A stretch of 64,000 nucleotides of DNA. Origin: Solwaraspora sp. WMMD406 (GTDB lineage Bacteria; Actinomycetota; Actinomycetes; Mycobacteriales; Micromonosporaceae). The position numbers and the translations under genes are program-made. The DNA lies in NCBI RefSeq assembly GCF_029626025.1, contig NZ_JARUBF010000001.1, positions 6,914,001 through 6,978,000 of the forward strand, written 5' to 3'. The notes below the pieces were generated by a model. That model did not search any database and was not told where the DNA came from. It worked only from the letters and a program-made list of their open reading frames with translations. Positions within the stretch are counted from its first letter, which is position 1; each line of letters begins with the position of its first letter. Positions 1 through 64,000 of the stretch are shown here, piece by piece.

Positions 1-2
1 AG

Positions 3-1802
3 CAGCCGGCGGACCTCACCATCGACGAGGCCGCGCTACTCGCCGGGCTGGTGAAGGCCCCGACCTCCTTCGACCCGACCACCCCGGGCGGCTACCCACT
101 CGCGGTGGACCGGCGCAACTACGTGATCGACAACATGGTGACCACCGGCGCGATCACCCAGGAAGAGGCCGACGCCGCCAAGGCCGTCGAGCTGGTCGTC
201 AAGGGCAAGCGCGCGCCGAACGGCTGCGTCGCGGCCAACAAGAACCACTGGGGCTTCTTCTGCGACTTCTTCTACCGCTGGTGGATGGAACAGGAAACGT
301 TCGGCGCCACCACCTACGACCGGGAGCGGCGCCTCAAGAGTGGCGGCTACCACATCGTCACCACCCTCGACGTGCAGACCCAGGACGCCGCGAAGAAGGC
401 CGTCGAGGACGCGCTCAAGACCGGCAGCAAGAACGCGCTGATGGTCGCCGCCGTCGAGCCGGGCTCCGGCCGGGTACGCGGCATGGCCGTCAACCGCAAC
501 TACAAGCTCGACGACCCGGACAACCCGCAGAACAAGATCTCCAGCGACCCGAAGAAGGCCGACAAGGGCATCCGGGGCACCTACCCCAACACCACCAACC
601 CGCTGCTCAGCGGCGGCGGTGACATCACCGGCTACCAGTTCGGCTCGACGTTCAAGATCTTCCCGTTGGTGGCCGCCCTAGAAAAGGGCTACCCGCTGGA
701 ATACACGATCAACGCCAAGAGCCCGTACGAGTCGAAGTACATCGTCGAACGGGGCAGCCCGGCGGCCTGCCCGAACAGCAACAAGTACTGCCCGAAAAAC
801 GCCAGCCCCAGCATGAACGGCGTGCACAACATGTGGAGCGCCTTCGGCGCCTCGGTCAACACCTACTTCATCCCGCTGCAGGAGCAGGTGGGGGCCGCCG
901 CCGCGATCGACGTGGCCCAGCGTCTCGGAATCACCTTCCGCTCGGCCAACGACGCCCGGTTCGCCGCCGACCCGGAGGGCGCCAACCAGTGGGGCGCCTT
1001 CACCCTGGGCGTGTCCAACACCACCCCGCTGGAGATGGCCAACGCCTACGCGACCCTCGCGGCGGACGGCAAGTACTGCACGCCGATCCCGGTGCAGGAG
1101 ATCCGTGACCAGGACGGCAACAGCCTGGACATCGCCAACCCGCAGTGCAAGCAGGCGGTCTCCGTCGAGGTGGCCCGGGCCGCCATGGACGCCGCCCGCT
1201 GCCCGGTCGGCGACCGCTCCAGCACCACCCGGTGCCGCAGCGCTACCGCAGGCGGCGTCCGCAGCGCCGTCGGGCACCCGGTGGCCGGCAAGACCGGCAC
1301 CACCGACGCGGAGAAGACCGCCACGATGGTGGTCACCACCAAGCAGCTCGCGGTCGCCGGGGTGCTGGCCGATCCGGACTGGGCCGACACCAACGCCGAG
1401 ATGAAGCACACTATCGTGAACCCGGCCGTCTACGAGACGCTGCGCGACGCGATGAAGGGCAAGGACAAGAAGCAGTTCACCCCGCCGAGCGGCAAGCTGG
1501 TCCGGGGCGAGCAGCGGTCCATCCCCGGCGTGGCCTGCCAGTCGATCGAGAACGCCCGGTCCCGGCTGGCCGGTGCCGGTTTTCAGGTCGAGGTGGACCG
1601 TTCCGGCCCGGTCGACTCCACCTGCCCGGCCGGCACCGCCGCCGGCACCAGCCCGAGCGGCCGAACCATCAAGGGCGGCGCGGTGATCATCCGGATCAGC
1701 AACGGCCAGGGTGCCCAGCCGAGTCCCGGCGACAACCCGCCCGGCGGTGGACCGGGCAACGGGCCGGGACGCCCCGGCAACCCAGGCAACCCGGACGACT
1801 GA
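3..1802 (+). CDS. Class A penicillin-binding protein with C-terminal PASTA domain (5' end outside window)
   Basis: Bifunctional peptidoglycan synthase of the cell envelope, 599 residues visible. The reading frame is already open at the window edge, so the membrane anchor and most of the glycosyltransferase domain, including its catalytic Glu, lie upstream. The first residues (EAALLAGLVKAP) match the end of a family 51 glycosyltransferase domain. The transpeptidase motifs are all present: STFK with the nucleophile Ser at about visible residue 215, SVN at about 284 and KTG at about 430. One PASTA-like repeat covers about residues 507-575, followed by a Gly/Pro/Asn-rich tail. The family assembles glycan strands and cross-links them; PASTA domains bind muropeptides or beta-lactams. 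A strong hairpin follows the stop codon. Confidence 0.95.
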   Translation, partial: QPADLTIDEAALLAGLVKAPTSFDPTTPGGYPLAVDRRNYVIDNMVTTGAITQEEADAAKAVELVVKGKRAPNGCVAANKNHWGFFCDFFYRWWMEQETFGATTYDRERRLKSGGYHIVTTLDVQTQDAAKKAVEDALKTGSKNALMVAAVEPGSGRVRGMAVNRNYKLDDPDNPQNKISSDPKKADKGIRGTYPNTTNPLLSGGGDITGYQFGSTFKIFPLVAALEKGYPLEYTINAKSPYESKYIVERGSPAACPNSNKYCPKNASPSMNGVHNMWSAFGASVNTYFIPLQEQVGAAAAIDVAQRLGITFRSANDARFAADPEGANQWGAFTLGVSNTTPLEMANAYATLAADGKYCTPIPVQEIRDQDGNSLDIANPQCKQAVSVEVARAAMDAARCPVGDRSSTTRCRSATAGGVRSAVGHPVAGKTGTTDAEKTATMVVTTKQLAVAGVLADPDWADTNAEMKHTIVNPAVYETLRDAMKGKDKKQFTPPSGKLVRGEQRSIPGVACQSIENARSRLAGAGFQVEVDRSGPVDSTCPAGTAAGTSPSGRTIKGGAVIIRISNGQGAQPSPGDNPPGGGPGNGPGRPGNPGNPDD

Positions 1803-1814
1803 CCGACAGTTACA

Positions 1815-1860
1815 GCGGACGGGCGGGCACCTGAACCACGGTGCCCGCCCGTCCGCTTTC
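1815..1860 (+). terminator. Intrinsic terminator after the penicillin-binding protein gene
   Basis: A perfect 17-bp inverted repeat (1815-1831 and 1840-1856) with an 8-base loop, followed by TTTC. It starts 12 bases after the PBP stop codon. The next gene is on the other strand and converges on it, so the hairpin could stop transcription from both sides. Confidence 0.9.
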
Positions 1861-1896
1861 TACCGCCGCTCGCTGGCTGACCAGCGATGAGCACGG

Positions 1897-2268
1897 CTAT
1901 CCGGCGGGTACGAGGACTTCCGAGCCGGACCAGTTGATGTCGAGGTTGCCGAGGTCGCTCTCGGGCTGGTCGTCCTCGTCCAGGGTGCTGAAGGCAGCGT
2001 GGTAGCAGCCGAACCCGTGGCCGCCAGCGGTCAAGGTCGCGACCGCCCAGCCGCGCAGGTTCTCCCCCAGCTTCTCCGGCTGACGCGGGTCGACGGCGAC
2101 CCGGATGACTCCGAGCAGGTCGTACGTCTGGTCGCGCGTGCCGGCGTTGTCGATGCGGCACAGCGAGAACCCGTACCGCTCCCCTTCCTCCTGCTGGTAG
2201 ATCAACTTTCCGAATCGGTACACGGGAACCTCCTCGTCTGCGGCGGGACTGCCGACCGTGACTAGCAT
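1897..2268 (-). CDS. Hypothetical protein, 123 aa
   Basis: I do not recognise this family. The protein is acidic, has no membrane segment, and mixes beta-prone and polar stretches (YRFGKLIYQQ, GFSLCRIDNAG, GVIRVAVDP). It looks like a small cytoplasmic single-domain protein. Codon choice and the clean frame support a real gene. It is divergent from the XRE regulator gene that starts at 2362, with about 90 bases between them that probably hold both promoters. A 7-bp inverted repeat (GGAAGTC at 2271-2277, GACTTCC at 2309-2315) lies there and could be an operator. A link in function to the neighbouring regulator is possible from the divergent layout but unproven. Confidence 0.6.
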   Translation of the reverse strand: MLVTVGSPAADEEVPVYRFGKLIYQQEEGERYGFSLCRIDNAGTRDQTYDLLGVIRVAVDPRQPEKLGENLRGWAVATLTAGGHGFGCYHAAFSTLDEDDQPESDLGNLDINWSGSEVLVPAG

Positions 2269-2361
2269 CAGGGAAGTCGTTCGTTATATCAACCCCCTAG
2301 TCCGTGAAGACTTCCTGAAGTAAGCTCACCCTGCTATCCGGTCCTGTAAGGAGTGAGGAAC

Positions 2362-3258
2362 ATGATCCAGTCACCGACGGGCCAAGAGGCAACCGACGGC
2401 GCAGACGTCTCGCCCACCGTGCAGGCATGGGAACTCGGCATCAGGCTGCGCCAGCGCCGCGAAGAGCTGGGCATGACAGCGGTTGCCGCCGGCAAGGCGA
2501 CCGGCATCGCCCAGGCGTACATCTCGGGCGTCGAAGCCGGCCGGGTCAAACTGCCAGCCGGTCGACTTGCTCAACTCATCGAGATCTACGAGATCGACCC
2601 GGAGGACGCAGCCGAGCTGGAAGAGCTGCGGGTGGGAGCGACCCGTCGCGCCTGGTGGCACCAGTACTCCCAGCTCTTCCCCGCTGACTTCCTCCGCTTC
2701 CTCGGCTACGAAGCCGGCGCGGATCACGTCCGCAGCTACGACAACGAACTACTCCACGGACTGCTCCAGACCGAGGACTACGCCCGTGCCGTGATCCGTG
2801 GCGGCAACACCTACGTCCGGCTGACCGAGATGACCAGGCGAGTGAAGGCGCGCATGGCACGGCAGGCTCGGTTGACCGGCCCCAACCCCTTGAACGTGAG
2901 CACCGTCATCAGCGAAGCGGTCCTCCGTCAGCAGATCGGCGGCCCGGAGGTCATGCGCGACCAGCTCAACCACCTGGCCGAGCTGGTATCCACGCATCCG
3001 GATCAGATCCGGATCAGGGTCGTGCCGTTCACCGCCGGAGCACACCCCGCGCTCGGCGGGCCGTTCCAGATCCTCTCGTTCCCATCGTCCCGGCTGCCTG
3101 ACCTGGTCTGGCAGGAAGTCCTGACCTCCAGCGACATCATCGACCAGTCCGCTCGCGTAGCCGACTACACGATGACCTTCGCGGAGGCTGAGGAACGCGC
3201 GTTAAGCTCGCAGGACTCACTCGCGCTGATCCGCCAGATAGCCAAGGAGATGGGATGA
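2362..3258 (+). CDS. XRE-family regulator with DUF5753-type (Scr1-like) C-terminal domain
   Basis: Transcription regulator of the Scr1/DUF5753 type, widespread in actinomycetes and usually paired with a DUF397 protein. Residues ~20-75 form the helix-turn-helix (LRQRREELGMTAVAAGKATGIAQAYISGVEAGR). Residues ~95-290 are the DUF5753-type region (WWHQYSQLFPADFLRFLGYEAGADHVRSY, LLHGLLQTEDYARAVI in two separate stretches). The start chosen is ATG 2362, preceded by AAGGAG at 2348-2353 with 8-base spacing; a GTG at 2353 is inside that ribosome site. The gene overlaps the DUF397 gene by 4 bases (ATGA), so the two are translationally coupled. Related pairs control antibiotic production or development in Streptomyces; the target here is unknown. 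Confidence 0.92.
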   Translation: MIQSPTGQEATDGADVSPTVQAWELGIRLRQRREELGMTAVAAGKATGIAQAYISGVEAGRVKLPAGRLAQLIEIYEIDPEDAAELEELRVGATRRAWWHQYSQLFPADFLRFLGYEAGADHVRSYDNELLHGLLQTEDYARAVIRGGNTYVRLTEMTRRVKARMARQARLTGPNPLNVSTVISEAVLRQQIGGPEVMRDQLNHLAELVSTHPDQIRIRVVPFTAGAHPALGGPFQILSFPSSRLPDLVWQEVLTSSDIIDQSARVADYTMTFAEAEERALSSQDSLALIRQIAKEMG

Positions 3259-3449
3259 CCCCGCAGGTCGGCACCCCTGACCGGGACTGGTTCACGTCGT
3301 CGCGCAGCTCCAACAACGCCGCCTGCGTCGAGGTCCGCTTCGCTGGCGACCAGGTGGACGTACGCGACACCAAGGACCGCACCGGCCCCACCCTCGCGTT
3401 CGACGCCACCACCTGGACCAGCTTCGTAAATCAGTTGAAGTCCGAATGA
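3255..3449 (+). CDS. DUF397 domain protein
   Basis: A 64-residue DUF397 protein. The family hallmark is visible: WFTSSRSSNNAACVEVRF near the N terminus, then VDVRDTKDRTGPTLAF and a terminal helix starting with W. DUF397 proteins are the usual partner of the Scr1/DUF5753 regulator encoded just upstream, and have been discussed as antitoxin-like or small modulator proteins. The start ATG overlaps the stop of the regulator gene by 4 bases. The gene is the last before a left IS boundary at 3640; the ~190 bases between them hold no gene I can support. Confidence 0.92.
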   Translation: MTPQVGTPDRDWFTSSRSSNNAACVEVRFAGDQVDVRDTKDRTGPTLAFDATTWTSFVNQLKSE

Positions 3450-3639
3450 GACGGGAAGAGGTGATGGGAACTTCCTGACCCGCTTTGGTCTTCTTCAGCC
3501 GACTTCGCCTGGCGCTTGCGCTCAGGCCGGGGCGGAAAGGTGGCAGGGCACTTCCAACCGTGGATCTTCGCGGTCGGTCGGCGATCTCGGAAGCCACCAT
3601 CGCGAGGTACGTCGGATCCGAGAATCGGAACACCCACGG

Positions 3640-5003
3640 TTAGTACTCCAGCCGCACCTGGTTAAGTCGGTGTCTTCGCTGGTAATGGGCTGTTCTGGCG
3701 CGGTATTGGTGTCGTCGTCGCCATCGTGACCATCGATGGATGTGGTCGAAGGGTCGGGTGGTGGTGATCCGGTGTGCCAGGAGACGGCGAACCTCACCGA
3801 GGGTGAGAGGGATGAGGCCGTCGTCGGATCCGCTGCCCCCTTTTTCGCATGGGCGGCGATGACGGCGAGGTAGGCGTGGGCGCACAGAACGAGTGTTATG
3901 TGGCGGTACCAGGCGTCGTACCGACGTACCTGGTAGTGATCCAGGCCGACCTCGGTCTTGGCGGTCTGGAAGCACTCCTCGATCGCCCACCGGGTCCCGG
4001 CGATACGGATGAGGTCCTCGTCGGTGGTGTCGGCGGGGCCGAAGCACAGGTAGTACGCCAGGTCCGTGGGGTCGGCGATGCCGCGTCGGATCAGCAGCCG
4101 GTGGCCGTAGCCGCCGTCACCGCCGGGCAGGGAGGCCACGGCCCAGTCGTAGAGTCGTGGTCCTTTGGCGCCGTCGCCGCAACTGCGGCGCTTCCAGGCC
4201 AGGGCTGGCGCGTCGGCGGCGAGGACGTCCGGGCGGGAGTTGCCCGTCACGGTGGGGATCCGCTGGTTGCGGGGCACGGCCAAGACGTAGCCGATGCGTC
4301 GCTGCTGAAGCCAGGTCCGGAACTTGGAGTCCTGTCCGTAGGCCTCGTCTGCGGTGACCCATTTCGCCGGCAGGCCGGCGGTGAGGGCGCGTTCGACCAT
4401 CCGCAGCCCCAGCGCGGGCTTGGTGGCGAACTCGACGTCCGCACCGATGCCGGCTTCGACGCGGCGGGCGGGGTCGTCACACCAGCCGCGGGGCAGGTAC
4501 AACTCCCGGTCGATCAGTGTGCGCCCGTACGGGCCGGCGTAGGCCAGGAACACCCCGAGCTGGCAGTTCTCCGTCCGCCCGGCCGTTCCGGAGTATTGGC
4601 GCTGTACCCCGGCCGACTTGATTCCCTTCTTGAGGAAGCCGGTCTCGTCGACGATCAGCACCCCGTCGTCGTGGCCGAGGTGCTCGGCCACGTAGGCGAA
4701 AACGTCGTCGCGGACCGCGTCCGGGTCCCACACGGATCTGTTGAGCAGCCGTTGCATCCGGTCCGGCGTCGTGTCGCCGGCGGCCTCGGCCAGGGTCCAG
4801 CCGTTCTTACTCGCCAACGGCGACAGCAACCCGACCAGGTAACTCAGCGCCTGCCGACGTGGCTCCGCCCGCCCGAACCGGTGCGCGAACCGCGCCAACA
4901 AATCATCCAACCCTGCCCGCCAGCCCACGATCTCGTCGATCAATACAAGCGTGGGAGCCTGCCCGCTCCTCGACCGACCACAACAGACAGGCGGTGCGAC
5001 CAC
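3640..5003 (-). pseudogene. IS701-family transposase, reading frame shifted near its 3' end
   Basis: DDE transposase. Recognisable parts in order: N-terminal helix region (VGWRAGLDDLLARFAHRF), first Asp in VLIVDETGFLKKG, second Asp in WVTADEAYGQD, and the Glu in RWAIEECFQTAKTEVGLD. The frame that carries these motifs runs on to 3522, past the IS end, with a C terminus unlike the family. A second frame downstream of about 3840 encodes the expected ending (IPLTLGEVRRLLAHRI, then an Arg-rich WSRWRRRHQYRARTAHY) and stops at 3640 inside the inverted repeat. The switch needs a -1 step at AAAAAGGGGG on the coding strand. It is either a mutation in the homopolymer, an assembly error, or ribosomal frameshifting. 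The GTG start at 5003 is uncertain. Confidence 0.85.
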
Positions 5004-5122
5004 GCGACCCAGCAGCCAATTGCATCGACATGTGTAGCTACGCCGCCGGGTGCGACTCGGATGTCGATCATGCTGATGAGCTGCAAGAACCCCAGATCAC
5101 ACAGGTGCGGCTGGAGTATTAA
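3640..5122. mobile_element. IS701-family-like insertion sequence
   Basis: The ends are 21-bp imperfect inverted repeats at 3640-3660 and 5102-5122 (20 of 21 matched; shared core TACTCCAGCCGCACCTG). The transposase stop codon lies inside the left repeat. If the outermost four bases are target sequence, the flanks read TTAG on the left and TTAA on the right. That fits the 4-bp YTAR-type target duplications known for IS701, but the two copies differ at one base. The only gene inside is a frameshifted DDE transposase on the minus strand, so the copy may be inactive unless ribosomes shift frame at the A5G5 run near 3836-3845. Confidence 0.88.
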
Positions 5123-5573
5123 GGGCCGCTAGCAGCCGCGCCTCGGCCCGGCCCGCCAACTTCGTGACCACTAACTTGACCTTCTGGAACAGGCGGATCG
5201 CGCGTCACTGGTAGCGCTCCAGAACTCCGAGTGTGGTCGCGAAACGTCTGTCGACCCCTCGATCGTGGGCAAAACACTGTCAAAATCCTGGACAGATGCA
5301 GGGCCAAACGAGTTAGCCGAACCGGCTTGCCAGGAATCCGGGTAGCAGCGATGGCCAGCTGCGAGGACGGTACACGCACGGGACCCGCCCGCAATCGGCA
5401 GTCAGAATTCGGTATCCGGTTTCATTTGACTTAATGATTCCATCATTAAGTCAACCCAAGATTGGACAACCGAAGTATCGACAGATGTCGACAACCAGGA
5501 CAATGCATGAAAGACTATCGAAGTCCCAGTAGTTCTTGGCCCTCTCGCTCATGGCATCAACCAAGGAGCAGCT
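5123..5573. other. Gene-free stretch between the IS701-type element and a secreted-protein gene
   Basis: About 450 bases without a convincing gene; the open frames on either strand have no recognisable domain. The second half becomes AT-richer than the surrounding DNA and holds the 29-bp palindrome at 5426-5454. It probably includes the promoter of the gene starting at 5574. Confidence 0.5.
5426..5454. promoter_or_regulatory. AT-rich perfect palindrome, candidate operator
   Basis: Two perfect 13-base arms (5426-5438 and 5442-5454; left arm TTGACTTAATGAT) around a 3-base centre. The site lies about 120 bases upstream of the secreted peptidoglycan-binding protein gene. The AT-rich arms stand out in this GC-rich genome. 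The size and symmetry fit an operator for a dimeric repressor. A terminator is less likely because no gene ends just upstream on the plus strand. Confidence 0.55.
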
Positions 5574-6023
5574 ATGAAGAGGAAGACCACCATCACATCC
5601 TTACTTTTGGCTGGAAGCATGGCAATAGTTGGCAGTCTCTTGAACCCACAGCCAGCTTCAGCCGATTACTCGATCGCGGCGACGTGCTCACGAACAGTCA
5701 GAGTGGTTGGATGGTCGCACGGAACTACCGGAATCCTGATTCCATCTACCGGCGGAACCGCCGCCAGCACAAATTGCAGCATGGCACAAGGCGCACACAG
5801 CTCGGCCGTTCGACAGCTTCAAATGAGTCTCAACCACTGTTACGGTGAATCCCTGGTTGTCGATTCGGACTTCGGACCCGCCACCGCAGCCGCCCTACGA
5901 CGCGCTCAAGCCAGCGAGGGAATTACAGTCGATGGCGTATATGGACCGCAAACCAGGAATGCGATCTGGTTCACAATGGGAGGAGCATGCGATACGGTTT
6001 TTCAACCCGTCACCATTACATAA
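5574..6023 (+). CDS. Secreted peptidoglycan-binding domain protein, 149 aa
   Basis: Small exported protein. Residues 1-30 form a classic signal peptide: MKRKTT, a hydrophobic core around LLLAGSMAIVGSLL, and an Ala-rich cleavage site near PASADY. Residues ~75-140 match the PG_binding_1 fold (SSAVRQLQMSLNHCY, VDSDFGPATAAALRRAQ, GITVDGVYGPQTRNAIW), which binds cell-wall peptide or glycan. No catalytic domain is attached. Three cysteines in the mature part could form disulphides. The start ATG is preceded by AAGGAG. Base composition is less GC-rich than the flanking core genes, suggesting acquisition. A 29-bp palindrome upstream may control it and a strong hairpin at 6231-6269 ends the unit. Confidence 0.88.
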   Translation: MKRKTTITSLLLAGSMAIVGSLLNPQPASADYSIAATCSRTVRVVGWSHGTTGILIPSTGGTAASTNCSMAQGAHSSAVRQLQMSLNHCYGESLVVDSDFGPATAAALRRAQASEGITVDGVYGPQTRNAIWFTMGGACDTVFQPVTIT

Positions 6024-6230
6024 GCCAACAACTCTTAAATGAGACCTACGGGTTTCAACGGCGGACTGAGTCTCAGCGCGTCGTCGACAACGGGTGACAT
6101 GACCAATCAGTCACCCTGCCACTACCGTTGCAACCGGCGGAAAAACATGATCGAATCCGCTACAGAAAAGTAGGTTGGCATCGAGACGGGTAAGTAAAAC
6201 GCTCCGATGGATCTTGCGTATTGCGTGGTA

Positions 6231-6269
6231 TTTACCGGGACTGCGGGAACTACTCGCAGTCCCGGTAAA
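6231..6269. terminator. Bidirectional intrinsic terminator
   Basis: A perfect 15-bp inverted repeat (TTTACCGGGACTGCG at 6231-6245, its complement at 6255-6269) with a 9-base loop. T runs on one side and A runs on the other make it usable from both strands. It lies between the secreted-protein gene (plus) and the yqeY-like gene (minus), which converge. Confidence 0.88.
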
Positions 6270-6302
6270 CCTGCAAGTTCAAGTACCTATCGCAGCTTCC
6301 GG

Positions 6303-6758
6303 TCAGAGGCCGAGCTGACGGCGTACCTCGGCGGCGACCCGGCCTCCCTCGGCCTGGCCGGCCACCGCGGCCTGGGCCGCCTTCATCGCCGGGCCCATCT
6401 GGGTCTTGCCGCTGAACCCGCCCTCGGCCAGCACGGTGGCGACGATCTCGGCCAACGCCACGTCGTCGAGCTGACGCGGCAGGTAGCGGTCCAGCACCTC
6501 CCCCTCGGCCTGCTCCTTGGCTGCCTGGTCGACCCGGCCGGCGTCGGCGAAGGCGGTCGCCGCCTCCCGGCGCTTCTTGGCCTCCTTGGTCAACACGGCC
6601 AGCACCTCCTCGTCCGAGAGCTCCCGCTTGGCCTTGCCGGCGACCTCGGCGGTTCCGATCGCGGCCAGTGCCATCCGCAGGGTGGAGGTGGTCAGCTCGT
6701 CGCGGGCCTTCAACGCGGCCCGCATGTCAGCGGTCAGACGGTCCTTCACGGTGCTCAT
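6303..6758 (-). CDS. GatB/YqeY domain protein
   Basis: A 151-residue YqeY-family protein, helical throughout. Family motifs seen: DMRAALKARDELTTSTLRMALAAI at the start, LSDEEVLAVLTKEAKKRREA in the middle, LDRYLPRQLDD, and a GGFSGKTQMGPAMKA stretch before the last helix. The family resembles the tail domain of GatB of the tRNA amidotransferase and is suggested to bind tRNA or modify aminoacyl-tRNA use, but its role as a free protein is not settled. It is divergent from the metallophosphoesterase gene with 25 bases between the two starts, so their promoters must overlap or lie inside the neighbouring genes. Confidence 0.93.
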   Translation of the reverse strand: MSTVKDRLTADMRAALKARDELTTSTLRMALAAIGTAEVAGKAKRELSDEEVLAVLTKEAKKRREAATAFADAGRVDQAAKEQAEGEVLDRYLPRQLDDVALAEIVATVLAEGGFSGKTQMGPAMKAAQAAVAGQAEGGRVAAEVRRQLGL

Positions 6759-6783
6759 GGACGGTCAAACTACCCTGGGGAGC

Positions 6784-7692
6784 ATGCGAAAGCGCACCGT
6801 ATTCCGGCTCGCCGCCGGCACCGCCGCTCTCGGGGCGGCCACCTTGGCGTACGCCTCGCTCATCGAGCGCAACATGTTCACCCTGCGCCGGTTCGACGTA
6901 CCGGTGCTCGCGCCGGACGCGGAGCCGCTGCGCATCCTGCACCTGTCCGACCTGCACATGATGCCGGACCAGCGGCGCAAGCAGGCCTGGGTGGCCGCGC
7001 TGGCCGGCCTGGATCCGGACCTGGTGGTGGTGACCGGGGACAACCTGGCCCATCCGGACGCGGTGCCCGGCGCGCTGCGCGCCCTGCAGCCGCTGCTGGA
7101 TCTGCCGGGCGCGTTCGTGTTCGGCTCCAACGACTACACCGGACCGGTGTGGAAGAACCCGTTCCGCTACCTGCTGCCCAGAGGCGAACGCCTGCCCGAC
7201 CACGAGCCGGAAGGTGCCGAGCTGCCGGTCGAGGACCTACGTGAGGTGCTGATCGGCGCCGGATGGCACGACCTCAACAACCGCCGGGCGTCGTTCAAGG
7301 CCGGCGGGCGGCTGATCGACGCGGTCGGCGTCGACGACCCGCACATCGACCGGGACGACTACCCGACGGTGTCCGGCGCGCCGGCGGCCGACGCCGACCT
7401 GAGTCTCGCGTTGACCCACTCGCCGGAGCCACGGGTGCTCGACGAGATGGCCGCCGACGGGTTCGACCTGCTGCTCGCCGGACACACCCACGGCGGGCAG
7501 GTCTGCGTACCGCTGGTCGGCGCCCTGGTCACCAACTGTGAGCTGCCCCGATCGATGGCCAAAGGGCTGCACCGCTGGCCCGGCACCGACTCGTGGCTAC
7601 ACGTCTCGGCCGGGCTGGGCACGCACCCGACCGCACCGGTCCGCTTCGCCTGCCCGCCGGAGGCGAGCCTGCTGACCCTCATCTCCCGCTGA
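6784..7692 (+). CDS. Membrane-anchored metallophosphoesterase, 302 aa
   Basis: Calcineurin-like phosphoesterase. An N-terminal hydrophobic helix (residues ~5-25, [20 protein letters not shown]) probably tethers it to the membrane. The metal-binding motifs come in the expected order: SDLH near residue 57, GDN at ~85, GSND in place of the usual GNHD at ~115, and the GHTHGGQ motif near ~237. These bind two metal ions. Start chosen at ATG 6784, which gives the family's short N-terminal helix; a longer frame exists upstream but overlaps the divergent yqeY-like gene. Related YkuE-type enzymes hydrolyse phosphodiesters of lipids or nucleotides. The tRNA-Pro gene starts 58 bases after the stop. Confidence 0.93.
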
Positions 7693-7750
7693 GGAGGAGA
7701 TACCGAATTTGCCCCGCCGGCACGGTGGGCTAGTATTGCCCAGCAAGCCT

Positions 7751-7829
<79 letters not shown>

Positions 7830-7840
7830 GTAAGTGCAGC

Positions 7841-7876
7841 TCAGGGCCGGTCTCCTGCGATGGAGACCGGCCCTGA
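7841..7876 (+). terminator. Terminator behind tRNA-Pro supplied by the element
   Basis: A perfect 15-bp inverted repeat (7841-7855 and 7862-7876, arm TCAGGGCCGGTCTCC) with a 6-base loop. It lies just inside the element. The original chromosomal terminator is now beyond attR at 22609-22639, so the element brings a substitute for the tRNA transcript. Confidence 0.85.
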
Positions 7877-7897
7877 GTCGTCTAACAAGGACGTCTG

Positions 7898-7918
7898 CGG
7901 GAGAAACCTGGGAGACGA
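7898..7918 (+). repeat. Left copy of a 21-bp sub-terminal repeat, candidate integrase arm site
   Basis: Matches 22433-22453 in 19 of 21 positions. Each copy holds two GGGAGA hexamers whose starts are 11 bases apart, one helical turn. The left copy lies about 70 bases inside attL and the right copy about 105 bases inside attR. This placement is what arm-type binding sites of a tyrosine integrase or its excisionase would show. Confidence 0.5.
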
Positions 7919-7946
7919 TCATCAGAAACCAGGGCTCCCGGCAGCT

Positions 7947-9461
7947 CTACCCCTGTGCCCTCAGCAGCCGGTCGAGCGTCGCCACGGGTGAGCCAGGAGC
8001 CATCTCCCGACGTGCCGTGAGCGCAGCAGCCCACTGGTCCGTGAGTCCCATCACAAGCCGCTGCCGCATGTCGGACGTGACATGCGAGTACCGGGCCTGG
8101 ATCGAGCCATCCTCATGCCCCATCCGCTCATCCATGAGCTTCGGAGGTATGCCCAGCTCGACCATGACCGTCTTGTGGGTGTGTCTGAGTCCATGCGGCG
8201 TCAGGCGTGGCGCGATGGGCAGCCAGCATGAGTCAGCACGGCCGGTGGCATTTCGGCCCCGCACGGGCACCCCAGGCCATGGGTCCGCGAGCACTGGCAC
8301 CGGTCGCGCCTCCTGTGGTGCCTTCTTCGCGTACCACCCGGTAGCCGCTGGACGGAACAACCATGTCGTGAAGCTGTTACGCCGCCAATGGGCCGCCAAC
8401 TCTCCCGACGACCCACCGCCACGGATATAGCCCAACTCCGCGACCGCAGCATCAACCTTGGCGCGCGTCACGTCTCGGACCGCCCCCGAATTGTTCAGGA
8501 CCGCCGAGGTAGTGCCGACCGATACGCCAGCACGGCGGGCTACGTCCGAGAGCTTTGGCCCTGGCCGCTGCGGCGCACCGTTAGCAGCTCCATATCCGCG
8601 AAAGACGTATTTAATCCCGTGGCACTTACAGGGCTTCGGCTGCGTTCGGGTGATGTGCCCTGACACCAGCTCGAATAGCCACACGGGCAAGTCAAGCGTG
8701 CGGTGAGAATCATCCTTGGGCGGGCAGCGGTGAAACTCCCCTGTATCGAGTTCATATAACTGCCATTCCACCCGCAGCCCGCTCGGTCGAACATACTGAG
8801 ACTCTAAACCCACTAGTTCACCCCACCTCATTCCCGTGTAACCCATGAGAACAACCGCAACAAACTCGTCATCACGGCCGGACAGAAGGGCTGCCCGCTC
8901 AGCGAGTAACAGAATTCCAAGTGGATTTGTAACCGCCTTTTCCGGGCCACGATTGCGGGAACGGCCGGCGCGCTTTCCTCGCCCACGGCGACGCGTGGCG
9001 GGGTTAGCGTCGCGCAACCCCTCGTCTACCGCATCGGCAAGAATGAGGTGGAGGGTCGCCCGCCAGGTCTTGATGCTCGACTCCGCATAGCCAAGCGCTC
9101 TCTCTTCCTTCTCCCATGCGGCAACGTCGGTCGCGGTCAGGTCGGCGATGATGGAGTGTTCGAACGTGGGTAGTAGGTGTTCCTCTATGTGGCGCTTGTA
9201 GTTTTGCAACGTGGAGGCGGCCAGATCCTGAACCGCATACCAACGGCGCACGAACTGTCCAAAGGTTGTCTGACTCTGGGCAGGATCGCGGCGGCGGCCG
9301 GCACGCACCTTCGCCTCTTCATCGTTGGCTGCACGTTCGGCCTCACGCTTGGTGCGAAAGCGAAGGGTATCACCGTAGTCATCTCGAACGGTTCCGTACT
9401 TTCCTTGCTCGATTTTGTATCGGCCGCGCCAGTAGTCCCCGCGCTTCTCGGCGTACCCCAA
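7947..9461 (-). CDS. int: Tyrosine integrase with an inserted LacI-type helix-turn-helix
   Basis: Site-specific recombinase of the AICE, 504 aa. An N-terminal arm-binding region and a SAM-like core-binding domain (~65-155) precede the catalytic domain. Catalytic residues are visible: Arg212 in TGMRWGE, His423 and Arg426 in HGLRHTH, His449 in GHEDG, and nucleophile Tyr458 in ARYSHVT. Between Arg212 and the HxxR motif, residues ~303-346 read as a LacI-family DNA-binding head (KLSDVARRAGVSVGTTSAV, then VRDVTRAKVDAAVAELGYI), an unusual insert. The start is TTG 9461 with GGAAGGG upstream. The gene follows xis on the same strand after 61 bases and its 3' end faces attL, as in pSAM2-type elements. 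Confidence 0.95.
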   Translation of the reverse strand: MGYAEKRGDYWRGRYKIEQGKYGTVRDDYGDTLRFRTKREAERAANDEEAKVRAGRRRDPAQSQTTFGQFVRRWYAVQDLAASTLQNYKRHIEEHLLPTFEHSIIADLTATDVAAWEKEERALGYAESSIKTWRATLHLILADAVDEGLRDANPATRRRGRGKRAGRSRNRGPEKAVTNPLGILLLAERAALLSGRDDEFVAVVLMGYTGMRWGELVGLESQYVRPSGLRVEWQLYELDTGEFHRCPPKDDSHRTLDLPVWLFELVSGHITRTQPKPCKCHGIKYVFRGYGAANGAPQRPGPKLSDVARRAGVSVGTTSAVLNNSGAVRDVTRAKVDAAVAELGYIRGGGSSGELAAHWRRNSFTTWLFRPAATGWYAKKAPQEARPVPVLADPWPGVPVRGRNATGRADSCWLPIAPRLTPHGLRHTHKTVMVELGIPPKLMDERMGHEDGSIQARYSHVTSDMRQRLVMGLTDQWAAALTARREMAPGSPVATLDRLLRAQG

Positions 9462-9522
9462 TCGATTTCCCTTCCGTAGACAGTGATGCCGCCCGGCCTA
9501 CACCGGGCGGCATCAGAAAGCG

Positions 9523-9891
9523 CTAGGCCGCGACGGACGGCCGTTCGGTCGAATTCCGCGCTCGTCGCGGGCGTCGGGCTTTGAGTTGACGTACGGACTT
9601 CTCGCTTTCCGGGCTGCCCGATCGGCTAGAAGTCGAGGCGGGCGTTTCCCGGCGCGATGGCGTACCGCTCGACGGGCGACGCTCGCACAGACGCACTATC
9701 TCCGTGACGTGCTCGTTGGTGAAGCGATAGCTTCCACCGATCCAGCTGAACGGAATTCGCCCCTTCCGTGCCTGCTCTTTCACCCACCATTCGGAGCAGA
9801 GAAGGATTTTGGCGACGTCTGCTGGTCGCAGCAGCCGACCAGGTCGGTCGGCCGGGTCTTGGGGGCGCGGGTTAGGGCTTTGCAGCTTCAC
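9523..9891 (-). CDS. xis: Excisionase (helix-turn-helix DNA-binding protein)
   Basis: A 122-residue protein with a MerR/AlpA-like helix-turn-helix at residues ~18-65 (GRLLRPADVAKILLCSEWW, then RKGRIPFSWIGGSYRFTNEHV), the usual excisionase fold. The C-terminal half is basic and Ser/Arg-rich. Start chosen at GTG 9891, which has AGGAG eight bases upstream; the frame stays open further but into low-complexity Pro/Thr sequence that belongs to the repeat region. It sits directly upstream of int on the same strand. By analogy with pSAM2, Xis bends DNA at the attachment sites and steers Int toward excision. Confidence 0.88.
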   Translation of the reverse strand: MKLQSPNPRPQDPADRPGRLLRPADVAKILLCSEWWVKEQARKGRIPFSWIGGSYRFTNEHVTEIVRLCERRPSSGTPSRRETPASTSSRSGSPESEKSVRQLKARRPRRARNSTERPSVAA

Positions 9892-10317
9892 TGGCAGAAC
9901 TCCTCGCGGTCGCGGGGGAACGGCGTCGAGGTGGAACGCACGCTTAGCAGTGCCCGTTGAGGGCCACGGTGAGCCAAGATCGGCGGTGTTGGTGTGGGTG
10001 GTGGTGTCTGGGTGGCTTTGAGGGGCCGCTGTGTGGCGGGTGGTGTGGGTCGGTCGCGGTTGTCGGTTGTGGGGAGGGCTGAAACATCTCCGCATCTCCG
10101 CATCTCCGCAAACGTGCCTGTGAGCTGGGCGAATGCTTGCGGAGATCTTGAGGGATGGTGGTCGGGCATCTCCGCAATCCGGGGTGCATCTCCGCAGTGG
10201 TTGCGGAGATGCGGAGATTGACAGCCGGTGATTTCTGGGATCTCCGCAGTGTGTTTGCGCTGGTCAGTGGCGCTTTCCGGCTGTCTTGCGGAGATGCGGA
10301 GATGTTTCAGCGGGTTT
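9892..10317. promoter_or_regulatory. Intergenic region between rep and xis holding the iteron array
   Basis: About 425 bases without a supported gene. The half nearest rep is filled by the TGCGGAGAT repeats (10079-10310). The half nearest xis is G/T-rich on the plus strand and probably carries the xis-int promoter. No other structure was recognised. Confidence 0.6.
10079..10310. repeat. Iteron-like array: 11 copies of TGCGGAGAT, candidate replication origin
   Basis: Exact 9-mers in both orientations. ATCTCCGCA occurs at 10086, 10094, 10102, 10168, 10188 and 10240. TGCGGAGAT occurs at 10138, 10202, 10210, 10287 and 10295 (first bases). Clusters overlap by one base, giving an 8-bp period. The array is framed by a perfect 24-bp inverted repeat, 10079-10102 against 10287-10310, each half ending in CTGAAAC and its complement. 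The array starts eight bases after the rep stop codon. Such direct and inverted short repeats next to a Rep gene are typical of Rep-binding origins. They could also serve as autoregulatory sites. Confidence 0.75.
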
Positions 10318-11892
10318 CTACTCGCTGCCGTGTTCGACCCGGAACACGGACCGGTCGCCCCGGTCGGACTTCCCGGCTCTGACGACGTACGTGCCGCGCC
10401 ACCGTCCGGCCTGCCCGGTGAGCAGCCGCCCCAACTGCAGCGGGTTGGGCAGTCGACCAGCGCCGGTGACGATGAACTGTCCGTCCCATGGGTCGTGATC
10501 AACCCCGCCGATCTGTACGGGCTCTGCGTCCTTGCGCAGTTCAGCGGCCGTCAGAGGTGTGCTGCCGTGGCGTTCGTGCCAGGTGGCGAGGAACGCACGC
10601 CAGCGGGTTTCGTCTTCGTCGATGTCGCGGACGGTCGCGGCGTTGGTGAGGAATCCGTCGATGCCGTGATGGGCGAGGAACCCGCCGAGGTGTTGTGCCC
10701 AGGGGGTGAACTGCCGCATCGACACCCCGCCGACCCGTGGCGCGCCTTGCCGGGTCCAGTCGAGGACCAGGACCAGGAGATGCCACAGCACGGTGAGCTG
10801 ATTACGCGGAACGGTGATCCACTGGTCAAGGTGCGGGATGCCGAATCGGGACTGATCCCGCTGTTCGGGTCGGGGCATGTTCGGGTCGAGGTGCACCCGC
10901 ACGGTCCGTGACGCCATGTCGCCACCTACCTGCAAGTTATTGCCCGTTGCCATCCACAGCCGGTCGTTGACCGTAGCGAGGGTGCGCGACGCGCCCAACT
11001 GCCGGTCGGACCACACCCCGGTGGTGACCAGTTGGGCGAGGATCGCCGAGTCGATGACGGTGCCTTCGGCGAGGTTGTCCCAGATGACGACGCCGACCTG
11101 TTCGGCCAACACGGCGGTGATGGACTTGCGGAGTTCTTCGTCGGCGTAGGCCCAGGGGATGATGCGCTGTCCGTAGAGCATTCCCGGTCCGGCGGTCAGG
11201 ATCGTCTTCCCCGAGCTGGGCATGGTGGCGTCGATCAACGCGAACGGCGTCAGGCTGCGGGTGAAGTGCCGCAGGATCGGCGTAGCGAGTAGCGCGATGT
11301 AGTTCGCCCGGTCGGCTGGTCCGGCCCATGGGAAGTCGGACAGGAACCGGTCGAGGAGGAACGTTCGGGCGTCGGCTACCTGCTGCGGGGTGGGTTCGTC
11401 CGGGACGGTGGGTAGCGCGACTTTGGAGGCGAGGTAGAGGCCGGTTGCCGGGTCGTAGCCGGGCCGCTGTAGGAGGGTGCCGTCACGGCGTAGAACGGGC
11501 GCGCCGATGATCCCGCGTAGGGGGGCGAGTTTCGGCCAGGTCTTGCCGGCGAGGACGGATGACAGGGTGTCGCGGGGCGGGGTGACTTCGTCTTCGACGA
11601 TTTCCGGGTCCCCGGTGTCGCTCTTGCGGGTCTTCAGTCGGTAGACGTAGGCGTGTTCGGCGAGCAGGGCGGCGAGTACGGCGGGGTTGATCGGGCTGGC
11701 GGACACCGGGAGTGGGCTGTCTTCGTCGGCGGCGACGCTGGGCAGGCCACCGGACACGGTTTCCATGTGGACCAGCGCGCCATCAGAGACGTAGGTGTCG
11801 GGCAGCAACCCGGAGGCGAGAGCGGCTTTGATGACGCGGATGGTTTCCGGGCCGGTGCCGACCTGCACGCGCGGCTTCTCGGTGTCGGTCAC
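10318..11892 (-). CDS. AICE replication protein, helicase/ATPase-like, 524 aa
   Basis: Large soluble protein encoded directly next to the Prim-Pol gene and the iteron array. A P-loop-like stretch (ATMPSSGKT, residues 222-230) and a hydrophobic strand ending in Asp (VGVVIWDN, ~266-273) act as Walker A and B. The segment RTLATVNDRLWMATGNN further on resembles sensor-type ATPase sequence. The layout is that of the superfamily 3/P4-type helicase-like proteins that accompany Prim-Pol in actinomycete elements. Its first codons overlap the stop of the Prim-Pol gene by 4 bases (ATGA), so the two are made together. The likely role is opening the origin and unwinding during excised-element replication; that is inferred from context. 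Confidence 0.78.
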   Translation of the reverse strand: MTDTEKPRVQVGTGPETIRVIKAALASGLLPDTYVSDGALVHMETVSGGLPSVAADEDSPLPVSASPINPAVLAALLAEHAYVYRLKTRKSDTGDPEIVEDEVTPPRDTLSSVLAGKTWPKLAPLRGIIGAPVLRRDGTLLQRPGYDPATGLYLASKVALPTVPDEPTPQQVADARTFLLDRFLSDFPWAGPADRANYIALLATPILRHFTRSLTPFALIDATMPSSGKTILTAGPGMLYGQRIIPWAYADEELRKSITAVLAEQVGVVIWDNLAEGTVIDSAILAQLVTTGVWSDRQLGASRTLATVNDRLWMATGNNLQVGGDMASRTVRVHLDPNMPRPEQRDQSRFGIPHLDQWITVPRNQLTVLWHLLVLVLDWTRQGAPRVGGVSMRQFTPWAQHLGGFLAHHGIDGFLTNAATVRDIDEDETRWRAFLATWHERHGSTPLTAAELRKDAEPVQIGGVDHDPWDGQFIVTGAGRLPNPLQLGRLLTGQAGRWRGTYVVRAGKSDRGDRSVFRVEHGSE

Positions 11893-12779
11893 GCGGCCAC
11901 GCTCCTCGGACGCTTCGCACCGGCCCGCAGCCCGGACGCGATGGTCCGGGCGATCTCCCGGTCGGTGAGCCGCTGGCGGCCGGGCAGGGACCGGGCGGCG
12001 GGTTCGAGGACGGCGTACACGTCGCCGGAGGTGATCGCGCCACCGGCCGCGAGTTGGCCGAGAGCGACCGCGGAGACGTAGAGGGCATGGTTCCGGCCGC
12101 CTTCGGGGGCGGCGGTGAGGTGGTCGACCTGGCGGCGGATCGCGGCACCGACGTAGGCGGCCCGCCGGCCGCCGCCGAGGTCGACGGCGACCGGCCGTTG
12201 CGGCGGCAACGGGGCGGGCCGCAGTAGGGCGGTGAGCCAGTCGGGCAGGCGCGTGGGGTTGGTGTCGATGGTGAGGGTGTAGGGGCGGCGGTCGACCATG
12301 CTGCCGGCGGCGACGACGTAGCCACCGGCCGCGCGGGTGTCGACCATCGGCCCGAGTCTGCCGGCGGTGTTACGCAGCGGGGTGTCGGTGTCGGGCTGGC
12401 GGTAGTAGAGGTGGGTGCCGCCGCTGCGGGTGCCGACGGTGTAGGTGTCGCACGGGTACGGCTGGTCGTGTTGGTCGGCGAGGTCGGCCAGGACGTCACC
12501 GCCATCCCGGATTCCCGGCCGCCGCCACGGGTCGGGCAGCACGGTGTCGGGTTTCGGGGTGTCGCAGTCGACGACGACCAGCCCGGACGGGCCGCACGCG
12601 ATCCCGACGTTCCAGTTGCCGGCGGTCCAGCAGCGCCGGATACGGTCAGCATCGGTGGTGGCGCGGTGTTCCCAGTCGGTGACGGCGGGCCGCTTGTCGT
12701 TCGGCCGTAGCGGGAAGACGTGCCAGCCGCGCGCCGCGAACTGTAGCGCGGCGGCCAGTAACGACGTGGTGTCGGTCAT
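11889..12779 (-). CDS. Bifunctional DNA primase/polymerase (Prim-Pol), 296 aa
   Basis: Archaeo-eukaryotic-type primase of mobile elements. The N terminus reads AAALQFAARGWHVFPLRPNDKRP, the family entry motif. The metal-binding pair is in VVVDCDTP (Asp71, Asp73), and the catalytic-site His follows in SGGTHLYYR (His123). The C-terminal third is helical. Start chosen at ATG 12779 with GGAAGGGACC upstream; a longer frame exists but has no ribosome site. Prim-Pol enzymes both prime and extend DNA and define one of the main replication types of AICEs. The gene overlaps rep by 4 bases. Confidence 0.93.
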   Translation of the reverse strand: MTDTTSLLAAALQFAARGWHVFPLRPNDKRPAVTDWEHRATTDADRIRRCWTAGNWNVGIACGPSGLVVVDCDTPKPDTVLPDPWRRPGIRDGGDVLADLADQHDQPYPCDTYTVGTRSGGTHLYYRQPDTDTPLRNTAGRLGPMVDTRAAGGYVVAAGSMVDRRPYTLTIDTNPTRLPDWLTALLRPAPLPPQRPVAVDLGGGRRAAYVGAAIRRQVDHLTAAPEGGRNHALYVSAVALGQLAAGGAITSGDVYAVLEPAARSLPGRQRLTDREIARTIASGLRAGAKRPRSVAA

Positions 12780-12884
12780 GACGGTCCCTTCCAGATGGCA
12801 GGGGCGGGCGGTGGCCAGCGCATCGCGGGCACTGGCCACCAGGACGATCAGCGCGCGAAGCGCGCCTATTCGGGGTTCGGGTGG

Positions 12885-13154
12885 TTAGGCTGCGCGGCGG
12901 CGGTGCCGTTCGGCGGCGAGGTCGATCACCTCGGCGACCGTGTCCGGGGTGGCGCGGCAGGTGTGGCAGAGCGGCCGGCCGTGTGGTCCGTATCGGACGG
13001 TGGGTGTGTGGCAGGCGGCGCAGGGTCCGACGACGTGGCCGGCGCCGATCCGTCGGCCGGAGATCGTCCAGCCGGCGGCGCGGTAGACGGCCAGGGCGTG
13101 GTCGGTGAGGGTTGGTGCCTGTGATGCGCGGGGCCGGACCATGCCGGCGGGCAT
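12885..13154 (-). CDS. Small zinc-finger-like protein of the AICE, 89 aa
   Basis: Four cysteines in CAAC and CHTC pairs (GPCAACHTPTVRYG, then GRPLCHTCRATPDT) form a probable zinc ribbon in the middle. An N-terminal helix (TLTDHALAVYRAAGW) and a C-terminal helix (VAEVIDLAAERHRRRAA) flank it. I do not know a function; such small Cys proteins are common in Streptomyces and Micromonospora integrative elements. Start ATG 13154 overlaps the stop of the preceding gene, and the gene is the last of a four-gene coupled string upstream of Prim-Pol. Confidence 0.75.
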   Translation of the reverse strand: MPAGMVRPRASQAPTLTDHALAVYRAAGWTISGRRIGAGHVVGPCAACHTPTVRYGPHGRPLCHTCRATPDTVAEVIDLAAERHRRRAA

Positions 13155-13447
13155 CAGACGGCCCGTCTCGGGTTCGGCCGGGCCAGTGGCAAAGCCCTGC
13201 GGACCATGGTGCGGGTGTCGGCGAGCAGGCCGGCGAGCTGCCGGCGTGCGGCCGGGTTGCTGTTGGCGAGGGGGACGCGCAGGGTGACGTCGGCGTGTTC
13301 GCGCCCGGTGGCGGTCTTGACGCGGGTGAGGACGGCGACGCCTCCGCCGTCGAGGTGGATGGTGAGTGAGGGTGCGCGGTGTTCGGCGAGGTTGCAGCGG
13401 TGGTCGCGGGCGCACCAGTCGGTGTGTGGCGTCGGCCGGCGCTTCAC
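13154..13447 (-). CDS. Hypothetical AICE protein, 97 aa
   Basis: Not recognised by family name. The N-terminal part reads HTDWCARDHRCNLAEHRAPS, a short Cys/His segment seen in many actinomycete element proteins. A beta-rich middle (SLTIHLDGGGVAVLTRVKTA) and a basic helical tail follow. Start chosen at GTG 13447, which overlaps the stop codon of the upstream gene (GTGA); its own stop overlaps the ATG of the next gene. The unbroken overlaps support translation of all four small genes. Confidence 0.7.
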   Translation of the reverse strand: MKRRPTPHTDWCARDHRCNLAEHRAPSLTIHLDGGGVAVLTRVKTATGREHADVTLRVPLANSNPAARRQLAGLLADTRTMVRRALPLARPNPRRAV

Positions 13448-13599
13448 CGGGTCACCTGCACGGGCTGGTGCCAGAACGCGGCCGGGCAGCCGCCGGACAT
13501 GTCGGCGTCGCGCCACTGGGCGGCGACGGTGTGGCGGGTGATGGCGGCTCCGCAGTGGCGGCAGGTCGACGTCTGCGTGGTGTCGCGGTTGGTGGTCAT
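13444..13599 (-). CDS. Very small Cys/His protein of the AICE, 51 aa
   Basis: A 51-residue frame starting at ATG 13599 with the pattern CRHCGAAITRH, then GGCPAAFWH, which could hold one zinc ion. It overlaps the genes on both sides by 4 bases each. That coupling is the main reason to accept so short a gene. Function unknown. Confidence 0.6.
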   Translation of the reverse strand: MTTNRDTTQTSTCRHCGAAITRHTVAAQWRDADMSGGCPAAFWHQPVQVTR

Positions 13600-13859
13600 C
13601 GGGTCCCCTTGTCGCGGAGGTAGTTCAGGACGTGGCGGCCGGGGCGGATGGTGCGGCCGGTGCCGTCGCAGCGGCGGCAGAGCCGGAAGTGCTTGCCGAG
13701 GGGTGAGGGCCGGCGGCCGGTGCCGTGGCAGCGGCGGCAGTGCCCGAACGGGTAGAGCCAGCACAGCAGGCCGTAACCGAGCGTGACGACGGCGAGGGCG
13801 GTCAGGATGAGTGCGATGTGGATGGTGTCGGTGGTCGCGGTCGCGGCGAGGGTGGTCAC
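13596..13859 (-). CDS. Membrane-anchored protein with two CxxCxGxG-like zinc motifs, 87 aa
   Basis: The N-terminal half is one transmembrane helix (~14-36, IALILTALAVVTLGYGLLCW). The C-terminal half carries two DnaJ-like zinc knuckles (CRRCHGTGRR and CRRCDGTGRT), so the protein probably presents a zinc finger at the inner membrane. It is the first gene of the four-gene coupled string, starting about 135 bases after the translocase stop. Proteins of this type recur beside FtsK-like transfer genes in actinomycete elements and may help in transfer, but that is inference. Confidence 0.75.
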   Translation of the reverse strand: MTTLAATATTDTIHIALILTALAVVTLGYGLLCWLYPFGHCRRCHGTGRRPSPLGKHFRLCRRCDGTGRTIRPGRHVLNYLRDKGTR

Positions 13860-13910
13860 CGGGCAGCCTCCAAGGCGGGTTTTCGGGCATGTGTGCTGGT
13901 GGGGGCGACC

Positions 13911-13995
13911 CGCGACCGGTGGCCGTATGCGCTGACCAGGCCGGTCGCGGGTCGGGTCGCGGTGCCGCGACCGGTCGCGGGCGGGCCGCGACCGG
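13911..13995. repeat. Cluster of CGCGACCGG repeats directly 3' of the translocase gene, candidate clt locus
   Basis: Five exact copies of a 9-mer within 85 bases: CGCGACCGG at 13911, 13966 and 13987, and CCGGTCGCG at 13941 and 13971. A partial copy (GGTCGCGG) lies at 13954. Two copies overlap to form the perfect palindrome GCGACCGGTCGC. The last copy touches the tra stop codon. In pIJ101/pSVH1-type plasmids the TraB translocase binds short GC-rich repeats (clt) lying just 3' of its gene, so position and form both fit. Confidence 0.6.
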
Positions 13996-16167
13996 TCAGG
14001 CAGCCTTGCGACGCTGGATCGCGGCGTCGATGTCGTCGGTCTTGGCTCCCTTGAGCGCCTTACCGGACCGTTTGACGTCTACGCTGCGTACACCGAAGGC
14101 GCGGACCTGAGCGGAGATCGCCTCCGGGGTGGTGTCGGCGTACGCCTCGGGGATGCGGTCGGCGAGGCGGGCGGCGATCTCTTCCCACTGCGCGCCGCTC
14201 TCACCCTGTTCGATCACGGTGCGGACGTCGGCGAGGACGTCACGGGACGTGCGGGTGACGTCTTCCCCGGCGGCCATGCCGGTCAGGGTGCCGGCCCGTT
14301 CGCGCAGGGTCCGGGCTGCGGTGAGGATCTTCTCGGCGTCGTCGCCGTCGGCGAGATAGGTCCGCACGGTGGGGGTGGCGTCGGTCGCTCCGCGCAGGAT
14401 GCCGACGCCCTTGTACTGCGGTAGCAGGGTGGACGAGTCGTGGCCTTCCGAGTACGCGCCGGAGCCCAACACCAGGTCGGAGACCTGCCACGATCCGGTA
14501 CGCAGGGAGAACCGGACCTGGTGGTTGTCGCGGAAGCTGGTGAACTTCGCGGCGACGTCACCGGTCCCGACGCCTCCGGGTTTCTGGGTGGCGTCGAGCA
14601 CGATGACCCCGGCCGCCGGGGCGACCTTGACCAGGAACACCAGCAGAGCGGCGATCTCCTTGTCGGTGTCCTTGTCGCCGGTGTCGAAGTACTCCTGGCA
14701 CTCGTCGATCACGACCAGCCGCACCGGCATGCCGTAGCGCGGGTCGCGGGCGATGTCGCGGGTCAGCTTGCCTTCCGGGCACACGTCCACGGGCAGTTCC
14801 GACAGCTTCTGGTAGCGGGCCTGCACGTCGTCTTTGAGTTCGCGTAGGGCGTCGAGGAACACCTCGATCGGGTCCCCGTCGCGGGTCACCGCCAGGCCGA
14901 AGCCGCACCGGTCGGCGACCAGCCGGAACTTGCGCCAGTCGGGGGAGCCCTTGCCGTCGAAGACGGTCAGCTTCACGTACGGGTCCAACGCCGCGTAGAG
15001 GGCCAACGACCGGGCGGCGAACGTCTTACCCTGCCTCGGTTGCGCCCCGACCAGAATCGACGTCCACAGCATCGGCAGGGTGACCGGCATCCCGCGCTGG
15101 TCCAGACCGAGCGGGGCCGGTTCCCAGATGTCCGTCGGTTTGCACCGCAGCAGCGGCGTACGGCCGGCGGGCACGGCCAACGGGTCCCGGTCGGCGACCC
15201 ACAGCGTGTGCCGGCGGTGCGAGGTCGGGTCACGGGTGATGAACACCTGCGACAGGGCCACATCCAGACCGGACGCGATCGCGCCGCGCGCCTTGACCGC
15301 GTCGTCGAACGTCTTGCCGTACGGCAGGTCGATCGACACCTGAGAGCCGGTGCCGGACGGGTCACGGGCCATCGTCGACCCGAACCCGACCTGCTGATGC
15401 GCCTTGTCCGGGTGGCCGAGCCCGGCGGCGTAGTAGGCGCGCAGGATGATGTCGGGGTTGACCCGCCGCAGCCGGCCCGACACGGTGGCGGGGGTGATGA
15501 TCGGCCGATCGGCTGGTCGGCCGATCCGGGCCAGCCAGGCGACCGCGCAGCCGCCGACAGCCGCAGTGACCCACGAGGGGGCGGCGGTCCACAGCAGCGG
15601 ACCGGCCACGCCGACGGTGACGGCTTCGACGACCAGGACCAGGCCGCGCCAGGCGCGGGTGGTCTTCACTTCCCGGTGCAGCTTCTGCCACGCCTGCCAG
15701 TCCCCGGCGTCAGCGGCACGCTGCCGCAGCCCGGTCTGTTCGGCCAGCCACCACCAGCGGATCTGCCGGCCGGTGAGGCGGGCCGCGCCGACCGACGCCC
15801 AGAACGCGGCCAACACCGCGTAACGCGGGGACCGGATCGCGTGGTATCCGACCCGGTAGGCGACCAGTCCGGCGGCGTCGCGGACGGTGGCCCGGATGTT
15901 GACCCAGTTCGACAACCGGACCGGGATGATCGGCCGCCGTCCGTCCGACCCGACCGGTGCCGGCGGGTCGACCAGGGTGCCGCCCGGTTGCGGCGACTCG
16001 TCGAGCACCACATCGAAATGGGTGCCGTCCGCAGCCGGAGGGCCGGGGCGGGGGCTACGGCGGTCCCGTGCGGCGTCCAGGTCGACGACGTCGGCGTCCG
16101 GCCCGCCAGCGTCGGGGGTCGACAGGTCGGCCTCGTCGGCGGACCGGTTGAAACGATCATCAGCCAT
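13996..16167 (-). CDS. FtsK/SpoIIIE-type conjugal DNA translocase (TraB/TraSA-like), 723 aa
   Basis: Motor for transfer of the excised element as double-stranded DNA. An acidic N-terminal tail (1-75) is followed by membrane-associated helices (~170-212) and an FtsK-type ATPase. Walker A is GAQPRQGKT at ~374-382 and Walker B is LVVIDEC at ~484. ATPase signatures KLTVFDGKGSPDW and VIVLDATQKP are also present. A short C-terminal domain (~650-723, EAISAQVRAFGVRSVDVKR) resembles the winged-helix gamma domain that reads clt repeats. Start chosen at ATG 16167 with GGAG upstream. AICEs need only such a protein for intermycelial transfer. The repeat cluster immediately 3' of the gene is its likely target. 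Confidence 0.93.
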   Translation of the reverse strand: MADDRFNRSADEADLSTPDAGGPDADVVDLDAARDRRSPRPGPPAADGTHFDVVLDESPQPGGTLVDPPAPVGSDGRRPIIPVRLSNWVNIRATVRDAAGLVAYRVGYHAIRSPRYAVLAAFWASVGAARLTGRQIRWWWLAEQTGLRQRAADAGDWQAWQKLHREVKTTRAWRGLVLVVEAVTVGVAGPLLWTAAPSWVTAAVGGCAVAWLARIGRPADRPIITPATVSGRLRRVNPDIILRAYYAAGLGHPDKAHQQVGFGSTMARDPSGTGSQVSIDLPYGKTFDDAVKARGAIASGLDVALSQVFITRDPTSHRRHTLWVADRDPLAVPAGRTPLLRCKPTDIWEPAPLGLDQRGMPVTLPMLWTSILVGAQPRQGKTFAARSLALYAALDPYVKLTVFDGKGSPDWRKFRLVADRCGFGLAVTRDGDPIEVFLDALRELKDDVQARYQKLSELPVDVCPEGKLTRDIARDPRYGMPVRLVVIDECQEYFDTGDKDTDKEIAALLVFLVKVAPAAGVIVLDATQKPGGVGTGDVAAKFTSFRDNHQVRFSLRTGSWQVSDLVLGSGAYSEGHDSSTLLPQYKGVGILRGATDATPTVRTYLADGDDAEKILTAARTLRERAGTLTGMAAGEDVTRTSRDVLADVRTVIEQGESGAQWEEIAARLADRIPEAYADTTPEAISAQVRAFGVRSVDVKRSGKALKGAKTDDIDAAIQRRKAA

Positions 16168-16178
16168 TGGGGGTCTCC

Positions 16179-16583
16179 TCAGCGGTGGGTGAGAGCGGCG
16201 TCGATGAGAGCGAGGTCGGCCCGGTCCTTGGGCCGTCGGGTGGTGAGCTTCGAGCGGCGGACCTCGGTCAGGGCCGCGAAGGGGATACCGGCGTGGTGTT
16301 CGGCTGTGTCGATGAGGTGGTTGGTGTCGAATCCGGGTAGCCACCGGTCGACCGCTTCGATCTGGAGTCGGACCATTCGTCCGTGTCCGGACGGCGCGGT
16401 GACCGGGCGGGCGGCGGCGGTCAGCGCCTGCCAGGCCGCGCCACGCGCCACGATGTCCAGGTCTCCGATGTCGGTGCGGAGTCCGTGAGCCAGCATCGGC
16501 CCGGACCCGAACACGACATAGTCGGAGGTGGGCAGGGCCAGCGCGGTCAGCATCCGGACCAGGGGGTGATCGTGGAGGTTCAC
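16179..16583 (-). CDS. Nucleotidyltransferase-fold protein of the AICE, 134 aa
   Basis: The N-terminal half has the polymerase-beta-type signature: a GS pair in VVFGSGPML (residues 26-27), then DIGDLDIV with Asp41 and Asp43 as the metal-binding DxD. The C-terminal half is helical and basic. Substrate unknown; the size is close to MNT-type nucleotidyltransferases, some of which act in toxin-antitoxin pairs. Start chosen at GTG 16583, which overlaps the stop of the upstream membrane-protein gene (GTGA). It ends 11 bases before tra and belongs to the same transcript. Confidence 0.75.
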   Translation of the reverse strand: MNLHDHPLVRMLTALALPTSDYVVFGSGPMLAHGLRTDIGDLDIVARGAAWQALTAAARPVTAPSGHGRMVRLQIEAVDRWLPGFDTNHLIDTAEHHAGIPFAALTEVRRSKLTTRRPKDRADLALIDAALTHR

Positions 16584-17002
16584 GCGGCCACCACCACAGC
16601 GGCGGCGAACAGGAACAGGACGTGGGCGGACTGGTCGAGCGCGTACAACCCGCCGCCGCGTTCCAGCCATGCCGGGTCCTTGCCCAACCAGTCGGCCAAC
16701 CGGCGCAACGGAACGCGTCGGTCGATCAGGTAGTGCGACACCCCGGACACGGCCAACCCTGCGGCGGTCTGCCCCACCGGCAGCGGCAGCGAGAGAACCA
16801 CCGACACAACGACCAGCGCGGCGAGGGCGGCAAGGGTGTAGGTGCCGACATGCGCGGCGCACGCGACACGCCCCGCCCAGCCAGGCAGCCCTTTGCAGCG
16901 GGCTTGATGCTGGGTCTGGATCCAGTGATCGGCGACCTGATGCGCGGCGTAGAGAGCGACGAACACAGCGGCGAACACCGCCACCGGATCGGATGAGAAC
17001 AT
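16580..17002 (-). CDS. Integral membrane protein (DUF3307-like), 140 aa
   Basis: Three to four hydrophobic segments, the first at ~7-25 (PVAVFAAVFVALYAAHQVADHW). The HQVADHW motif, a later SHYLIDRRVPLRRLAD and a final helix with ALDQSAHVLFLFAAA resemble DUF3307 membrane proteins, whose conserved His/Asp residues sit in the membrane. Start chosen at ATG 17002 with GGAGG upstream. The gene is common in Streptomyces and Micromonospora integrative elements and probably helps the transfer machinery or the cell envelope; no activity is established. Confidence 0.75.
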   Translation of the reverse strand: MFSSDPVAVFAAVFVALYAAHQVADHWIQTQHQARCKGLPGWAGRVACAAHVGTYTLAALAALVVVSVVLSLPLPVGQTAAGLAVSGVSHYLIDRRVPLRRLADWLGKDPAWLERGGGLYALDQSAHVLFLFAAAVVVAA

Positions 17003-17044
17003 GGGGATTCCTCCCGAGAGTCTTCGGGCTGATCGGGGATTGGG

Positions 17045-17089
17045 CCGGCGGCACAGCACGGTTTCCAGGCCGAGGGGCTGTGCCGCCGG
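17045..17089 (-). terminator. Hairpin within the transfer operon
   Basis: A perfect 13-bp inverted repeat (17045-17057, 17077-17089; arm CCGGCGGCACAGC) with a 19-base loop, lying between the 77-aa gene and the membrane-protein gene. There is no T run, so it may attenuate transcription or protect mRNA rather than terminate fully. Confidence 0.5.
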
Positions 17090-17095
17090 GCGGGG

Positions 17096-17329
17096 CTACA
17101 GGTCGTCGTCGGTGGGTGGTTTGCGGATCGCGCGGTCACCGTCGGCGAGGACAGCGCCGTCGATGAGCCGTACGCCGATCAGTCGGGCTTCGTCGGGGCT
17201 GAGCGCGACGCCGTCGAGCAGGACCCGTCCGTTGTCGGTGTCGACCTCGATCCGGACCCGTGAGCCGAGGATGTCCGCGTGAAGCTGGCCGGGTGCTCCC
17301 TGCCGCCAGCGGGTGTAGTTGCGCAGCAT
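17096..17329 (-). CDS. Hypothetical AICE protein, 77 aa
   Basis: A small soluble protein with a beta-rich core (ILGSRVRIEVDTDNGRVLLDG) and a helix (SPDEARLIGVRLIDG), ending in an acidic TDDDL. No family recognised. Start chosen at ATG 17329, preceded by GGAAGGA; an in-frame ATG at 17347 lies at that ribosome site and is less likely. It is transcribed with the spread-protein gene upstream. Confidence 0.65.
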   Translation of the reverse strand: MLRNYTRWRQGAPGQLHADILGSRVRIEVDTDNGRVLLDGVALSPDEARLIGVRLIDGAVLADGDRAIRKPPTDDDL

Positions 17330-17357
17330 CAGCGCTTGTCCTTCCAAGGGGTGGGGG

Positions 17358-18203
17358 TCAGGCGTCGGTGGTGCGTTTGCGGCTGGTGACCATGAGGGCG
17401 GCGGACGCCATGACCATGAGTCCGTCGACCGCGAGGGGGCCGATGGCGACGGTCAGCGGGTCTTCGCCGAAGTGGGCGAGCAGTCCGGACAGGTGTCGGT
17501 AGGACACGACGGCGGCGACCAGGGCGACCGGCAGTACGCCGACGACGCGGGCGAGGAACCACCAAAAGCCGTCGCCCCAGGTGATGCGGGTCAGGATCTC
17601 GACCGCGACGAACAGGGCGATGGGCCAGAACACGCTGATGGCGATGGCGAGCGGCGACGGGGACCAGTCGGCCGGGGCGGTCCATCCGTCCGGGACACCT
17701 GGCGGTGGTTTCGGCAGGTAGGTGTGGGCGACGTTCGCGGCGATCGACACCAGTCCGCCGAGGGTGACACCGACGTACGCCCAGACTCGGCCGGGGGCGG
17801 GTCGGCGTCGACGCGGCCCGCCGTCAGCAGGCATGGTTGCCGTGGTGGGGGTGATCTCCGGAACTGGTTCTACGGCAACCGTGGGCAGCGGCAACAGCGG
17901 CGGCGGGGTGTCGACGGCGGGAACCAGCGGGGCCGGGGTGATGCCGACGTCGGGCGTGGTGTCCGGGTCCGGTCCCGGCTCGCCGGGGGTGGTGTCGACG
18001 GCCGGTGGTGCCGGGTCGGCGGCAGGCGGGGCGAAGTCGGCGCGCAAGCTGTCCAGGATCACGCCGGCCTTGCGGTGACCCACCCGCAGTTCGGTCTTGA
18101 TGCGGTTCTGGGAGGGCAGCGTTCCGAGTCGGGCGGTAAGGTCTCGCGCGGCCGGCATCAGGTCGGACACAGCGGGCGGGTAAACACTCGGTGGAGCGGT
18201 CAT
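17358..18203 (-). CDS. DUF2637 membrane protein, Spd-type spread protein, 281 aa
   Basis: Residues 1-45 form a DNA-binding-like head (LPSQNRIKTELRVGHRKAGVIL). Residues ~50-130 are a Pro/Thr-rich linker, and ~135-275 hold four transmembrane helices. The DUF2637 hallmark VVSYRHLSGLLAHFGED with PLAVDGLMVMASAALM is present near the end. Proteins of this type act in spreading of the element between hyphal compartments after transfer (SpdB-like). The gene stands upstream of the membrane/NTase/tra genes on the same strand. A second DUF2637 protein occurs at 44357-45199 in this window. Confidence 0.85.
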   Translation of the reverse strand: MTAPPSVYPPAVSDLMPAARDLTARLGTLPSQNRIKTELRVGHRKAGVILDSLRADFAPPAADPAPPAVDTTPGEPGPDPDTTPDVGITPAPLVPAVDTPPPLLPLPTVAVEPVPEITPTTATMPADGGPRRRRPAPGRVWAYVGVTLGGLVSIAANVAHTYLPKPPPGVPDGWTAPADWSPSPLAIAISVFWPIALFVAVEILTRITWGDGFWWFLARVVGVLPVALVAAVVSYRHLSGLLAHFGEDPLTVAIGPLAVDGLMVMASAALMVTSRKRTTDA

Positions 18204-18227
18204 CAGGTACCTCCGATGCGGGTGTGG

Positions 18228-18566
18228 TCAGGCGGCGGCGAGGGCGGTCAGGGCGTCGGTGGTGTCGGTGTCGAGCGCGGTCGGCTGGGTGTGTTCGGTG
18301 GCGTGGGCGTAGATCTCCCAGCCGTGCCAGGTCGGGTAGGCGGACAGCGACCGGTAGGGCCGACCGCTGGTGAGGGTGCCGACGTGTTCGTGTCCGATCA
18401 GCTGGTCGGGGGTGTCCAGGCCGGCGGCGGTCAGCCAGGCCCGAAGATCGGCGATCGAGTCGAATTCGACGCTGAGCTTCCCGTCGCCCCGGTCGCGGAT
18501 GGTGTTCGGCTCGCCGGTCAGCAGCAACGCGGCCATGACCGCGCGGCGGGAGATTCGAGTGGTCAC
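18228..18566 (-). CDS. Hypothetical AICE protein, 112 aa
   Basis: Soluble, Thr- and Ala-rich protein with no recognised domain. The segment AVMAALLLTGEPNTIRDRG, then KLSVEFDSIADLRAWLTAAGL looks like a compact alpha/beta fold. Start chosen at GTG 18566 with GGAGG upstream; it overlaps the stop of the preceding zinc-binding gene by 4 bases. Homologous small genes are frequent in actinomycete integrative elements. Role unknown. Confidence 0.65.
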   Translation of the reverse strand: MTTRISRRAVMAALLLTGEPNTIRDRGDGKLSVEFDSIADLRAWLTAAGLDTPDQLIGHEHVGTLTSGRPYRSLSAYPTWHGWEIYAHATEHTQPTALDTDTTDALTALAAA

Positions 18567-18937
18567 GCGGCAACCTCCGATGGGTAGGCGCAGTCGACGC
18601 ACTCGCCGAGGCTGCGCGGAATGCAGTAGGGCTTGACGTGGCGGCAGGTCGGGCAGGTCCGGCGGGCGGTCAGAGCGGCGGCGACGGCCCGCAACTGGGC
18701 GGGGGTGGCGGTACGCCGAGGGCGGGCCAGGTCGACCCGGTACAGGTAGGCGGTGCGGGTGCCGCCGACGCCGCGCCAGAGGATCTGACCGGCGACCGGC
18801 TGACGACCAGGCCGAAGGCCGGCCGCGCGTAGCTGCCGGCGGGTGGCGTAACCGGGCGGTGCGCCCTGCCACCACCAGGTAGGGATGCCGTACCGGGTGC
18901 CGTCCGGGTCCCAGTAGGCGGCGCGGATACGGGACAT
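18563..18937 (-). CDS. RRQRL-motif-type zinc-binding protein, 124 aa
   Basis: The N-terminal part carries YGIPTWWW and ATRRQLRAAGLRPGRQ, the signature of a family called RRQRL-motif zinc-binding proteins in actinomycete elements. The C-terminal part has four cysteines (CPTCRHVKPYCIPRSLGECVDC), a zinc site. Both gene borders overlap their neighbours, so it is part of the coupled unit. No biochemical role is known to me. Confidence 0.8.
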   Translation of the reverse strand: MSRIRAAYWDPDGTRYGIPTWWWQGAPPGYATRRQLRAAGLRPGRQPVAGQILWRGVGGTRTAYLYRVDLARPRRTATPAQLRAVAAALTARRTCPTCRHVKPYCIPRSLGECVDCAYPSEVAA

Positions 18938-19323
18938 CAGGCGGCGCGACGCGGGCCGGCGGTGCGGGGTGCACCGGGGCAGCCGTCGGCGGTGCGGTGG
19001 ATGACCTGCTCACCACCGCATTCGGGACAGCGCACGATCTCGCATCGATACACGCACCCGGTCCAGCCGACCACGGCCAACCGGTGCGGCACGCATCCGT
19101 CAGCGCTCCACGAGGGACGGGCCACCACCGCAGCGACACGGGTCAACCGGGCCTCAGCACGGCGGTGCCGTCGCCAGTCCAGATCGGTCGGGCCGCCGCT
19201 GTCAGCAGCGGCGAGCAGGGCAATCTCAGCGTCGAGCGCGTCCAGTTCGGCGGCGATCAGCGGCCATTCGGCTTCGATCGCCGCAAGGTCGACGTCGGTC
19301 GGGTCCAGGTCTTCGAGGTACAC
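18937..19323 (-). CDS. DUF6284-like protein, 128 aa
   Basis: The start region (YLEDLDPTDVDLAAIEAEWP) and the following acidic helix LIAAELDALDAEIALL match the small DUF6284 family. The C-terminal part has a Cys/His cluster (CEIVRCPECGGEQVIHRTADGC). Start chosen at GTG 19323, with GAAGGAA ten bases upstream; a longer frame to 19422 would run into the control region. It is the first gene of the long minus-strand AICE operon, so its promoter should lie in 19324-19768. Confidence 0.7.
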   Translation of the reverse strand: MYLEDLDPTDVDLAAIEAEWPLIAAELDALDAEIALLAAADSGGPTDLDWRRHRRAEARLTRVAAVVARPSWSADGCVPHRLAVVGWTGCVYRCEIVRCPECGGEQVIHRTADGCPGAPRTAGPRRAA

Positions 19324-19768
19324 GGCGGTTCGGTTCCTTCCATACGCGGCCCGCCACCCCGGTAGAGGAGGGATGGCGAGCACCGTGGGCCGGCCCGGCG
19401 GACACCAGGCCAGAGAGCACATACAGCGCGTACAGACGGGCGAGACTCGCTCCGCTCAATCGGGACAGACCGACGTCGACCACCAAGTGGCTCAAGGCAG
19501 AGATACCGCCTCACCAGCCCATACGCGGGTATTCCAGTCACTGTGGAGTTCTCAAGGAACAGTCCGGACCCGGCGTCCGAGGCAGGCAGCAACCACGTGC
19601 CGCTGTCCCCCAGCCATCCGGCCGGAGCTGCTGGGATGGCGGATCTACCGTCACCCGCAGAAGCACTGTGACCGTAACCCGCAGAGATTCTGTGAGTCAA
19701 GGCAAACTGCGAGTGGCAGTGCCGCTGCGGGTCTGTCAAGCTGGAGTGCGACTACTACGGGAGGTGTC
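19324..19768. promoter_or_regulatory. Divergent control region of the AICE
   Basis: About 445 gene-free bases between the minus-strand transfer operon and the plus-strand regulator genes. Near the plus-strand side are two direct copies of ACCCGCAGA-N4-CTGTGA, at 19653-19671 and 19677-19695. Their starts are 24 bases apart. A third, inverted ACCCGCAG lies at 19725-19732. The sites stand 37-116 bases upstream of the gene at 19769. They are the best candidates for operators of the XRE regulator encoded at 20086. Confidence 0.6.
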
Positions 19769-20089
19769 GTGAGCAGGGGATTTGGCCTAGTCGTCCGTCA
19801 TGAGTTGCGTGACGAGACCGCCGCAGAGAGGTTCGACAAGCTCGTGGCCGAGACCGGCCCAGAGATCGAGCGGTTGGAGCCGGACACGTTGGCCTACGTG
19901 GTCCACACCGTGCCGGCTGAGCCGCTCGTGCGGGTGTTCTATGAGCTGTACACCGACCGGGCAGCCTTCGACTTCCACGAGGAGCAGGCCCACACCAAGC
20001 GCTTCCTTGCTGAGCGTGAGCAGTACCTCAGTGGTCTTCACGTGACGTTCTTGCAGGCCGAATCCGGGAAGGGGCCGTTGCGCAAGTGA
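19769..20089 (+). CDS. Antibiotic-biosynthesis-monooxygenase-fold (ABM) protein, 106 aa
   Basis: Small alpha/beta protein of the dimeric ferredoxin-like ABM/YgiN type. The motif VFYELYTDRAAFDFHEEQAHTKRFL is the family core, and the first strand (FGLVVRHELRD) and last strand (LHVTFLQAE) complete the fold. Members act as cofactor-free monooxygenases on quinones or as regulatory relatives; the substrate cannot be read here. Start chosen at GTG 19769 with GGGAGG upstream. The stop overlaps the start of the XRE regulator gene by 4 bases, so both are made together from the control region. Confidence 0.8.
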   Translation: MSRGFGLVVRHELRDETAAERFDKLVAETGPEIERLEPDTLAYVVHTVPAEPLVRVFYELYTDRAAFDFHEEQAHTKRFLAEREQYLSGLHVTFLQAESGKGPLRK

Positions 20090-21327
20090 ATGCCGGAGAC
20101 AGTCGAGCTTTCGGGCTACGAGTAGCCGAACTGCGCAAGCAGCGCGGCATGAAGCAGGAAGAGTTGGCGGCGGCACTTGGACGTACCGCGAGCTGGCTGT
20201 CGCAGGTCGAGCGTGGCGTCCAGCCGGTCAACCGGCTGGACGTCCTCCGGCTACTTGCTGACGGCCTTGGCGTGCCGCTTCAGACCCTGCGGCCGGACAC
20301 GCCGATAGCAGCGGCCTCGGTGCCGGCCGAATCCATCGATGCGCCAAACGACCTGGATCAGGCTCGACTGACGATCTCGGGTTACCCGGTGCCGGATGTG
20401 CTTCTTGCTGGGGACGTAGCCGAAGCGGAAACCGACTTGGAGGCGCTGCAGACCGCTGTCGATGAGGTGTGGAAGTTGACCCACGGAAACCGATTCGCCG
20501 AGCTCAGTTCAGCTATCGGGCCGCTCATCCCGCGCCTGGAACGTGCCGCACGAACCGCTCCGGACGCGGTTCGGCCGACCCTGTGGCTTCTGCTGAGCCG
20601 GGCCTATCAGGCGCTATCTGCCGCATTCGTGCGCCAAGACGAACCAGATGCGGCATGGCTGGCAGCAGACCGATCGATCAACGCCGCTGAGCGATCCGGC
20701 GAGGTGCTGCACGTCTTTACCGGCGTCTTCCGTCTCGCGCAGGCGTTTGTCCGTCTTAAGCGGTTGGACCAGGGCGAACACGCAGCGGCGACGGCAGTCA
20801 ACGCGCTGCGCCAGCACGTAAGCGGTGCGACTGCCAATCCCGAGGCGCTGTCCGTCCTAGGGTCACTTCACCTGGCGCTGGCGTTGGTCCATGCCCGAGC
20901 GGGAAACCGATCGGACGCGCGCAAGGAAGTCGAGAATGCGCGGCAGGTGGCGACTCAGGTCGGCTCCGATCGGAACGACTTCAACCTCGAATTTGGGCCG
21001 ACTAACGTTGGTATCCAGGCTGTCTCGATCGCGGTCGAGTTAGGCGACGCGGGCGAAGCGATCGATGTCGGCGAGCGAATCAACGCCGAGCGGTTGTCCA
21101 CCGAGCGCCGCGCGCGACTGGCGATGGACCTCGGCCGCGCGTACGCACAGCGGAGGCAGAGCGGCGAGGCGCTGGCCTACCTCCTCGAAGCCGAGGAACT
21201 CGCACCCGAGCTGATCCACACCCATGTAGCAGCCCGAAACGCGATCCGCGAACTGATCCTCGTTGCAGGGCGATCCGCGTCGCCCGAACTGAAGGCACTA
21301 GCCGATCGGGCAGACGCTCAACCGTAG
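20086..21327 (+). CDS. XRE-family regulator with TPR-like helical domain, 413 aa
   Basis: Residues ~9-65 form the helix-turn-helix (LRVAELRKQRGMKQEELAA, then LGRTASWLSQVERG). From ~110 to the end the protein is a stack of helix pairs resembling tetratricopeptide repeats (FAELSSAIGPLIPRLERAA, then LHLALALVHARAGNRSDARK). Such C-terminal domains usually sense peptides or small ligands. The gene is coupled to the ABM gene by a 4-base overlap (GTGA). Its place at the control region suggests it decides when the AICE excises or transfers, a role played by other regulators (KorSA, Pra) in pSAM2. This is inference from position. Confidence 0.85.
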   Translation: MNAGDSRAFGLRVAELRKQRGMKQEELAAALGRTASWLSQVERGVQPVNRLDVLRLLADGLGVPLQTLRPDTPIAAASVPAESIDAPNDLDQARLTISGYPVPDVLLAGDVAEAETDLEALQTAVDEVWKLTHGNRFAELSSAIGPLIPRLERAARTAPDAVRPTLWLLLSRAYQALSAAFVRQDEPDAAWLAADRSINAAERSGEVLHVFTGVFRLAQAFVRLKRLDQGEHAAATAVNALRQHVSGATANPEALSVLGSLHLALALVHARAGNRSDARKEVENARQVATQVGSDRNDFNLEFGPTNVGIQAVSIAVELGDAGEAIDVGERINAERLSTERRARLAMDLGRAYAQRRQSGEALAYLLEAEELAPELIHTHVAARNAIRELILVAGRSASPELKALADRADAQP

Positions 21328-21400
21328 GGCTGCGGATAGATGTAAGGGTTTGGTTGGCGTAGGTGCGCCTTTGTTGATTGAAAGACTGCACACTGGCATA

Positions 21401-22231
21401 ATGGTCGGTGTGCGATACGTTGGCAAAGTCGTCGTTATTCTATCCCTATTTGTAGGGGTCGCATATGTTTCGTCCACTTTAGCCGCTGTCTCGATGTTGT
21501 ATACAACGCCCGCCGGCGTTGAGCCAGCAAAAATCACAGACTGGATGCAGGGGTGGGGAAGTATTGTCGGCGTCGTGGGGGCGCTCCTTGCTGCTATTTT
21601 TACGGCGCTACTGTTGCGACACGAGATGAGAGAGGCTAGTCATGCTCGTGCGCAAGCATCCGAGGAAAGACTCGCCGCAGCGAAGGATCGCGCAGAGATT
21701 GCCGCACAAAGGGAAGAAGAGCGGAAAGTGCTTGCGCGGTCTATCATATCTGACGTCCCTCGAATTAATGCGGTGCAAGAGGATGTAGGACCAGGTAAGG
21801 TGCTGTTAAGTGGGCTCTCCGTACTCATTTGGAACGTTGGAGAGTCTCCGATGCGTGATGTTGTTGTCGAAATCTGGGCAGAGCATGGGTCGAGACTGCT
21901 CGCCCAAGAAAAATTCGGAACATTCCTGCCGGAATCGTCGTTAAAACCTCAGGGTGCAATGTTCGGCGGCGGTTCGTCGACTAGCGTCCCTACCCGTAGG
22001 GTTGATGCGCGATTCAAGGTGCTTATTGTGGTGAGTGATGAGATTCTTGGGCGCGACGGCTTGCGGGTCGAAATGCGTTTTACGGATGCGAACGGTCGGC
22101 GATGGAGGCGCATAAATAACGGCCCTCCCGAAGGAATAAAATTCGATGAGAATGATCGAGAACTGCTCTGTCCCGCAGTTCATTGGAATGATCCAAAAGA
22201 TTATGCTAACCGTCAGAGGGAAAGGGGGTAG
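21401..22231 (+). CDS. Membrane protein with coiled-coil and C-terminal soluble domain, AICE cargo, 276 aa
   Basis: Two N-terminal membrane helices (~8-34, VVVILSLFVGVAYVSSTLAA; ~50-72, GWGSIVGVVGALLAAIFTAL) are followed by a charged coiled coil (~75-110, EASHARAQASEERLAA) and a beta-rich soluble domain. No family recognised. Its composition is clearly AT-richer than the neighbours and codon choice differs, pointing to recent transfer. Start chosen at ATG 21401. It is the last gene before attR, the usual cargo position. An antiphage or superinfection role would fit place and architecture but has no direct support. Confidence 0.65.
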   Translation: MVGVRYVGKVVVILSLFVGVAYVSSTLAAVSMLYTTPAGVEPAKITDWMQGWGSIVGVVGALLAAIFTALLLRHEMREASHARAQASEERLAAAKDRAEIAAQREEERKVLARSIISDVPRINAVQEDVGPGKVLLSGLSVLIWNVGESPMRDVVVEIWAEHGSRLLAQEKFGTFLPESSLKPQGAMFGGGSSTSVPTRRVDARFKVLIVVSDEILGRDGLRVEMRFTDANGRRWRRINNGPPEGIKFDENDRELLCPAVHWNDPKDYANRQRERG

Positions 22232-22558
22232 TCGGATCAAGGTGCGCCGGACGATCGGCAATCCGTTCAGGTTCAAGGTCATCGGACCGGGCCCATTAAC
22301 GGGCCATTGCAGCGGGGTCACATGAGGTCGCTCCAGGCCACTCGATCTCTCGGCGAGCTGCCCGACAAGGTAATCGCTATGGACGCTTGTACGGTTCCCA
22401 AGCTGACGGTCCGGGTTCGATGTAAGCGCGCTCGGGAGAATCTTGGGAGACGAACCTTGCAAGTACGGCGTACGCGGCCCTCGGCAAACCAACGAGGCCC
22501 AACGCTCTGAGCTGGGCCTACGCCGAAACGCCGAGGTCTATCGTGCAACCGGACCTAC
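22232..22558. other. Gene-free right end of the AICE
   Basis: About 330 bases between the last cargo gene and attR. It contains the right copy of the 21-bp sub-terminal repeat (22433-22453). It also has a short stretch resembling part of a tRNA-Gly (22395-22421), too incomplete to be a gene. No coding frame is convincing. Confidence 0.6.
22433..22453 (+). repeat. Right copy of the 21-bp sub-terminal repeat
   Basis: Same orientation as 7898-7918, with 19 of 21 bases matched, including both GGGAGA hexamers 11 bases apart. Candidate arm-type site for Int or Xis. Confidence 0.5.
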
Positions 22559-22605
22559 TTCGGGACGAAGAGGTCGTCGGTTCAAATCCGGCCACCCCGA
22601 CCAGG
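22559..22605 (+). repeat. attR: isolated 3' half of tRNA-Pro
   Basis: A 47-bp copy identical to 7783-7829. No acceptor 5' strand or D-arm precedes it, so it is not a functional tRNA. It marks the right end of the AICE. Confidence 0.95.
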
Positions 22606-22608
22606 TCA

Positions 22609-22639
22609 AGGGCCATGTCGATCACATCGACATGGCCCT
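22609..22639 (+). terminator. Original terminator of the tRNA-Pro transcript
   Basis: A perfect 14-bp inverted repeat (22609-22622 and 22626-22639, arm AGGGCCATGTCGAT) with a 3-base loop, then TTCTT. It lies four bases beyond attR. Before integration it would have followed tRNA-Pro directly. Confidence 0.85.
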
Positions 22640-22749
22640 GTTCTTGCCCCTGAGTGTCTGACCGAGCGTCTCCCGCCCCTGAGTGTCTCTCCGAGTGTTC
22701 GAGCCGCTACAGTGGACCAGCCTGGACGGCGGACGGAGGGGCGCGGCCG

Positions 22750-25329
22750 ATGACGCCAGACGCGGAGCCGACGACGCCGGAGACGGTACGAATGCCGGAG
22801 CCCGACACCCACCGAATCCCGCTCGACGGCGACTGGGCGCTGTGGCAGTGGTTCTGCCTGCGCGCCACCGGGTTCCCGTTCGAGCTGCTCGACCAGCTCG
22901 CCGATCCAGAGCTGGCGCGGCTCGCCGACGAGATCAGCACCGACGACGGCAGCGGCGGCGGCACTGACGACGGCACCGGCAGCGGCGGCGGCACTGACGA
23001 CGGCACCGGCAGCGGCACCGGTCCGGCTTCCGGCAGCGCGGCCGAGGAGCGCTACCGGGCACTATTCGGCGAGTCTGGTCGCCGGGTCGGGCAGGCGCTG
23101 CACCGGCTGGCCGCCGACCCCCGGATCCGGGAAGCCGTCGCCTGGCAGAACCCACAGGCGTTGACCACCGGCTTCGACACGCTGCTACGCCGGGACCCCG
23201 ACACCGTCGCCCGTACCGGCCGGCACCGGCGCACCGAGGCGCTGATCACCAGCTACCTGCACCGCTACTGCGCCAAGAACGACACGATCGGCTTCTTCGG
23301 CCCGCTGCGCTGGGGTCGGATCGACCCACGACAGGCGGCACCGATCGTCCGCACCGACGACGGCACCGGCGGAGACCGCACCCTCTACCTGGAGGGGTGG
23401 GCGGTCGCCGCGCTGGGCCGCGCGTTGGCCGCGCCGCTGCGCCCTTGGCTGGTGCCCCGGCTGCTGCCGCAGTTCGACGTACGGGCCGGGCGGCTGACCG
23501 CCCCGGGGCACGGCGCCGTACCGCTGGACCCGCTGACGGCGGCGGTCCTCGACGCCCTGGCTCCCGGCCGGACCGCCCGCGAGGTCGTCGACGTCGTCCG
23601 CACCACGCGGGCGACGCACGACGCCGGTCCGGAACAGGTCTGGGCCGTCCTGGAGAAGCTGCTGCGCGACCAGCGGATCGAGTGGACCCTGGAGGTGCCG
23701 GCCGACGAGTTGGCCGGGCTGACCGCGCTGCGGGCCGCCGTACACCGGGTGGACGACCCGGCGCTGCGGGCCGCCGCGCTGGGCCCGATCGACCACCTCG
23801 ACACCGCGTTGGCCGCCGTCGCCGACGCGCGGGGCGACGCGACCGCCGTACGGCAGGCCGTCGCCCGGCTCGGTGAGACGTTCACCGAGATCACCGGGTC
23901 CGCGTCGGCCCGCCAGGCGGGTCAGCTGTACGCGGGCCGCACGCTGGTGTTCGAGGAGTGCCGCCAGCCCGACTCGGTCACGCTCGGCCCGGCCGCCCTG
24001 GATTCGCTGCGGGCGCCGTTGGCGCTGGTCCTGGCCGGCGCCCGGTGGTACACCGCCGCCGGTGCCGCCCTGTACCGGCGGGCGCTGCGGGAGGTGTTCG
24101 ACGAGGTGGCCGCCGGCCACCCCGGCCGGCCGGTCCCGTTCGTCGACTTCTGGCTCGCCGCCCGGGACCTGCTGCTGAATGCTCCCGGCAGCCTGGTCGA
24201 CCCCCTCGTCCGGGTCCTGGCGCAGCGGTGGAGCCGCCTGCTCGGGGTCGGTGCCGGCCACGCGGCTGGGGCGGAGGGCTCGCCGCCGCGACGGGTTCGG
24301 CGTACCGCCGCCGACCTGGCCGACGACGTCGCCGCCGCGTTTCCGGCCGGGCGGCCCGGCTGGCCGGCGGCCGTGCAGCACAGCCCGGACCTGATGATCG
24401 CGGCAGCGGACCTGGCCGCGATCGTCGCCGGTGACGTCGACTGGGTGCTCGGCGAGATCCATCCGGGCTACCACACCATGCGGTACGCCAGCTGGGTGGA
24501 CTGTCATCCTGACCCGGCGGCGCTGGCCGCCACGATGCGCGCCGACCTGCCCGACGGGGTGGTACGGGTGGGGGCGACCGACGCGCAGGGCGGCACGGCC
24601 ACCCGGTTCTCGCCGCTGCTGCGCGGCCCCGCCCAGCGTCGTCTGGTGCTGATCGGGGACACCAACGACGGCGGGCCCGGCCACGACGGTGCCAGCCGGG
24701 ATGTGGCGGCCGGCCAGGACGGCGACCGGGATTTCGTGCTGGGCCGCTGCGATCTGGTCGACCGGGACGGCACCCTGCTGGTACGTCGTCGACTCGACGG
24801 TGCCGAGTGTGAGCTGATCGAGGTGGTGGCCGACCTGATCGCGGCCAGCCTGATGCCGCATTTCCGGCTGTTGCCGGCCGCCGCTCATCAGCCCAGGGTG
24901 AGCATCGACCGGCTGGTGGTGAGCCGGGAGACCTGGCGGATTCCGGTCGGGGAGGTCGGGTTCGCCGACCTGTCGGACGAAGCGGACCGGTTTCTCGCCG
25001 TGCGGCGGTGGGCGGCCGGTCTCGGCCTGCCTCGGCATGTCTTCGTCCGGGTGACCGGGGAGGCCAAGCCGATGCACGTGGACCTGACCAGTTTGGCGTC
25101 GGTCGAGGTGCTGTCCCGGATGGTGCGCCGCGCCGGGCGCGCCGACCCCGCCGGAACCACCAATACCACCGGCACCGCCGGGACCGCGCAGCTGGTGGTC
25201 AGCGAGATGCTGCCGGGTCCCGATCAGCTGTGGCTGACCGACCCGGACGGCCGCCGGTACAGCTGCGAGTTCCGGTTCGTGGCGGCGGACCGCAGCACGG
25301 CAGGCAACGGCAGCGCCGCGGCTTCCTAG
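22750..25329 (+). CDS. Stand-alone lantibiotic-dehydratase-like protein, 859 aa
   Basis: Resembles the glutamylation domain of class I lanthipeptide dehydratases (LanB). The family core is clear: AVAWQNPQALTTGFDTLLRR, then ITSYLHRYCAKNDTIGFFGP. Later conserved parts are YAGRTLVFEECRQ, GEIHPGYHTMRYASW, and SIDRLVVSRETWRIP near the end. LanB enzymes use Glu-tRNA to glutamylate Ser/Thr before elimination. No precursor peptide, elimination partner, cyclase or transporter is nearby, so the substrate is unknown. Start chosen at ATG 22750 with GGAGGGG upstream; ATG 22792 is an alternative. A 30-bp tandem duplication adds a Gly/Ser/Asp-rich loop at ~68-87. The stop overlaps the convergent asd gene by 4 bases. 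Confidence 0.85.
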   Translation: MTPDAEPTTPETVRMPEPDTHRIPLDGDWALWQWFCLRATGFPFELLDQLADPELARLADEISTDDGSGGGTDDGTGSGGGTDDGTGSGTGPASGSAAEERYRALFGESGRRVGQALHRLAADPRIREAVAWQNPQALTTGFDTLLRRDPDTVARTGRHRRTEALITSYLHRYCAKNDTIGFFGPLRWGRIDPRQAAPIVRTDDGTGGDRTLYLEGWAVAALGRALAAPLRPWLVPRLLPQFDVRAGRLTAPGHGAVPLDPLTAAVLDALAPGRTAREVVDVVRTTRATHDAGPEQVWAVLEKLLRDQRIEWTLEVPADELAGLTALRAAVHRVDDPALRAAALGPIDHLDTALAAVADARGDATAVRQAVARLGETFTEITGSASARQAGQLYAGRTLVFEECRQPDSVTLGPAALDSLRAPLALVLAGARWYTAAGAALYRRALREVFDEVAAGHPGRPVPFVDFWLAARDLLLNAPGSLVDPLVRVLAQRWSRLLGVGAGHAAGAEGSPPRRVRRTAADLADDVAAAFPAGRPGWPAAVQHSPDLMIAAADLAAIVAGDVDWVLGEIHPGYHTMRYASWVDCHPDPAALAATMRADLPDGVVRVGATDAQGGTATRFSPLLRGPAQRRLVLIGDTNDGGPGHDGASRDVAAGQDGDRDFVLGRCDLVDRDGTLLVRRRLDGAECELIEVVADLIAASLMPHFRLLPAAAHQPRVSIDRLVVSRETWRIPVGEVGFADLSDEADRFLAVRRWAAGLGLPRHVFVRVTGEAKPMHVDLTSLASVEVLSRMVRRAGRADPAGTTNTTGTAGTAQLVVSEMLPGPDQLWLTDPDGRRYSCEFRFVAADRSTAGNGSAAAS
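22951..23010 (+). repeat. Perfect 30-bp tandem duplication inside the dehydratase gene
   Basis: 22951-22980 and 22981-23010 are identical. The repeat is in frame and encodes a flexible loop rich in Gly, Ser, Thr and Asp. An exact duplication suggests a recent event. Confidence 0.9.
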
Positions 25330-26402
25330 CGGGCGGCGAGGTCGCGGGCGATCAGCTCGGCGATCTGGGCGACGTTGAGGGCCGAACCCTTGCGCAGGTT
25401 GTCACCGGTGACGAAGAAGTCGATCGCCCGGGGATCGTCCAGGGACCGCCGGATGCGGCCCACCCAGGCCGGGTCGGTGCCGACCGCGTCGATCGGCATC
25501 GGGAACTCGGCGTTGGCCGGGTCGTCGACCAGGATCACTCCGGGCGCGTCGCGCAGCACCGCGCGGGCACCGTCGGCGGTCACCTCACTACCGAAGACCG
25601 CGTGTACGGCGACCGAGTGGCCGGTCACCACCGGCACCCGTACGCAGGTCGCCGAGACCTTGAGATCGGGTAGTCCGAGGATCTTGCGGGACTCGTCGCG
25701 CAGTTTGAGTTCCTCGGTGGACCAGCCGGCGTCGGCCAGCAGGCCGGTGAACGGCACCACGTTGAGCACCAGCGGGGCCGGGAACGGGCCGAGTTCGTCG
25801 CCGACCGCCTGCCGTACGTCGCCGGGCCGCGAGCCCAGCGTCCGGTCCTCGGCGACCCTGGCGATCTGGTGGTGCAGCAGGTCGACCCCGAACCGGCCGG
25901 TGCCGGACACCGACTGGTAGCTGGCCAGGACGAGTTCCCGCAGCCCGTACTCGTGGTGCAGCGGGGCGATCGCGACGATCATCGCCAGTACGGTGCAGTT
26001 GGCGTTGGAGACGATCCCCTTCGGACGCCTGCGGACCTGGTCCCGGTTGATCTCCGGTACGACGAGGGGGACGTCCCGGTCCATCCGGAAGGCAGCGGAG
26101 TTGTCGACCACGACCGCGCCTCGGGACACCGCCACCGGCGCCCATCGCTGGGATACCTCGTCGGGTACGTCGAACACGGCGACGTCGACGCCGTCGAACG
26201 CCTCCGGGGACACCGCCTGGACGGTCAGTTCCTCGCCCCGGCAGCGGATCCGCTTGCCGGCGGACCGGGGCGAGGCGAGCAGGCGGATCTCACCCCAGAC
26301 GTTGGCTCGGGCGGAGAGCAGGTCGCACATGACCATGCCGACCACCCCGGTCGCGCCGAACACCGCGAGGGTCGGCAGCGGGTGTGCCGTGGGGGCAGGC
26401 AC
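25326..26402 (-). CDS. asd: Aspartate-semialdehyde dehydrogenase
   Basis: Makes aspartate semialdehyde from aspartyl phosphate with NADPH, the branch metabolite for lysine/diaminopimelate, threonine and methionine. The Rossmann start is AVFGATGVVGMVM. The catalytic Cys is Cys136 in SNANCTVLA (most relatives have SNPNC), and the active-site His follows in VPVVTGHSVAVHA. Length 358 aa, slightly longer than the family's usual ~340. It lies 6 bases after the aspartate kinase stop, and the two form the classic ask-asd operon. The 3' end overlaps the convergent dehydratase gene. Confidence 0.96.
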   Translation of the reverse strand: MPAPTAHPLPTLAVFGATGVVGMVMCDLLSARANVWGEIRLLASPRSAGKRIRCRGEELTVQAVSPEAFDGVDVAVFDVPDEVSQRWAPVAVSRGAVVVDNSAAFRMDRDVPLVVPEINRDQVRRRPKGIVSNANCTVLAMIVAIAPLHHEYGLRELVLASYQSVSGTGRFGVDLLHHQIARVAEDRTLGSRPGDVRQAVGDELGPFPAPLVLNVVPFTGLLADAGWSTEELKLRDESRKILGLPDLKVSATCVRVPVVTGHSVAVHAVFGSEVTADGARAVLRDAPGVILVDDPANAEFPMPIDAVGTDPAWVGRIRRSLDDPRAIDFFVTGDNLRKGSALNVAQIAELIARDLAAR

Positions 26403-26408
26403 CGGGGC

Positions 26409-27674
26409 TCACCGCCCGGTGCCCGCGTAGACCACCGCCTCCTGCGTACCGCCGAGGTCGAAGGCAGCGTGCACCGCGCGGACCGCGGCGTCGAGGTCGG
26501 TGTCCCGGCAGACCACGGAGACCCGGATCTCCGACGTGGAGATCATTTCGATGTTGACGCCGGCCTCGCCCAGGGCGGCGAAGAAGCTCGCCGCGACGCC
26601 GGGGTGGGAGCGCATGCCGGCGCCGATCAACGACACCTTGCCGACGTGGTCGTCGTAGAGCAGGCCCTTGAAGGCGATGTGTTCCTGCACCTTGCCGAGC
26701 GCGGCCATCGCGGTCGGCCCGTCGGCCTTGGGCAGGGTGAACGAGATGTCGGTCCGGCCGGTGCCCTCGGTCGACACGTTCTGCACGATCATGTCGATAT
26801 TCGTCTCGGCGTTGGCCACCGTCTCGAAGATCCGGGCGGCGGCACCGGGTTCGTCGGGCACCCCGACGATGGTGATCTTCGCTTCGCTCCGGTCGTGGGC
26901 GACTCCGGTGATGAGTGCTTGCTCCACGGAAGGGTCCTCCATCGATCCGGTGACCATGGTGCCGGTGTTGGTTGAGTAGGACGAACGGACGTGGATCGGC
27001 AGCTTGGACCGTCGGGCGTACTCGACGCTGCGCAGATGCAGCACCTTGGCGCCGCAGGCGGCCAGCTCGAGCATCTCCTCGTAGGTGATCTGCTCGATGT
27101 GCCGGGCGTTGGGCACGATCCGGGGGTCGGCGGTGAAGACGCCGTCCACGTCGGTGTAGATCTCGCAGACGTCGGCGCGCAACGCGGCCGCGAGAGCGAC
27201 CGCCGTGGTGTCGGAACCGCCCCGGCCCAGGGTGGTGATGTCCTTGGTGTCCTGGGACACGCCCTGGAAGCCGGCCACGATCGCGATCGCGCCTTCGTCG
27301 AGGGCGCTCTGCAGCCGGCCGGGGGTGACGTCGATGATCCGGGCCCGCCCGTGCACCGAGGTGGTCAGCACCCCGGCCTGCGAACCGGTGTACGACCGGG
27401 CCTCGTAGCCAAGGTTGTGGATCGCCATCGCCAGCAGCGCCATTGAGATGCGTTCACCTGAGGTGAGCAGCATGTCGAGTTCCCGTCCGGGCGGCAACGG
27501 GCTGATCTGCCCGGCGAGGTCGAGCAGTTCGTCGGTCGTGTCGCCCATCGCGGACACCACCACGACCACGTCGTCACCGGACTTGCGGGCGGCCACGATC
27601 CGCTCGGCGACCCGCTTGATGCGCTCGGCGTCGGCGACCGAGGATCCGCCGTACTTCTGCACCACCAGTGCCAC
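26409..27674 (-). CDS. ask: Aspartate kinase
   Basis: Phosphorylates aspartate, the first step to lysine, threonine and methionine. The N-terminal kinase domain starts with [15 protein letters not shown] and includes the Asp-binding [12 protein letters not shown] and the nucleotide-site [16 protein letters not shown]. Two ACT domains follow from ~265 ([18 protein letters not shown] and [17 protein letters not shown]), which give feedback control by lysine and threonine. Length 421 aa is normal for actinobacteria, where an internal start often also yields a separate beta subunit. Co-transcribed with asd. The start faces a ~360-base divergent region. Confidence 0.97.
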
Positions 27675-28035
27675 GGCGGTTCACTCCTTCCACCCGGTGC
27701 CGGCTCGTCTACGGCAGTCGGTTGCCACGTGCGCCAACGCCTGGGACGCCAGGCGTGGGTTTGCCCGTCGTCGGGCGTACCAACGCCGCCGGTCGACCCG
27801 GCGGCGCCACGAATCCTCCTCAGGGTACCGGCGCGCGCGGCCCTGGCAGAGAGCCGTTCCCACGATCCGGCCGGGCCGGTCACTGCCCGTGTCCGCGTCG
27901 GTAGCGCGGTCGGCCGCCGCCGACTCACCCCGTGGGTCGACAAGCCCGCCGGCGGTGGAGCGCGGGTGCCGGGAAATCGGCGTGTCCGGGACCCCGCCGG
28001 ACGGGAAAACCACACCGGGTACGCAGAATGGGCGG
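27675..28035. promoter_or_regulatory. Divergent intergenic region between ask and a lipoprotein gene
   Basis: About 360 GC-rich bases with no gene I can support. It must contain the ask-asd promoter on the minus strand and the promoter of the lipoprotein on the plus strand. I see no clear hairpin or riboswitch. Confidence 0.5.
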
Positions 28036-28887
28036 ATGCGTTCCGCCGGCTCACCTCCGTCCCAGACGTCACCTGCCGTACTGATGTCCGTGTTGTTCGT
28101 CACCCTGTCCGCCGTGCTGCTGGCCGGCTGCGGATCGACCCCACCGGTCACCTCGTCGACGCAGTCGCCGAGTCCGGAGAGCACGGTGCCGGTGACCGAT
28201 CGGACCCGGTTGGCCGCCGCCGCCGCTGCCGCGAGCGACCTGCGGATGACCGCGTTCTACCGGCTGACCACGGCGGGCCGGCCCGACCGGACGGTGGCGG
28301 TCACGATCGCCACCGACGGCAGTTGGCGGGTGGACGTTCCGGGGGGCGCGCTCGGTGGGGCGGTGGACGTCGCCATGGTGCGCGATGCCGGTGGGCTGTT
28401 CCAGTGCGTCCTGCCCTCCGCCGGACAAACGGGCCAGACCGAACCGACCGAACAGACCGAACAGACCGAACAGACCGGCCAGACCGGACAGCCGGGGCAG
28501 GCCGGTTCGTGCGTACGGCTGGGCGAGGCCGACGCCGAGATCGACCCGGCGGTCGACCCCCGGGTCCAGCACCTGTTCACCGACTGGCCGGCGGTGCTGG
28601 CCGACCGACGGGCACCGTTGGCGGTGTCGGAGGCCGAGCCCCTGTCCGGGGTCGACGGCACCTGCTTCTCAGTCGAGTCGACCACCGCTTCGCTGAGCCC
28701 GCCGCTGGACGTCGGGATCTACTGCTACCGGGCGGACGGCACGCTGACCGGTGCCCGGCTGGGTCTGGGCACCCTCGGGTTGGCCGGCGCGCCGGGGGCG
28801 GCGCCGCCGTCGATCACGCTGCCGGGACCGGTGACCGCCGGCAGCCCGGTACGGGTCGAGAGCCCGCCGGCATCTGCGACGCCCTGA
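28036..28887 (+). CDS. Putative lipoprotein, 283 aa
   Basis: Secreted lipoprotein of unknown role. A signal peptide at ~18-34 ends in the lipobox LLAGC. A Ser/Thr/Pro spacer and a folded domain follow, resembling LolA/LppX-type or YcnI-like actinobacterial lipoproteins (AAAAAASDLRMTAFYRL, TVAVTIATDGSWRVDVPGG). A low-complexity stretch of Gln, Thr and Glu (~135-155) comes from a 9-bp tandem repeat. Two cysteines after it may pair. Start chosen at ATG 28036; earlier in-frame starts lack a signal. The family is common in Micromonosporaceae next to ask, but function is not known to me. Confidence 0.8.
   Translation: MRSAGSPPSQTSPAVLMSVLFVTLSAVLLAGCGSTPPVTSSTQSPSPESTVPVTDRTRLAAAAAAASDLRMTAFYRLTTAGRPDRTVAVTIATDGSWRVDVPGGALGGAVDVAMVRDAGGLFQCVLPSAGQTGQTEPTEQTEQTEQTGQTGQPGQAGSCVRLGEADAEIDPAVDPRVQHLFTDWPAVLADRRAPLAVSEAEPLSGVDGTCFSVESTTASLSPPLDVGIYCYRADGTLTGARLGLGTLGLAGAPGAAPPSITLPGPVTAGSPVRVESPPASATP
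28438..28491 (+). repeat. Tandem 9-bp repeats in the lipoprotein gene
   Basis: Six units, three of them exactly ACCGAACAG (28447, 28456, 28465), the others differing at one or two bases. They encode Thr-Glu-Gln or Thr-Gly-Gln triplets. Such a repeat can change length by slippage without breaking the frame. Confidence 0.85.
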
Positions 28888-29055
28888 TCCGGCCGGTGCC
28901 GGCCGGCACCGGCCGCAGCCTGATCGCGGGCGGCGGCCCGGCCCGTCACGGCGCCCGGCACGGAACCCAACGCGAACTCACGATGAGCGCCGTAGTCGAC
29001 ACGCGGGGTGAGGCCCGGTGAGTGCACCAGATGCCCGATCCGGCACACTTCACGT

Positions 29056-29709
29056 ATGGCCGAGCTACACCATCTGCTGGCAGACCGATGGAGTCCCCGA
29101 TCCTTCGTAGGCACCCACACGATGAGCGAGGACGAGGTCGACTCGCTGCTCGACGCGGCCCGCTGGGCACCGTCAGCGGCTGATTCCCAACCGTGCCGGT
29201 TCGTGGTCGGCCACCGTGACGACGAGACCCACAAGCGGATCTTCGCCAATCTCGCTCCGGCCGACCAGCGGTGGGCCGGCCGCGCCGCCGTGCTGATCGT
29301 CGCCGCCCGCCTGCGCTTCGGTCGGACCGACGCGGCGCTGCCGTACGCCGACTACGACCTGGGCCAGGCGGTCGCGCATCTCACCGTGCAGGCGATGGCG
29401 CTCGGGCTGCACGTACGCCAGGTCGTCGACATCGACGCCGCTGGGCTGCGCGCCGACCTGGATCTGCCGGACGATATGACGCCGAGGACGGTGACCGCGG
29501 TCGGGATGGTCGGAGATCCCGCCCAGCTTCCGGCCGATCTGCGCGACCGCGAGGTGCGGCTACGTCGCCGACGGCCGCTGGCCGAACTGCTGCTCGGCCG
29601 AGACCGGGCCCGGCTCGCTGAACCGGATCCACAGGTCGGCGCGGCGCGCGGCGAGGACCGGGCCGACTGGTTCCGGGCTCGACTTCCGCAATTCATGATG
29701 ATCACGTAG
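29056..29709 (+). CDS. Nitroreductase-family flavoprotein, 217 aa
   Basis: FMN-dependent oxidoreductase fold. The flavin-binding start is LADRWSPRSF, then DAARWAPSAADSQPCRFVVG, and a conserved YDLGQAVAHLTVQAMALGL helix follows. The C-terminal part contains a VTAVGMVGDPAQLP strand-turn typical of the family. Natural substrate cannot be deduced; relatives reduce nitro compounds, quinones or act on cofactors. Start ATG 29056. The leuA leader peptide begins 14 bases after its stop. Confidence 0.9.
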   Translation: MAELHHLLADRWSPRSFVGTHTMSEDEVDSLLDAARWAPSAADSQPCRFVVGHRDDETHKRIFANLAPADQRWAGRAAVLIVAARLRFGRTDAALPYADYDLGQAVAHLTVQAMALGLHVRQVVDIDAAGLRADLDLPDDMTPRTVTAVGMVGDPAQLPADLRDREVRLRRRRPLAELLLGRDRARLAEPDPQVGAARGEDRADWFRARLPQFMMIT

Positions 29710-31815
<2,106 letters not shown>

Positions 31816-31840
31816 CCAAGCGGGCGTCCTGACCAGCCGG

Positions 31841-31879
31841 GTGTCGCCGCCGACCGACAGCTTGGGTCGGCGGCGGCAC
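31841..31879 (+). terminator. Terminator of leuA
   Basis: A 15-bp inverted repeat (31841-31855, 31865-31879) with one G-U pair, starting 25 bases after the leuA stop codon. No T run follows, as often in actinobacteria. Confidence 0.75.
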
Positions 31880-31988
31880 GCGGAACTCGGTCAGTTCGAG
31901 CCGGCGGCACGGTCCATCGTGGGTACGGCGAAACGCCGGACGGCGGCGGTGGTTGGCGGCACCGGTGCCGACCCGCGAAGCTGGACGG

Positions 31989-32705
31989 GTGCAGACCCCT
32001 CAGCTCCCCCACGTGCCCCACGTCCCCCAGCTCGCGCGGCGCCGCTCCTGGCGTCAGGTGGTGGCCGGGCTCGCCGCCGTGGTGGCGCTGGTCGCCACCA
32101 CCGGCTGCGAGGTCGTCGACATCGAGGTGGCGTCCCCGACGTCCGCGCCCAACGACTCTGCCGGCGCTGACGCCGACGCCGACGCCGCCACCGAACTGCT
32201 CGATCAGCTGACGGTGGCCACCGCCGGCGGAATGCAGGGCTACAGCCGGGACCGGTTCCCGCACTGGAGCCGCACCGGCGACAACTGCGACGTCCGGGAC
32301 ACCGTGCTGGAACGCGACGGTACGGCGATCGAGCTGGACGGCTGCAACGTGGTCGGCGGGCAGTGGCTCAGCGCGTTCGACGGGCGGTCCTTCACCGATC
32401 CCGGCGACCTCGACGTCGACCACATCGTGCCGCTGGCCAACGCCTGGCGGTCCGGTGCCGACGAATGGGACACCGAGCGGCGCCGCGAGTTCGCCAACGA
32501 TCTGGAACGGCCGCAGCTGATCGCGGTTTCCGCGTCGTCCAACCGGGCAAAGGGAGACCAGGATCCGTCCCAGTGGCAGCCACCGAACCGCGACTACTGG
32601 TGTCAGTACGCCCAGGACTGGATCACGGTGAAGCACTACTGGGAGTTGTCGGTGACGGCGCAGGAGAAGACCTCACTGGCGGACATGCTGGCCACGTGCC
32701 CGTGA
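31989..32705 (+). CDS. Secreted HNH-type nuclease-like lipoprotein (DUF1524), 238 aa
   Basis: An N-terminal Arg-rich stretch and a hydrophobic helix end in the lipobox VATTGC (~34-39), so the protein is probably exported and lipid-anchored. The C-terminal half is a DUF1524/HNH nuclease: YSRDRFPHWS, then DLDVDHIVPLANAWRSGA with the catalytic DH pair, and SASSNRAKGDQDPSQW with the metal-binding Asn. Mature cysteines may pair. Such proteins degrade extracellular DNA or RNA. Start chosen at GTG 31989. A 38-base gap separates it from the next gene. Confidence 0.87.
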   Translation: MQTPQLPHVPHVPQLARRRSWRQVVAGLAAVVALVATTGCEVVDIEVASPTSAPNDSAGADADADAATELLDQLTVATAGGMQGYSRDRFPHWSRTGDNCDVRDTVLERDGTAIELDGCNVVGGQWLSAFDGRSFTDPGDLDVDHIVPLANAWRSGADEWDTERRREFANDLERPQLIAVSASSNRAKGDQDPSQWQPPNRDYWCQYAQDWITVKHYWELSVTAQEKTSLADMLATCP

Positions 32706-32742
32706 CGCCGGTCGGGGCAGGCAGGTGAGGGACGGAGACGCG

Positions 32743-33006
32743 ATGAGCGACGCACCGGAACAGTCCCGGGTCCAGGATGTCACCGCCGGCCCGGGTGGGG
32801 TGATGACCGACGAGGTCGGTGTGGTGACCGGTGCGTTGACGCTGCGGACCGAACTCGCCGACGGGCAGGTCACCGTACGGGTGCAGTACAAGGACGCCGA
32901 CGAGTGGTACGTGGTGACCGGCGGCCGGGCGCGGTTGGCGGACCCGGCCGACCTCGACGCCGTACACGCGATCGCGGTCGGTCTGCTGGACCGACCGGAC
33001 GGCTAG
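32743..33006 (+). CDS. Hypothetical protein, 87 aa
   Basis: Small acidic protein, beta-rich in the middle ([21 protein letters not shown], split by a turn) with a C-terminal helix ([18 protein letters not shown]). It lacks a signal peptide and recognised domain. Start ATG 32743 has GGAGACGC upstream. Its stop overlaps the convergent oppF-like gene by 4 bases. Confidence 0.7.
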
Positions 33007-34100
33007 ACGTAGCTTTCCGGCTCGCTCGGCGCGGACACCCTGGCCGGGCCGGGGCCGGCCGCGGCCGGGTGGACGACGTCGGCGGTCACCTCGTGTGGGC
33101 GCAGCGCCCCGCTGGCGATCTGCTCGGCCCAGTGACAGGCCACCCGGGACACTCCGATGTCGCGCAGCACCGGCCGTTCGTCGGCGCAGCGGGTCGGCTG
33201 CGCCCACGGGCAGCGGGTGTGGAACCGGCAGCCGGTGGGTGGGTTCGCTGGTGACGGCAGGTCGCCGGAGAGCAGGATCCGCTCGCGGCGGTCCTCCACC
33301 TCCGGGTCGGGCACCGGTACGGCGGACAGCAACGCCCGGGTGTACGGGTGCAGCGGCTCCCGGTAGAGCGCGTCGCCGGGTGCCTCCTCGACCAGCGCGC
33401 CCAGATACATCACGCCGATGGTGTCCGAGATGTGCCGGACGACCGCGAGATCGTGCGCGATCACCAGGTAGGTCAGTCCTCGTTCGGCCTGCAGCTCGTC
33501 CAGCAGGTTGATCACCTGTGCCTGGATCGAGACGTCCAACGCGGACACCGGCTCGTCGGCGACGATCAGTTCGGGGCCGAGCACCAGGGCGCGGGCGATC
33601 CCGATCCGTTGGCGTTGTCCACCGGAGAACTCGTGCGGGTAGCGCGACAGCGCCCAGCGGGGCAGGCCGACCGCGTCCAGCGCCTCCGTCACGATCTGCC
33701 GGCGTTCGTCGCGGTCGGCACCGATGCCGTGTGCCTGCAGGCCCTCGACCAGGATCGACTCGACGTTCTGCCGGGGATCCAGGCTGGACATCGGATCCTG
33801 GAAGATCATCTGGAACCGGCGCCGCATGCTCCGGAGCTTGCCGGCGGGCAGGCCGTTCAGCGCGACCCCGTCGAAGATCACCTCACCGGCGGTCGGTGGG
33901 GTCAGTTGCAGGATGGCCCGGCCGAGTGTCGACTTGCCGCAGCCGGACTCACCGACCAGCCCGTACGTCTGCCCCCGGGCGATCCGCAGGTCGACCCCGT
34001 CGACCGCTTTGACGTGTCCGACCACCCGGTTGAACAGCACCCCTTTGCTGATCGGGAAGTGCACCTTGAGGTCACGTACCTCGACCAGGGTCTCGCTCAT
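33003..34100 (-). CDS. Oligopeptide ABC transporter ATP-binding protein, OppF type
   Basis: Second ATPase of the peptide importer encoded here, 365 aa. Walker A is GESGCGKST (~44-52), the Q-loop lies in [16 protein letters not shown], the signature is FSGGQRQR, and Walker B is [12 protein letters not shown]. The oligopeptide/dipeptide C-terminal extension with a Cys cluster ([10 protein letters not shown], then RVACHW) may hold an Fe-S cluster as in other OppF proteins. Start ATG 34100 overlaps the OppD-type stop by 4 bases. It is the last gene of the five-gene opp operon. Confidence 0.95.
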
Positions 34101-35191
34101 CGGTCCGTCCTTCGTCTCCGCTGGTTGCGGCATGCCACGCTCACGCACCCTCGGTCGCCGCCGTCGGCGGCGGACTCCGCCGTGACCTGGGTGGGTGCCG
34201 CCGGTGATGCCAGGTCGGCAGGTGACGGCGAATTGACGCAGCGGAAAGCGTGGCCGTCCGGGTCCCGTCGCAGGTCGGGTGCGGCACCGAGGCAGTCGTC
34301 GATCCGGCGGGCGCAGCGGGGCGCGAACGCGCAGCCGTCCGGCCAATCGAGCAGGTCGCGGACCGATCCGGGGATCGGCGTGAGTCGCCGCCCGCCGCCC
34401 GCGTCGAGCCGGGGAATCGAGCCGAGCAGACCCACCGTGTACGGATGCCGTGGGGTGGCGAACAGCGGGCGGCGGCGGGCCGTCTCCACCACCCGTCCGG
34501 CGTACAGGACGTTGATCATGTCGCACATGCCGGCCACCACCCCCAGATCGTGGGTGATCATGATCAGGGCGGTGCCGGACTCCCGTACCAGGTCCTTGAG
34601 CAGTTCGAGGATCTGCGCCTGGATGGTGACATCCAAGGCGGTGGTCGGCTCGTCGGCGATCAGCAGCCGTGGCTGGCAGGCCACCGCCATCGCGATCAAC
34701 GCCCGTTGGCGCATGCCACCGGAGAGCTGATGCGGGTACTCCTTGAGGCGGCGGGTCGGATCGGGGATGCCGACCCGGTCGAGCAGATGCGCCGCTTCCT
34801 TACGCGCCGCGTCGCCGCGCATCCCCCGATGCCGGACCAGCACCTCGGTGACCTGCACACCGATCGGCACCACCGGGTTCAGCGACGACAGCGGGTCCTG
34901 GAAGATCATCGCCACGTCGCGGCCCCGGATGTCGCGCATCGCCCGGGGATCGAGGCGCAGCAGATCCGTACCGTCGAACGCGGCCTTGCCGTCGACCCGT
35001 ACCCCCTTGCCGGGCGGCAGCAGCCCCATGATCGCCAGGGAGGTGACGCTCTTGCCGCAGCCAGACTCCCCGACCAGGCCGATCACCTCACCGGCGTCCA
35101 CATCGAACGACACCCCGTCGACGGCGTGCACCGTACGCTGGCCGCGCCGGGCGAAGGTGACCGCCAGATCATCTACCTCGAGCAGCGTCAT
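34097..35191 (-). CDS. Oligopeptide ABC transporter ATP-binding protein, OppD type
   Basis: First ATPase of the importer, 364 aa. Walker A GESGCGKS (~41-48), Q-loop in [12 protein letters not shown], signature LSGGMRQR, Walker [13 protein letters not shown], and the switch His in MITHDLGVV. The C-terminal oligo/dipeptide extension with CAFAPRC is present. It hydrolyses ATP together with OppF to drive uptake. The start lies 3 bases after the stop of the OppC-type gene. Confidence 0.95.
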
Positions 35192-35194
35192 GGC

Positions 35195-36166
35195 TCACTT
35201 CCGCAGTTTTGGGTCGAGGGCTTCCCGCATCGCCTCGCCGAGCAGGGTGAAACCCAAGGCGGTGACGATGATCCCCAATGCCGGCAGGATCGCCAGCCGG
35301 GGTGCCGCGTCGAGATAACGCTGCGCGTCGGCCAGCATCACCCCCCACTCGGGGATCGACGCGTCCGGGTTACCCAGCCCCAGGAACGACAACGCCGCGA
35401 CCTCGATGATCGCGGTGGCCAACGTCAACGTCGACTGGACGATCACCGGGGCGAGCGAGTTGGGCACGATGTGGGTCAGCGCGATCCGGGACCGGCGTAC
35501 GCCGAGCGAGGTGGCCGCCACCACGTAGTCGCTGTTGGACTGGGCGATCATCGAGCCGCGCAGCAGCCGGGCGAAGATCGGCACCGACACCACCCCGACG
35601 GCGATCATCACCGTGGTCAGGCTGGCCCCGAGCAACGCCGCGATGCTGATCGCCAGCAGCAGACTGGGCAGCGCCAGCAGCATGTCGACGACGCGCATCA
35701 GAAACGTGTCGACCCAGCGACCCCAGCGGCCACCGAGCCCGGCGCACGCCCCGGCGATCCCGCCGATGATCGCGCCGACCGTCAGCCCGATCAGGGTGGC
35801 GACCACCCCGACCAGCAGGGTCTGCCGGGCACCGACCACCATCCGGCTGAACTGGTCGCGGCCGAGATGGTCCACCCCGAACCAGTTCTCCGCGCGAGGA
35901 CCCGGATAGTAGGCCTGCGACTCGCGGATCTCGTCCTTCCACAGCTGCGCCACCGGGTCGTACGGCACCAGGAACGGCCCGACCAGGGCCACCAGCACGA
36001 AGACCCCGAGGATCACGGCACCGACGATCGCCGCCGGGTTTCGCCGCAGCCGCCGGAATGCCTCCTGCCACAGGCTGACACCGCGCTCGTCGTCGCGCAC
36101 CGCCGACAGTTCGGCGAGCCGGTCGAGTTTTTCCTTCTTGCGCCCAGGACTCAGGACGTTACTCAC
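35195..36166 (-). CDS. Oligopeptide ABC transporter permease, OppC type
   Basis: Inner-membrane permease, 323 aa, with an N-terminal OppC_N helix (~42-63, AAIVGAVILGVFVLVALVGP) and five further membrane segments. The EAA-type loop that docks the ATPases reads DYVVAATSLGVRRSRIALTH. Start chosen at GTG 36166, which has GGGAGG upstream; an in-frame start at 36181 is possible. It pairs with the OppB-type permease encoded before it. Confidence 0.94.
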   Translation of the reverse strand: MSNVLSPGRKKEKLDRLAELSAVRDDERGVSLWQEAFRRLRRNPAAIVGAVILGVFVLVALVGPFLVPYDPVAQLWKDEIRESQAYYPGPRAENWFGVDHLGRDQFSRMVVGARQTLLVGVVATLIGLTVGAIIGGIAGACAGLGGRWGRWVDTFLMRVVDMLLALPSLLLAISIAALLGASLTTVMIAVGVVSVPIFARLLRGSMIAQSNSDYVVAATSLGVRRSRIALTHIVPNSLAPVIVQSTLTLATAIIEVAALSFLGLGNPDASIPEWGVMLADAQRYLDAAPRLAILPALGIIVTALGFTLLGEAMREALDPKLRK

Positions 36167-36199
36167 CGCCGGGCCTCCCACTCGCGCACGGACACTCGC

Positions 36200-37204
36200 T
36201 CACCGGACCCGGACTCTCGGGTCGATGAAGGTGTACGAGATGTCGACGATCAGGTTCACCAACACGTAGACCAGGGCGATGATCAGGATGAACCCCTGCA
36301 GGACCGGGTAGTCCCGGTTGCTGATCGAGTCGGCGACGAACGCCCCGATGCCGCCGAAGGCGAACACCGTCTCGGTGAGCACCGCGCCGGAGAGCAGACC
36401 GCCGGTCAGCAGGCCGATGCTGGTGGCCACCGGCAACATCGCGTTGCGCAGCACATGCCGACGCCGTACCACTCGCTCGGTGAGTCCCTTGGCCTTGGCG
36501 GTCCGGACGAAGTCCTCGCCCAGCACCTCCAGCACGCTCGCCCGGGTGATCCGGACGATGATCGCCAGCGGGATGCTGGCCAGCGCCAGACCGGGCAGGA
36601 CCAGGTGCCAGAGCGCGTTCAACGACGCGTCCCACTCCTGGGTCATCAGCCCGTCGAGGACGAAGAAGTTGGTCACCCGGGTCGCGTCGATGCGGGGGTC
36701 CTGCCGACCGCTGGACGGAAACCAGCCGAGGTTCTCCGCGAAGATCGCCTTCAGCACGTACGCCAGGAAGAAGACCGGGATGCAGATGCCGATCAGGGAA
36801 CCGGCCACCGAGCCGTGGTCGAGCAGCGTGCCCCGGCGGCGGGCGGCGAGGTAGCCGAGCGGGATGCCCACCCCGATGGCGATCACCATCGCCGCGATGG
36901 TCAACTCGACCGTACCGGGGAACCGCTGCACGAACTCGGTGGTGACCTCACGCTTGGTGGAGATCGACGTACCGAGGTCGAACTGCAGCAGCCGTTTCAT
37001 GAACCGGCCGTACTGGATCAGGATCGGCTCGTCGAGGCCGAGGTTACGGCGGATGGCCGCGCGCATCTCCGGCGTGCCGCGTTCGCCGAGGATCGCGGTC
37101 TCCGGGCCGCCCGGCAGGCGGTGCAGCCAGATGAACAGCAGCAGGGAGAGCCCGAACAGCGTGGGTACGAGCTGCAGCAGGCGTCTGACGATGAAGCGGA
37201 ACAC
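36200..37204 (-). CDS. Oligopeptide ABC transporter permease, OppB type
   Basis: Inner-membrane permease, 334 aa, six membrane helices. The first (~9-30, LLQLVPTLFGLSLLLFIW) and the conserved GLDEPILIQYGRFM periplasmic segment are typical of OppB/DppB. The EAA loop DFVRTAKAKGLTERVVRRRH contacts the ATPase. The gene follows the binding-protein gene after 156 bases that contain two strong hairpins. Confidence 0.94.
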   Translation of the reverse strand: MFRFIVRRLLQLVPTLFGLSLLLFIWLHRLPGGPETAILGERGTPEMRAAIRRNLGLDEPILIQYGRFMKRLLQFDLGTSISTKREVTTEFVQRFPGTVELTIAAMVIAIGVGIPLGYLAARRRGTLLDHGSVAGSLIGICIPVFFLAYVLKAIFAENLGWFPSSGRQDPRIDATRVTNFFVLDGLMTQEWDASLNALWHLVLPGLALASIPLAIIVRITRASVLEVLGEDFVRTAKAKGLTERVVRRRHVLRNAMLPVATSIGLLTGGLLSGAVLTETVFAFGGIGAFVADSISNRDYPVLQGFILIIALVYVLVNLIVDISYTFIDPRVRVR

Positions 37205-37235
37205 GGTGCCTCGGCAGGGGTGTGGAGGGTCATGT

Positions 37236-37343
37236 GGGCGGGCACCGCCGCTGCCCCGGCTGATGGCCGGGGCAGCAGGTCGATGCCCGCCCGCGTTCCG
37301 TTCGGTGGGCCCGGTCGTGAGCTGTCACCAGCTCGCGACCGGG
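37236..37343 (-). promoter_or_regulatory. Two hairpins between the binding-protein and permease genes of the opp operon
   Basis: Hairpin one: 37310-37324 with 37329-37343, 15 bp with one G-U pair (arm CCCGGTCGTGAGCTG). Hairpin two: an inner 11-bp stem (37250-37260 with 37266-37276) enclosed by a 9-bp stem (37236-37244 with 37284-37292). Such structures after an oppA gene usually stop part of the transcripts or stabilise the oppA mRNA, so the binding protein is made in excess of the permease. Confidence 0.7.
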
Positions 37344-37360
37344 ACTCCGGGGCTAGCTCC

Positions 37361-39022
37361 TCAGGACGTGAACTCGGCCGTGGCGAACCGTTCGTCGGTG
37401 AGCGGGCTCGCCTGGACGCCGATCACGTTCTCGGCGAAGACGATCGCCGGCGGCGAGTGCGACACCGGCACACCCGGCAGGAACTCCATGATGTCGGCGT
37501 TGAGCTCCTGGTAGAGCTGGTACCGGGCGTCCGCGTCGGCGGTGCCGTCAGCGGCGGCGAACTTGGCGAACAGCTCCGGGTTGTCGTAACCCCACTCGTC
37601 CTTCGGCCGGTCGAAGAAGGTGCCGATGAAGTTGTACGCGTCGCCGTAGTCACCGGTCCAGCCCAGCAGGTGCAGGTCGTGGGCGTTGCCGGAGGTGGTG
37701 GCGTTGAGGTAGTCCGGCGACCACTTCAGCGGGATCGGCTCCACCGTGATGCCGGCGGCCCGCAGGTCGGCGGCGAGCAACTCGAAGATGTCCTTCGGGT
37801 TGGGCATGTACGGCCGGGTGACCTCGGTCGGGTAGTGGAACCGCAGGGTCAGGTTGGCGTGGCCGGCCTCGGCGAGCAGCTCCTTGGCCTTCTCCACGTC
37901 GTAGTCGTAGGTGGTGACCGACGGGTTGTGGCCGTCCACCGTCGGCGGGACGAACTGGGTGGCGACCTCGGCGCCCGGCGGCATCTTGGAGTCGACCAGG
38001 GCCTGCCGGTTCAGCGCGTGGGCGATCGCCTGACGGACCCGGATGTCGGCCAGCGCCGGGTTGCCCTGCTGGTTCATCGCCAGGTAGAGGATGTTGAACG
38101 CCGGGCGGGTGAGCACGTTGAATCCGTCGGACTTGAGCGGCTCGACGTCGGCCGGACCGACCAGGTCGTAACCCTGGATTCCGCCGGTACGCAGCTCCTG
38201 CTTGCGGGCGTTCTCGTCGGAGATCGTCCGGAAGATCACACTTCCGACCTTCGCCTTTTCACCGGCGTAGTCGTCGTTGCGGACCAGGGTGAGGGTCTTG
38301 TTGGCGATGTCCCAGCTGTCGAACTTGAACGGTCCGGTGCCCGTCGGGTGCTCCATCGCGTACGCCGGGTAAGCGATGTCGTCGGCGCTGCCGCCGACGT
38401 CGCTGGCGTTGTACTCCTCCAGCGCGGCCGGCGAGTGGATGGAGAACGAGGGCAGCATCAGCGCGGCCGGGATCTTGCTGGAGACCCGGGTGAAGGCGAG
38501 TTCGACGGTGTCGGCGTCGACGGCGGTGCAGGACTCGAAGAGGCTCTCCGGCAGGTCTTCGCTCTCGTTGGCGGCGAAGCCACCCATCACGTCCTGCCAG
38601 TAGGCGGTGACGTCGGGGCTCTGCATCAGGCCGGTCGCGTTGTACCAGCGGTCGAAGTTGACGCAGACGGCCTCGGCGTTGAAGTCGGTGCCGTCGTGGA
38701 ACTTCACTCCGGACTTGAGCTCGAAGGTCCACACCTTGCCGGTCTCGTCCGGGGTCCAGGTCTCGGCGAGGCCGGGCGACACGGCGGTCCCGCCCTCTTC
38801 CGGGCGGACCAGGGTCTCGAAGATCTGCCGGGCCACCCGCAGCGATTCGCCGTCGCTGGCGAAGCTCGGGTCGAGAACCTTGGGGTCGCCGGCTACGCCG
38901 AAGACCAAAGTGGCATCAGTGGATTCGCCGGTATCTCCGCGTTCGCTCTCGGCGCAGCCGGCTAGGGCCAGCGCCGCGACCGCGACAGCCGCGATGGCGG
39001 CCTTCGGCCTGGGTGCACGCAT
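37361..39022 (-). CDS. Oligopeptide-binding lipoprotein of an ABC importer, OppA type
   Basis: Extracellular solute-binding protein family 5, 553 aa. Signal peptide and lipobox LALAGC at ~18-23 anchor it to the membrane. Domain signatures: DATLVFGVAGDPKVLDPSFA, then TGKVWTFELKSGVKFHDGTDFNAEAV in two parts, and VRQAIAHALNRQALVDSKM. Start chosen at ATG 39022, which gives the best signal peptide and follows GAGGTGA; a GTG at 39073 is upstream. It is the first gene of the opp operon. Peptides, but also other ligands such as nickel or glycosides, are bound by this family, so peptide specificity is an assumption. Confidence 0.93.
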   Translation of the reverse strand: MRAPRPKAAIAAVAVAALALAGCAESERGDTGESTDATLVFGVAGDPKVLDPSFASDGESLRVARQIFETLVRPEEGGTAVSPGLAETWTPDETGKVWTFELKSGVKFHDGTDFNAEAVCVNFDRWYNATGLMQSPDVTAYWQDVMGGFAANESEDLPESLFESCTAVDADTVELAFTRVSSKIPAALMLPSFSIHSPAALEEYNASDVGGSADDIAYPAYAMEHPTGTGPFKFDSWDIANKTLTLVRNDDYAGEKAKVGSVIFRTISDENARKQELRTGGIQGYDLVGPADVEPLKSDGFNVLTRPAFNILYLAMNQQGNPALADIRVRQAIAHALNRQALVDSKMPPGAEVATQFVPPTVDGHNPSVTTYDYDVEKAKELLAEAGHANLTLRFHYPTEVTRPYMPNPKDIFELLAADLRAAGITVEPIPLKWSPDYLNATTSGNAHDLHLLGWTGDYGDAYNFIGTFFDRPKDEWGYDNPELFAKFAAADGTADADARYQLYQELNADIMEFLPGVPVSHSPPAIVFAENVIGVQASPLTDERFATAEFTS

Positions 39023-39299
39023 AGGTGCTTCACCTCGTCCTTTGGGTACGGACAACGTAGTGACGGGGGTCACCGATGGCGAGACCTTAGCCGGCGTTCG
39101 GCGCGGCCGGAAACCAGCCGGAACGGGGTTGGTACCGGATCGTGTCTTAACTGTCCCGACAGCGGTGATCGGACCCTACAACGAGGATGATAGGCCAGAT
39201 TTGCCCGGGTTTGGGCTATACCAAGTTGTTACATGTTTCGAGTGTTTCGTCGTCCAGGTGTCAGAGCCCGCACACCACCCGCCGACCGCCCACGGTAGA

Positions 39300-39893
39300 T
39301 CACACCGAACGACGACCTTCGAAGGCTCGACCGAGGGTGATCTCGTCGGCGTACTCGAGATCCCCGCCGACCGGCAGGCCGCTGGCCAGGCGGGTCACCG
39401 CGATCCCCATCGGCTTGACCATCAGCGCGAGGTACGTCGCGGTCGCCTCCCCCTCGGTGTTGGGGTCGGTCGCCAGGATCAGCTCCCGGACCTCACCCGA
39501 ACCGAGCCGCAGCATCAGTTCCCGGATTCGCAGATTGTCCGGTCCGACGCCTTCGAGCGGATTGATCGCCCCGCCCAGCACGTGGTAGCGACCCCGGAAC
39601 TCGCCGGTCCGCTCGATCGCCACGACGTCCTTCGGCTCCTCGACCACACAGAGCACATCATCGGTACGGCGAGAATCCCGACAGATCCGGCACTGCTCGG
39701 TCTCCGCCACGTTGAAGCAACTCGTACAGAACCGCACCAGTTCCTTGACCCGGCGCAGCGCGGTGGCGAGGCGGGTGACGTCCGCCGCGTCGGCGGACAG
39801 CACATGAAACGCGATCCGCTGGGCACTCTTCGGCCCGACGCCCGGCAGCCGGCCCAACTCGTCGATCAGATCCTGGATGGCGCCTTCGTACAT
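39300..39893 (-). CDS. recR: Recombination protein RecR
   Basis: DNA-repair protein of the RecFOR pathway, 197 aa. A helix-hairpin-helix ([20 protein letters not shown], ~12-31), a four-Cys zinc finger (CTSC, then CRIC, ~57-72), and a Toprim domain ([15 protein letters not shown]) are visible. RecR forms ring complexes that load RecA at gaps. Start ATG 39893. It follows the ebfC gene by 10 bases in the usual dnaX-ebfC-recR order. Confidence 0.97.
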
Positions 39894-39903
39894 GAGGGGC
39901 GGC

Positions 39904-40236
39904 TCAGAAACCAGGCAGGCCGAGGCCGCCAAGTCCACCCGTGACCGGGCCCATCTTCTCCTCGGTCAGCTTCCGAACCTCGTCGTTGGCGCTGCGTACG
40001 GCCGCGAGCACCAGGTCCTCCAGCGTCTCCACGTCGTCCGGGTCGACCGCCTTGGGATCGATCTTCACCGACCTGATCTCACCGGCACCGGACAAGGTCA
40101 CGGTGACCAGCCCGCCACCGGCGGTCCCGGTCACCTCAGCCTCGGCGAGCTCAGCCTGGGCGGTGGCCATCTGCTGCTGCATCTTTTGGGCCTGCTTCAT
40201 CATCTGCTGCAGGTTGGGCTGTCCACCGGGGCGCAC
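39904..40236 (-). CDS. YbaB/EbfC nucleoid-associated protein
   Basis: A 110-residue DNA-binding protein. The helical start [20 protein letters not shown] and the beta sheet ([20 protein letters not shown]) are the family signature, and [20 protein letters not shown] continues it. EbfC dimers bind DNA and organise the nucleoid; the gene usually lies between dnaX and recR as here. Start chosen at GTG 40236 with GGAG upstream. The 142 bases before it contain no other gene. Confidence 0.94.
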
Positions 40237-40378
40237 GGCACCGCTCCTTCGATCAGGCTGGCTCGACTCAGACTCGACTCGGTCGGTCAGGGTTGCTGGA
40301 CCGCCGCCCAGCCTAGCCGTTGCGACCGTCCCGACGCCGGTACGGTCCGCCCCGGGTCGACCGGTCGACCGCCGCCGG

Positions 40379-42823
40379 TCACCGGGCGTCCGTCTCGCCG
40401 ATCTTCTCCGCGCCGAGGGCCTGCCGGAGCAACTGCACCGCCTGCTCCTCGCTGGTCTGCCGAGCGGTCCGCTCGTCCACCACCTCGTCCAGTGGCTCGT
40501 CACCGGGGTCGAAACCCTCGTACGCCGCCGTCTGTGGCGGCGACGCGGCGGCGGCACCGGACCCGGCACCGGGGCGGACCGGGCCGTCGTAGTCCGGATC
40601 GTACGGTGGCTCCTCGGCCGGCGACCCGTCCGACCAGGTGCCGGCCGCCGACCGGCCGCCGTCGGCACCGGGCCGCGCCGCGCCGGCCGGACCGCGTCCC
40701 GCCGCACCCGGCGTCGCGACCGCCGTACCGGCCCGAGTCGCCGTACCGGCGCGACCAGCCGCTGCAGCGCGGGCGGCGGCCAGGCCGCTGCCGACCGGTG
40801 CGGACGGTCGACCGGCACCGGTGAGACCGCCGGTGCCGGTGCTGGTGTGGTTGCTGGTACCGGTGCTGGCGCGGTTGCCGTTGCTCGTGTCGTTCGCGGC
40901 TGCAGGTCCACCGGCTCCACTCGACGATCCGCCGCCGGGACGGGCCGGCTCAGGCCAGTCCGATCCGTCGTCGTCGCTGGCCGGTCGACGGGCACCGGCT
41001 CGGCTCGCCCCCGGCTGCCCGACCGGGCCGCCGTTCGATCTCGGCTGGCCGGCGACGTGGGAGCCGGCTCCACCGGTCGATGCCGGCGAGGCTGACGGGG
41101 CCGGCGGCGGCTGAGCCGGACCGGAACGCGGCGGTCCGCCCCGCGCCGGGCCGGCCGGGCCGCCGGCGACCTCGCAGCGGATCTGCCACCGTACGCCGAG
41201 GACCTCGTAGATCGCCTCCAGCAGCAAATCAGGCGAGGCGGACAGCATCGTGGCGTGCACACTGTGCCGGAAGGTCAGCACCAGTACGTCGCCGTCGACA
41301 TCGCGTACGGTCGCTTCGCGGACCACGGCGGCGGCCCGTTTGCTCTTGTGGCTGACCATGCCGAGGACGTCGTCCCAGACACGCCGTACGCCGGCGGCGT
41401 CGATGGTTCCCGACGCGGCCGGGACCGGGTCCGGAGCCGGATCCGGGGTGGCCGGGTCCGGCATGACCGCTTCGGCCGGCACGGGTCGCCGTACAGGCTG
41501 GGGTGCCGGCTCGGACGACGGCGCGGGAGACACCGGCGACGCTGACATCGGCGCGGCCGGCGGGATAGGCGCTGACATCGGCGCAGCCGGCGCGGCAGCA
41601 ATCGGTGCCGCAGCCGGCGGCGGGGCGGGCGGGCCCGACGGCGCCGGCGCGACGGCCACACCGGCGGCGAGCCGGCGTTCCATCCGCTCCAGGCGTTGCA
41701 GCAACGCGCCGGTCGAGTCCTCCGCGCCGGGCAGCAGCATCCGGGCGCAGACCAGCTCCAACAGCAGCCGGGGGGCGGTGGTGCCGCGCATCTCCACCAG
41801 CCCGTTGTGCACGATGTCGGCGCAGCGCGACAGGGTGGCCGGGCCGAGCCGTTCGGCCTGGGCGGACATCCGCTCGATCTGGTCGGTCGGGCCGTCGATC
41901 AGGCCCTTGGTCACGGCGTCGGGCACCTGCTGCAGCACGATCAGGTCCCGCAGCCGTTCGAGGAGGTCGGAGGCGAACCGCCGCGAGTCGTGGCCGGCGT
42001 CGGCGACCCGGTCGATGGTGGCGTACGCGGCGGCACCGTCACCGGCGGCGAGCGCGTCACACATCTCGTCGAGCAGCGCGCTGTCGGTGACTCCGAGCAG
42101 CGCGACGGCACGCTGATAGCTGACCCCTTCCTGGCCGGCCCCGGCGATCAGCTGGTCGAGCACCGACAGGCTGTCCCGGGCGCTGCCGCCGCCGGCCCGG
42201 ACGACCAGCGGGAAGACCGCCGGGTCGACCTTGACGCCTTCGGCGGAGCAGAGCTGCTCCAGGTACGGCCGCAGAATGCCCGGTGGGATCAGCCGGAACG
42301 GGTAGTGGTGGGTCCTGGACTTGATGGTGCCGAGGACCTTTTCCGGCTCGGTGGTGGCGAAGATGAACTTGACATACTCGGGTGGCTCCTCGACCAGCTT
42401 GAGCAGGGCGTTGAAGCCGGCCGACGAGACCATGTGCGCCTCGTCGATGACGTAGATCTTGAATCGGCTGCTGGCCGGGGCGAAGAAGGCTCGTTCGCGC
42501 AGTTCGCGGGCGTCGTCGACACCGCCGTGGCTGGCCGCGTCGATCTCGATGACGTCGATCGACCCGGTGCCGTCGGCGGCTAGGGCACGGCAGGAGTCAC
42601 ACTTGCCGCACGGCTCGGGCGTGGGGCCTTGCTCGCAGTTGAGGGAGCGGGCCAGGATCCGGGCGCTGGAGGTCTTGCCGCATCCCCGCGGCCCGGAGAA
42701 GAGGTACGCGTGGTTGAGCCGACCGGTGCGCAGCGCCTGCGACAGCGGCTCGGTGACGTGTTCCTGGCCGATGACCTCCGCGAACGTCCTCGGCCGGTAC
42801 TTGCGGTAGAGCGCCAGGGCCAC
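40379..42823 (-). CDS. dnaX: DNA polymerase III subunit gamma/tau
   Basis: Clamp-loader ATPase, 814 aa. Walker A SGPRGCGKTSSAR (~43-55), the four-Cys zinc module CEQGPTPEPCGKCDSC, and the DEAH box VIDEAHMVSSAGFNALLKL are all present. The middle domain III follows to ~360. The remaining ~450 residues are a low-complexity Ala/Pro/Gly/Ser/Thr region with a folded island around VREATVRDVDGDVLVLTFRH, as in other actinobacterial tau proteins. The start is GTG 42823 after a GGGGAGA ribosome site. The SRP RNA gene stands upstream on the same strand. Confidence 0.96.
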   Translation of the reverse strand: MALALYRKYRPRTFAEVIGQEHVTEPLSQALRTGRLNHAYLFSGPRGCGKTSSARILARSLNCEQGPTPEPCGKCDSCRALAADGTGSIDVIEIDAASHGGVDDARELRERAFFAPASSRFKIYVIDEAHMVSSAGFNALLKLVEEPPEYVKFIFATTEPEKVLGTIKSRTHHYPFRLIPPGILRPYLEQLCSAEGVKVDPAVFPLVVRAGGGSARDSLSVLDQLIAGAGQEGVSYQRAVALLGVTDSALLDEMCDALAAGDGAAAYATIDRVADAGHDSRRFASDLLERLRDLIVLQQVPDAVTKGLIDGPTDQIERMSAQAERLGPATLSRCADIVHNGLVEMRGTTAPRLLLELVCARMLLPGAEDSTGALLQRLERMERRLAAGVAVAPAPSGPPAPPPAAAPIAAAPAAPMSAPIPPAAPMSASPVSPAPSSEPAPQPVRRPVPAEAVMPDPATPDPAPDPVPAASGTIDAAGVRRVWDDVLGMVSHKSKRAAAVVREATVRDVDGDVLVLTFRHSVHATMLSASPDLLLEAIYEVLGVRWQIRCEVAGGPAGPARGGPPRSGPAQPPPAPSASPASTGGAGSHVAGQPRSNGGPVGQPGASRAGARRPASDDDGSDWPEPARPGGGSSSGAGGPAAANDTSNGNRASTGTSNHTSTGTGGLTGAGRPSAPVGSGLAAARAAAAGRAGTATRAGTAVATPGAAGRGPAGAARPGADGGRSAAGTWSDGSPAEEPPYDPDYDGPVRPGAGSGAAAASPPQTAAYEGFDPGDEPLDEVVDERTARQTSEEQAVQLLRQALGAEKIGETDAR

Positions 42824-43094
42824 TCTCCCCGCCTCCTTTCGACCGAGCGATTCTGCGCCGGGGGCCATTTTGCGCGGACGGTAGGGTCGCCGCCACCCCG
42901 GACCGGGCCGGCGGCTGAGCCGGCGGTCCTGGTGCCGGGTCCCGGCGGCCGGGATGCTTGGTGCCGGGCCGTCTGCCAGGCTGTCACGCCGGACCGACGA
43001 TTTCCAGGCCGAACCCGGTCAGGCCGCAGGCTACTTGGCCGGGATCAGGCCGGATCAGGCCGTACGGTCGGCTCGGCTCGGCTCGGAGACGAAA

Positions 43095-43187
43095 GGGCCC
43101 CCCGTGCACCCGCCAGAGCTCGCTTATCCTTGCTGCCTTCCGGCCCTGGGGAGGTTCACGAGATGCACGCCGCACGAGGGGTTGGCC
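43095..43187 (-). ncRNA. ffs: Small SRP RNA (4.5S type)
   Basis: The minus strand carries the signal-recognition-particle core: AGGGCCGGAAGGCAGCAAGG, including the GGAAG tetraloop region and the AGCAAGG asymmetric side bound by Ffh. The ends pair (CCCCTCGTGC near the 5' end with GCACGGGGGG near the 3' end), and TTTC follows. Length about 93 nt. It lies upstream of dnaX, as in many actinobacteria. Exact ends are estimated. Confidence 0.9.
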
Positions 43188-43270
43188 TCACTCTACCCCG
43201 GCCTGTCCGGGCTTGCCGGCGGCCCCGGCCCGCTGTGGCTGTAGCGATCGTGGCCTGTATCCTGTCGGAC

Positions 43271-43355
43271 GGAGGATTCGCCTAGAGGCCTAGGGCGCAC
43301 GCTTGGAAAGCGTGTTGGGTTCACACCCTCACGAGTTCGAATCTCGTATCCTCCG
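43271..43355 (+). tRNA. tRNA-Ser (anticodon GGA)
   Basis: An 85-nt class II tRNA. The acceptor stem pairs GGAGGAT with ATCCTCC; the anticodon stem CACGC/GCGTG encloses TTGGAAA, giving GGA. A long variable arm (GTTGGGTTCACACCCTC) and a TTCGAAT T-loop are present. CCA is not encoded. It is divergent from the SRP RNA gene. Confidence 0.97.
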
Positions 43356-43379
43356 CTCTCTGCAGAGCAGCCACGACGA

Positions 43380-43409
43380 CAGGGCCGGCCCCACCGGGGA
43401 CCGGCCCTG
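43380..43409 (+). terminator. Terminator after tRNA-Ser
   Basis: An inverted repeat with arms CAGGGCCGG and CCGGCCCTG, and an inner CCC/GGG, 25 bases after the tRNA, followed by ATT. It faces a convergent minus-strand gene. Confidence 0.8.
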
Positions 43410-43456
43410 ATTCGTCGCGTTCACAGGTGCGCTTCGTCGGGGCGTCCGCCCCAGGA

Positions 43457-43906
43457 TCAGCCTGTCCCAGCTGGTTCCACCTGGGCCTGCGGGTCAGCCG
43501 ACGGCGACGCCTCGATCACCACTTCAGGCGATGCGGAGGCTGGCACGGGGGGCGCCACGGGCGGCGCGGAGCCCTCGATCGGCGGAGTGTCCAGCGCGGG
43601 TGTGGGCGTGGGTGCCGGGCTCGGAGTCGGGCTCGGGACGGGTGGCGGCTCCGGCGAGACGATGGGTGACGAGTGGCCTGGATCGATCGGAGCCGGCTGC
43701 TGGCTGGATGACGACGCGCTGACCACACCGATGCCCAACGTCACGACCACGAGTACGGCCAGCCCGCTGCCGGCCGTCGCGGCGATCCGACGGCGACGGC
43801 GTGCCCGCCGGCCGGCCGCGATCATGGCGTACGGGGTCAGCTGGTGCGGTGGCGCGCCGGTCGCCCTGATCTCGGCAAACGCCGAAGTCAAGTCGGACTC
43901 GTTCAC
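43457..43906 (-). CDS. Membrane protein paired with a SigE-family sigma factor, putative anti-sigma partner, 149 aa
   Basis: An N-terminal cytoplasmic part (NESDLTSAFAEIRATGAPP), an Arg-rich stop-transfer patch (AAGRRARRRRR), one membrane helix (~42-62, GSGLAVLVVVTLGIGVVSA) and a Pro/Ser/Thr-rich outer tail. Genes of this type directly follow SigE-family ECF sigma genes and may act as anti-sigma or sensor proteins. Here the start codon GTG 43906 overlaps the stop codon of a sigma-factor remnant (43903-44004), so the partner is lost and the gene may be orphaned. The tail is low-complexity. Confidence 0.7.
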   Translation of the reverse strand: MNESDLTSAFAEIRATGAPPHQLTPYAMIAAGRRARRRRRIAATAGSGLAVLVVVTLGIGVVSASSSSQQPAPIDPGHSSPIVSPEPPPVPSPTPSPAPTPTPALDTPPIEGSAPPVAPPVPASASPEVVIEASPSADPQAQVEPAGTG

Positions 43907-44004
43907 CGGTCTCGCCCCCCTATCGCCACGTCGTCGGGCAGAAGTTCGCGCATCCGTTGCAGGCCACGGGCGCATTGGCTCTTCACGGTAGTCAGTGAGC
44001 GTAA
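43903..44004 (-). pseudogene. C-terminal remnant of a SigE-family ECF sigma factor
   Basis: The frame reads LTTVKSQCARGLQRMRELLP before the stop, matching the end of sigma region 4 (the TVKSQ recognition helix and the last helix). Upstream of this only unrelated sequence and a stop codon (44026-44028) occur, so regions 2 and most of 4 are missing. The break lies near 44005, where the DUF2637 gene pair begins on the other strand. An insertion or deletion removed the 5' part of the sigma gene. Confidence 0.7.
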
Positions 44005-44369
44005 GAAGCCAGAAGAATCTGGGATCTACCGAAACCGGTCCTGACCAGCGGCATCCTGCCTGGTGCGACCGCACCCGATGCACAGCTGATGCGGCTGCGC
44101 TGTCCGGCAAGGGCTACCGCCCCGGTGCCGCAGGGCGGCACCGGTCGGCACCGGTCCGTCTCGATCTGACCACAGCGATAGCCCTCGCGCCGCAGGCCGG
44201 GGAGGCGTATCTGACGCAGGCTCTCGCCCCGTGGCCCTGCGAGACCTATCTCCACATCCAGCACGGTGACAGCGACATCGCGATGACGGTGAGGAACGCG
44301 TCGCCGTTGTTGTCCGCGCTGCGGCTGCTCACGACCGAAGCCGAGGCCGAAAGTGGGTGGTCGTGGTGA
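43995..44369 (+). CDS. Hypothetical protein upstream of a DUF2637 gene, 124 aa or shorter
   Basis: From ~residue 20 the sequence (HPAWCDRTRCTADAAALSG, then PVRLDLTTAIALAPQAGEAY) looks like a small Cys-containing protein often found in front of DUF2637 genes in Micromonospora relatives. The first ~15 residues lie within the sigma-factor remnant on the other strand, so the natural start was probably lost or replaced at the junction; GTG 43995 is only the first available codon. The 3' end overlaps the DUF2637 gene by 13 bases. Function unknown. Confidence 0.55.
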   Translation: MSVRSQKNLGSTETGPDQRHPAWCDRTRCTADAAALSGKGYRPGAAGRHRSAPVRLDLTTAIALAPQAGEAYLTQALAPWPCETYLHIQHGDSDIAMTVRNASPLLSALRLLTTEAEAESGWSW

Positions 44370-45199
44370 GGAGCCGTACGGATCGAATCCTGACGGCCGT
44401 GACCGTGGTGTGTGTCGCGGGGCTGGCCGTCGTCGCGGGAACGATCTCGTTCGCGCACATGCACGAGCTGGCGACCGAGCACGACCAGCACGGATGGAAG
44501 GCGTTCGCGTTCCCGATCAGCGTCGACGGGCTGGAGATCGTCGCCGCTCTGTACATGGTGGTGCAGCGTCGCGCGGGACGGCGGACGGGATGGTTGCCGT
44601 GGATCGCCTTGGTGGTCGGCACCGCCGCGAGCCTGGCCGCGAACATCGCGGTCGGCGGTGAAAGCGTGATCGGCAAGATCCTGGCCGGCTGGCCCGCGCT
44701 GTCGATGCTCATCGCAGTGAAGCTGCTGTTCAGCATGATCGACCACGGCGAGAAGGATCAGCGGACCGTCCCGGACGATCAGCGGACGTCCGCCGGCCGT
44801 CCCGCCGCGCCGGGGACGGTCCCACCAGTCTCCTCGGACACCAGACCGCCGTCGGTGCCGACACCGGACAAGCCTGCCGCTCTCTCCGACGTGCCCCCGA
44901 GCGGCGAGATACATGAGTCCGCGAAACTGACCGCAGGACAGTCGGAGGACTTGGCCCCCAACCTTGTCCCGACCGACTCACGCGCCGTCGCCCACCTACT
45001 TCCGGACGCACGGGCCGCCTACACGGCGTTAACGATCAAGGGCCGTGCGGTGTCGCGGGACAAACTGGCCGAGGCGATGCGCGACGACGGGCACGGGGTG
45101 TCCAACGAACGCGCATCGCTGCTACTGCGGATCATCAGAGCCGAGCAGGAAGTCTCCGTCACCTCGCCTGCTGGGGCGGGAGAACGGACCCAACGATGA
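44357..45199 (+). CDS. DUF2637 membrane protein, 280 aa
   Basis: Four membrane helices lie in the first ~130 residues. The DUF2637 hallmarks are AGTISFAHMHELATEHDQHG and AFPISVDGLEIVAALYMVVQ. A long Pro/Ser/Asp linker is followed by a small helical C-terminal domain (LTIKGRAVSRDKLAEAMRDD, then VSNERASLLLRIIRAEQEV) resembling a winged helix. The same family occurs in the AICE as a spread protein with the domains in the opposite order. The gene pair here may be a relic of a second element near tRNA-Ser. Start GTG 44357, with an alternative at 44366. Confidence 0.8.
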   Translation: MVVVRSRTDRILTAVTVVCVAGLAVVAGTISFAHMHELATEHDQHGWKAFAFPISVDGLEIVAALYMVVQRRAGRRTGWLPWIALVVGTAASLAANIAVGGESVIGKILAGWPALSMLIAVKLLFSMIDHGEKDQRTVPDDQRTSAGRPAAPGTVPPVSSDTRPPSVPTPDKPAALSDVPPSGEIHESAKLTAGQSEDLAPNLVPTDSRAVAHLLPDARAAYTALTIKGRAVSRDKLAEAMRDDGHGVSNERASLLLRIIRAEQEVSVTSPAGAGERTQR

Positions 45200-45343
45200 C
45201 AGGCTTGCAGTCCATCAAGGAGCCGCCACCACCGCTGTGCTTGCAGCAAAGCCACACATCGGCAGGCATGCCAAGCGGTGGAGAGTCGCATCGAATCACA
45301 TAGTCGCATGATTCGGCGACCTGTTGTCGCCCTCCTGACGGAT

Positions 45344-46080
45344 CTACGTCGGATTCAGGTCTGAAAGATCGCCAGGTTCGTCGTCATCTCGCTGCTCCCG
45401 CCGAACTACCCGAATGGTCCCGTTCGGCCAATCCAGGCCGGCTACCCTGACTTTCTTCTGCCGATATCGGCGTTTGGGTAGCGCGTACAGTACGAGCACC
45501 ACTAGGAGCACCACAAGGACACCGATATAGCCAGCAAGGGAAGTTGCTGCACCAAACTGCGTCACGGTTTGCAGTGGAGACGCAAGCAATCCCGCGACGC
45601 CACCGTCGGGCACGGCGTCGATCAGCTTCACGGTCTGATCGATGGCGGGTAGCCCGAACGCAATTGCTGCAGCGAAAGCTGCTGCAGCCACAGCCGTCGA
45701 TCGAGCGGCCGCCCGCTCTGCCCGTTCGGCTGCAACAATCGAACCAAGTTGGTCTAGGCGCTCTCCTAGTAACGCTCGCATGCGTTCGGCACCCGACCGC
45801 GCCAGGAGGTCCCTGACTACGTCCTGAGCATCTCCGTATGCAAGCGCAGATCGATAGAACTCCTGCAATTCAAAGATGATCCTTCGTTGAAGATCTCGCG
45901 CGACTGCAGCCGTCGGACTGTTGACGGCCGCTTCCAGTGAGGCGCTCACGGCTCGCAGTTGCCAGTGCTGCAAAAGGAAATTTTCGACAAGCAAGAGTGT
46001 CCAAAGATGATCGTCGAACCTCTTTCGTTCCCGATTCCAGGAGATCCGCGTAGTGGACGCATAGGCATGCCAGACTGAGT
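45344..46080 (-). pseudogene. 3' part of a membrane-protein gene split by an IS630-type element
   Basis: The frame between the IS end and 45344 reads, without any start codon at first, SVWHAYASTTRISWNRERKR and then LLLVENFLLQHWQLRAVSAS. Two membrane helices follow (VAAAAFAAAIAFGLPAI and YIGVLVVLLVVLVLYALP) and then a basic tail. A TTG at 45994 could give a shortened 216-aa product. Removing the IS and one 7-bp target copy joins this frame exactly to the gene at 47781-48958. The whole would be 635 aa. No family recognised. Confidence 0.85.
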
Positions 46081-46105
46081 GGTTCAGGTCGTAAGTCCTT
46101 CGGGG

Positions 46106-47302
46106 TTACGCGGCCTGGGCGTGTGCGGCGGGCTGGTGTTGGCAGTCGGCGTGTTGCTCGGGGTGTGGGTCTTTCCGTTCGTGTCGTTCGATCCGGGCCA
46201 GTAGGTCGGTGAGGTCGGTCGGGGTGAACTTCCATCTGAAGGGCCGGGCGGTCGCGTTGTAGCGCTGTTCGAAGGCGGCGAGGCGGTATTGCACCTGGTC
46301 GAGGCTGGTGAAGTCGTTGGGGGTGACGACTTTGCGTTGCACGATGGAGAAGTAGATCTCGATTTGGTTGAGCCAGGAGGCGTGGACCGGGGTGTGGATC
46401 ATGACGGCGTTGGGGTAGCGCCTGCGCAGGCGGTCGATCGCGGTCTGGCCCCGGTGGGAGGAGCCGTTGTCGACGATCCAGAACACGCGGCGGGCGGAGG
46501 CGTACGGTTCCCGGGTCATGACCTCGTCGACGAGGTCGGTGAACGGGGTGATGCCGGTGGTGTCGTGGCAGAGTCCGATGACGTGGGCGCGGTGCACGTC
46601 GTAGGCGGCGAGGTAGGCGAGGGCGCCGCCGCGGTCGTACTCGTGGTTGACCCGCATGGCGCGGCCGGTGCCGGGGGGCAGTGTGGGGTGGCAGCGGCAG
46701 CGGGCCTGGATGGAGGTCTTCTCGTCGGCGCTGATGACGTACTCGTCGTCGCCCAGTGGCCGACCGTCGAAGACGCGCTGGTAGAGGTTCAGGACGCGGG
46801 TGGCGCGGGTGGCGAAGTCCGGGTCCCGGATGAAGATCCACGACTGGTGTCGCCAGGGTTTGATCGTGTCGGCGGCCAGGATTCTGCGGATCGTGGCCGG
46901 TGAGATCGTCTCGGCGATTCCCCGGGCGGCGACCTCTCTGGCGAGGTCGGGGCAGTTCCACTTCGACAGCGGTGTGCCGGTCTCGGCCGGTAGTTGACAG
47001 GCCAGGGCTTTGACCTCGGCGATCTGGACCGGGGTGAGACGGGGCGGTCGTCCGCTGCGGGGTCGGTCTGTCAGCCCGGCCATGCCCTCGTCGGCGTACC
47101 GACCGCGCCAGCGTCGTACCGTGTCGACGGTGACCTGATGCCGGCGGGCGATCGCCGCGTTGGAGTGGCCACGGGCGGCGTCGCGGACGATCCGGGCGCG
47201 GATGACCTGCTGGTAGCCGGCGGCATGTGAGCGGGCCAGGGTTTCGAGCCGGTGCCGGTCGGCGGCGGACACGGTGATCTGGCGGGCGTGGCAGGCGGGC
47301 AC
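46106..47302 (-). CDS. IS630-family transposase, 398 aa
   Basis: Tc1/mariner-like DDE transposase. Two N-terminal helix-turn-helix units: RHRLETLARSHAAGYQQVIR, then GHSNAAIARRHQVTVDTVRR. The catalytic triad is in VISADEKTSIQA (Asp), FWIVDNGSSHRG (Asp) and SWLNQIEIYFSIVQRK (Glu). The C terminus is His/Gln-rich. Start GTG 47302; the stop is immediately inside the left inverted repeat. The frame is intact, so the element may be mobile. Confidence 0.93.
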   Translation of the reverse strand: MPACHARQITVSAADRHRLETLARSHAAGYQQVIRARIVRDAARGHSNAAIARRHQVTVDTVRRWRGRYADEGMAGLTDRPRSGRPPRLTPVQIAEVKALACQLPAETGTPLSKWNCPDLAREVAARGIAETISPATIRRILAADTIKPWRHQSWIFIRDPDFATRATRVLNLYQRVFDGRPLGDDEYVISADEKTSIQARCRCHPTLPPGTGRAMRVNHEYDRGGALAYLAAYDVHRAHVIGLCHDTTGITPFTDLVDEVMTREPYASARRVFWIVDNGSSHRGQTAIDRLRRRYPNAVMIHTPVHASWLNQIEIYFSIVQRKVVTPNDFTSLDQVQYRLAAFEQRYNATARPFRWKFTPTDLTDLLARIERHERKDPHPEQHADCQHQPAAHAQAA

Positions 47303-47409
47303 TGGAGGACTCCACGGTCGATCGACGGCCCCCGTGGCGGATCACGATCCTTGCCGGATGACGGCTCGACAGCGGCACGTGACACGCCGCGAACGGGGAG
47401 GATGAGGCC

Positions 47410-47724
47410 ATGCCCACGATCCCCGCGTCGACCAAGGCGTCCTTGATCCAGCGGCTGAGCGGGCACGCCCGCCGGAACTGGCCACAGGTGGCGGGCGTGC
47501 ACGTGCGGTACCACGGCCAGTTCGCCTACGTCACCGTCGAGCTGACCGACGGTGAACGGCTCCCCCTGATGCGACTGCGTTACGGCGGTTCCGCCCACCG
47601 GTGGGGTACCGCCATCCACACCGCCAGCACGAACGACTACGAGAACCAGGTCTGGTTCACCGGCACCACCGAGGAAGCCTTCGACCTGGTCTGCGACCTC
47701 AAGCTCAGCCCCAGGACCTCTTGA
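47410..47724 (+). CDS. IS-associated passenger protein, 104 aa
   Basis: Small protein encoded within the IS630-type element on the strand opposite the transposase. The start ATG follows GGGGAGGATGAGG. The sequence (STKASLIQRLSGHARRNWPQ, LPLMRLRYGGSAHRWGTAIH) looks like a compact alpha/beta domain. I recall similar genes next to IS630 transposases of actinomycetes, but know no function. It may belong to the element or mark an older neighbouring gene captured by it. Confidence 0.7.
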   Translation: MPTIPASTKASLIQRLSGHARRNWPQVAGVHVRYHGQFAYVTVELTDGERLPLMRLRYGGSAHRWGTAIHTASTNDYENQVWFTGTTEEAFDLVCDLKLSPRTS

Positions 47725-47780
47725 TCACCAACCGCGCCAGGTCCGGACCGTCAACCCCCGAAGGACTTACGACCTGAACC

Positions 47781-48958
47781 ACTGAGTCTTGGCCCCGGAT
47801 CGAGCTGTCCGACGGCAACTTGCGTCTCGCCGACTCACGGAGTTCACGATATCCTTCATAGCGCATCAATATCCCACCCAGCTCGTCTCGATGGCAGCGA
47901 GTCCACGAGGCCTCATTTCCGCAGCACCCCAGCCGGTCGACACACACTACCGCGTGACAAAACCATTCGATGCCCGGATCGATTCCCGAAGCCTCCCCGA
48001 TCGCATCCTGATAGAGGCGAAATAGATCTACAAGCGATGCCGGATCTGCATGGGCGATGCGTCGCCAGCGAGTTCCCTCTTCAATCCCCTCTAGCCATTC
48101 ACCAGGCCATCGCCGTGGATCGTATCCTCCTCTCCGGGAAGCGGCCTTTAATACAGGCTCGGCCACTTCGGTCCAGCCGAGCTTGACGCCCGCAGCCAGT
48201 GTCTGCGGAATCAGCTGGTCAGTGTCTACTCCTTGTGGCATGCGGACCGCTACCGTCAACTGAAACACGCCAGACCGATGCACTAATAGCAGCACGTCGC
48301 CTCGCTGCCCCTGGGCTATCTCATCCCGATCCGGCACCCCTAAAAGCCCGAAGTTTACGTTGCGCAGAGTTAAGCGTAGGTACGGCTCCGATTCGAGGTA
48401 GGCAGCTTGGTACATCTCCCGCTCTCGGGCATGCTGGATAGCATTCAGCGCCTGACGGTGCGACACGGAAGAGTTGACGTCATCGATAACACCGAGCATC
48501 CTGGCTTCGAGATCATCGTCGCTGCCAGATTCCTCCTCGCCGTTGCCTCCGACGAGCCGTCTACTAAGCCTTCCCACTTTCCGGCTTAGCGCCGATGTTA
48601 CGATCTTGGTCGCCAATAGGGGGTGCTTGCGTGCCCATCCCGCCAACCGCCCGTCGGCGATCGCGCGACCGGCATCGGCGATCCCTTGAGCGTCACGGAT
48701 CACCCGAACGAGATCCCTGTACCGGGGTGCCATCCGCACCTCACCGTCGACCGGCGACGTGACCGTCTCCGCAATCTCGGCCGCGAGCAACCGCTCGGCG
48801 ACGATGTGTGGAGACACAGGCACCGACCCAAACGCAAACGTGAAGTAGACAACGACCTCGTCGTACGTGGCAACATGCGGTCGACCAGCATCTCCCAACG
48901 CAGGCTGCAATCGGTCGCGTACCTTACGTAGCGCATCAGCTGCGCGTCGGAGACTCAT
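47781..48958 (-). pseudogene. 5' part of a membrane-protein gene split by an IS630-type element
   Basis: The first 392 codons of a gene that continues, after removal of the IS, at 46073-45344. The visible part is soluble and alpha/beta: LRRAADALRKVRDRLQPALG at the start, a Gly-rich acidic loop NGEEESGSDDD near ~140, and a Cys cluster DRLGCCGNEASWTRCHRDEL near the end. Read-through into the IS end gives a 417-residue frame that stops at 47705. Together with the 3' part the protein would have a large cytoplasmic head and two C-terminal membrane helices. I do not recognise the family. Confidence 0.85.
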
Positions 48959-49145
48959 GGCCGGATGTTACAAGGGTCGACCAAGCCTTTCACCATGGCG
49001 CGTGGCAGGCTCCAACCTAATGGACCACAAGATGGCCGCCTACCTTCCGGTGGAACCCTTCGAGCCATTGGCGTGAGTTGTCTTCGTCCGCTTGAGGCGC
49101 GGGCGACAGGCAGGAGGAGCCTATCAACGAGAGTGGCCAGTGCTG

Positions 49146-50063
49146 CTACCTGTAAGGGCTCCAGACTGCCGCCATGTCGCCCACACGGAACGTTGCAAAA
49201 CGGTGGCTCCATTGGTCCACAAGGCCGGGGTTGCTGTCCAACACCGGCAGGACGCTGGTTACGAGTTGAAGTTCGCGGAGCTTGCGCATCACCACAAACC
49301 CTGGCCAACCGAGCACATCTACACCGTAGGATTCGACTACATCTCGATGTGCGTCAGGGGTGTAGTTGAACCGAAGTTTTCCGACAGCGACTGGCGTCAG
49401 GTCCCACTCCCGAGGGCCAGATGCGGCGGAGTCGAAGTCGCATATTACAGGACCACGCGGGCTAGGGATAAGGTTGCCGAGGAAGCTGTCTCCGTGAATC
49501 GGTCCAGATGGAAGGAAGAACTCCAGGGCGTCGAGCCGCTCCTCCATATCATCGCAGCATTGTTCGAGGAAAGTGCGATCGGTCGACGACAGGCGATCGG
49601 CCTCCAGGATCCGTTGTCTAATTGCAGCCATGGGCCGCCATTGAGGAAGGCTGAATCGAGGACCGGGAAGCGAGTGGTAGCGGCGTAGTATTCGACCAAG
49701 GTCACGGCCGGTTGGGGTGGAGCCTTCACCGGACACTCGCTGCCAGAGAGTCGCTTTGCGATCTCCCGCCCTCACCGGCTGGTCAATATCATTCAGCAGT
49801 CGAACCGACGGCATCTCATGCTCAGCGAGCCATCGTGCGACCGCAATAACCTTCTCGACTCGATCCTGGACCGCTTTTGATCCCGGTATTCGTACGACGA
49901 CAGGTTCGTTGGCCAACTCGAAGACAGCGTTGTTCGTGAACTTTATGAGCCTGGCCCCTGCCGGGTTCAAACCGGCAAGTGCGCAGACATCGGCGAATAT
50001 CGACCAGTGCCAGCCCGCCGCCTCACTGGTGCCAGGAGGCGACGCTTCTCTGATTTTCCTCAT
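49146..50063 (-). CDS. Aminoglycoside phosphotransferase-fold kinase, 305 aa
   Basis: Choline/aminoglycoside-kinase-like protein. The N-terminal lobe holds VFELANEPVVVRIPGSKAV with the ATP-binding Lys candidate. The catalytic loop is GPIHGDSFLGNLI (His190, Asp192, Asn197) and the metal-binding Asp lies in VICDFDSAASGPREWDL (~209). Its small-molecule substrate is unknown. The ATG overlaps the stop of the XRE regulator gene by 4 bases, so regulator and kinase are co-translated. Such pairs are frequent in actinomycete accessory loci and do not by themselves show drug resistance. Confidence 0.87.
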   Translation of the reverse strand: MRKIREASPPGTSEAAGWHWSIFADVCALAGLNPAGARLIKFTNNAVFELANEPVVVRIPGSKAVQDRVEKVIAVARWLAEHEMPSVRLLNDIDQPVRAGDRKATLWQRVSGEGSTPTGRDLGRILRRYHSLPGPRFSLPQWRPMAAIRQRILEADRLSSTDRTFLEQCCDDMEERLDALEFFLPSGPIHGDSFLGNLIPSPRGPVICDFDSAASGPREWDLTPVAVGKLRFNYTPDAHRDVVESYGVDVLGWPGFVVMRKLRELQLVTSVLPVLDSNPGLVDQWSHRFATFRVGDMAAVWSPYR

Positions 50064-51430
50064 GTCGCAATTCTTAGCGTCTTGATGTCGTTCGCAATGG
50101 CCTGGATGTCGGAGTCGGCGGGATATCTTGTTGCGATCTCCTGCAGGGGTTGCAGCCTGTCAAGTGTGCGAATGGATCGTACAGTCGCCGCCGATGCTAC
50201 GGCGTCACGGGCCGCCCGCTTTCCGGCCTTGTCGTCTCCTCCGCGCAGGTGTGCGACGGCAAGGGCGGTTGCTTCGAAGATCCGACTTCGGGTCATGTCA
50301 GCTCCACGGTGGTCGAGTGCTTGGTTCAGAAATCTGATTGCGTCGGACACGTCGGCGTCGTTGGCGTCAGTCAAGGACGCCATCGCCACTCCGATCGAAG
50401 CGTACAAGTCCGCCTCACCGAAGAAGCGCACCCATGCCTGCGCGGTCCCGTGGTCGGCGCGGATGAACTCGTCTTTGGCACGCCCTATTGATCGATCCAT
50501 CTGCTTGCGGTCGCCGACGAGAGCGTACGCCCAGGCTTCGTTGGCGCATAACATGGAGACGGTAAGTCCGCAGCCAGAGTCCTGGGCGGTGATCTGGCCG
50601 AGTTGGAAGAAGCGTAGCGCGTCGCGGTGCATTCCGCGGTGAAGGTGGAGTCGGCCCATCCGGTAGAGGATGTTGGCGGCGAGGGACAGGTCGTTCACTG
50701 CTTTGGCTTGTTCGAGGGCGCGAGCGAAGTGCCTGCGGGCTGTGGAGTACATCCCGACGTCGAAGGATGTCCATCCGGCCAGGTTGTGAAGGTCTGCGAG
50801 CGCGAGCAGCAGGCGGGTCCGGGTTTCCTGAGAGCAGGTGGCTTCTAACAGCTGTTGTACCCAGCGGACCTGCGCTGCTACCGCGTCACGGCAGGCCCCG
50901 CCACCGTGTCGGTAGTCGAGTGCGCGCATCGCGGCAGTCAGCGCTCGGACGTGTTCCACGTCGCATAGGCCGATGCGCGATGGCGCCGGAGCGACTTCCC
51001 TGTCGACTGGTTGCCACCATCGGGCGACCTCGCTGACGGAGGTCCCCATGGTGATGTTGGCCGCGTGGGATAGGAGTGCGCGGACTTGGTCCCGCTCGCT
51101 TTCCCGCGAGGAGAAGGTTGCTGTGGCCAGGTCGAGGGCGGCTTCTGTCGACTCGTCGTAGGCAAGTCCCATGTAGCCACGTGGCACGCCGAGTCCATCC
51201 GCGATCCGGATCAGTAGGTCGTGCGCCATGACGCGGCGGCCTCGGAGGACTTCGTAGATCTCGGACGCGCTCTGACCGGTGAGCCGGGCGATCTGACGCT
51301 GGGAGACGCCGACTCGCTGGAGTCGTTCGTACACCGTCTTCAGGTCGCGTGCGGCCAGGGCGCGTCGCATGTCGCGCTGCTCCCACGTCGCAGGAGCGAT
51401 CCGGTCCGCCGGGTGCTGGTCCAGGTTCAC
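50060..51430 (-). CDS. XRE-family regulator with TPR-like helical domain, 456 aa
   Basis: Helix-turn-helix at ~40-80 (VYERLQRVGVSQRQIARLTG, then SEIYEVLRGRRV), followed by GLGVPRGYMGLAYDEST, a hallmark of this actinomycete regulator family. The C-terminal ~300 residues are helix pairs resembling tetratricopeptide repeats (RRHFARALEQAKAVNDLSLA, RMGRLHLHRGMHRDALRFFQ). Start set at GTG 51430; ATG 51370 with GGGAGC upstream is equally possible. A palindrome (51515-51531) stands about 85 bases upstream and could be its own operator. It is coupled to the kinase gene downstream. Confidence 0.83.
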   Translation of the reverse strand: MNLDQHPADRIAPATWEQRDMRRALAARDLKTVYERLQRVGVSQRQIARLTGQSASEIYEVLRGRRVMAHDLLIRIADGLGVPRGYMGLAYDESTEAALDLATATFSSRESERDQVRALLSHAANITMGTSVSEVARWWQPVDREVAPAPSRIGLCDVEHVRALTAAMRALDYRHGGGACRDAVAAQVRWVQQLLEATCSQETRTRLLLALADLHNLAGWTSFDVGMYSTARRHFARALEQAKAVNDLSLAANILYRMGRLHLHRGMHRDALRFFQLGQITAQDSGCGLTVSMLCANEAWAYALVGDRKQMDRSIGRAKDEFIRADHGTAQAWVRFFGEADLYASIGVAMASLTDANDADVSDAIRFLNQALDHRGADMTRSRIFEATALAVAHLRGGDDKAGKRAARDAVASAATVRSIRTLDRLQPLQEIATRYPADSDIQAIANDIKTLRIAT

Positions 51431-51514
51431 GCTGACGACCCCCGCCTTCGTCTGGGCCCTTTTGGGCAGGCTAGCTGGCCTGACCGGGGTGCGGAATCCT
51501 CGACAGGTCAAGGG

Positions 51515-51531
51515 GACTAGCGCAACTAGTC
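51515..51531. promoter_or_regulatory. Palindrome upstream of the XRE regulator gene
   Basis: GACTAG, a 5-base centre CGCAA, then CTAGTC: perfect 6-bp arms with A/T-containing edges. It is 85 bases before GTG 51430 and 40 bases from the IS5-type element. Candidate operator for autoregulation. Confidence 0.45.
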
Positions 51532-51579
51532 ACCGAGCCGTACATCCAAACCTATTAGTGACGGCGCTTAGACCGTGTG

Positions 51580-52074
51580 TCAGTAGGGGTTGTTGCTGGT
51601 CAACAGGTTGAGTCGGTCGGCGCGGCGGTAGCAGATCAGAGCGCATGCCAGGTGGAGGAATCCGAGGTAGTGGGAAGCCTTGCGGTCGTAGCGGCGGACC
51701 AGCCGTCGGAACCGGGTCATCCACTCGAGGCAGCGTTCGATGACGTAGCGGTGCCGGCCCAGCCGCTTCGACGACTCGACGCCCTTGCGCGCGATCCGTG
51801 CGACGATGCCGCGTGCGCGCAGCAGGTCGCGGCATTCGGGGTAGTCGTAGCCCTTGTCGCCGTGGAGTTTGGCCGGTCGTCGACGCGGCCGGCCGACCGG
51901 TTGACGCACTGGTGTGACGCCGTCGACCATGTCCTCGAGCATCCGGTGGTCGTTGAGGTTCGCGGCGGAGACGCCCACGTGCAGCGGCAACCCGCCCCGG
52001 TCGCTCATGGCGTGGATCTTGGAGCCGGGCTTGCCCCGGTCCACCGGGCTGGGCCCGGTCAGGTCCCCCTTTTC
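51580..52074 (-). CDS. IS5-family transposase, OrfB part (after frameshift)
   Basis: Catalytic half of the transposase. It contains VDRGKPGSKIHAMSDRGGLP, the second Asp motif KLHGDKGYDYPECRD and the Glu region RRYVIERCLEWMTRFRRLV-like sequence (RHRYVIERCLEWMTRFRRLV). It has no start of its own at this point and is expected as a fusion with OrfA by a -1 shift at GTG AAA AGG GGG. A frame upstream to 52254 is an overlap artefact. Confidence 0.85.
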   Translation of the reverse strand, partial: EKGDLTGPSPVDRGKPGSKIHAMSDRGGLPLHVGVSAANLNDHRMLEDMVDGVTPVRQPVGRPRRRPAKLHGDKGYDYPECRDLLRARGIVARIARKGVESSKRLGRHRYVIERCLEWMTRFRRLVRRYDRKASHYLGFLHLACALICYRRADRLNLLTSNNPY

Positions 52075-52412
52075 ACCGCGCGTACGTGCATGCTGTCGAC
52101 ACTCACCCTCGACCAGTCGATCCGCCCGGCCGCGCCGAGGACATCGAGCGTCGCCCGGTGCAGGGCGGTCATCACCCCGGCCTCGACCCATTCGGCGAAC
52201 CGGCGGTGCGCGGTGCGCCAGTGGACCGGGAACGAGGCGGGCAGCTTGCGCCACGAGCAGCCGGACTCCAGTACGTACAGGATCGCCGCGAGCATCGCCC
52301 GGTCATCGGTCCGCCGCCGGCCGCCGCCCTGGTGCCTTTCCGGGTGCGGCGGCAGCAACGGCCGCGCGAGGTGCCACAACGCGTCGGGGCAGTACTTCTC
52401 CACGTCATCCAC
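52059..52412 (-). CDS. IS5-family transposase, OrfA part
   Basis: First 117 residues of the transposase: DALWHLARPLLPPHPERHQG, the conserved TDDRAMLAAILYVLESGCSW and WRTAHRRFAEWVEAGVMTAL, and the first catalytic Asp in VSVDSMHVRAVKRG. The frame stops at 52059 right after the A4G5 slippery run. OrfA alone may act as a regulator; the full enzyme needs the shift. Confidence 0.88.
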   Translation of the reverse strand: MDDVEKYCPDALWHLARPLLPPHPERHQGGGRRRTDDRAMLAAILYVLESGCSWRKLPASFPVHWRTAHRRFAEWVEAGVMTALHRATLDVLGAAGRIDWSRVSVDSMHVRAVKRGT

Positions 52413-52576
52413 ACCACGTCAACGAATGACCTTGAACTTCAACAACCCCAAACGACACACGGTCTTACACGATCAGTAGCTGTCGGTGATGCTGTACCCG
52501 TAGCGGCGCACGGTGCCGCCACGGAGGTGGCGGCCTGCTGCGTTGGCGGGTCGGAGCATCGGATGGGGGAGGGAAG

Positions 52577-53074
52577 ATGGTCTCCACTGCCGGCACGGTG
52601 AGGGTGTTCCGTGCGGAACCAGGCAGCCGCGCCGATCCGGCCCCCTGTCTCGCACCATTCGGAACTCCGGACCGCGTCCTTGACCGCCGGTCGCGGCCGT
52701 TCCCCGTCGGCCGCGACCGGTCCGGAGAGGGCAAGGGGGAAGGCCGGCAGCAGACTCGGCTTTCGGCGTTCCCCGCCGATCTGGCCGACGCCTACCCGCT
52801 GTGGGGTCTGCTGCGCTGCGTCTGCGGACGACCCTGTGATCCAGTGCTTCTGGTCAACGGCTCGCGTGCGTACCGCAGCGTGTGTGGGTGCCGCCTGTCC
52901 GCCATAGACGCCACGACCGTCGAGTGCCTGGTCTACAACGCTGCCCAGCAGCAGATCGGTGCGCCGCTTGCCGAAACGTCGGCGATGAAGAATTCCGACC
53001 TGGCCCACCGGGCATTCGGAGCGATCGTCGTGGCCGGGACGGTCGACGACCTGTCGTTCGTGCTGGCCGGCTGA
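52577..53074 (+). CDS. Protein with a recombinase-like zinc ribbon, 165 aa
   Basis: The C-terminal half (LWGLLRCVCGRPCDPVLLVN, then AYRSVCGCRLSAIDATTVEC) has paired cysteines spaced like the zinc beta ribbon of serine recombinases, followed by a helix VYNAAQQQIGAPLAET. The N-terminal ~60 residues are low-complexity and basic. No recombinase catalytic domain is present, so this is either a free zinc-ribbon protein or a fragment. GGAGGGAAG directly before ATG 52577 supports translation. It begins 110 bases right of the IS5-type element and precedes the GPP34 gene. Confidence 0.65.
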   Translation: MVSTAGTVRVFRAEPGSRADPAPCLAPFGTPDRVLDRRSRPFPVGRDRSGEGKGEGRQQTRLSAFPADLADAYPLWGLLRCVCGRPCDPVLLVNGSRAYRSVCGCRLSAIDATTVECLVYNAAQQQIGAPLAETSAMKNSDLAHRAFGAIVVAGTVDDLSFVLAG

Positions 53075-53161
53075 CAGGCACGACCACGATGAGCCAGCCA
53101 CGACCACGCTCGGTCTGTCCAATATCGATGATCCTGCTGTGTTTCGGGGAGATGAAGTCTC

Positions 53162-53791
53162 ATGCAACTCGCTGACGACTTCTGGAGGCTGGCGCACCAC
53201 GACGTGACCGGGAAACCGCGCCTGAACGAACGTGCGGCAGGGCTCGGCCTGGCAGCAGCACTCCTGGGCGAGTTGCTGTGGATCGGGAGGATCAATGTTC
53301 GCGACGGACGCCTGTGGGTGGTCGACAAAACTCCCCCGGATGATGTCCTCGAACACACCGTGTTGGAGCAGATCATCGCTCAGCCCCAGCACGGCACGAT
53401 CGGGATCTGGCTCGACTTCCTCGCTCACGATGCGGCCCAGCTCGTCGCTCAGCGACTGTGGCGTGCCGGTCACCTTCGCCGTGAGACCAGCCGCCGGCTG
53501 CTGAGGTCGGACGAGGTCCGCTGGGTACCGGTCGACTGGAACGTAGCGCACTGGCCCACCGCGCGGCTGTCGATCTACCTGCGGGATCGAGCCCAGATGA
53601 GTACGACAGACGCTTTCCTCGCCGGCCTGGTCGCCACGACGGGCCTCGATGAAGGTCTGCTGCGCACAGCGCCGGCCGCCAGCCACGACTACCTCCGGCA
53701 CCTGGTCGCCACCGCACCACCGCCCGTGCATGAGCTCCTCACATACACACACATCGCCATAGGGCAATCGGTGCTGTCGTACCGCACCTGA
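53162..53791 (+). CDS. GPP34 (GOLPH3-like) family protein, 209 aa
   Basis: Helical protein of the GPP34 family. Motifs: LADDFWRLAHHDVTGKPRLN at the start, GLGLAAALLGELLWIGRINV, and the central RLWRAGHLRRET. Eukaryotic members bind phosphatidylinositol 4-phosphate at the Golgi; bacterial members are widespread in actinomycetes and their role is mostly unknown. Start ATG 53162. It is followed 50 bases later by the permease gene and may share its promoter. Confidence 0.85.
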   Translation: MQLADDFWRLAHHDVTGKPRLNERAAGLGLAAALLGELLWIGRINVRDGRLWVVDKTPPDDVLEHTVLEQIIAQPQHGTIGIWLDFLAHDAAQLVAQRLWRAGHLRRETSRRLLRSDEVRWVPVDWNVAHWPTARLSIYLRDRAQMSTTDAFLAGLVATTGLDEGLLRTAPAASHDYLRHLVATAPPPVHELLTYTHIAIGQSVLSYRT

Positions 53792-53840
53792 ACCCGAACG
53801 ACATGGACTCCCCACCCCCTTGACTACGGAGGCCCCCTCA

Positions 53841-55367
53841 ATGCCCCTGTCCCCCGCGCCTACCCGCACCAGCCCGGTCACGGCCACCCTCGCGGCTGAC
53901 CGGCTCGGAGTCGCGGCGGTCGTCTTCTTCGTCATGTCCGCCGCTACCCCGCTCACCGTCGTCGCGGGTGTTATCACCACCGGATACGCGACGACCGGCC
54001 TCACCGGTATCCCACTCGCCTTCGTGCTCGTGGGGCTTCTGCTCGGGCTCTTCTCAGTCGGCTACGTGACCATGGCCCGCCACACCGCCAACGCCGGAGC
54101 TTTCTACTCCTACATCGCCCAAGGCATCGGCCGGCCGGCCGGAGTCGGTGCCGCCTGGGTCGCGCTGCTCGCCTACAACGCACTCCAGGTCGGCCTCTAC
54201 GGTGCCATCGGCGCGGCAGCCCAACCGCTACTGCACCAATGGTTCGGCGTCACGCCCCCGTGGTGGTGCATCGCTCTCATCGCATGGGCGATCACCGCTG
54301 GCCTCGGTCTGCGGCGAATCGACGTCAACGGCAAGGTCCTCGCCGTACTCCTCCTGGCCGAAGTCGCCATCATCGCGATCTACAGCCTGAGTAGTCTCGC
54401 AAGCCCTGCCGACGGCCGAATTGCCCTGGACACCCTCGCTCCCGGCAACCTGTTCGGCCCCGGCATCGGCGCGGTACTCGTCCTGGCAGTGCTCGGTTTC
54501 GTCGGCTTCGAAGCCGCCGTCGTGTTCTCCGAAGAGTCCCGGGACCCGCATCGCACCGTCCGGACCGCCACCTACCTGTCCGTCGCGCTCATCGCCGGCC
54601 TCTACGCCCTGTCGGCCTGGGCGATGACCGTCGCTACCGGGCCCGGACGGATCGTGGAGGTTTCCAGGAACGAAGGAACCGAGGTCATTTTCAACCTCGC
54701 CGCCGCGAACCTCGGCCGGACGATGGTCGACATCGGCCACGCCCTCTTCGTGACCAGCATCCTGGCGGCGATGATCGCCTTCCACAACACCACCGCCCGC
54801 TACATGTTCGCTCTCGGCCGCGAACGAGTCCTGCCCGCAACGCTCGGCCGCGCATCCCGGCGCAGCGGCGCGCCCCGCGCTGCCTCCCTCTGGCAGAGTG
54901 GCATCGGCCTGACCGTGATCGTCACCTTCGCGATCGCCGGTTGGGACCCGCTCATCCAGCTCTTCTTCTGGGCCGGAACCTCGGGCGGGCTCGGCATCCT
55001 GTTCCTCATCACCGCCACCAGCGTCGCCGTCATCGCCTTCTTCAACCAGCACCCCCACGGTGAGACGGCATGGCGTCGCCTGGTCGCGCCAGCCTCCGCC
55101 GCCATCGCCCTGGGAATCGTCGTCTGCCTGGCCGTGGCCAACTTCGCTGCCCTCCTGGGAGTGCCAGGCAATCATCCCCTCGCCATTGCGGTCCCCATCG
55201 GCTACGTGGTCGCCGCAGTCCTTGGCGCCGCTTGGGGGCTGATCCTGCAACGAGCCCGGCCCGACGTGTACGCCGCGATCGGGCTCGGTGCCCGAAGCAC
55301 CACAGCCACCAGCCCTCTCACCCAAGCGGACGACTACACCCGCGTTGGTCGGGAGACCTGGCGATGA
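53841..55367 (+). CDS. APC-family amino-acid/amine permease, 508 aa
   Basis: Integral membrane transporter with about twelve helices. Family signs are the unwound first helix VMSAATPLTVVAGVITTGYA and FYSYIAQGIGRPAGVGAAWV. VLGFVGFEAAVVFSEESRDP, with the conserved Glu, is also present. Substrates of the family are amino acids, amines or related small molecules; the exact one is not readable. Start chosen at ATG 53841 with ACGGAGG upstream; a TTG at 53820 is less likely. It overlaps the acetyltransferase gene by 4 bases and heads the ten-gene coupled operon. Confidence 0.9.
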   Translation: MPLSPAPTRTSPVTATLAADRLGVAAVVFFVMSAATPLTVVAGVITTGYATTGLTGIPLAFVLVGLLLGLFSVGYVTMARHTANAGAFYSYIAQGIGRPAGVGAAWVALLAYNALQVGLYGAIGAAAQPLLHQWFGVTPPWWCIALIAWAITAGLGLRRIDVNGKVLAVLLLAEVAIIAIYSLSSLASPADGRIALDTLAPGNLFGPGIGAVLVLAVLGFVGFEAAVVFSEESRDPHRTVRTATYLSVALIAGLYALSAWAMTVATGPGRIVEVSRNEGTEVIFNLAAANLGRTMVDIGHALFVTSILAAMIAFHNTTARYMFALGRERVLPATLGRASRRSGAPRAASLWQSGIGLTVIVTFAIAGWDPLIQLFFWAGTSGGLGILFLITATSVAVIAFFNQHPHGETAWRRLVAPASAAIALGIVVCLAVANFAALLGVPGNHPLAIAVPIGYVVAAVLGAAWGLILQRARPDVYAAIGLGARSTTATSPLTQADDYTRVGRETWR

Positions 55368-56026
55368 CCAAGCCCTCATCAATCAGCAAGCCCACCTACC
55401 GAGACGCCGGACCGATCGCCGAACTCATCGCCGAGGCATTCCAGCCACTTGACCAGGTCGCCTGGCTCGTACCCGACCCTGAGCGACGGCGCGAAGTCCT
55501 GGCAGCGAACTTCCGCATCCTCGTGGAACACGCGCTCTTCTTCGGCGAAGTCGACCTCATGCACGACCGCAGCGCGGTCGCCGTCTGGTTTAACCGAACC
55601 CGAACCGTGCCGCCTCCGGTCGACTACGAACGCCGGCTCGCCGACGCCTGCCATCCGTACACCGACAGATTCCAACTCCTCGACAAGCTCTTCGACGCCC
55701 ACCACCCCACGGAACCCCACCATCACCTGGCGTTCCTCGCCGTCTCGCCGAACAAGCAGTGCGCCGGCCGTGGTACAGCCCTGCTCAACCACCACCATGC
55801 CCAGCTCGACCACATCGGACTACCCGCCTATTTGGAGGCCAGCAGCAGCGGCAGCCGCGACCTCTACGCGCGGCACGGGTACCAGCAGCGGGACCAGTTC
55901 CACCTACCTGACGGAAGCGCCTTCTACCCGATGTGGCGACCGGCCGAATCGTCGGCCACGAACGCCAGCCGACATCCGACCCAACTTCCTGGCCCGGGGC
56001 ATTCCAGCGTCCAGGGAGCCACATGA
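55364..56026 (+). CDS. GNAT-family N-acetyltransferase, 220 aa
   Basis: Acetyl-CoA-dependent transferase fold. The CoA-binding strand-loop is HLAFLAVSPNKQCAGRGTAL (~124-143), with the family Q/RxxGxG/A pattern as KQCAGRG. The C-terminal YLEASSSGSRDLYARHGYQQ completes the fold. The N-terminal half includes WLVPDPERRREVLAANFRIL. The target could be an amine on the pathway molecule. ATG 55364 overlaps the permease stop and the stop overlaps the next gene's start, so translation is coupled on both sides. Confidence 0.88.
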   Translation: MTKPSSISKPTYRDAGPIAELIAEAFQPLDQVAWLVPDPERRREVLAANFRILVEHALFFGEVDLMHDRSAVAVWFNRTRTVPPPVDYERRLADACHPYTDRFQLLDKLFDAHHPTEPHHHLAFLAVSPNKQCAGRGTALLNHHHAQLDHIGLPAYLEASSSGSRDLYARHGYQQRDQFHLPDGSAFYPMWRPAESSATNASRHPTQLPGPGHSSVQGAT

Positions 56027-56247
56027 ATCCTGCCGCCACCACCATGTCGTCTGGACCCGCCGAGGAGAGCGGATCGAGGCTCTCCGTAGACGCCCACGAG
56101 CGCTTCGCTGATCAGGTAGAGCGGATCTGCGCCACCCATGTTGCCCTTGGTGACGGATCCTGTGCCGGGTGCCTCACCTTCTGGCACCGGTGGGTACCTC
56201 ACCCGTGCACGCAGGCGGAGTGGGCAGCTGCGAACCGAAAGAGATGA
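56023..56247 (+). CDS. Small Cys/His protein, 74 aa
   Basis: Encodes CATHVALGDGSCAGCLTFWH with a further Cys in PHPCTQAEW: four Cys and several His that could bind zinc. The N-terminal third is Ser/Ala-rich. ATG 56023 and the stop at 56247 overlap both neighbours by 4 bases, which argues for a real gene. No family known to me. Confidence 0.7.
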   Translation: MNPAATTMSSGPAEESGSRLSVDAHERFADQVERICATHVALGDGSCAGCLTFWHRWVPHPCTQAEWAAANRKR

Positions 56248-56843
56248 CCGGCCTTGGAGGTCCCGCGTCCATGTCCATCCACACCACGGCAAGCCCGCCG
56301 GTCCCGTCGACCAACCCAGAACCTTGCTTGGCATTGCCCACATCGAGTCTGATTCTCGATGTATTCCGAGGCCGGCCTGCCGACGTGCATCCGGCCCTGG
56401 CGGTTCCCCTAGGCGCTGCAACCCAGATGGTCGTTCACCATGGCGACCAGTGGGCTGCGGAGATGGTCTCCCGTGACGCAGCCGCAGACGATCACGTCGT
56501 GGCTGCGGCGAAGAGGACGATCGACGTCCTCAACGGACTCCGCGTGAACCTGATCGGCCAGATCGATTCGTGGGTCGAGGGTGTTGTACACGTCGGCGAG
56601 GAGGTACCGCTACACACCGAGACCGTTGGCTCCGTCATTGATCGACTGGCTATCGCCTGGGTGCGTTGGAAACGTCTGGACAGCAATGACCGGCGGGAAA
56701 GCCTCGTGGTTGCTCCATCGCCGGCTCTCCGGCAACTGACCGAACTCGCTGCCGCCTACGACAACCTCGTCCTCGACGTGCACGAAGGAAGGCGACGGCT
56801 CCCGAATTGGCGTTCACTCAAGAGCTACCGGGAGCGCCGATGA
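56244..56843 (+). CDS. DUF4254 protein, 199 aa
   Basis: Helical protein with the DUF4254 core: HHGDQWAAEMVSRDAAADDH, VAAAKRTIDVLNGLRVNLIG and LHTETVGSVIDRLAIAWVRW. The function is not established. In Gram-negative bacteria DUF4254 genes often lie beside heptosyltransferase-like genes of surface glycan synthesis, and a GT9-like gene is also found three genes downstream here. That recurring link suggests a role in glycosyl transfer or handling. Both ends overlap neighbours by 4 bases. Confidence 0.8.
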   Translation: MTGLGGPASMSIHTTASPPVPSTNPEPCLALPTSSLILDVFRGRPADVHPALAVPLGAATQMVVHHGDQWAAEMVSRDAAADDHVVAAAKRTIDVLNGLRVNLIGQIDSWVEGVVHVGEEVPLHTETVGSVIDRLAIAWVRWKRLDSNDRRESLVVAPSPALRQLTELAAAYDNLVLDVHEGRRRLPNWRSLKSYRERR

Positions 56844-58753
56844 ACATCGCCGTGACCCTCAATGGGGCAGACAACGTCGGCAAGACCACCAACGCACGCT
56901 GGCTGGCATCTGCGATACCGGGCGTGCGCTTCACCGGGACGATCGACAGATGGGACCAGCGCTGGGCCCTCGTGTCACAGGGCGACTTCGGCCAATGGTG
57001 GTTCATCGACAGCACCACGGCCGAACACGTAGACCTCGTGTTCAGTTCCCACCTCGCGCGGGCCCAGGGCGGAGGGCCACTGGCGCTGGAGGACCGAGGC
57101 TGGCCAATGCTCATAGCGACGTGCGCCGCAACCGCAGCGGTCAAGGACGGGATGCCCGCCGCCGACGCCCTGGCGGGGGTGGAGGCCATCGCGGGCGGTT
57201 ACGCCGTTTCGCGCCGACGGGAACTGCATCTCCTGCTGCGTCACGCCGACCAGCCAGCCGCAGAGGCTAGGCATGCTCTCGCCCGAGAACGAGCTCCCGC
57301 CACCGACAGATACGCCGAGTACCAGCAACGATTGGCCGAAGTCATCGAAATCCAGGTCGGCCGCGGAGACTACCAAGCGGTCATCGTGCGTGGCCACCGG
57401 CCGCTACTTGATGTTCAACGTCATATCCGCGAACAGCTGGCACAACTTGACGTACCGGTTACCCTTCTTCCGCGCGACGAGGTTGAGCGGCTCTGGATCC
57501 TCGCAGGCATGTCCGAGAGCGGCAAAAGCACCGTCGGCGAACTACTCCGCACCGAGCACGCGGTGACCCGGCTGAAGATCGGTTACCTTCTTCAACTCGC
57601 CGCCGAGCGGTTCAGAGTGGACGACCCGTACCAGGTATGGGACGAGACCACCCAAGCGCAGATACTCTCGGAGGAGATCCTGCGCTTCGCCGCGCAGAAT
57701 CCCGGATCTCGCCGTGTCAGCGTGGAGAGCGCCCATCGCTTTGACTCTACGGCGCATCTGCGGCGGATCTGGGGCGATCGTTGCGAGGTCGTATACCTCG
57801 ACGCGCCGAGTGAGATCCGGATGCGGCGTACCAGCGAACCGGACGCGTCGGTGCGGGAGCGCGACACCATCAAACAGAGCCGTGGCGCGGATGACATCGT
57901 GTCGATCGCGGACACGGTGATCGACAACCGTGGCAGTCTTGCTGCCTTGAAGCGGGCTGTGACGGAGGTGGTGAGTCGACACTCGGAGGTCCTGGTTCCG
58001 CCGCAGCCAGACGCGGTAGTACCGGCGTCTCTGCAGCCGGTCCTCGCGGACTGCACCGCCGATCTGGTTGATTCCCAGACAGCTCTGGTAGCCGTGACGG
58101 GCAGCCTCGCCTACAACGGCTGGCAGCAAGGGTGGAGCGACATCGACCTGCTCGTCGTTCGTGACACGCTGCCGCTGGACTGGCTCAGAAACCGGTCTGT
58201 ACCCGATCACGGTCCAGCCGGCGAAAAGATCGCTTTGTCCGCGTTCACGACACACGAGGTCCGCACCGGCCAACTGCCACCACGGCTGGTGCACGCCCTA
58301 CGCCAGATCGCACGCGACGGCAGCGGCCTGCTCTACCGCCGTGACGGTCTCGCGGTCAACGCTCCGGCCCCGGACGTCGACGATCGCGCGGCCCGCGCCG
58401 ATTTACCGCTTGTCGTCATGGTGCTCCGCCGGCTGGCAGCCAAGCCCGCCTTCGACGTCCGCGCCGTCTACAAGCACATCGTCTTGATCATGAAGACCAT
58501 CCTGCGGGCGGACGGGGTCGACGCCGACTCCAGCGACGACGTCCGGCGCGCCTTCGTCGCCAACCACCCGACCGCCGCGATCGACCTCCCGACCCTGACC
58601 GGCGTCAGCAACCGAAGTTGGCGCCAGGACGAAACCTTCGCCCACCGCGTCCGTGACGCCGCCGCCGACATCCTGCGCTACCACGACACGATTGGCCACC
58701 AGCTGACCATCCGCCCAACGCCCTGCACTCGGAAGGATCCAGACGCGCGATGA
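56840..58753 (+). CDS. Trifunctional fusion: two P-loop kinase-like domains and a nucleotidyltransferase, 637 aa
   Basis: Domain 1 (~1-195) has a P-loop GADNVGKT (9-16) and a layout like thymidylate or nucleoside kinases (GTIDRWDQRW, LALEDRGWPMLIA). Domain 2 (~215-385) has a second P-loop GMSESGKSTVGELL (223-236), VYLDAPSEIRMRR and a LID-like segment, resembling dephospho-CoA or adenylate kinases. Domain 3 (~400-637) has the polymerase-beta signature GSLAYNGWQQGWSDIDLLVV with Gly421-Ser422 and Asp434/Asp436, followed by a helical region. The fusion suggests phosphorylation and nucleotidyl transfer to one small molecule. ATG 56840 and the stop overlap both neighbours by 4 bases. I do not know a characterised protein of this architecture. 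Confidence 0.82.
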   Translation: MNIAVTLNGADNVGKTTNARWLASAIPGVRFTGTIDRWDQRWALVSQGDFGQWWFIDSTTAEHVDLVFSSHLARAQGGGPLALEDRGWPMLIATCAATAAVKDGMPAADALAGVEAIAGGYAVSRRRELHLLLRHADQPAAEARHALARERAPATDRYAEYQQRLAEVIEIQVGRGDYQAVIVRGHRPLLDVQRHIREQLAQLDVPVTLLPRDEVERLWILAGMSESGKSTVGELLRTEHAVTRLKIGYLLQLAAERFRVDDPYQVWDETTQAQILSEEILRFAAQNPGSRRVSVESAHRFDSTAHLRRIWGDRCEVVYLDAPSEIRMRRTSEPDASVRERDTIKQSRGADDIVSIADTVIDNRGSLAALKRAVTEVVSRHSEVLVPPQPDAVVPASLQPVLADCTADLVDSQTALVAVTGSLAYNGWQQGWSDIDLLVVRDTLPLDWLRNRSVPDHGPAGEKIALSAFTTHEVRTGQLPPRLVHALRQIARDGSGLLYRRDGLAVNAPAPDVDDRAARADLPLVVMVLRRLAAKPAFDVRAVYKHIVLIMKTILRADGVDADSSDDVRRAFVANHPTAAIDLPTLTGVSNRSWRQDETFAHRVRDAAADILRYHDTIGHQLTIRPTPCTRKDPDAR

Positions 58754-59304
58754 CCACCACCTACGACGAGGTCCTCAACGCCGATCGCATCACTCGGCTG
58801 GGTGTCGGAGACACCACCCGCCCGCTCCGCGTCGTGCACGGGCTCGACGGGATCCGAACCGAGGTGTCGGCGGATCAGGTCCTGGCCGCCGGCCACAGCC
58901 TGTGGCAACTCTGGCAGGAGCACCCCGCCTACCAGCCGCATGACCTCCTGCTCGGACTGGACGCAGGCGGCATCGTTCCGACGATCGGGCTCGCCTGGGC
59001 CAGCCGAAGCCAGTACCGCCTGGCCTGGAAAGTCAACCTCGACCTGCCCGACAAGCTCGTCTTCCACGAGCCACACGCTCGACGGCTGGAAGTGTTCGCC
59101 TACGGCGACTTCCAGGGCCAGCGGGTCCTCATAGTCGACGACGAGATCACGACCGGACTCACCCTGACCAATCTCGTCGGCGCTCTCCGTGACGCCGGAG
59201 CTGACATCGTCGGCGCACTCTGCCTCGTCGAGGACACGACCGGAGGCGGGCGACACCTCCTCGAACGCAACGAGGTCCCGCTATGCGCGTTGACCACCCT
59301 ATAG
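58750..59304 (+). CDS. Type I phosphoribosyltransferase, 184 aa
   Basis: The PRPP-binding motif VLIVDDEITTGLTLTNLV lies at ~127-144, and the preceding strand LLLGLDAGGIVPTIGLA supplies the pyrophosphate loop. Such enzymes attach ribose 5-phosphate to a base, or split nucleotides. The base is unknown. ATG 58750 overlaps the previous stop by 4 bases. The 3' end overlaps the glycosyltransferase gene by 22 bases. Confidence 0.88.
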   Translation: MTTTYDEVLNADRITRLGVGDTTRPLRVVHGLDGIRTEVSADQVLAAGHSLWQLWQEHPAYQPHDLLLGLDAGGIVPTIGLAWASRSQYRLAWKVNLDLPDKLVFHEPHARRLEVFAYGDFQGQRVLIVDDEITTGLTLTNLVGALRDAGADIVGALCLVEDTTGGGRHLLERNEVPLCALTTL

Positions 59305-60377
59305 GCGTCGGCGTCGGACCGATCCTCCAGAACGGCGGTCCGACACTCGTACCACGCGAACAGGCTCCGCTCGGTCGGCTCCTCCCGTACCGCCGGGCCA
59401 GAGGGCAGCATCCGGCCCCACAGCCAGCGAGCGACGCGGTACGCCAAAACGGCTGGCGCGTCGACTTTGGCTCACGAGGCCTGGGTGACCTGCTGCTCGG
59501 CCTCGGCATGGCGCAAGCTCTCCACGACGCCACCCGCGAGCAGTTCACCCGTCTGGAGTACCGCGGCGCCCGAGCAGAGTTGATCTCGCGCTGCACCCTG
59601 CCGGTCACCACCACGCCCGGAAGCGGCCATCAACTGGGCACCACCATCAGCGGCAGCGCCCCTGCCTTCAGCGCCATACCGGAGACCCCTCCGACGCTGC
59701 TCGACCTCGTCGATGCAGACGTCGTCCAGGTCCACGCGGCGCTGCCGATGCGCTACTACCTCGACATCGAACAAACCCTCGGCGTACGGCTGCCTGCTGA
59801 GGCCGACCCGTGCCCACGGTTCCGTTCGGCGGTACCCGTACCGGAGCCTCTCCACGTGGTGTTCGTCTCCACGACCAGCCGTCCGGATCGTAAGGACTAC
59901 GGAATCGACAACTTCAGCGCTATCGCCCAACTCCTGGTCGCCCGCCACCCCGGCACCTGGCGGTTCACCCTCGTCGCACCGCCGGGTCAACCGCCGCCGG
60001 CTCCCTCCACACACATCAGGGTTGTGCCCGGCCTACCGGCAGCGGACTGTATCGACCTGTTCGCCACCGCCGAACTCGTCGTCGGCAACGACACCGGCTT
60101 GACCCACCTCGCCGCCCTCACGTCGCGACCGGACGGCAGCGGGCCACAGGTCGTCGGCCTCTACGGACGACACGGCCACGCCAAGTGGATCACCGGCTCG
60201 TCAGCCCATCACGCGGTCGCTACCCCCTTCTCCCACCTGATGTCGATCGCCGACGCCTGCCCCGTACGTGACGGCTACGACGACACAATCTGGTCCGCCG
60301 CGAGCAACCTACGCGCTCTGCCCGCCGACGTGATAGCTGACTTCGCGGGCCAATGCGCTGGCTGGTGGCCTCAATGA
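59283..60377 (+). CDS. GT9/heptosyltransferase-like glycosyltransferase, 364 aa
   Basis: The C-terminal Rossmann domain carries the donor-binding motif AELVVGNDTGLTHLAAL (~263-279) typical of ADP-heptose:LPS transferases (GT-B fold, family 9). SRGLGDLLLGLGMAQAL in the N-terminal half matches the GxGD loop that opens such enzymes. The first ~55 residues overlap the phosphoribosyltransferase gene and look less conserved, so the true start could be later. Actinomycetes lack LPS, so the sugar donor and acceptor must differ. Followed by a 4-base overlap with the kinase gene. Confidence 0.82.
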   Translation: MRVDHPIGVGVGPILQNGGPTLVPREQAPLGRLLPYRRARGQHPAPQPASDAVRQNGWRVDFGSRGLGDLLLGLGMAQALHDATREQFTRLEYRGARAELISRCTLPVTTTPGSGHQLGTTISGSAPAFSAIPETPPTLLDLVDADVVQVHAALPMRYYLDIEQTLGVRLPAEADPCPRFRSAVPVPEPLHVVFVSTTSRPDRKDYGIDNFSAIAQLLVARHPGTWRFTLVAPPGQPPPAPSTHIRVVPGLPAADCIDLFATAELVVGNDTGLTHLAALTSRPDGSGPQVVGLYGRHGHAKWITGSSAHHAVATPFSHLMSIADACPVRDGYDDTIWSAASNLRALPADVIADFAGQCAGWWPQ

Positions 60378-61507
60378 TCCGCATAGGCCGCTACCGGCGG
60401 TTCACCGCGAACCGTACGCTGCACCTCGACATCGGTGGACGCCGGCTCTTCGTCAAGATCAATCCGAACGTCGCAGAGGCAGCAGCCGAAGCCACGGGCT
60501 ATCAGCGGATCCGCGACCACTACCGGTTGCCGCACCTGCATGCACATCGCAGGATCGGTCGATGGACCGTCAGCCTGTATCAACGCCACCAACCGGACCT
60601 GCCTGACACCGGACTGCTTCTTGACGCCCTCACCGCCTACGACGCCGGCGAGGCATCCCGCCTCCACCACCGCCTCGACGCGATCTTCCAGCACTACAAC
60701 CTGACCATCGGCGCGACGATCCAACGAACTCCCGCCTCCGACACGATCAGCAAGCTCTACCGCGACCGGACCCGGCCCGGCGGCAGACTCGATCAGTACT
60801 ACGGCGACAACCCGATCCTGTTCAAGCTCGGTGTCAACGATGGCATCCGATGCACGGACCTACGCGAGACAACCCTCGTGGTCAACGGCCAACCCCAACG
60901 GCTGGACTTCTACGCCATCCTCGCCGGGCTCCGCGCAGATTTAGACGCAGGTGGACCCGTATGGGCGGCAATCACCCAAGGCGACCCCACCGATTTCAAC
61001 ATCGGCCTCGACACCTCGGACCGACCCGTCTGGTTCGACTACGACACCGGCGGACTCAACGCGCTACCGGGCGAGGTCGCCTGCTTCCTCTGGTACCAGC
61101 GGCTACACGGAGCCTGGCTTGTCCCGCGCTACAACCCGGAAGCCTTCGCTGATCACAGAAAGTCACTCACGGACGCCGCCGAACCCCGGGTGCGACTCAA
61201 GAGACTCTCCCCCCGAAGCGTCGCGATCGACTACCGGCACCGACCCTCAGCACCCCGGCGAACGGCGATCGCCCGGTACCTCACGCAAATCGCCAGGCCG
61301 CTCGCCGCCAGTACAGGCACTGACCTGCTCACCTGGTTACGTCCCTACCTCGCCATGCGCATTCTCGCCGTCTACCCCGTACATCGCCTCGAACCCCGCG
61401 ACGCAGCGCTGTCGCTGGGTTTGCTCGCCGAGCTCTACTCGCGAGACACCAACCTGGAACATCTACTCGGCCTTCCCGACCAGCCGTCAGCGGAGACCGT
61501 CGCATGA
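60374..61507 (+). CDS. APH-fold kinase-like protein, 377 aa
   Basis: Phosphotransferase-like protein. The catalytic loop is WAAITQGDPTDFNIGL (~196-211; Asp and Asn of the GDxxxxN motif, with Gln replacing the usual His), and the metal-binding motif is VWFDYDTGGLNALPGE (~217-232). The N-terminal lobe has LHLDIGGRRLFVKINP with the candidate ATP-binding Lys. The C-terminal ~120 residues are helical and Arg-rich. ATG 60374 overlaps the glycosyltransferase stop by 4 bases; an in-frame ATG at 60353 is less likely. Confidence 0.77.
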   Translation: MIRIGRYRRFTANRTLHLDIGGRRLFVKINPNVAEAAAEATGYQRIRDHYRLPHLHAHRRIGRWTVSLYQRHQPDLPDTGLLLDALTAYDAGEASRLHHRLDAIFQHYNLTIGATIQRTPASDTISKLYRDRTRPGGRLDQYYGDNPILFKLGVNDGIRCTDLRETTLVVNGQPQRLDFYAILAGLRADLDAGGPVWAAITQGDPTDFNIGLDTSDRPVWFDYDTGGLNALPGEVACFLWYQRLHGAWLVPRYNPEAFADHRKSLTDAAEPRVRLKRLSPRSVAIDYRHRPSAPRRTAIARYLTQIARPLAASTGTDLLTWLRPYLAMRILAVYPVHRLEPRDAALSLGLLAELYSRDTNLEHLLGLPDQPSAETVA

Positions 61508-62250
61508 ATCGCCCAATCGCCATCGTCACCGGTGCCGGAGGCGGCATCGGAGCCGCTATCGCGACCCGCCTCGCCGCCGACTTCGACCTCGTACTTACCC
61601 ATCAGCACGACGACAGCGACCTCGCGGCTGCCGCCGACGCCGCCCGCCGTCACGGAGCGCAGATCGACACCATCACCGGGGACCTGACCCTCCCCAACAC
61701 GCAGGGCGCCCTGCGCGCAGCAATCGAGGTCCGCGCCGCACGGACGGTAGCCCTCATCAGCAACGCCGGAGCATACCCACGCATCCCCTGGCATCGGACG
61801 GACCCGAGTACGCTTCGCGGCCAGCTCGAACTCAACCTTGTCACCCACGCCGCCGCTATCCACGCCGCAACGCCCGGAATGATCGCCAACGGATACGGAC
61901 GCGTCGTCGCCATCTCATCGGTGCTGACCCAGATCGGCCGCGTAGACCTCGCCGGCTACATCGCCGCGAAGAGCGGACTGGAAGGACTCGTCCGCGCCCT
62001 CGCCCGAGAACTCGGTCCACACAACATCACCATCAACACCGTACGGCCCGGCTCGATCGAGGTTCCTGCCGAGCGCACCGTGGTTCCCGACCACGCCGCT
62101 ATGGTCAGACGACAGCTCGATCGCCAGTGCATCAAACGTCGTGGCCAGCCTTCGGACATCGCCGCAGCCGTCGCGTTCCTGGTATCGCCCGCTGCGGGAT
62201 TCATCACCGGTCAAGCAGTGAATGTCGACGGCGGGTGGGACCTGTCGTGA
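61504..62250 (+). CDS. SDR-family oxidoreductase, 248 aa
   Basis: Classical short-chain dehydrogenase. Cofactor-binding TGAGGGIG (~9-16), the NAG motif in ALISNAGAYPR, catalytic Ser138/Ser139 in AISSVL, Tyr152 and Lys156 in GYIAAKSG, and an ending GQAVNVDGGWDLS close to the FabG type. It oxidises or reduces a hydroxyl or keto group with NAD(P). It overlaps both neighbours by 4 bases. Confidence 0.93.
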   Translation: MNRPIAIVTGAGGGIGAAIATRLAADFDLVLTHQHDDSDLAAAADAARRHGAQIDTITGDLTLPNTQGALRAAIEVRAARTVALISNAGAYPRIPWHRTDPSTLRGQLELNLVTHAAAIHAATPGMIANGYGRVVAISSVLTQIGRVDLAGYIAAKSGLEGLVRALARELGPHNITINTVRPGSIEVPAERTVVPDHAAMVRRQLDRQCIKRRGQPSDIAAAVAFLVSPAAGFITGQAVNVDGGWDLS

Positions 62251-62867
62251 CATACGCGGTTCTCTGGATACGCCACGGCACCAGCCTCGATGGAGCACTC
62301 CGGCCCACCGCTCACGCCCGCCCAGACACCCCACTCGCTCCGCACGGCGTCACCCAGATCGCCGCCACCGCACGCCACCTGCAAGCCAAGGGAATCCAGC
62401 CAGCCATCGTGCTGACCAGCCCACACCCCCGAGCGGCTGGAAGCGCCGCGATCCTTGCCGAACTGCTCGGTGCACCACTGGCCCCACCGGATCCGATCTA
62501 TGCCGAATGGCGCGCCCCCGACTGCGTCCTCGGCATCACCCCCGACGACTACCCGCCTGAGTACCGAAGGTGGCGAACGACCCGACTGAACGACCCAGAC
62601 TCGGCGCTACCCGGCGGCGAAAGCCTGACAGCCTTCCGCGACCGCGCGACGCACGCATCATCCGCCCACCAACGATTCGCGGCCACTGGAGTCACGTTGA
62701 TTGTGTCTCACCGGGTGCTGATCGGTGCTGTTGCAGCGATCAGCACCGGCCTCCACAGCCCTGCCGATGTCTTCCGACAAGCGTGTGCCTTTCCGCTTGA
62801 TCCGGCACAGGTCTGGCGACCACACAGCATCACGCAGAAATCAAGGCCTCCGCATTTGAAACGATGA
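62247..62867 (+). CDS. Histidine phosphatase (phosphoglycerate-mutase fold), 206 aa
   Basis: The catalytic LWIRHGTS motif (~7-14) provides the phosphohistidine. TSPHPRAAGSAAILAELLG with the second Arg, the Glu in YAEWRAPDC, and VSHRVLIGAV with the second His complete the site. The enzyme removes a phosphate from a small molecule, fitting a last trimming step of the pathway. GTG 62247 overlaps the SDR stop by 4 bases. The 3' end overlaps the convergent NUDIX gene by 38 bases. Last gene of the operon. Confidence 0.9.
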   Translation: MTYAVLWIRHGTSLDGALRPTAHARPDTPLAPHGVTQIAATARHLQAKGIQPAIVLTSPHPRAAGSAAILAELLGAPLAPPDPIYAEWRAPDCVLGITPDDYPPEYRRWRTTRLNDPDSALPGGESLTAFRDRATHASSAHQRFAATGVTLIVSHRVLIGAVAAISTGLHSPADVFRQACAFPLDPAQVWRPHSITQKSRPPHLKR

Positions 62868-63270
62868 AGTCCTTGAGCGCAGCCGGTTTCAGATCAACGT
62901 CAGGGATCCGATCGACGGGCACCCGGTCAAGCAGATAACCGCCACGGGATTGATCAGAAAACTCTGGCCCGCTGCGCTGATTTTCGTCCAACCGCGTCAG
63001 GCGACACGAGAAAAAGTGCTGAACTGACACGCCCTCACCTGCAGGTGAACTGAACAGGAACACCTGGCTGAACTGTTCTGCTTCAGCGCCCAATTCTTCG
63101 CGCAGCTCGCGGCGCAACGCAGTTTCTAGCGAGGAATCTGTTGACTCGAGGCCACCGCCGGGTGCAGTCCAATAGGGCTCCTGACCAGGTTTAATTCGCT
63201 TGATCAGAACCACTTGGTCGTGCTCATCAAGAAGGATCGCCCGCACAGACCTACGCACGATCTCACGCAT
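62830..63270 (-). CDS. NUDIX hydrolase, 146 aa
   Basis: Nucleotide-diphosphate-linked hydrolase. The Nudix box is TAPGGGLESTDSSLETAL followed by RRELREELGAE; the REXXEE catalytic core is complete, while the first Glu of the box is replaced by Ser or Asp. Substrates range from NTPs to nucleotide sugars. Start ATG 63270 with GGGGTCGGG upstream. It is convergent with the operon and overlaps its last gene by 38 bases, so the two transcripts are antisense at their ends. A role with the operon is possible but only positional. Confidence 0.87.
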   Translation of the reverse strand: MREIVRRSVRAILLDEHDQVVLIKRIKPGQEPYWTAPGGGLESTDSSLETALRRELREELGAEAEQFSQVFLFSSPAGEGVSVQHFFSCRLTRLDENQRSGPEFSDQSRGGYLLDRVPVDRIPDVDLKPAALKDFIVSNAEALISA

Positions 63271-63591
63271 CCCGACCCCAATCGCAAACCACCACAGGCG
63301 AACTAAAGTTACACCGGGCGACGCCCGCGCACAAACTGCCTTCGGACGCGCTCTCCGGACGTCACCGAACAGTCCGAAGCCGGTTCCGGTCGACAAGCGC
63401 ACGCAACACGGGTGTCGGCCCTCCCGGGGCTGCTGGTTACCCGTGAGCGTCGAGTCGCAGTGGCTGGCGGCGAGCTCAGGTGGTCGCGACCACAACGGGC
63501 CGAGCCCTGACGGACAGGTCCACGGGACAGATCGTCGACCGGCCCGCCGACATGACGCCGCAGGTACGTGCGCGTGAGGCTCTGCCAGCGG
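63271..63591. other. Gene-free stretch between the NUDIX gene and the next minus-strand gene
   Basis: About 320 bases. No frame with a recognisable domain or ribosome site. It should hold the NUDIX promoter near 63300 (ACTTTAGTTC-like AT-richer segment on the minus strand). No hairpin recognised. Confidence 0.45.
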
Positions 63592-63993
63592 TCACGGTTG
63601 TGCCGCGAAGGCGTCGCGAACCTGAACCTGGTTTGCCGTCCACCAGTGCAGGAACGTCTCACCGGAGAAGAACAGGTGGTCACAGGAGTGGTCGCCTCGG
63701 TCGTAATGGAGCACCAGATGCCAGAAGTCCGAGGCCCGCTTCCACCATAGACGGTCCCCCGGCACATCCTCCTTCGGCACCGGAGACGCCAGCGGCGGGG
63801 CCGGGGCCGGGGCCGTGTCGGATGGTGTGGGCTCGCTCGGTGGCTCGTCGGAGGACATCGCGGCGATCGCCGGCACCGCGAAGGCCAGCGCGACCGCTAC
63901 CCCCAGCAGCGCGAACACGACAGGCTTTTCGACAACGTGACCTCCTTGGCGGTCGGACCGGCGGTTGCCGGTCCCTTTCCACCTGTTCCCCAC
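63592..63993 (-). CDS. Membrane-anchored or secreted protein, up to 133 aa
   Basis: A hydrophobic helix (VVFALLGVAVALAFAVPAIA) is followed by a Pro/Ser/Thr-rich spacer and a folded C-terminal part with many aromatic residues (LWWKRASDFWHLVLHYDRGD, FFSGETFLHWWTANQ) and one Cys. No family recognised. The start is uncertain: GTG 63993 is the first available codon, but the best ribosome site (AAGGAGG at 63941-63947) lies further in and points to a start near 63933, where only non-standard codons occur in frame. Confidence 0.65.
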   Translation of the reverse strand: MGNRWKGTGNRRSDRQGGHVVEKPVVFALLGVAVALAFAVPAIAAMSSDEPPSEPTPSDTAPAPAPPLASPVPKEDVPGDRLWWKRASDFWHLVLHYDRGDHSCDHLFFSGETFLHWWTANQVQVRDAFAAQP

Positions 63994-64000
63994 ACCGGTC

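Follow-up and report, generated by a model that had tools for sequence, protein, structure and literature searches.

A candidate biosynthetic operon built around a P-loop/P-loop/nucleotidyltransferase fusion protein in a variable island of Solwaraspora sp. WMMD406

In a 64,000-nucleotide stretch of the genome of Solwaraspora sp. WMMD406 (hereafter, the window; contig NZ_JARUBF010000001.1, positions 6,914,001 to 6,978,000), we identified a block of eight genes that is probably a horizontally exchanged biosynthetic operon for a phosphorylated small molecule of the nucleoside or nucleotide-sugar type. The block consists of seven consecutive genes, denoted D to J, and one convergent gene, K. The original prediction was a small-molecule pathway encoded by a ten-gene operon, A to J; this interpretation is partly supported, and the boundaries of the unit are corrected here.

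Gene content and layout of the locus

The tRNA-Ser (GGA) gene (43271..43356, plus strand) is the left landmark of the island that contains the block. Upstream of the operon, and separated from it by a 49-base gap, lies a gene of the GPP34 (Golgi phosphoprotein 3) family (53162..53791, plus strand; Pfam GPP34, 119.5 bits). It is followed, on the same strand, by genes for an APC amino-acid permease family protein (A, 53841..55367), a GNAT acetyltransferase family protein (B, 55364..56026), a small Cys protein of 74 aa without a Pfam match (C, 56023..56247), a DUF4254 protein (D, 56244..56843), a 637-aa P-loop1/P-loop2/nucleotidyltransferase (NTase) fusion protein (E, 56840..58753), a type I phosphoribosyltransferase (PRTase; F, 58750..59304), a GT9-family (heptosyltransferase-like) glycosyltransferase (G, 59283..60377), a putative APH-like kinase (H, 60374..61507), an SDR oxidoreductase (I, 61504..62250) and a histidine phosphatase of branch 1 (J, 62247..62867). 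The NUDIX hydrolase gene K (62830..63270, minus strand), which the original prediction overlooked, shares 38 bases with the 3' end of J.

As had been claimed from the start, all nine junctions between the ten plus-strand genes overlap. Translation showed that the ten open reading frames (53841-62867) are free of internal stops, and the junction check gave overlaps of 4, 4, 4, 4, 4, 22, 4, 4 and 4 bases from A to J, i.e. eight of 4 bases (ATGA in seven cases, GTGA in one) and one of 22. Against a background of 10 exact 4-base overlaps among 41 same-strand neighbour pairs, obtained with a rough gene caller, the probability of at least 8 such overlaps in 9 junctions is about 9 × 10−5, a value that comes from a small sample with imperfect starts. 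A scan for promoters and terminators yielded counts that did not exceed those of shuffled sequences.

The family assignments were sustained to different degrees. The permease, DUF4254 (PF14063, 90.9 bits vs. a cut-off of 27), PRTase (33.0 vs. 26.3), GT9 (38.6 vs. 22), SDR and histidine phosphatase all score above the Pfam cut-offs, and B is just above the cut-off for one GNAT model (22.8 vs. 20.7) and below it for two others, whereas the domains of the fusion protein (AAA_18, NTP_transf_2) are below. P-loop1 and NTase resemble known families weakly, the former being weakly thymidylate-kinase-like and the latter having CdnD as its best PDB profile match (E = 0.0022, active-site region only); P-loop2 is AdkA- and dephospho-CoA-kinase-like, and the catalytic residues are conserved in both P-loops. 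H has no match in Pfam or NCBIfam, nor in PDB profiles up to E = 1, and its predicted APH-like kinase identity is based on motif conservation: QGD....N and the leading D of DYD are invariant, with D204, N209 and D222 identical in 11 of 11 sequences, and the H that usually precedes GD is replaced by Q. In F, the PRPP-binding loop VDDE.TTG, with its acidic residues and TTG, is invariant in 8/8 sequences, as is GNDTGLTHLAA in G; also invariant are Asn111, Ser139, Tyr152 and Lys156 in I, R9, H10, R62, E87 and H155 in J, and the NUDIX-box residues R54, E55, E58 and E59 in K.

Conservation, rearrangement and genomic setting

The genes D to J together with K were found in four families (f1, f7, f31 and f33 in the numbering of our genome search); a lack of co-occurrence elsewhere had been set beforehand as the outcome that would refute the original prediction. 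The block is colinear in all 11 Micromonospora loci with a full-length E (such loci are present in 11 of 160 genomes). It is also present in four more distant genomes: colinear in L062, which belongs to a different family, and rearranged in the other three. The 22-base overlap between F and G is itself kept in L019-L024 and L062. All eight block genes are under purifying selection (dN/dS of 0.12-0.40 in two genome pairs).

Domain rearrangements and fusions tie the parts of the block together. In L058-L060, the order is K, P-loop1, D~P-loop2~NTase, F, G, H, I, J, so that D, a stand-alone gene in the window, is fused to P-loop2-NTase in all three. On a Streptomyces plasmid (L073), I is fused to K (SDR~NUDIX) and occurs along with H and without a detectable E; thus, E and H are not inseparable. 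In the class sample, the H profile matched proteins in five E carriers only, and 383 of 388 genomes had no match; the five matched proteins were rows of the profile, and the news is the absence from the other genomes. A smaller kernel of E, H, I and K occurs on its own, without F, G, J and D. A Lactococcus relative lies near cytosine methyltransferase genes and a TrlF ATPase gene. A tblastn search with E against 50,697 phage records gave no match, and a phage origin was rejected on this ground.

DUF4254 was detected in 3 of 198 genomes of the phylum, two of which carry the eight-gene block; in the third, G319, five of the six matches exceed the cut-off, and the three neighbourhoods inspected by eye in this genome bear no resemblance to the present operon. 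On plasmids, DUF4254 had no match and F had a single weak one, in Haloferax; the PDB profile search with DUF4254 returned chance-level matches only (best E = 0.071). Among the intact clusters seen, D occurs only together with F, G and J. Given this co-occurrence and the fusion of D to P-loop2 of E in three loci, D most likely serves the step of E or G, and DUF4254 thereby gains a testable role via its fusion to a kinase-nucleotidyltransferase.

The ten-gene unit originally proposed stands for D to J; outside the conserved block lie the genes for the permease, the GNAT protein and the small Cys protein, which are accessory or local. In seven Micromonospora loci, a permease gene stands upstream of the block together with a member of the acetamidase/formamidase family; A is 28-29% identical to this permease, and has no match in L057-L060, in L062 or in four of the 11 Micromonospora loci. 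Seven of these 11 loci carry a homolog of B (40-48% identity) upstream of the block, and tblastn with C gave no match in any related locus examined. Extra tailoring genes vary from locus to locus: a TauD-type dioxygenase gene abuts K in L060, and a TylF-like methyltransferase gene follows J in L062. Several clusters adjoin restriction or other defence genes, an observation that was counted against the biosynthetic reading.

The block lies in a variable island behind tRNA-Ser. Matches to 6/6 other genomes of the genus run to about 43400-43406 and then stop, and one congener lacks the block. DNA held in common with the relative G002 ends inside the GPP34 gene, at about 53383, and the corresponding slot of G002 is occupied by an aminosugar-type operon with genes for a DegT/StrS aminotransferase, a Gfo/Idh oxidoreductase, a zinc-ADH, GT8 and GT2 glycosyltransferases, a thymidylate-kinase-like kinase and APH. 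The 17 kb read outside the window contained no second copy of tRNA-Ser, as an attachment-site repeat; copies of the 3' part of tRNA-Ser do occur downstream in G005 and G006.

Proposed pathway and alternative explanations

Under the biosynthetic interpretation, for which the product, the donor and the order of steps are all inferred, the product would be a phosphoribosylated and glycosylated metabolite. F would couple phosphoribosyl pyrophosphate to an acceptor and so yield a ribosyl-5'-phosphate compound. Phosphorylation of hydroxyl or phosphate groups would fall to H and to both P-loop domains of E, and the NTase domain would activate or cap the intermediate with a nucleotide. I might then oxidise or reduce a carbinol of the activated intermediate, K cleave the resulting pyrophosphate, G add a sugar and J take off the last phosphate, with GNAT, GPP34 and the permease contributing transport, tailoring or self-protection. 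The genes would fall into a kernel (E, H, I, K) and an extension (D, F, G, J). The kernel seems able to work alone and, because it occurs without the PRTase, the phosphoribosyl step is not universal. No scaffold-building enzyme was recognised in the block. Conceivably, and this we propose tentatively, the locus represents a new metabolite class without a classical scaffold enzyme, in which the E/H/I/K kernel makes a nucleotide-activated core, the D-F-G-J extension converts it into a phosphoribosyl-derived, glycosylated product, and cargo exchange has carried the kernel across actinobacterial families, Lactococcus having a distant cousin. As none of the signature genes that mark the usual biosynthetic classes is in the block, tools keyed to such genes would probably miss it; named Micromonospora carriers, among them M. 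orduensis, M. inaquosa and M. alfalfae, offer clusters that are complete and syntenic for expression and metabolomics.

An intracellular nucleotide-like anti-phage compound made by the operon would account for its travelling in defence islands, and the neighbourhoods lend this idea some colour: type I restriction enzymes are encoded near the block in L019, L110, L059 and L060, a PDC-S18 candidate and a pPIWI-RE protein in L058, and the Lactococcus relative has the methyltransferase and TrlF neighbours described above, in addition to the resemblance of the NTase of E to CdnD. We nevertheless regard this explanation as unlikely. HsdR was found in 2 of the 11 loci examined, one of which was the source of the query, and the flanking genes run through PADLOC were chosen by eye and hence give no enrichment figure; no nuclease or membrane effector was recognised in the block, and the slot in G002 holds a sugar-type operon instead. 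Among the ten proteins A-J, PADLOC matched F alone, weakly, to PsyrT (E = 0.0014 over 48 residues), and with this single weak match a known defence system was rejected. It is hardly credible that unrelated metabolic genes came together by chance in this operon: the individual folds are common, but the order kept over families, the fusions, the restriction of H to E carriers among the class genomes sampled and the purifying selection contradict this.

Uptake of a compound by the permease and its dismantling or salvage by the enzymes is also improbable. The APC permease gene in the window and the one that accompanies the acetamidase/formamidase family gene in seven Micromonospora loci would fit this idea, but the two share only 28-29% identity, A has no match in the loci listed above, and kinases with a nucleotidyltransferase, a PRTase and a GT9 enzyme are typically building steps. 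The GT9 membership of G raises the further, rather doubtful, prospect that it uses ADP-heptose made by the host to form a heptosylated, septacidin-like product. Seven of 13 carriers exceed the cut-off of the heptose adenylyltransferase model TIGR02199, and G922 falls just short of it (178.7 vs. 181.5), but, with 11 of the 16 known full-block carriers covered, there is no match in G305 and G634, and G821 reaches 71.9 bits. The donor therefore cannot depend on a host heptose pathway in all carriers, and host ADP-heptose was rejected as the obligatory GT9 donor throughout.

Comparison with known systems

In the literature searched, no characterised pathway had the same gene set, in line with the original prediction. 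The biosynthetic interpretation favoured here can be set beside several systems with partial likeness. The pathways of septacidin-type heptosylated adenine nucleosides include a GT9 transferase in the making of a nucleoside-type product; they have GT9 in common with the block, whereas the heptose genes are absent from it. In the Ter-associated module, an operon with a PRTase is predicted to make a nucleoside-like metabolite; the likeness consists in the PRTase and the weak match of F to PRTase_2 (22.7 bits, below the cut-off of 28.8), and neither a Ter protein, Ter-family partners nor an ATP-grasp ligase were among the Pfam matches of the ten proteins A-J. On plasmid p1S06B of Bradyrhizobium japonicum (L040), a relative of P-loop2 (29% identity) lies beside a PEP-mutase-family gene, a PRTase, a PRPP synthetase and a nucleotidyltransferase; judging by the PEP-mutase-family gene, this operon may be phosphonate-like, and it differs from the block in that gene and its other enzymes and in having, over the stretch read, neither the fusion protein nor an annotated SDR-NUDIX pair.

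The 'non-classical' specialised metabolite clusters of the Synteruptor/sphydrofuran work are located in islands that break synteny between close relatives (PMC11195616). The block similarly places non-classical enzymes in a synteny-breaking island, with different genes, and the six enzyme or compound words searched for are absent from the main text of that paper. The closest logic is that of the puromycin/A201A/ADG group (Pur10, Pur4, the NUDIX protein Pur7 and the phosphatase Pur3), of which the block is no member. A dehydrogenase, a NUDIX enzyme and a phosphatase act in turn on a nucleotide in ADG and puromycin biosynthesis (PMC9239236, PMC11641026). This combination of an oxidoreductase, a NUDIX enzyme and a monophosphatase in one cluster is matched in the block by I, K and J, by fold only, the oxidoreductase of the block being an SDR. 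No Pur4-like aminotransferase was among the Pfam matches of the ten proteins A-J, and the block adds a PRTase, GT9, APH, two P-loop domains, an NTase and DUF4254.

Borders of the operon and its conservation in Micromonospora

An overlapping operon of ten genes had been predicted at 53841..62867; all ten were located there, every open reading frame translates cleanly, and neighbouring genes overlap at all nine junctions, with 4 shared bases at eight of them and 22 at the other. The frequency of 4-base overlaps (8/9) is well above that in nearby chromosomal DNA, where our own rough gene caller yielded 10 among 41 same-strand pairs. Most of the proposed family names were recovered with Pfam (permease, DUF4254, phosphoribosyltransferase (PRTase), GT9, SDR and histidine phosphatase), GNAT narrowly so; the P-loop1/P-loop2/nucleotidyltransferase fusion scored below the curated cut-off, and the Pfam search gave no match for the APH-like protein or the small Cys protein.

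The fusion protein, used as the anchor in the search for relatives, matched nothing in the other six genomes of its own genus; among 160 Micromonospora genomes it matched in 20, at full length in 11 and as short, weak matches in nine. In all 11 full-length loci, the genes for DUF4254, the fusion, PRTase, GT9, the APH-like kinase, SDR and the phosphatase are colinear, and a convergent NUDIX gene lies downstream of the phosphatase gene; its counterpart in the window is a minus-strand gene at 62830-63270. The PRTase match is split into two pieces in one of these loci (L111), perhaps by a frameshift or an assembly error. The PRTase-GT9 overlap of 22 bases was found again in seven loci (L019-L024 and L062). 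All eight genes of this block, from DUF4254 to NUDIX, have dN/dS values of 0.12-0.40 (two genome pairs), and GNAT has a value of 0.42 (one genome pair). An upstream cassette of GPP34, GNAT, APC permease, acetamidase/formamidase family, divergent regulator-like and LigT-type genes is present in seven of the 11 loci; those of its parts that were searched had no match in the other four, and the small Cys gene had no counterpart in the loci examined. The operon is real, conserved and mobile and agrees in part with the original prediction, but its borders shift to 56244-63270, with a kernel/extension structure.

Wider relatives, rearrangements and remnants

In a class-wide sample, the fusion protein matched in 13 of 394 genomes, strongly in five (G000, G634, G821, G922 and G944); in G740 only an N-terminal fragment matches, and the remaining seven matches are weak and partial. 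An APH profile matched in 5 of 388 genomes of the class, exactly the five strong carriers and none elsewhere; these five APH proteins were rows of the profile, such that only the absence elsewhere is informative. Locus L062, from another family of the same order, has the full block, with a fusion protein 50% identical to that of the window and a TylF-like methyltransferase gene inserted between the phosphatase and NUDIX genes. Beside the L062 block, at 48-6446 and 6825-7574, lie genes that look conjugation-like by eye and one that Pfam assigns to the F420-0 gamma-glutamyl ligase family. Three loci from two further families (L058, L059 and L060) have the order NUDIX, P-loop1, a DUF4254~P-loop2~nucleotidyltransferase fusion, PRTase, GT9, APH, SDR and phosphatase.

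Reduced sets were found as well: only the fusion, APH, SDR and NUDIX genes in L057 and L025, and the fusion, APH and NUDIX genes in L026, where the fusion gene (8984-12410) is interrupted by transposase-like genes (by eye). One Streptomyces plasmid carries an APH gene followed by an SDR-NUDIX fusion, with no fusion protein gene in the stretch read and no match to it anywhere on the plasmid; two other Streptomyces plasmid loci retain only a piece of the fusion (L038) or of APH (L074). Lactococcus plasmid p275D (L039:7041-10693) encodes a 709-aa protein with a C-terminal part about 20% identical to P-loop2-nucleotidyltransferase; the plasmid also carries an APH-like gene that is split in two. 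The same plasmid region encodes a hexapeptide transferase, and the N-terminus of the 709-aa protein is NUDIX-like by eye, with no Pfam match. Truncated remnants of DUF4254 and the fusion in three genomes (L061, L063 and L064) appear to be signs of block loss.

Two further cases were noted. Genome G319 has six DUF4254 matches (L067-L072, L075-L077), five over the cut-off, and none of the three neighbourhoods read holds an operon of this kind. An operon on a Bradyrhizobium japonicum plasmid (L040:1-11552), comprising genes for a PEP-mutase-family protein, NTP_transf_5, PRTase, PRPP synthetase, ribulose-phosphate epimerase, a P-loop2 relative, and phytanoyl-CoA dioxygenase and inositol-monophosphatase family proteins, looks like a phosphonate pathway.

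The island slot and neighbouring defence genes

Alignment of the window with the other six genomes of its genus breaks off at about 43406, directly behind tRNA-Ser (43271-43356), and all three relatives read beyond that point have pieces of island DNA, partly reordered. In G004, which lacks the fusion protein, window 43644-44391 is followed after about 300 bases by window 63584-63761. In G002, shared DNA extends, with gaps, to 53383 within the GPP34 gene and is followed by 8.9 kb of other DNA and then by window 63590. This slot in G002 holds a minus-strand operon (L118:2569-10172) of GT8, GT2-type, thymidylate-kinase-like, Gfo/Idh/MocA, APH, cupin, DegT/StrS aminotransferase and zinc-ADH genes, putatively of aminosugar or aminocyclitol type by its families. 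Because G002 carries a different operon at the same place, alternative operons of small-molecule type occupy one slot. Elsewhere in the window, minus-strand genes at 10318-19323, near tRNA-Pro (7751-7827), resemble an actinomycete integrative element by eye (primase-like, FtsK-like).

Defence genes lie near several clusters, which we counted against a biosynthetic reading: a PDC-S18 candidate and a pPIWI-RE protein (L058), type I HsdM (L059) and HsdR (L060 and L019). The neighbour proteins submitted to PADLOC were picked by eye, so this proximity is not a measured enrichment.

Catalytic residues, proposed chemistry and the nearest published logic

P-loop2 of the fusion best matched AdkA-like/UPF0200 proteins (E 6e-9), followed by APS kinases and dephospho-CoA kinases, and P-loop1 weakly matched thymidylate kinases (E 0.01). 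The nucleotidyltransferase matched CdnD (0.0022), then another NTP_transf_2 protein and an aminoglycoside nucleotidyltransferase (0.095). Its GS and DxD motifs are invariant (12/12), and a Glu or Asp (by eye) lies 37 residues past the second Asp; this residue, E473 in the window protein, is invariant in seven aligned proteins and sits at about the position of the catalytic Glu in AadA. Separate alignments likewise show no variation in the PRPP loop, the SDR tetrad, the phosphatase residues or the REUxEE residues of NUDIX; in the window NUDIX protein, another residue stands in place of the first Glu of the box (by eye).

The gene set probably serves the building and trimming of phosphate esters and pyrophosphates. 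The kinases and the nucleotidyltransferase would provide activation, PRTase and GT9 would add sugars, SDR would change the oxidation state, and NUDIX and the phosphatase would effect release; hints as to which of these steps are adjacent come from the SDR-NUDIX and DUF4254~P-loop2~nucleotidyltransferase fusions. The order of steps, the donor and the product are matters of inference. A heptose donor was considered, and this idea fails in two of the 11 full-block carriers tested (16 known).

The pathway was originally proposed to be undescribed; the open-access literature searched yielded one paper mentioning DUF4254 and none containing five of six enzyme terms, and the class of the operon is undescribed as far as such searches reach. 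Among published pathways, the closest in logic are those of ADG (as proposed) and puromycin, in which a dehydrogenase acts at the nucleotide level, a NUDIX protein cleaves off two phosphates and the last one is removed by a phosphatase (PMC9239236, PMC11641026).
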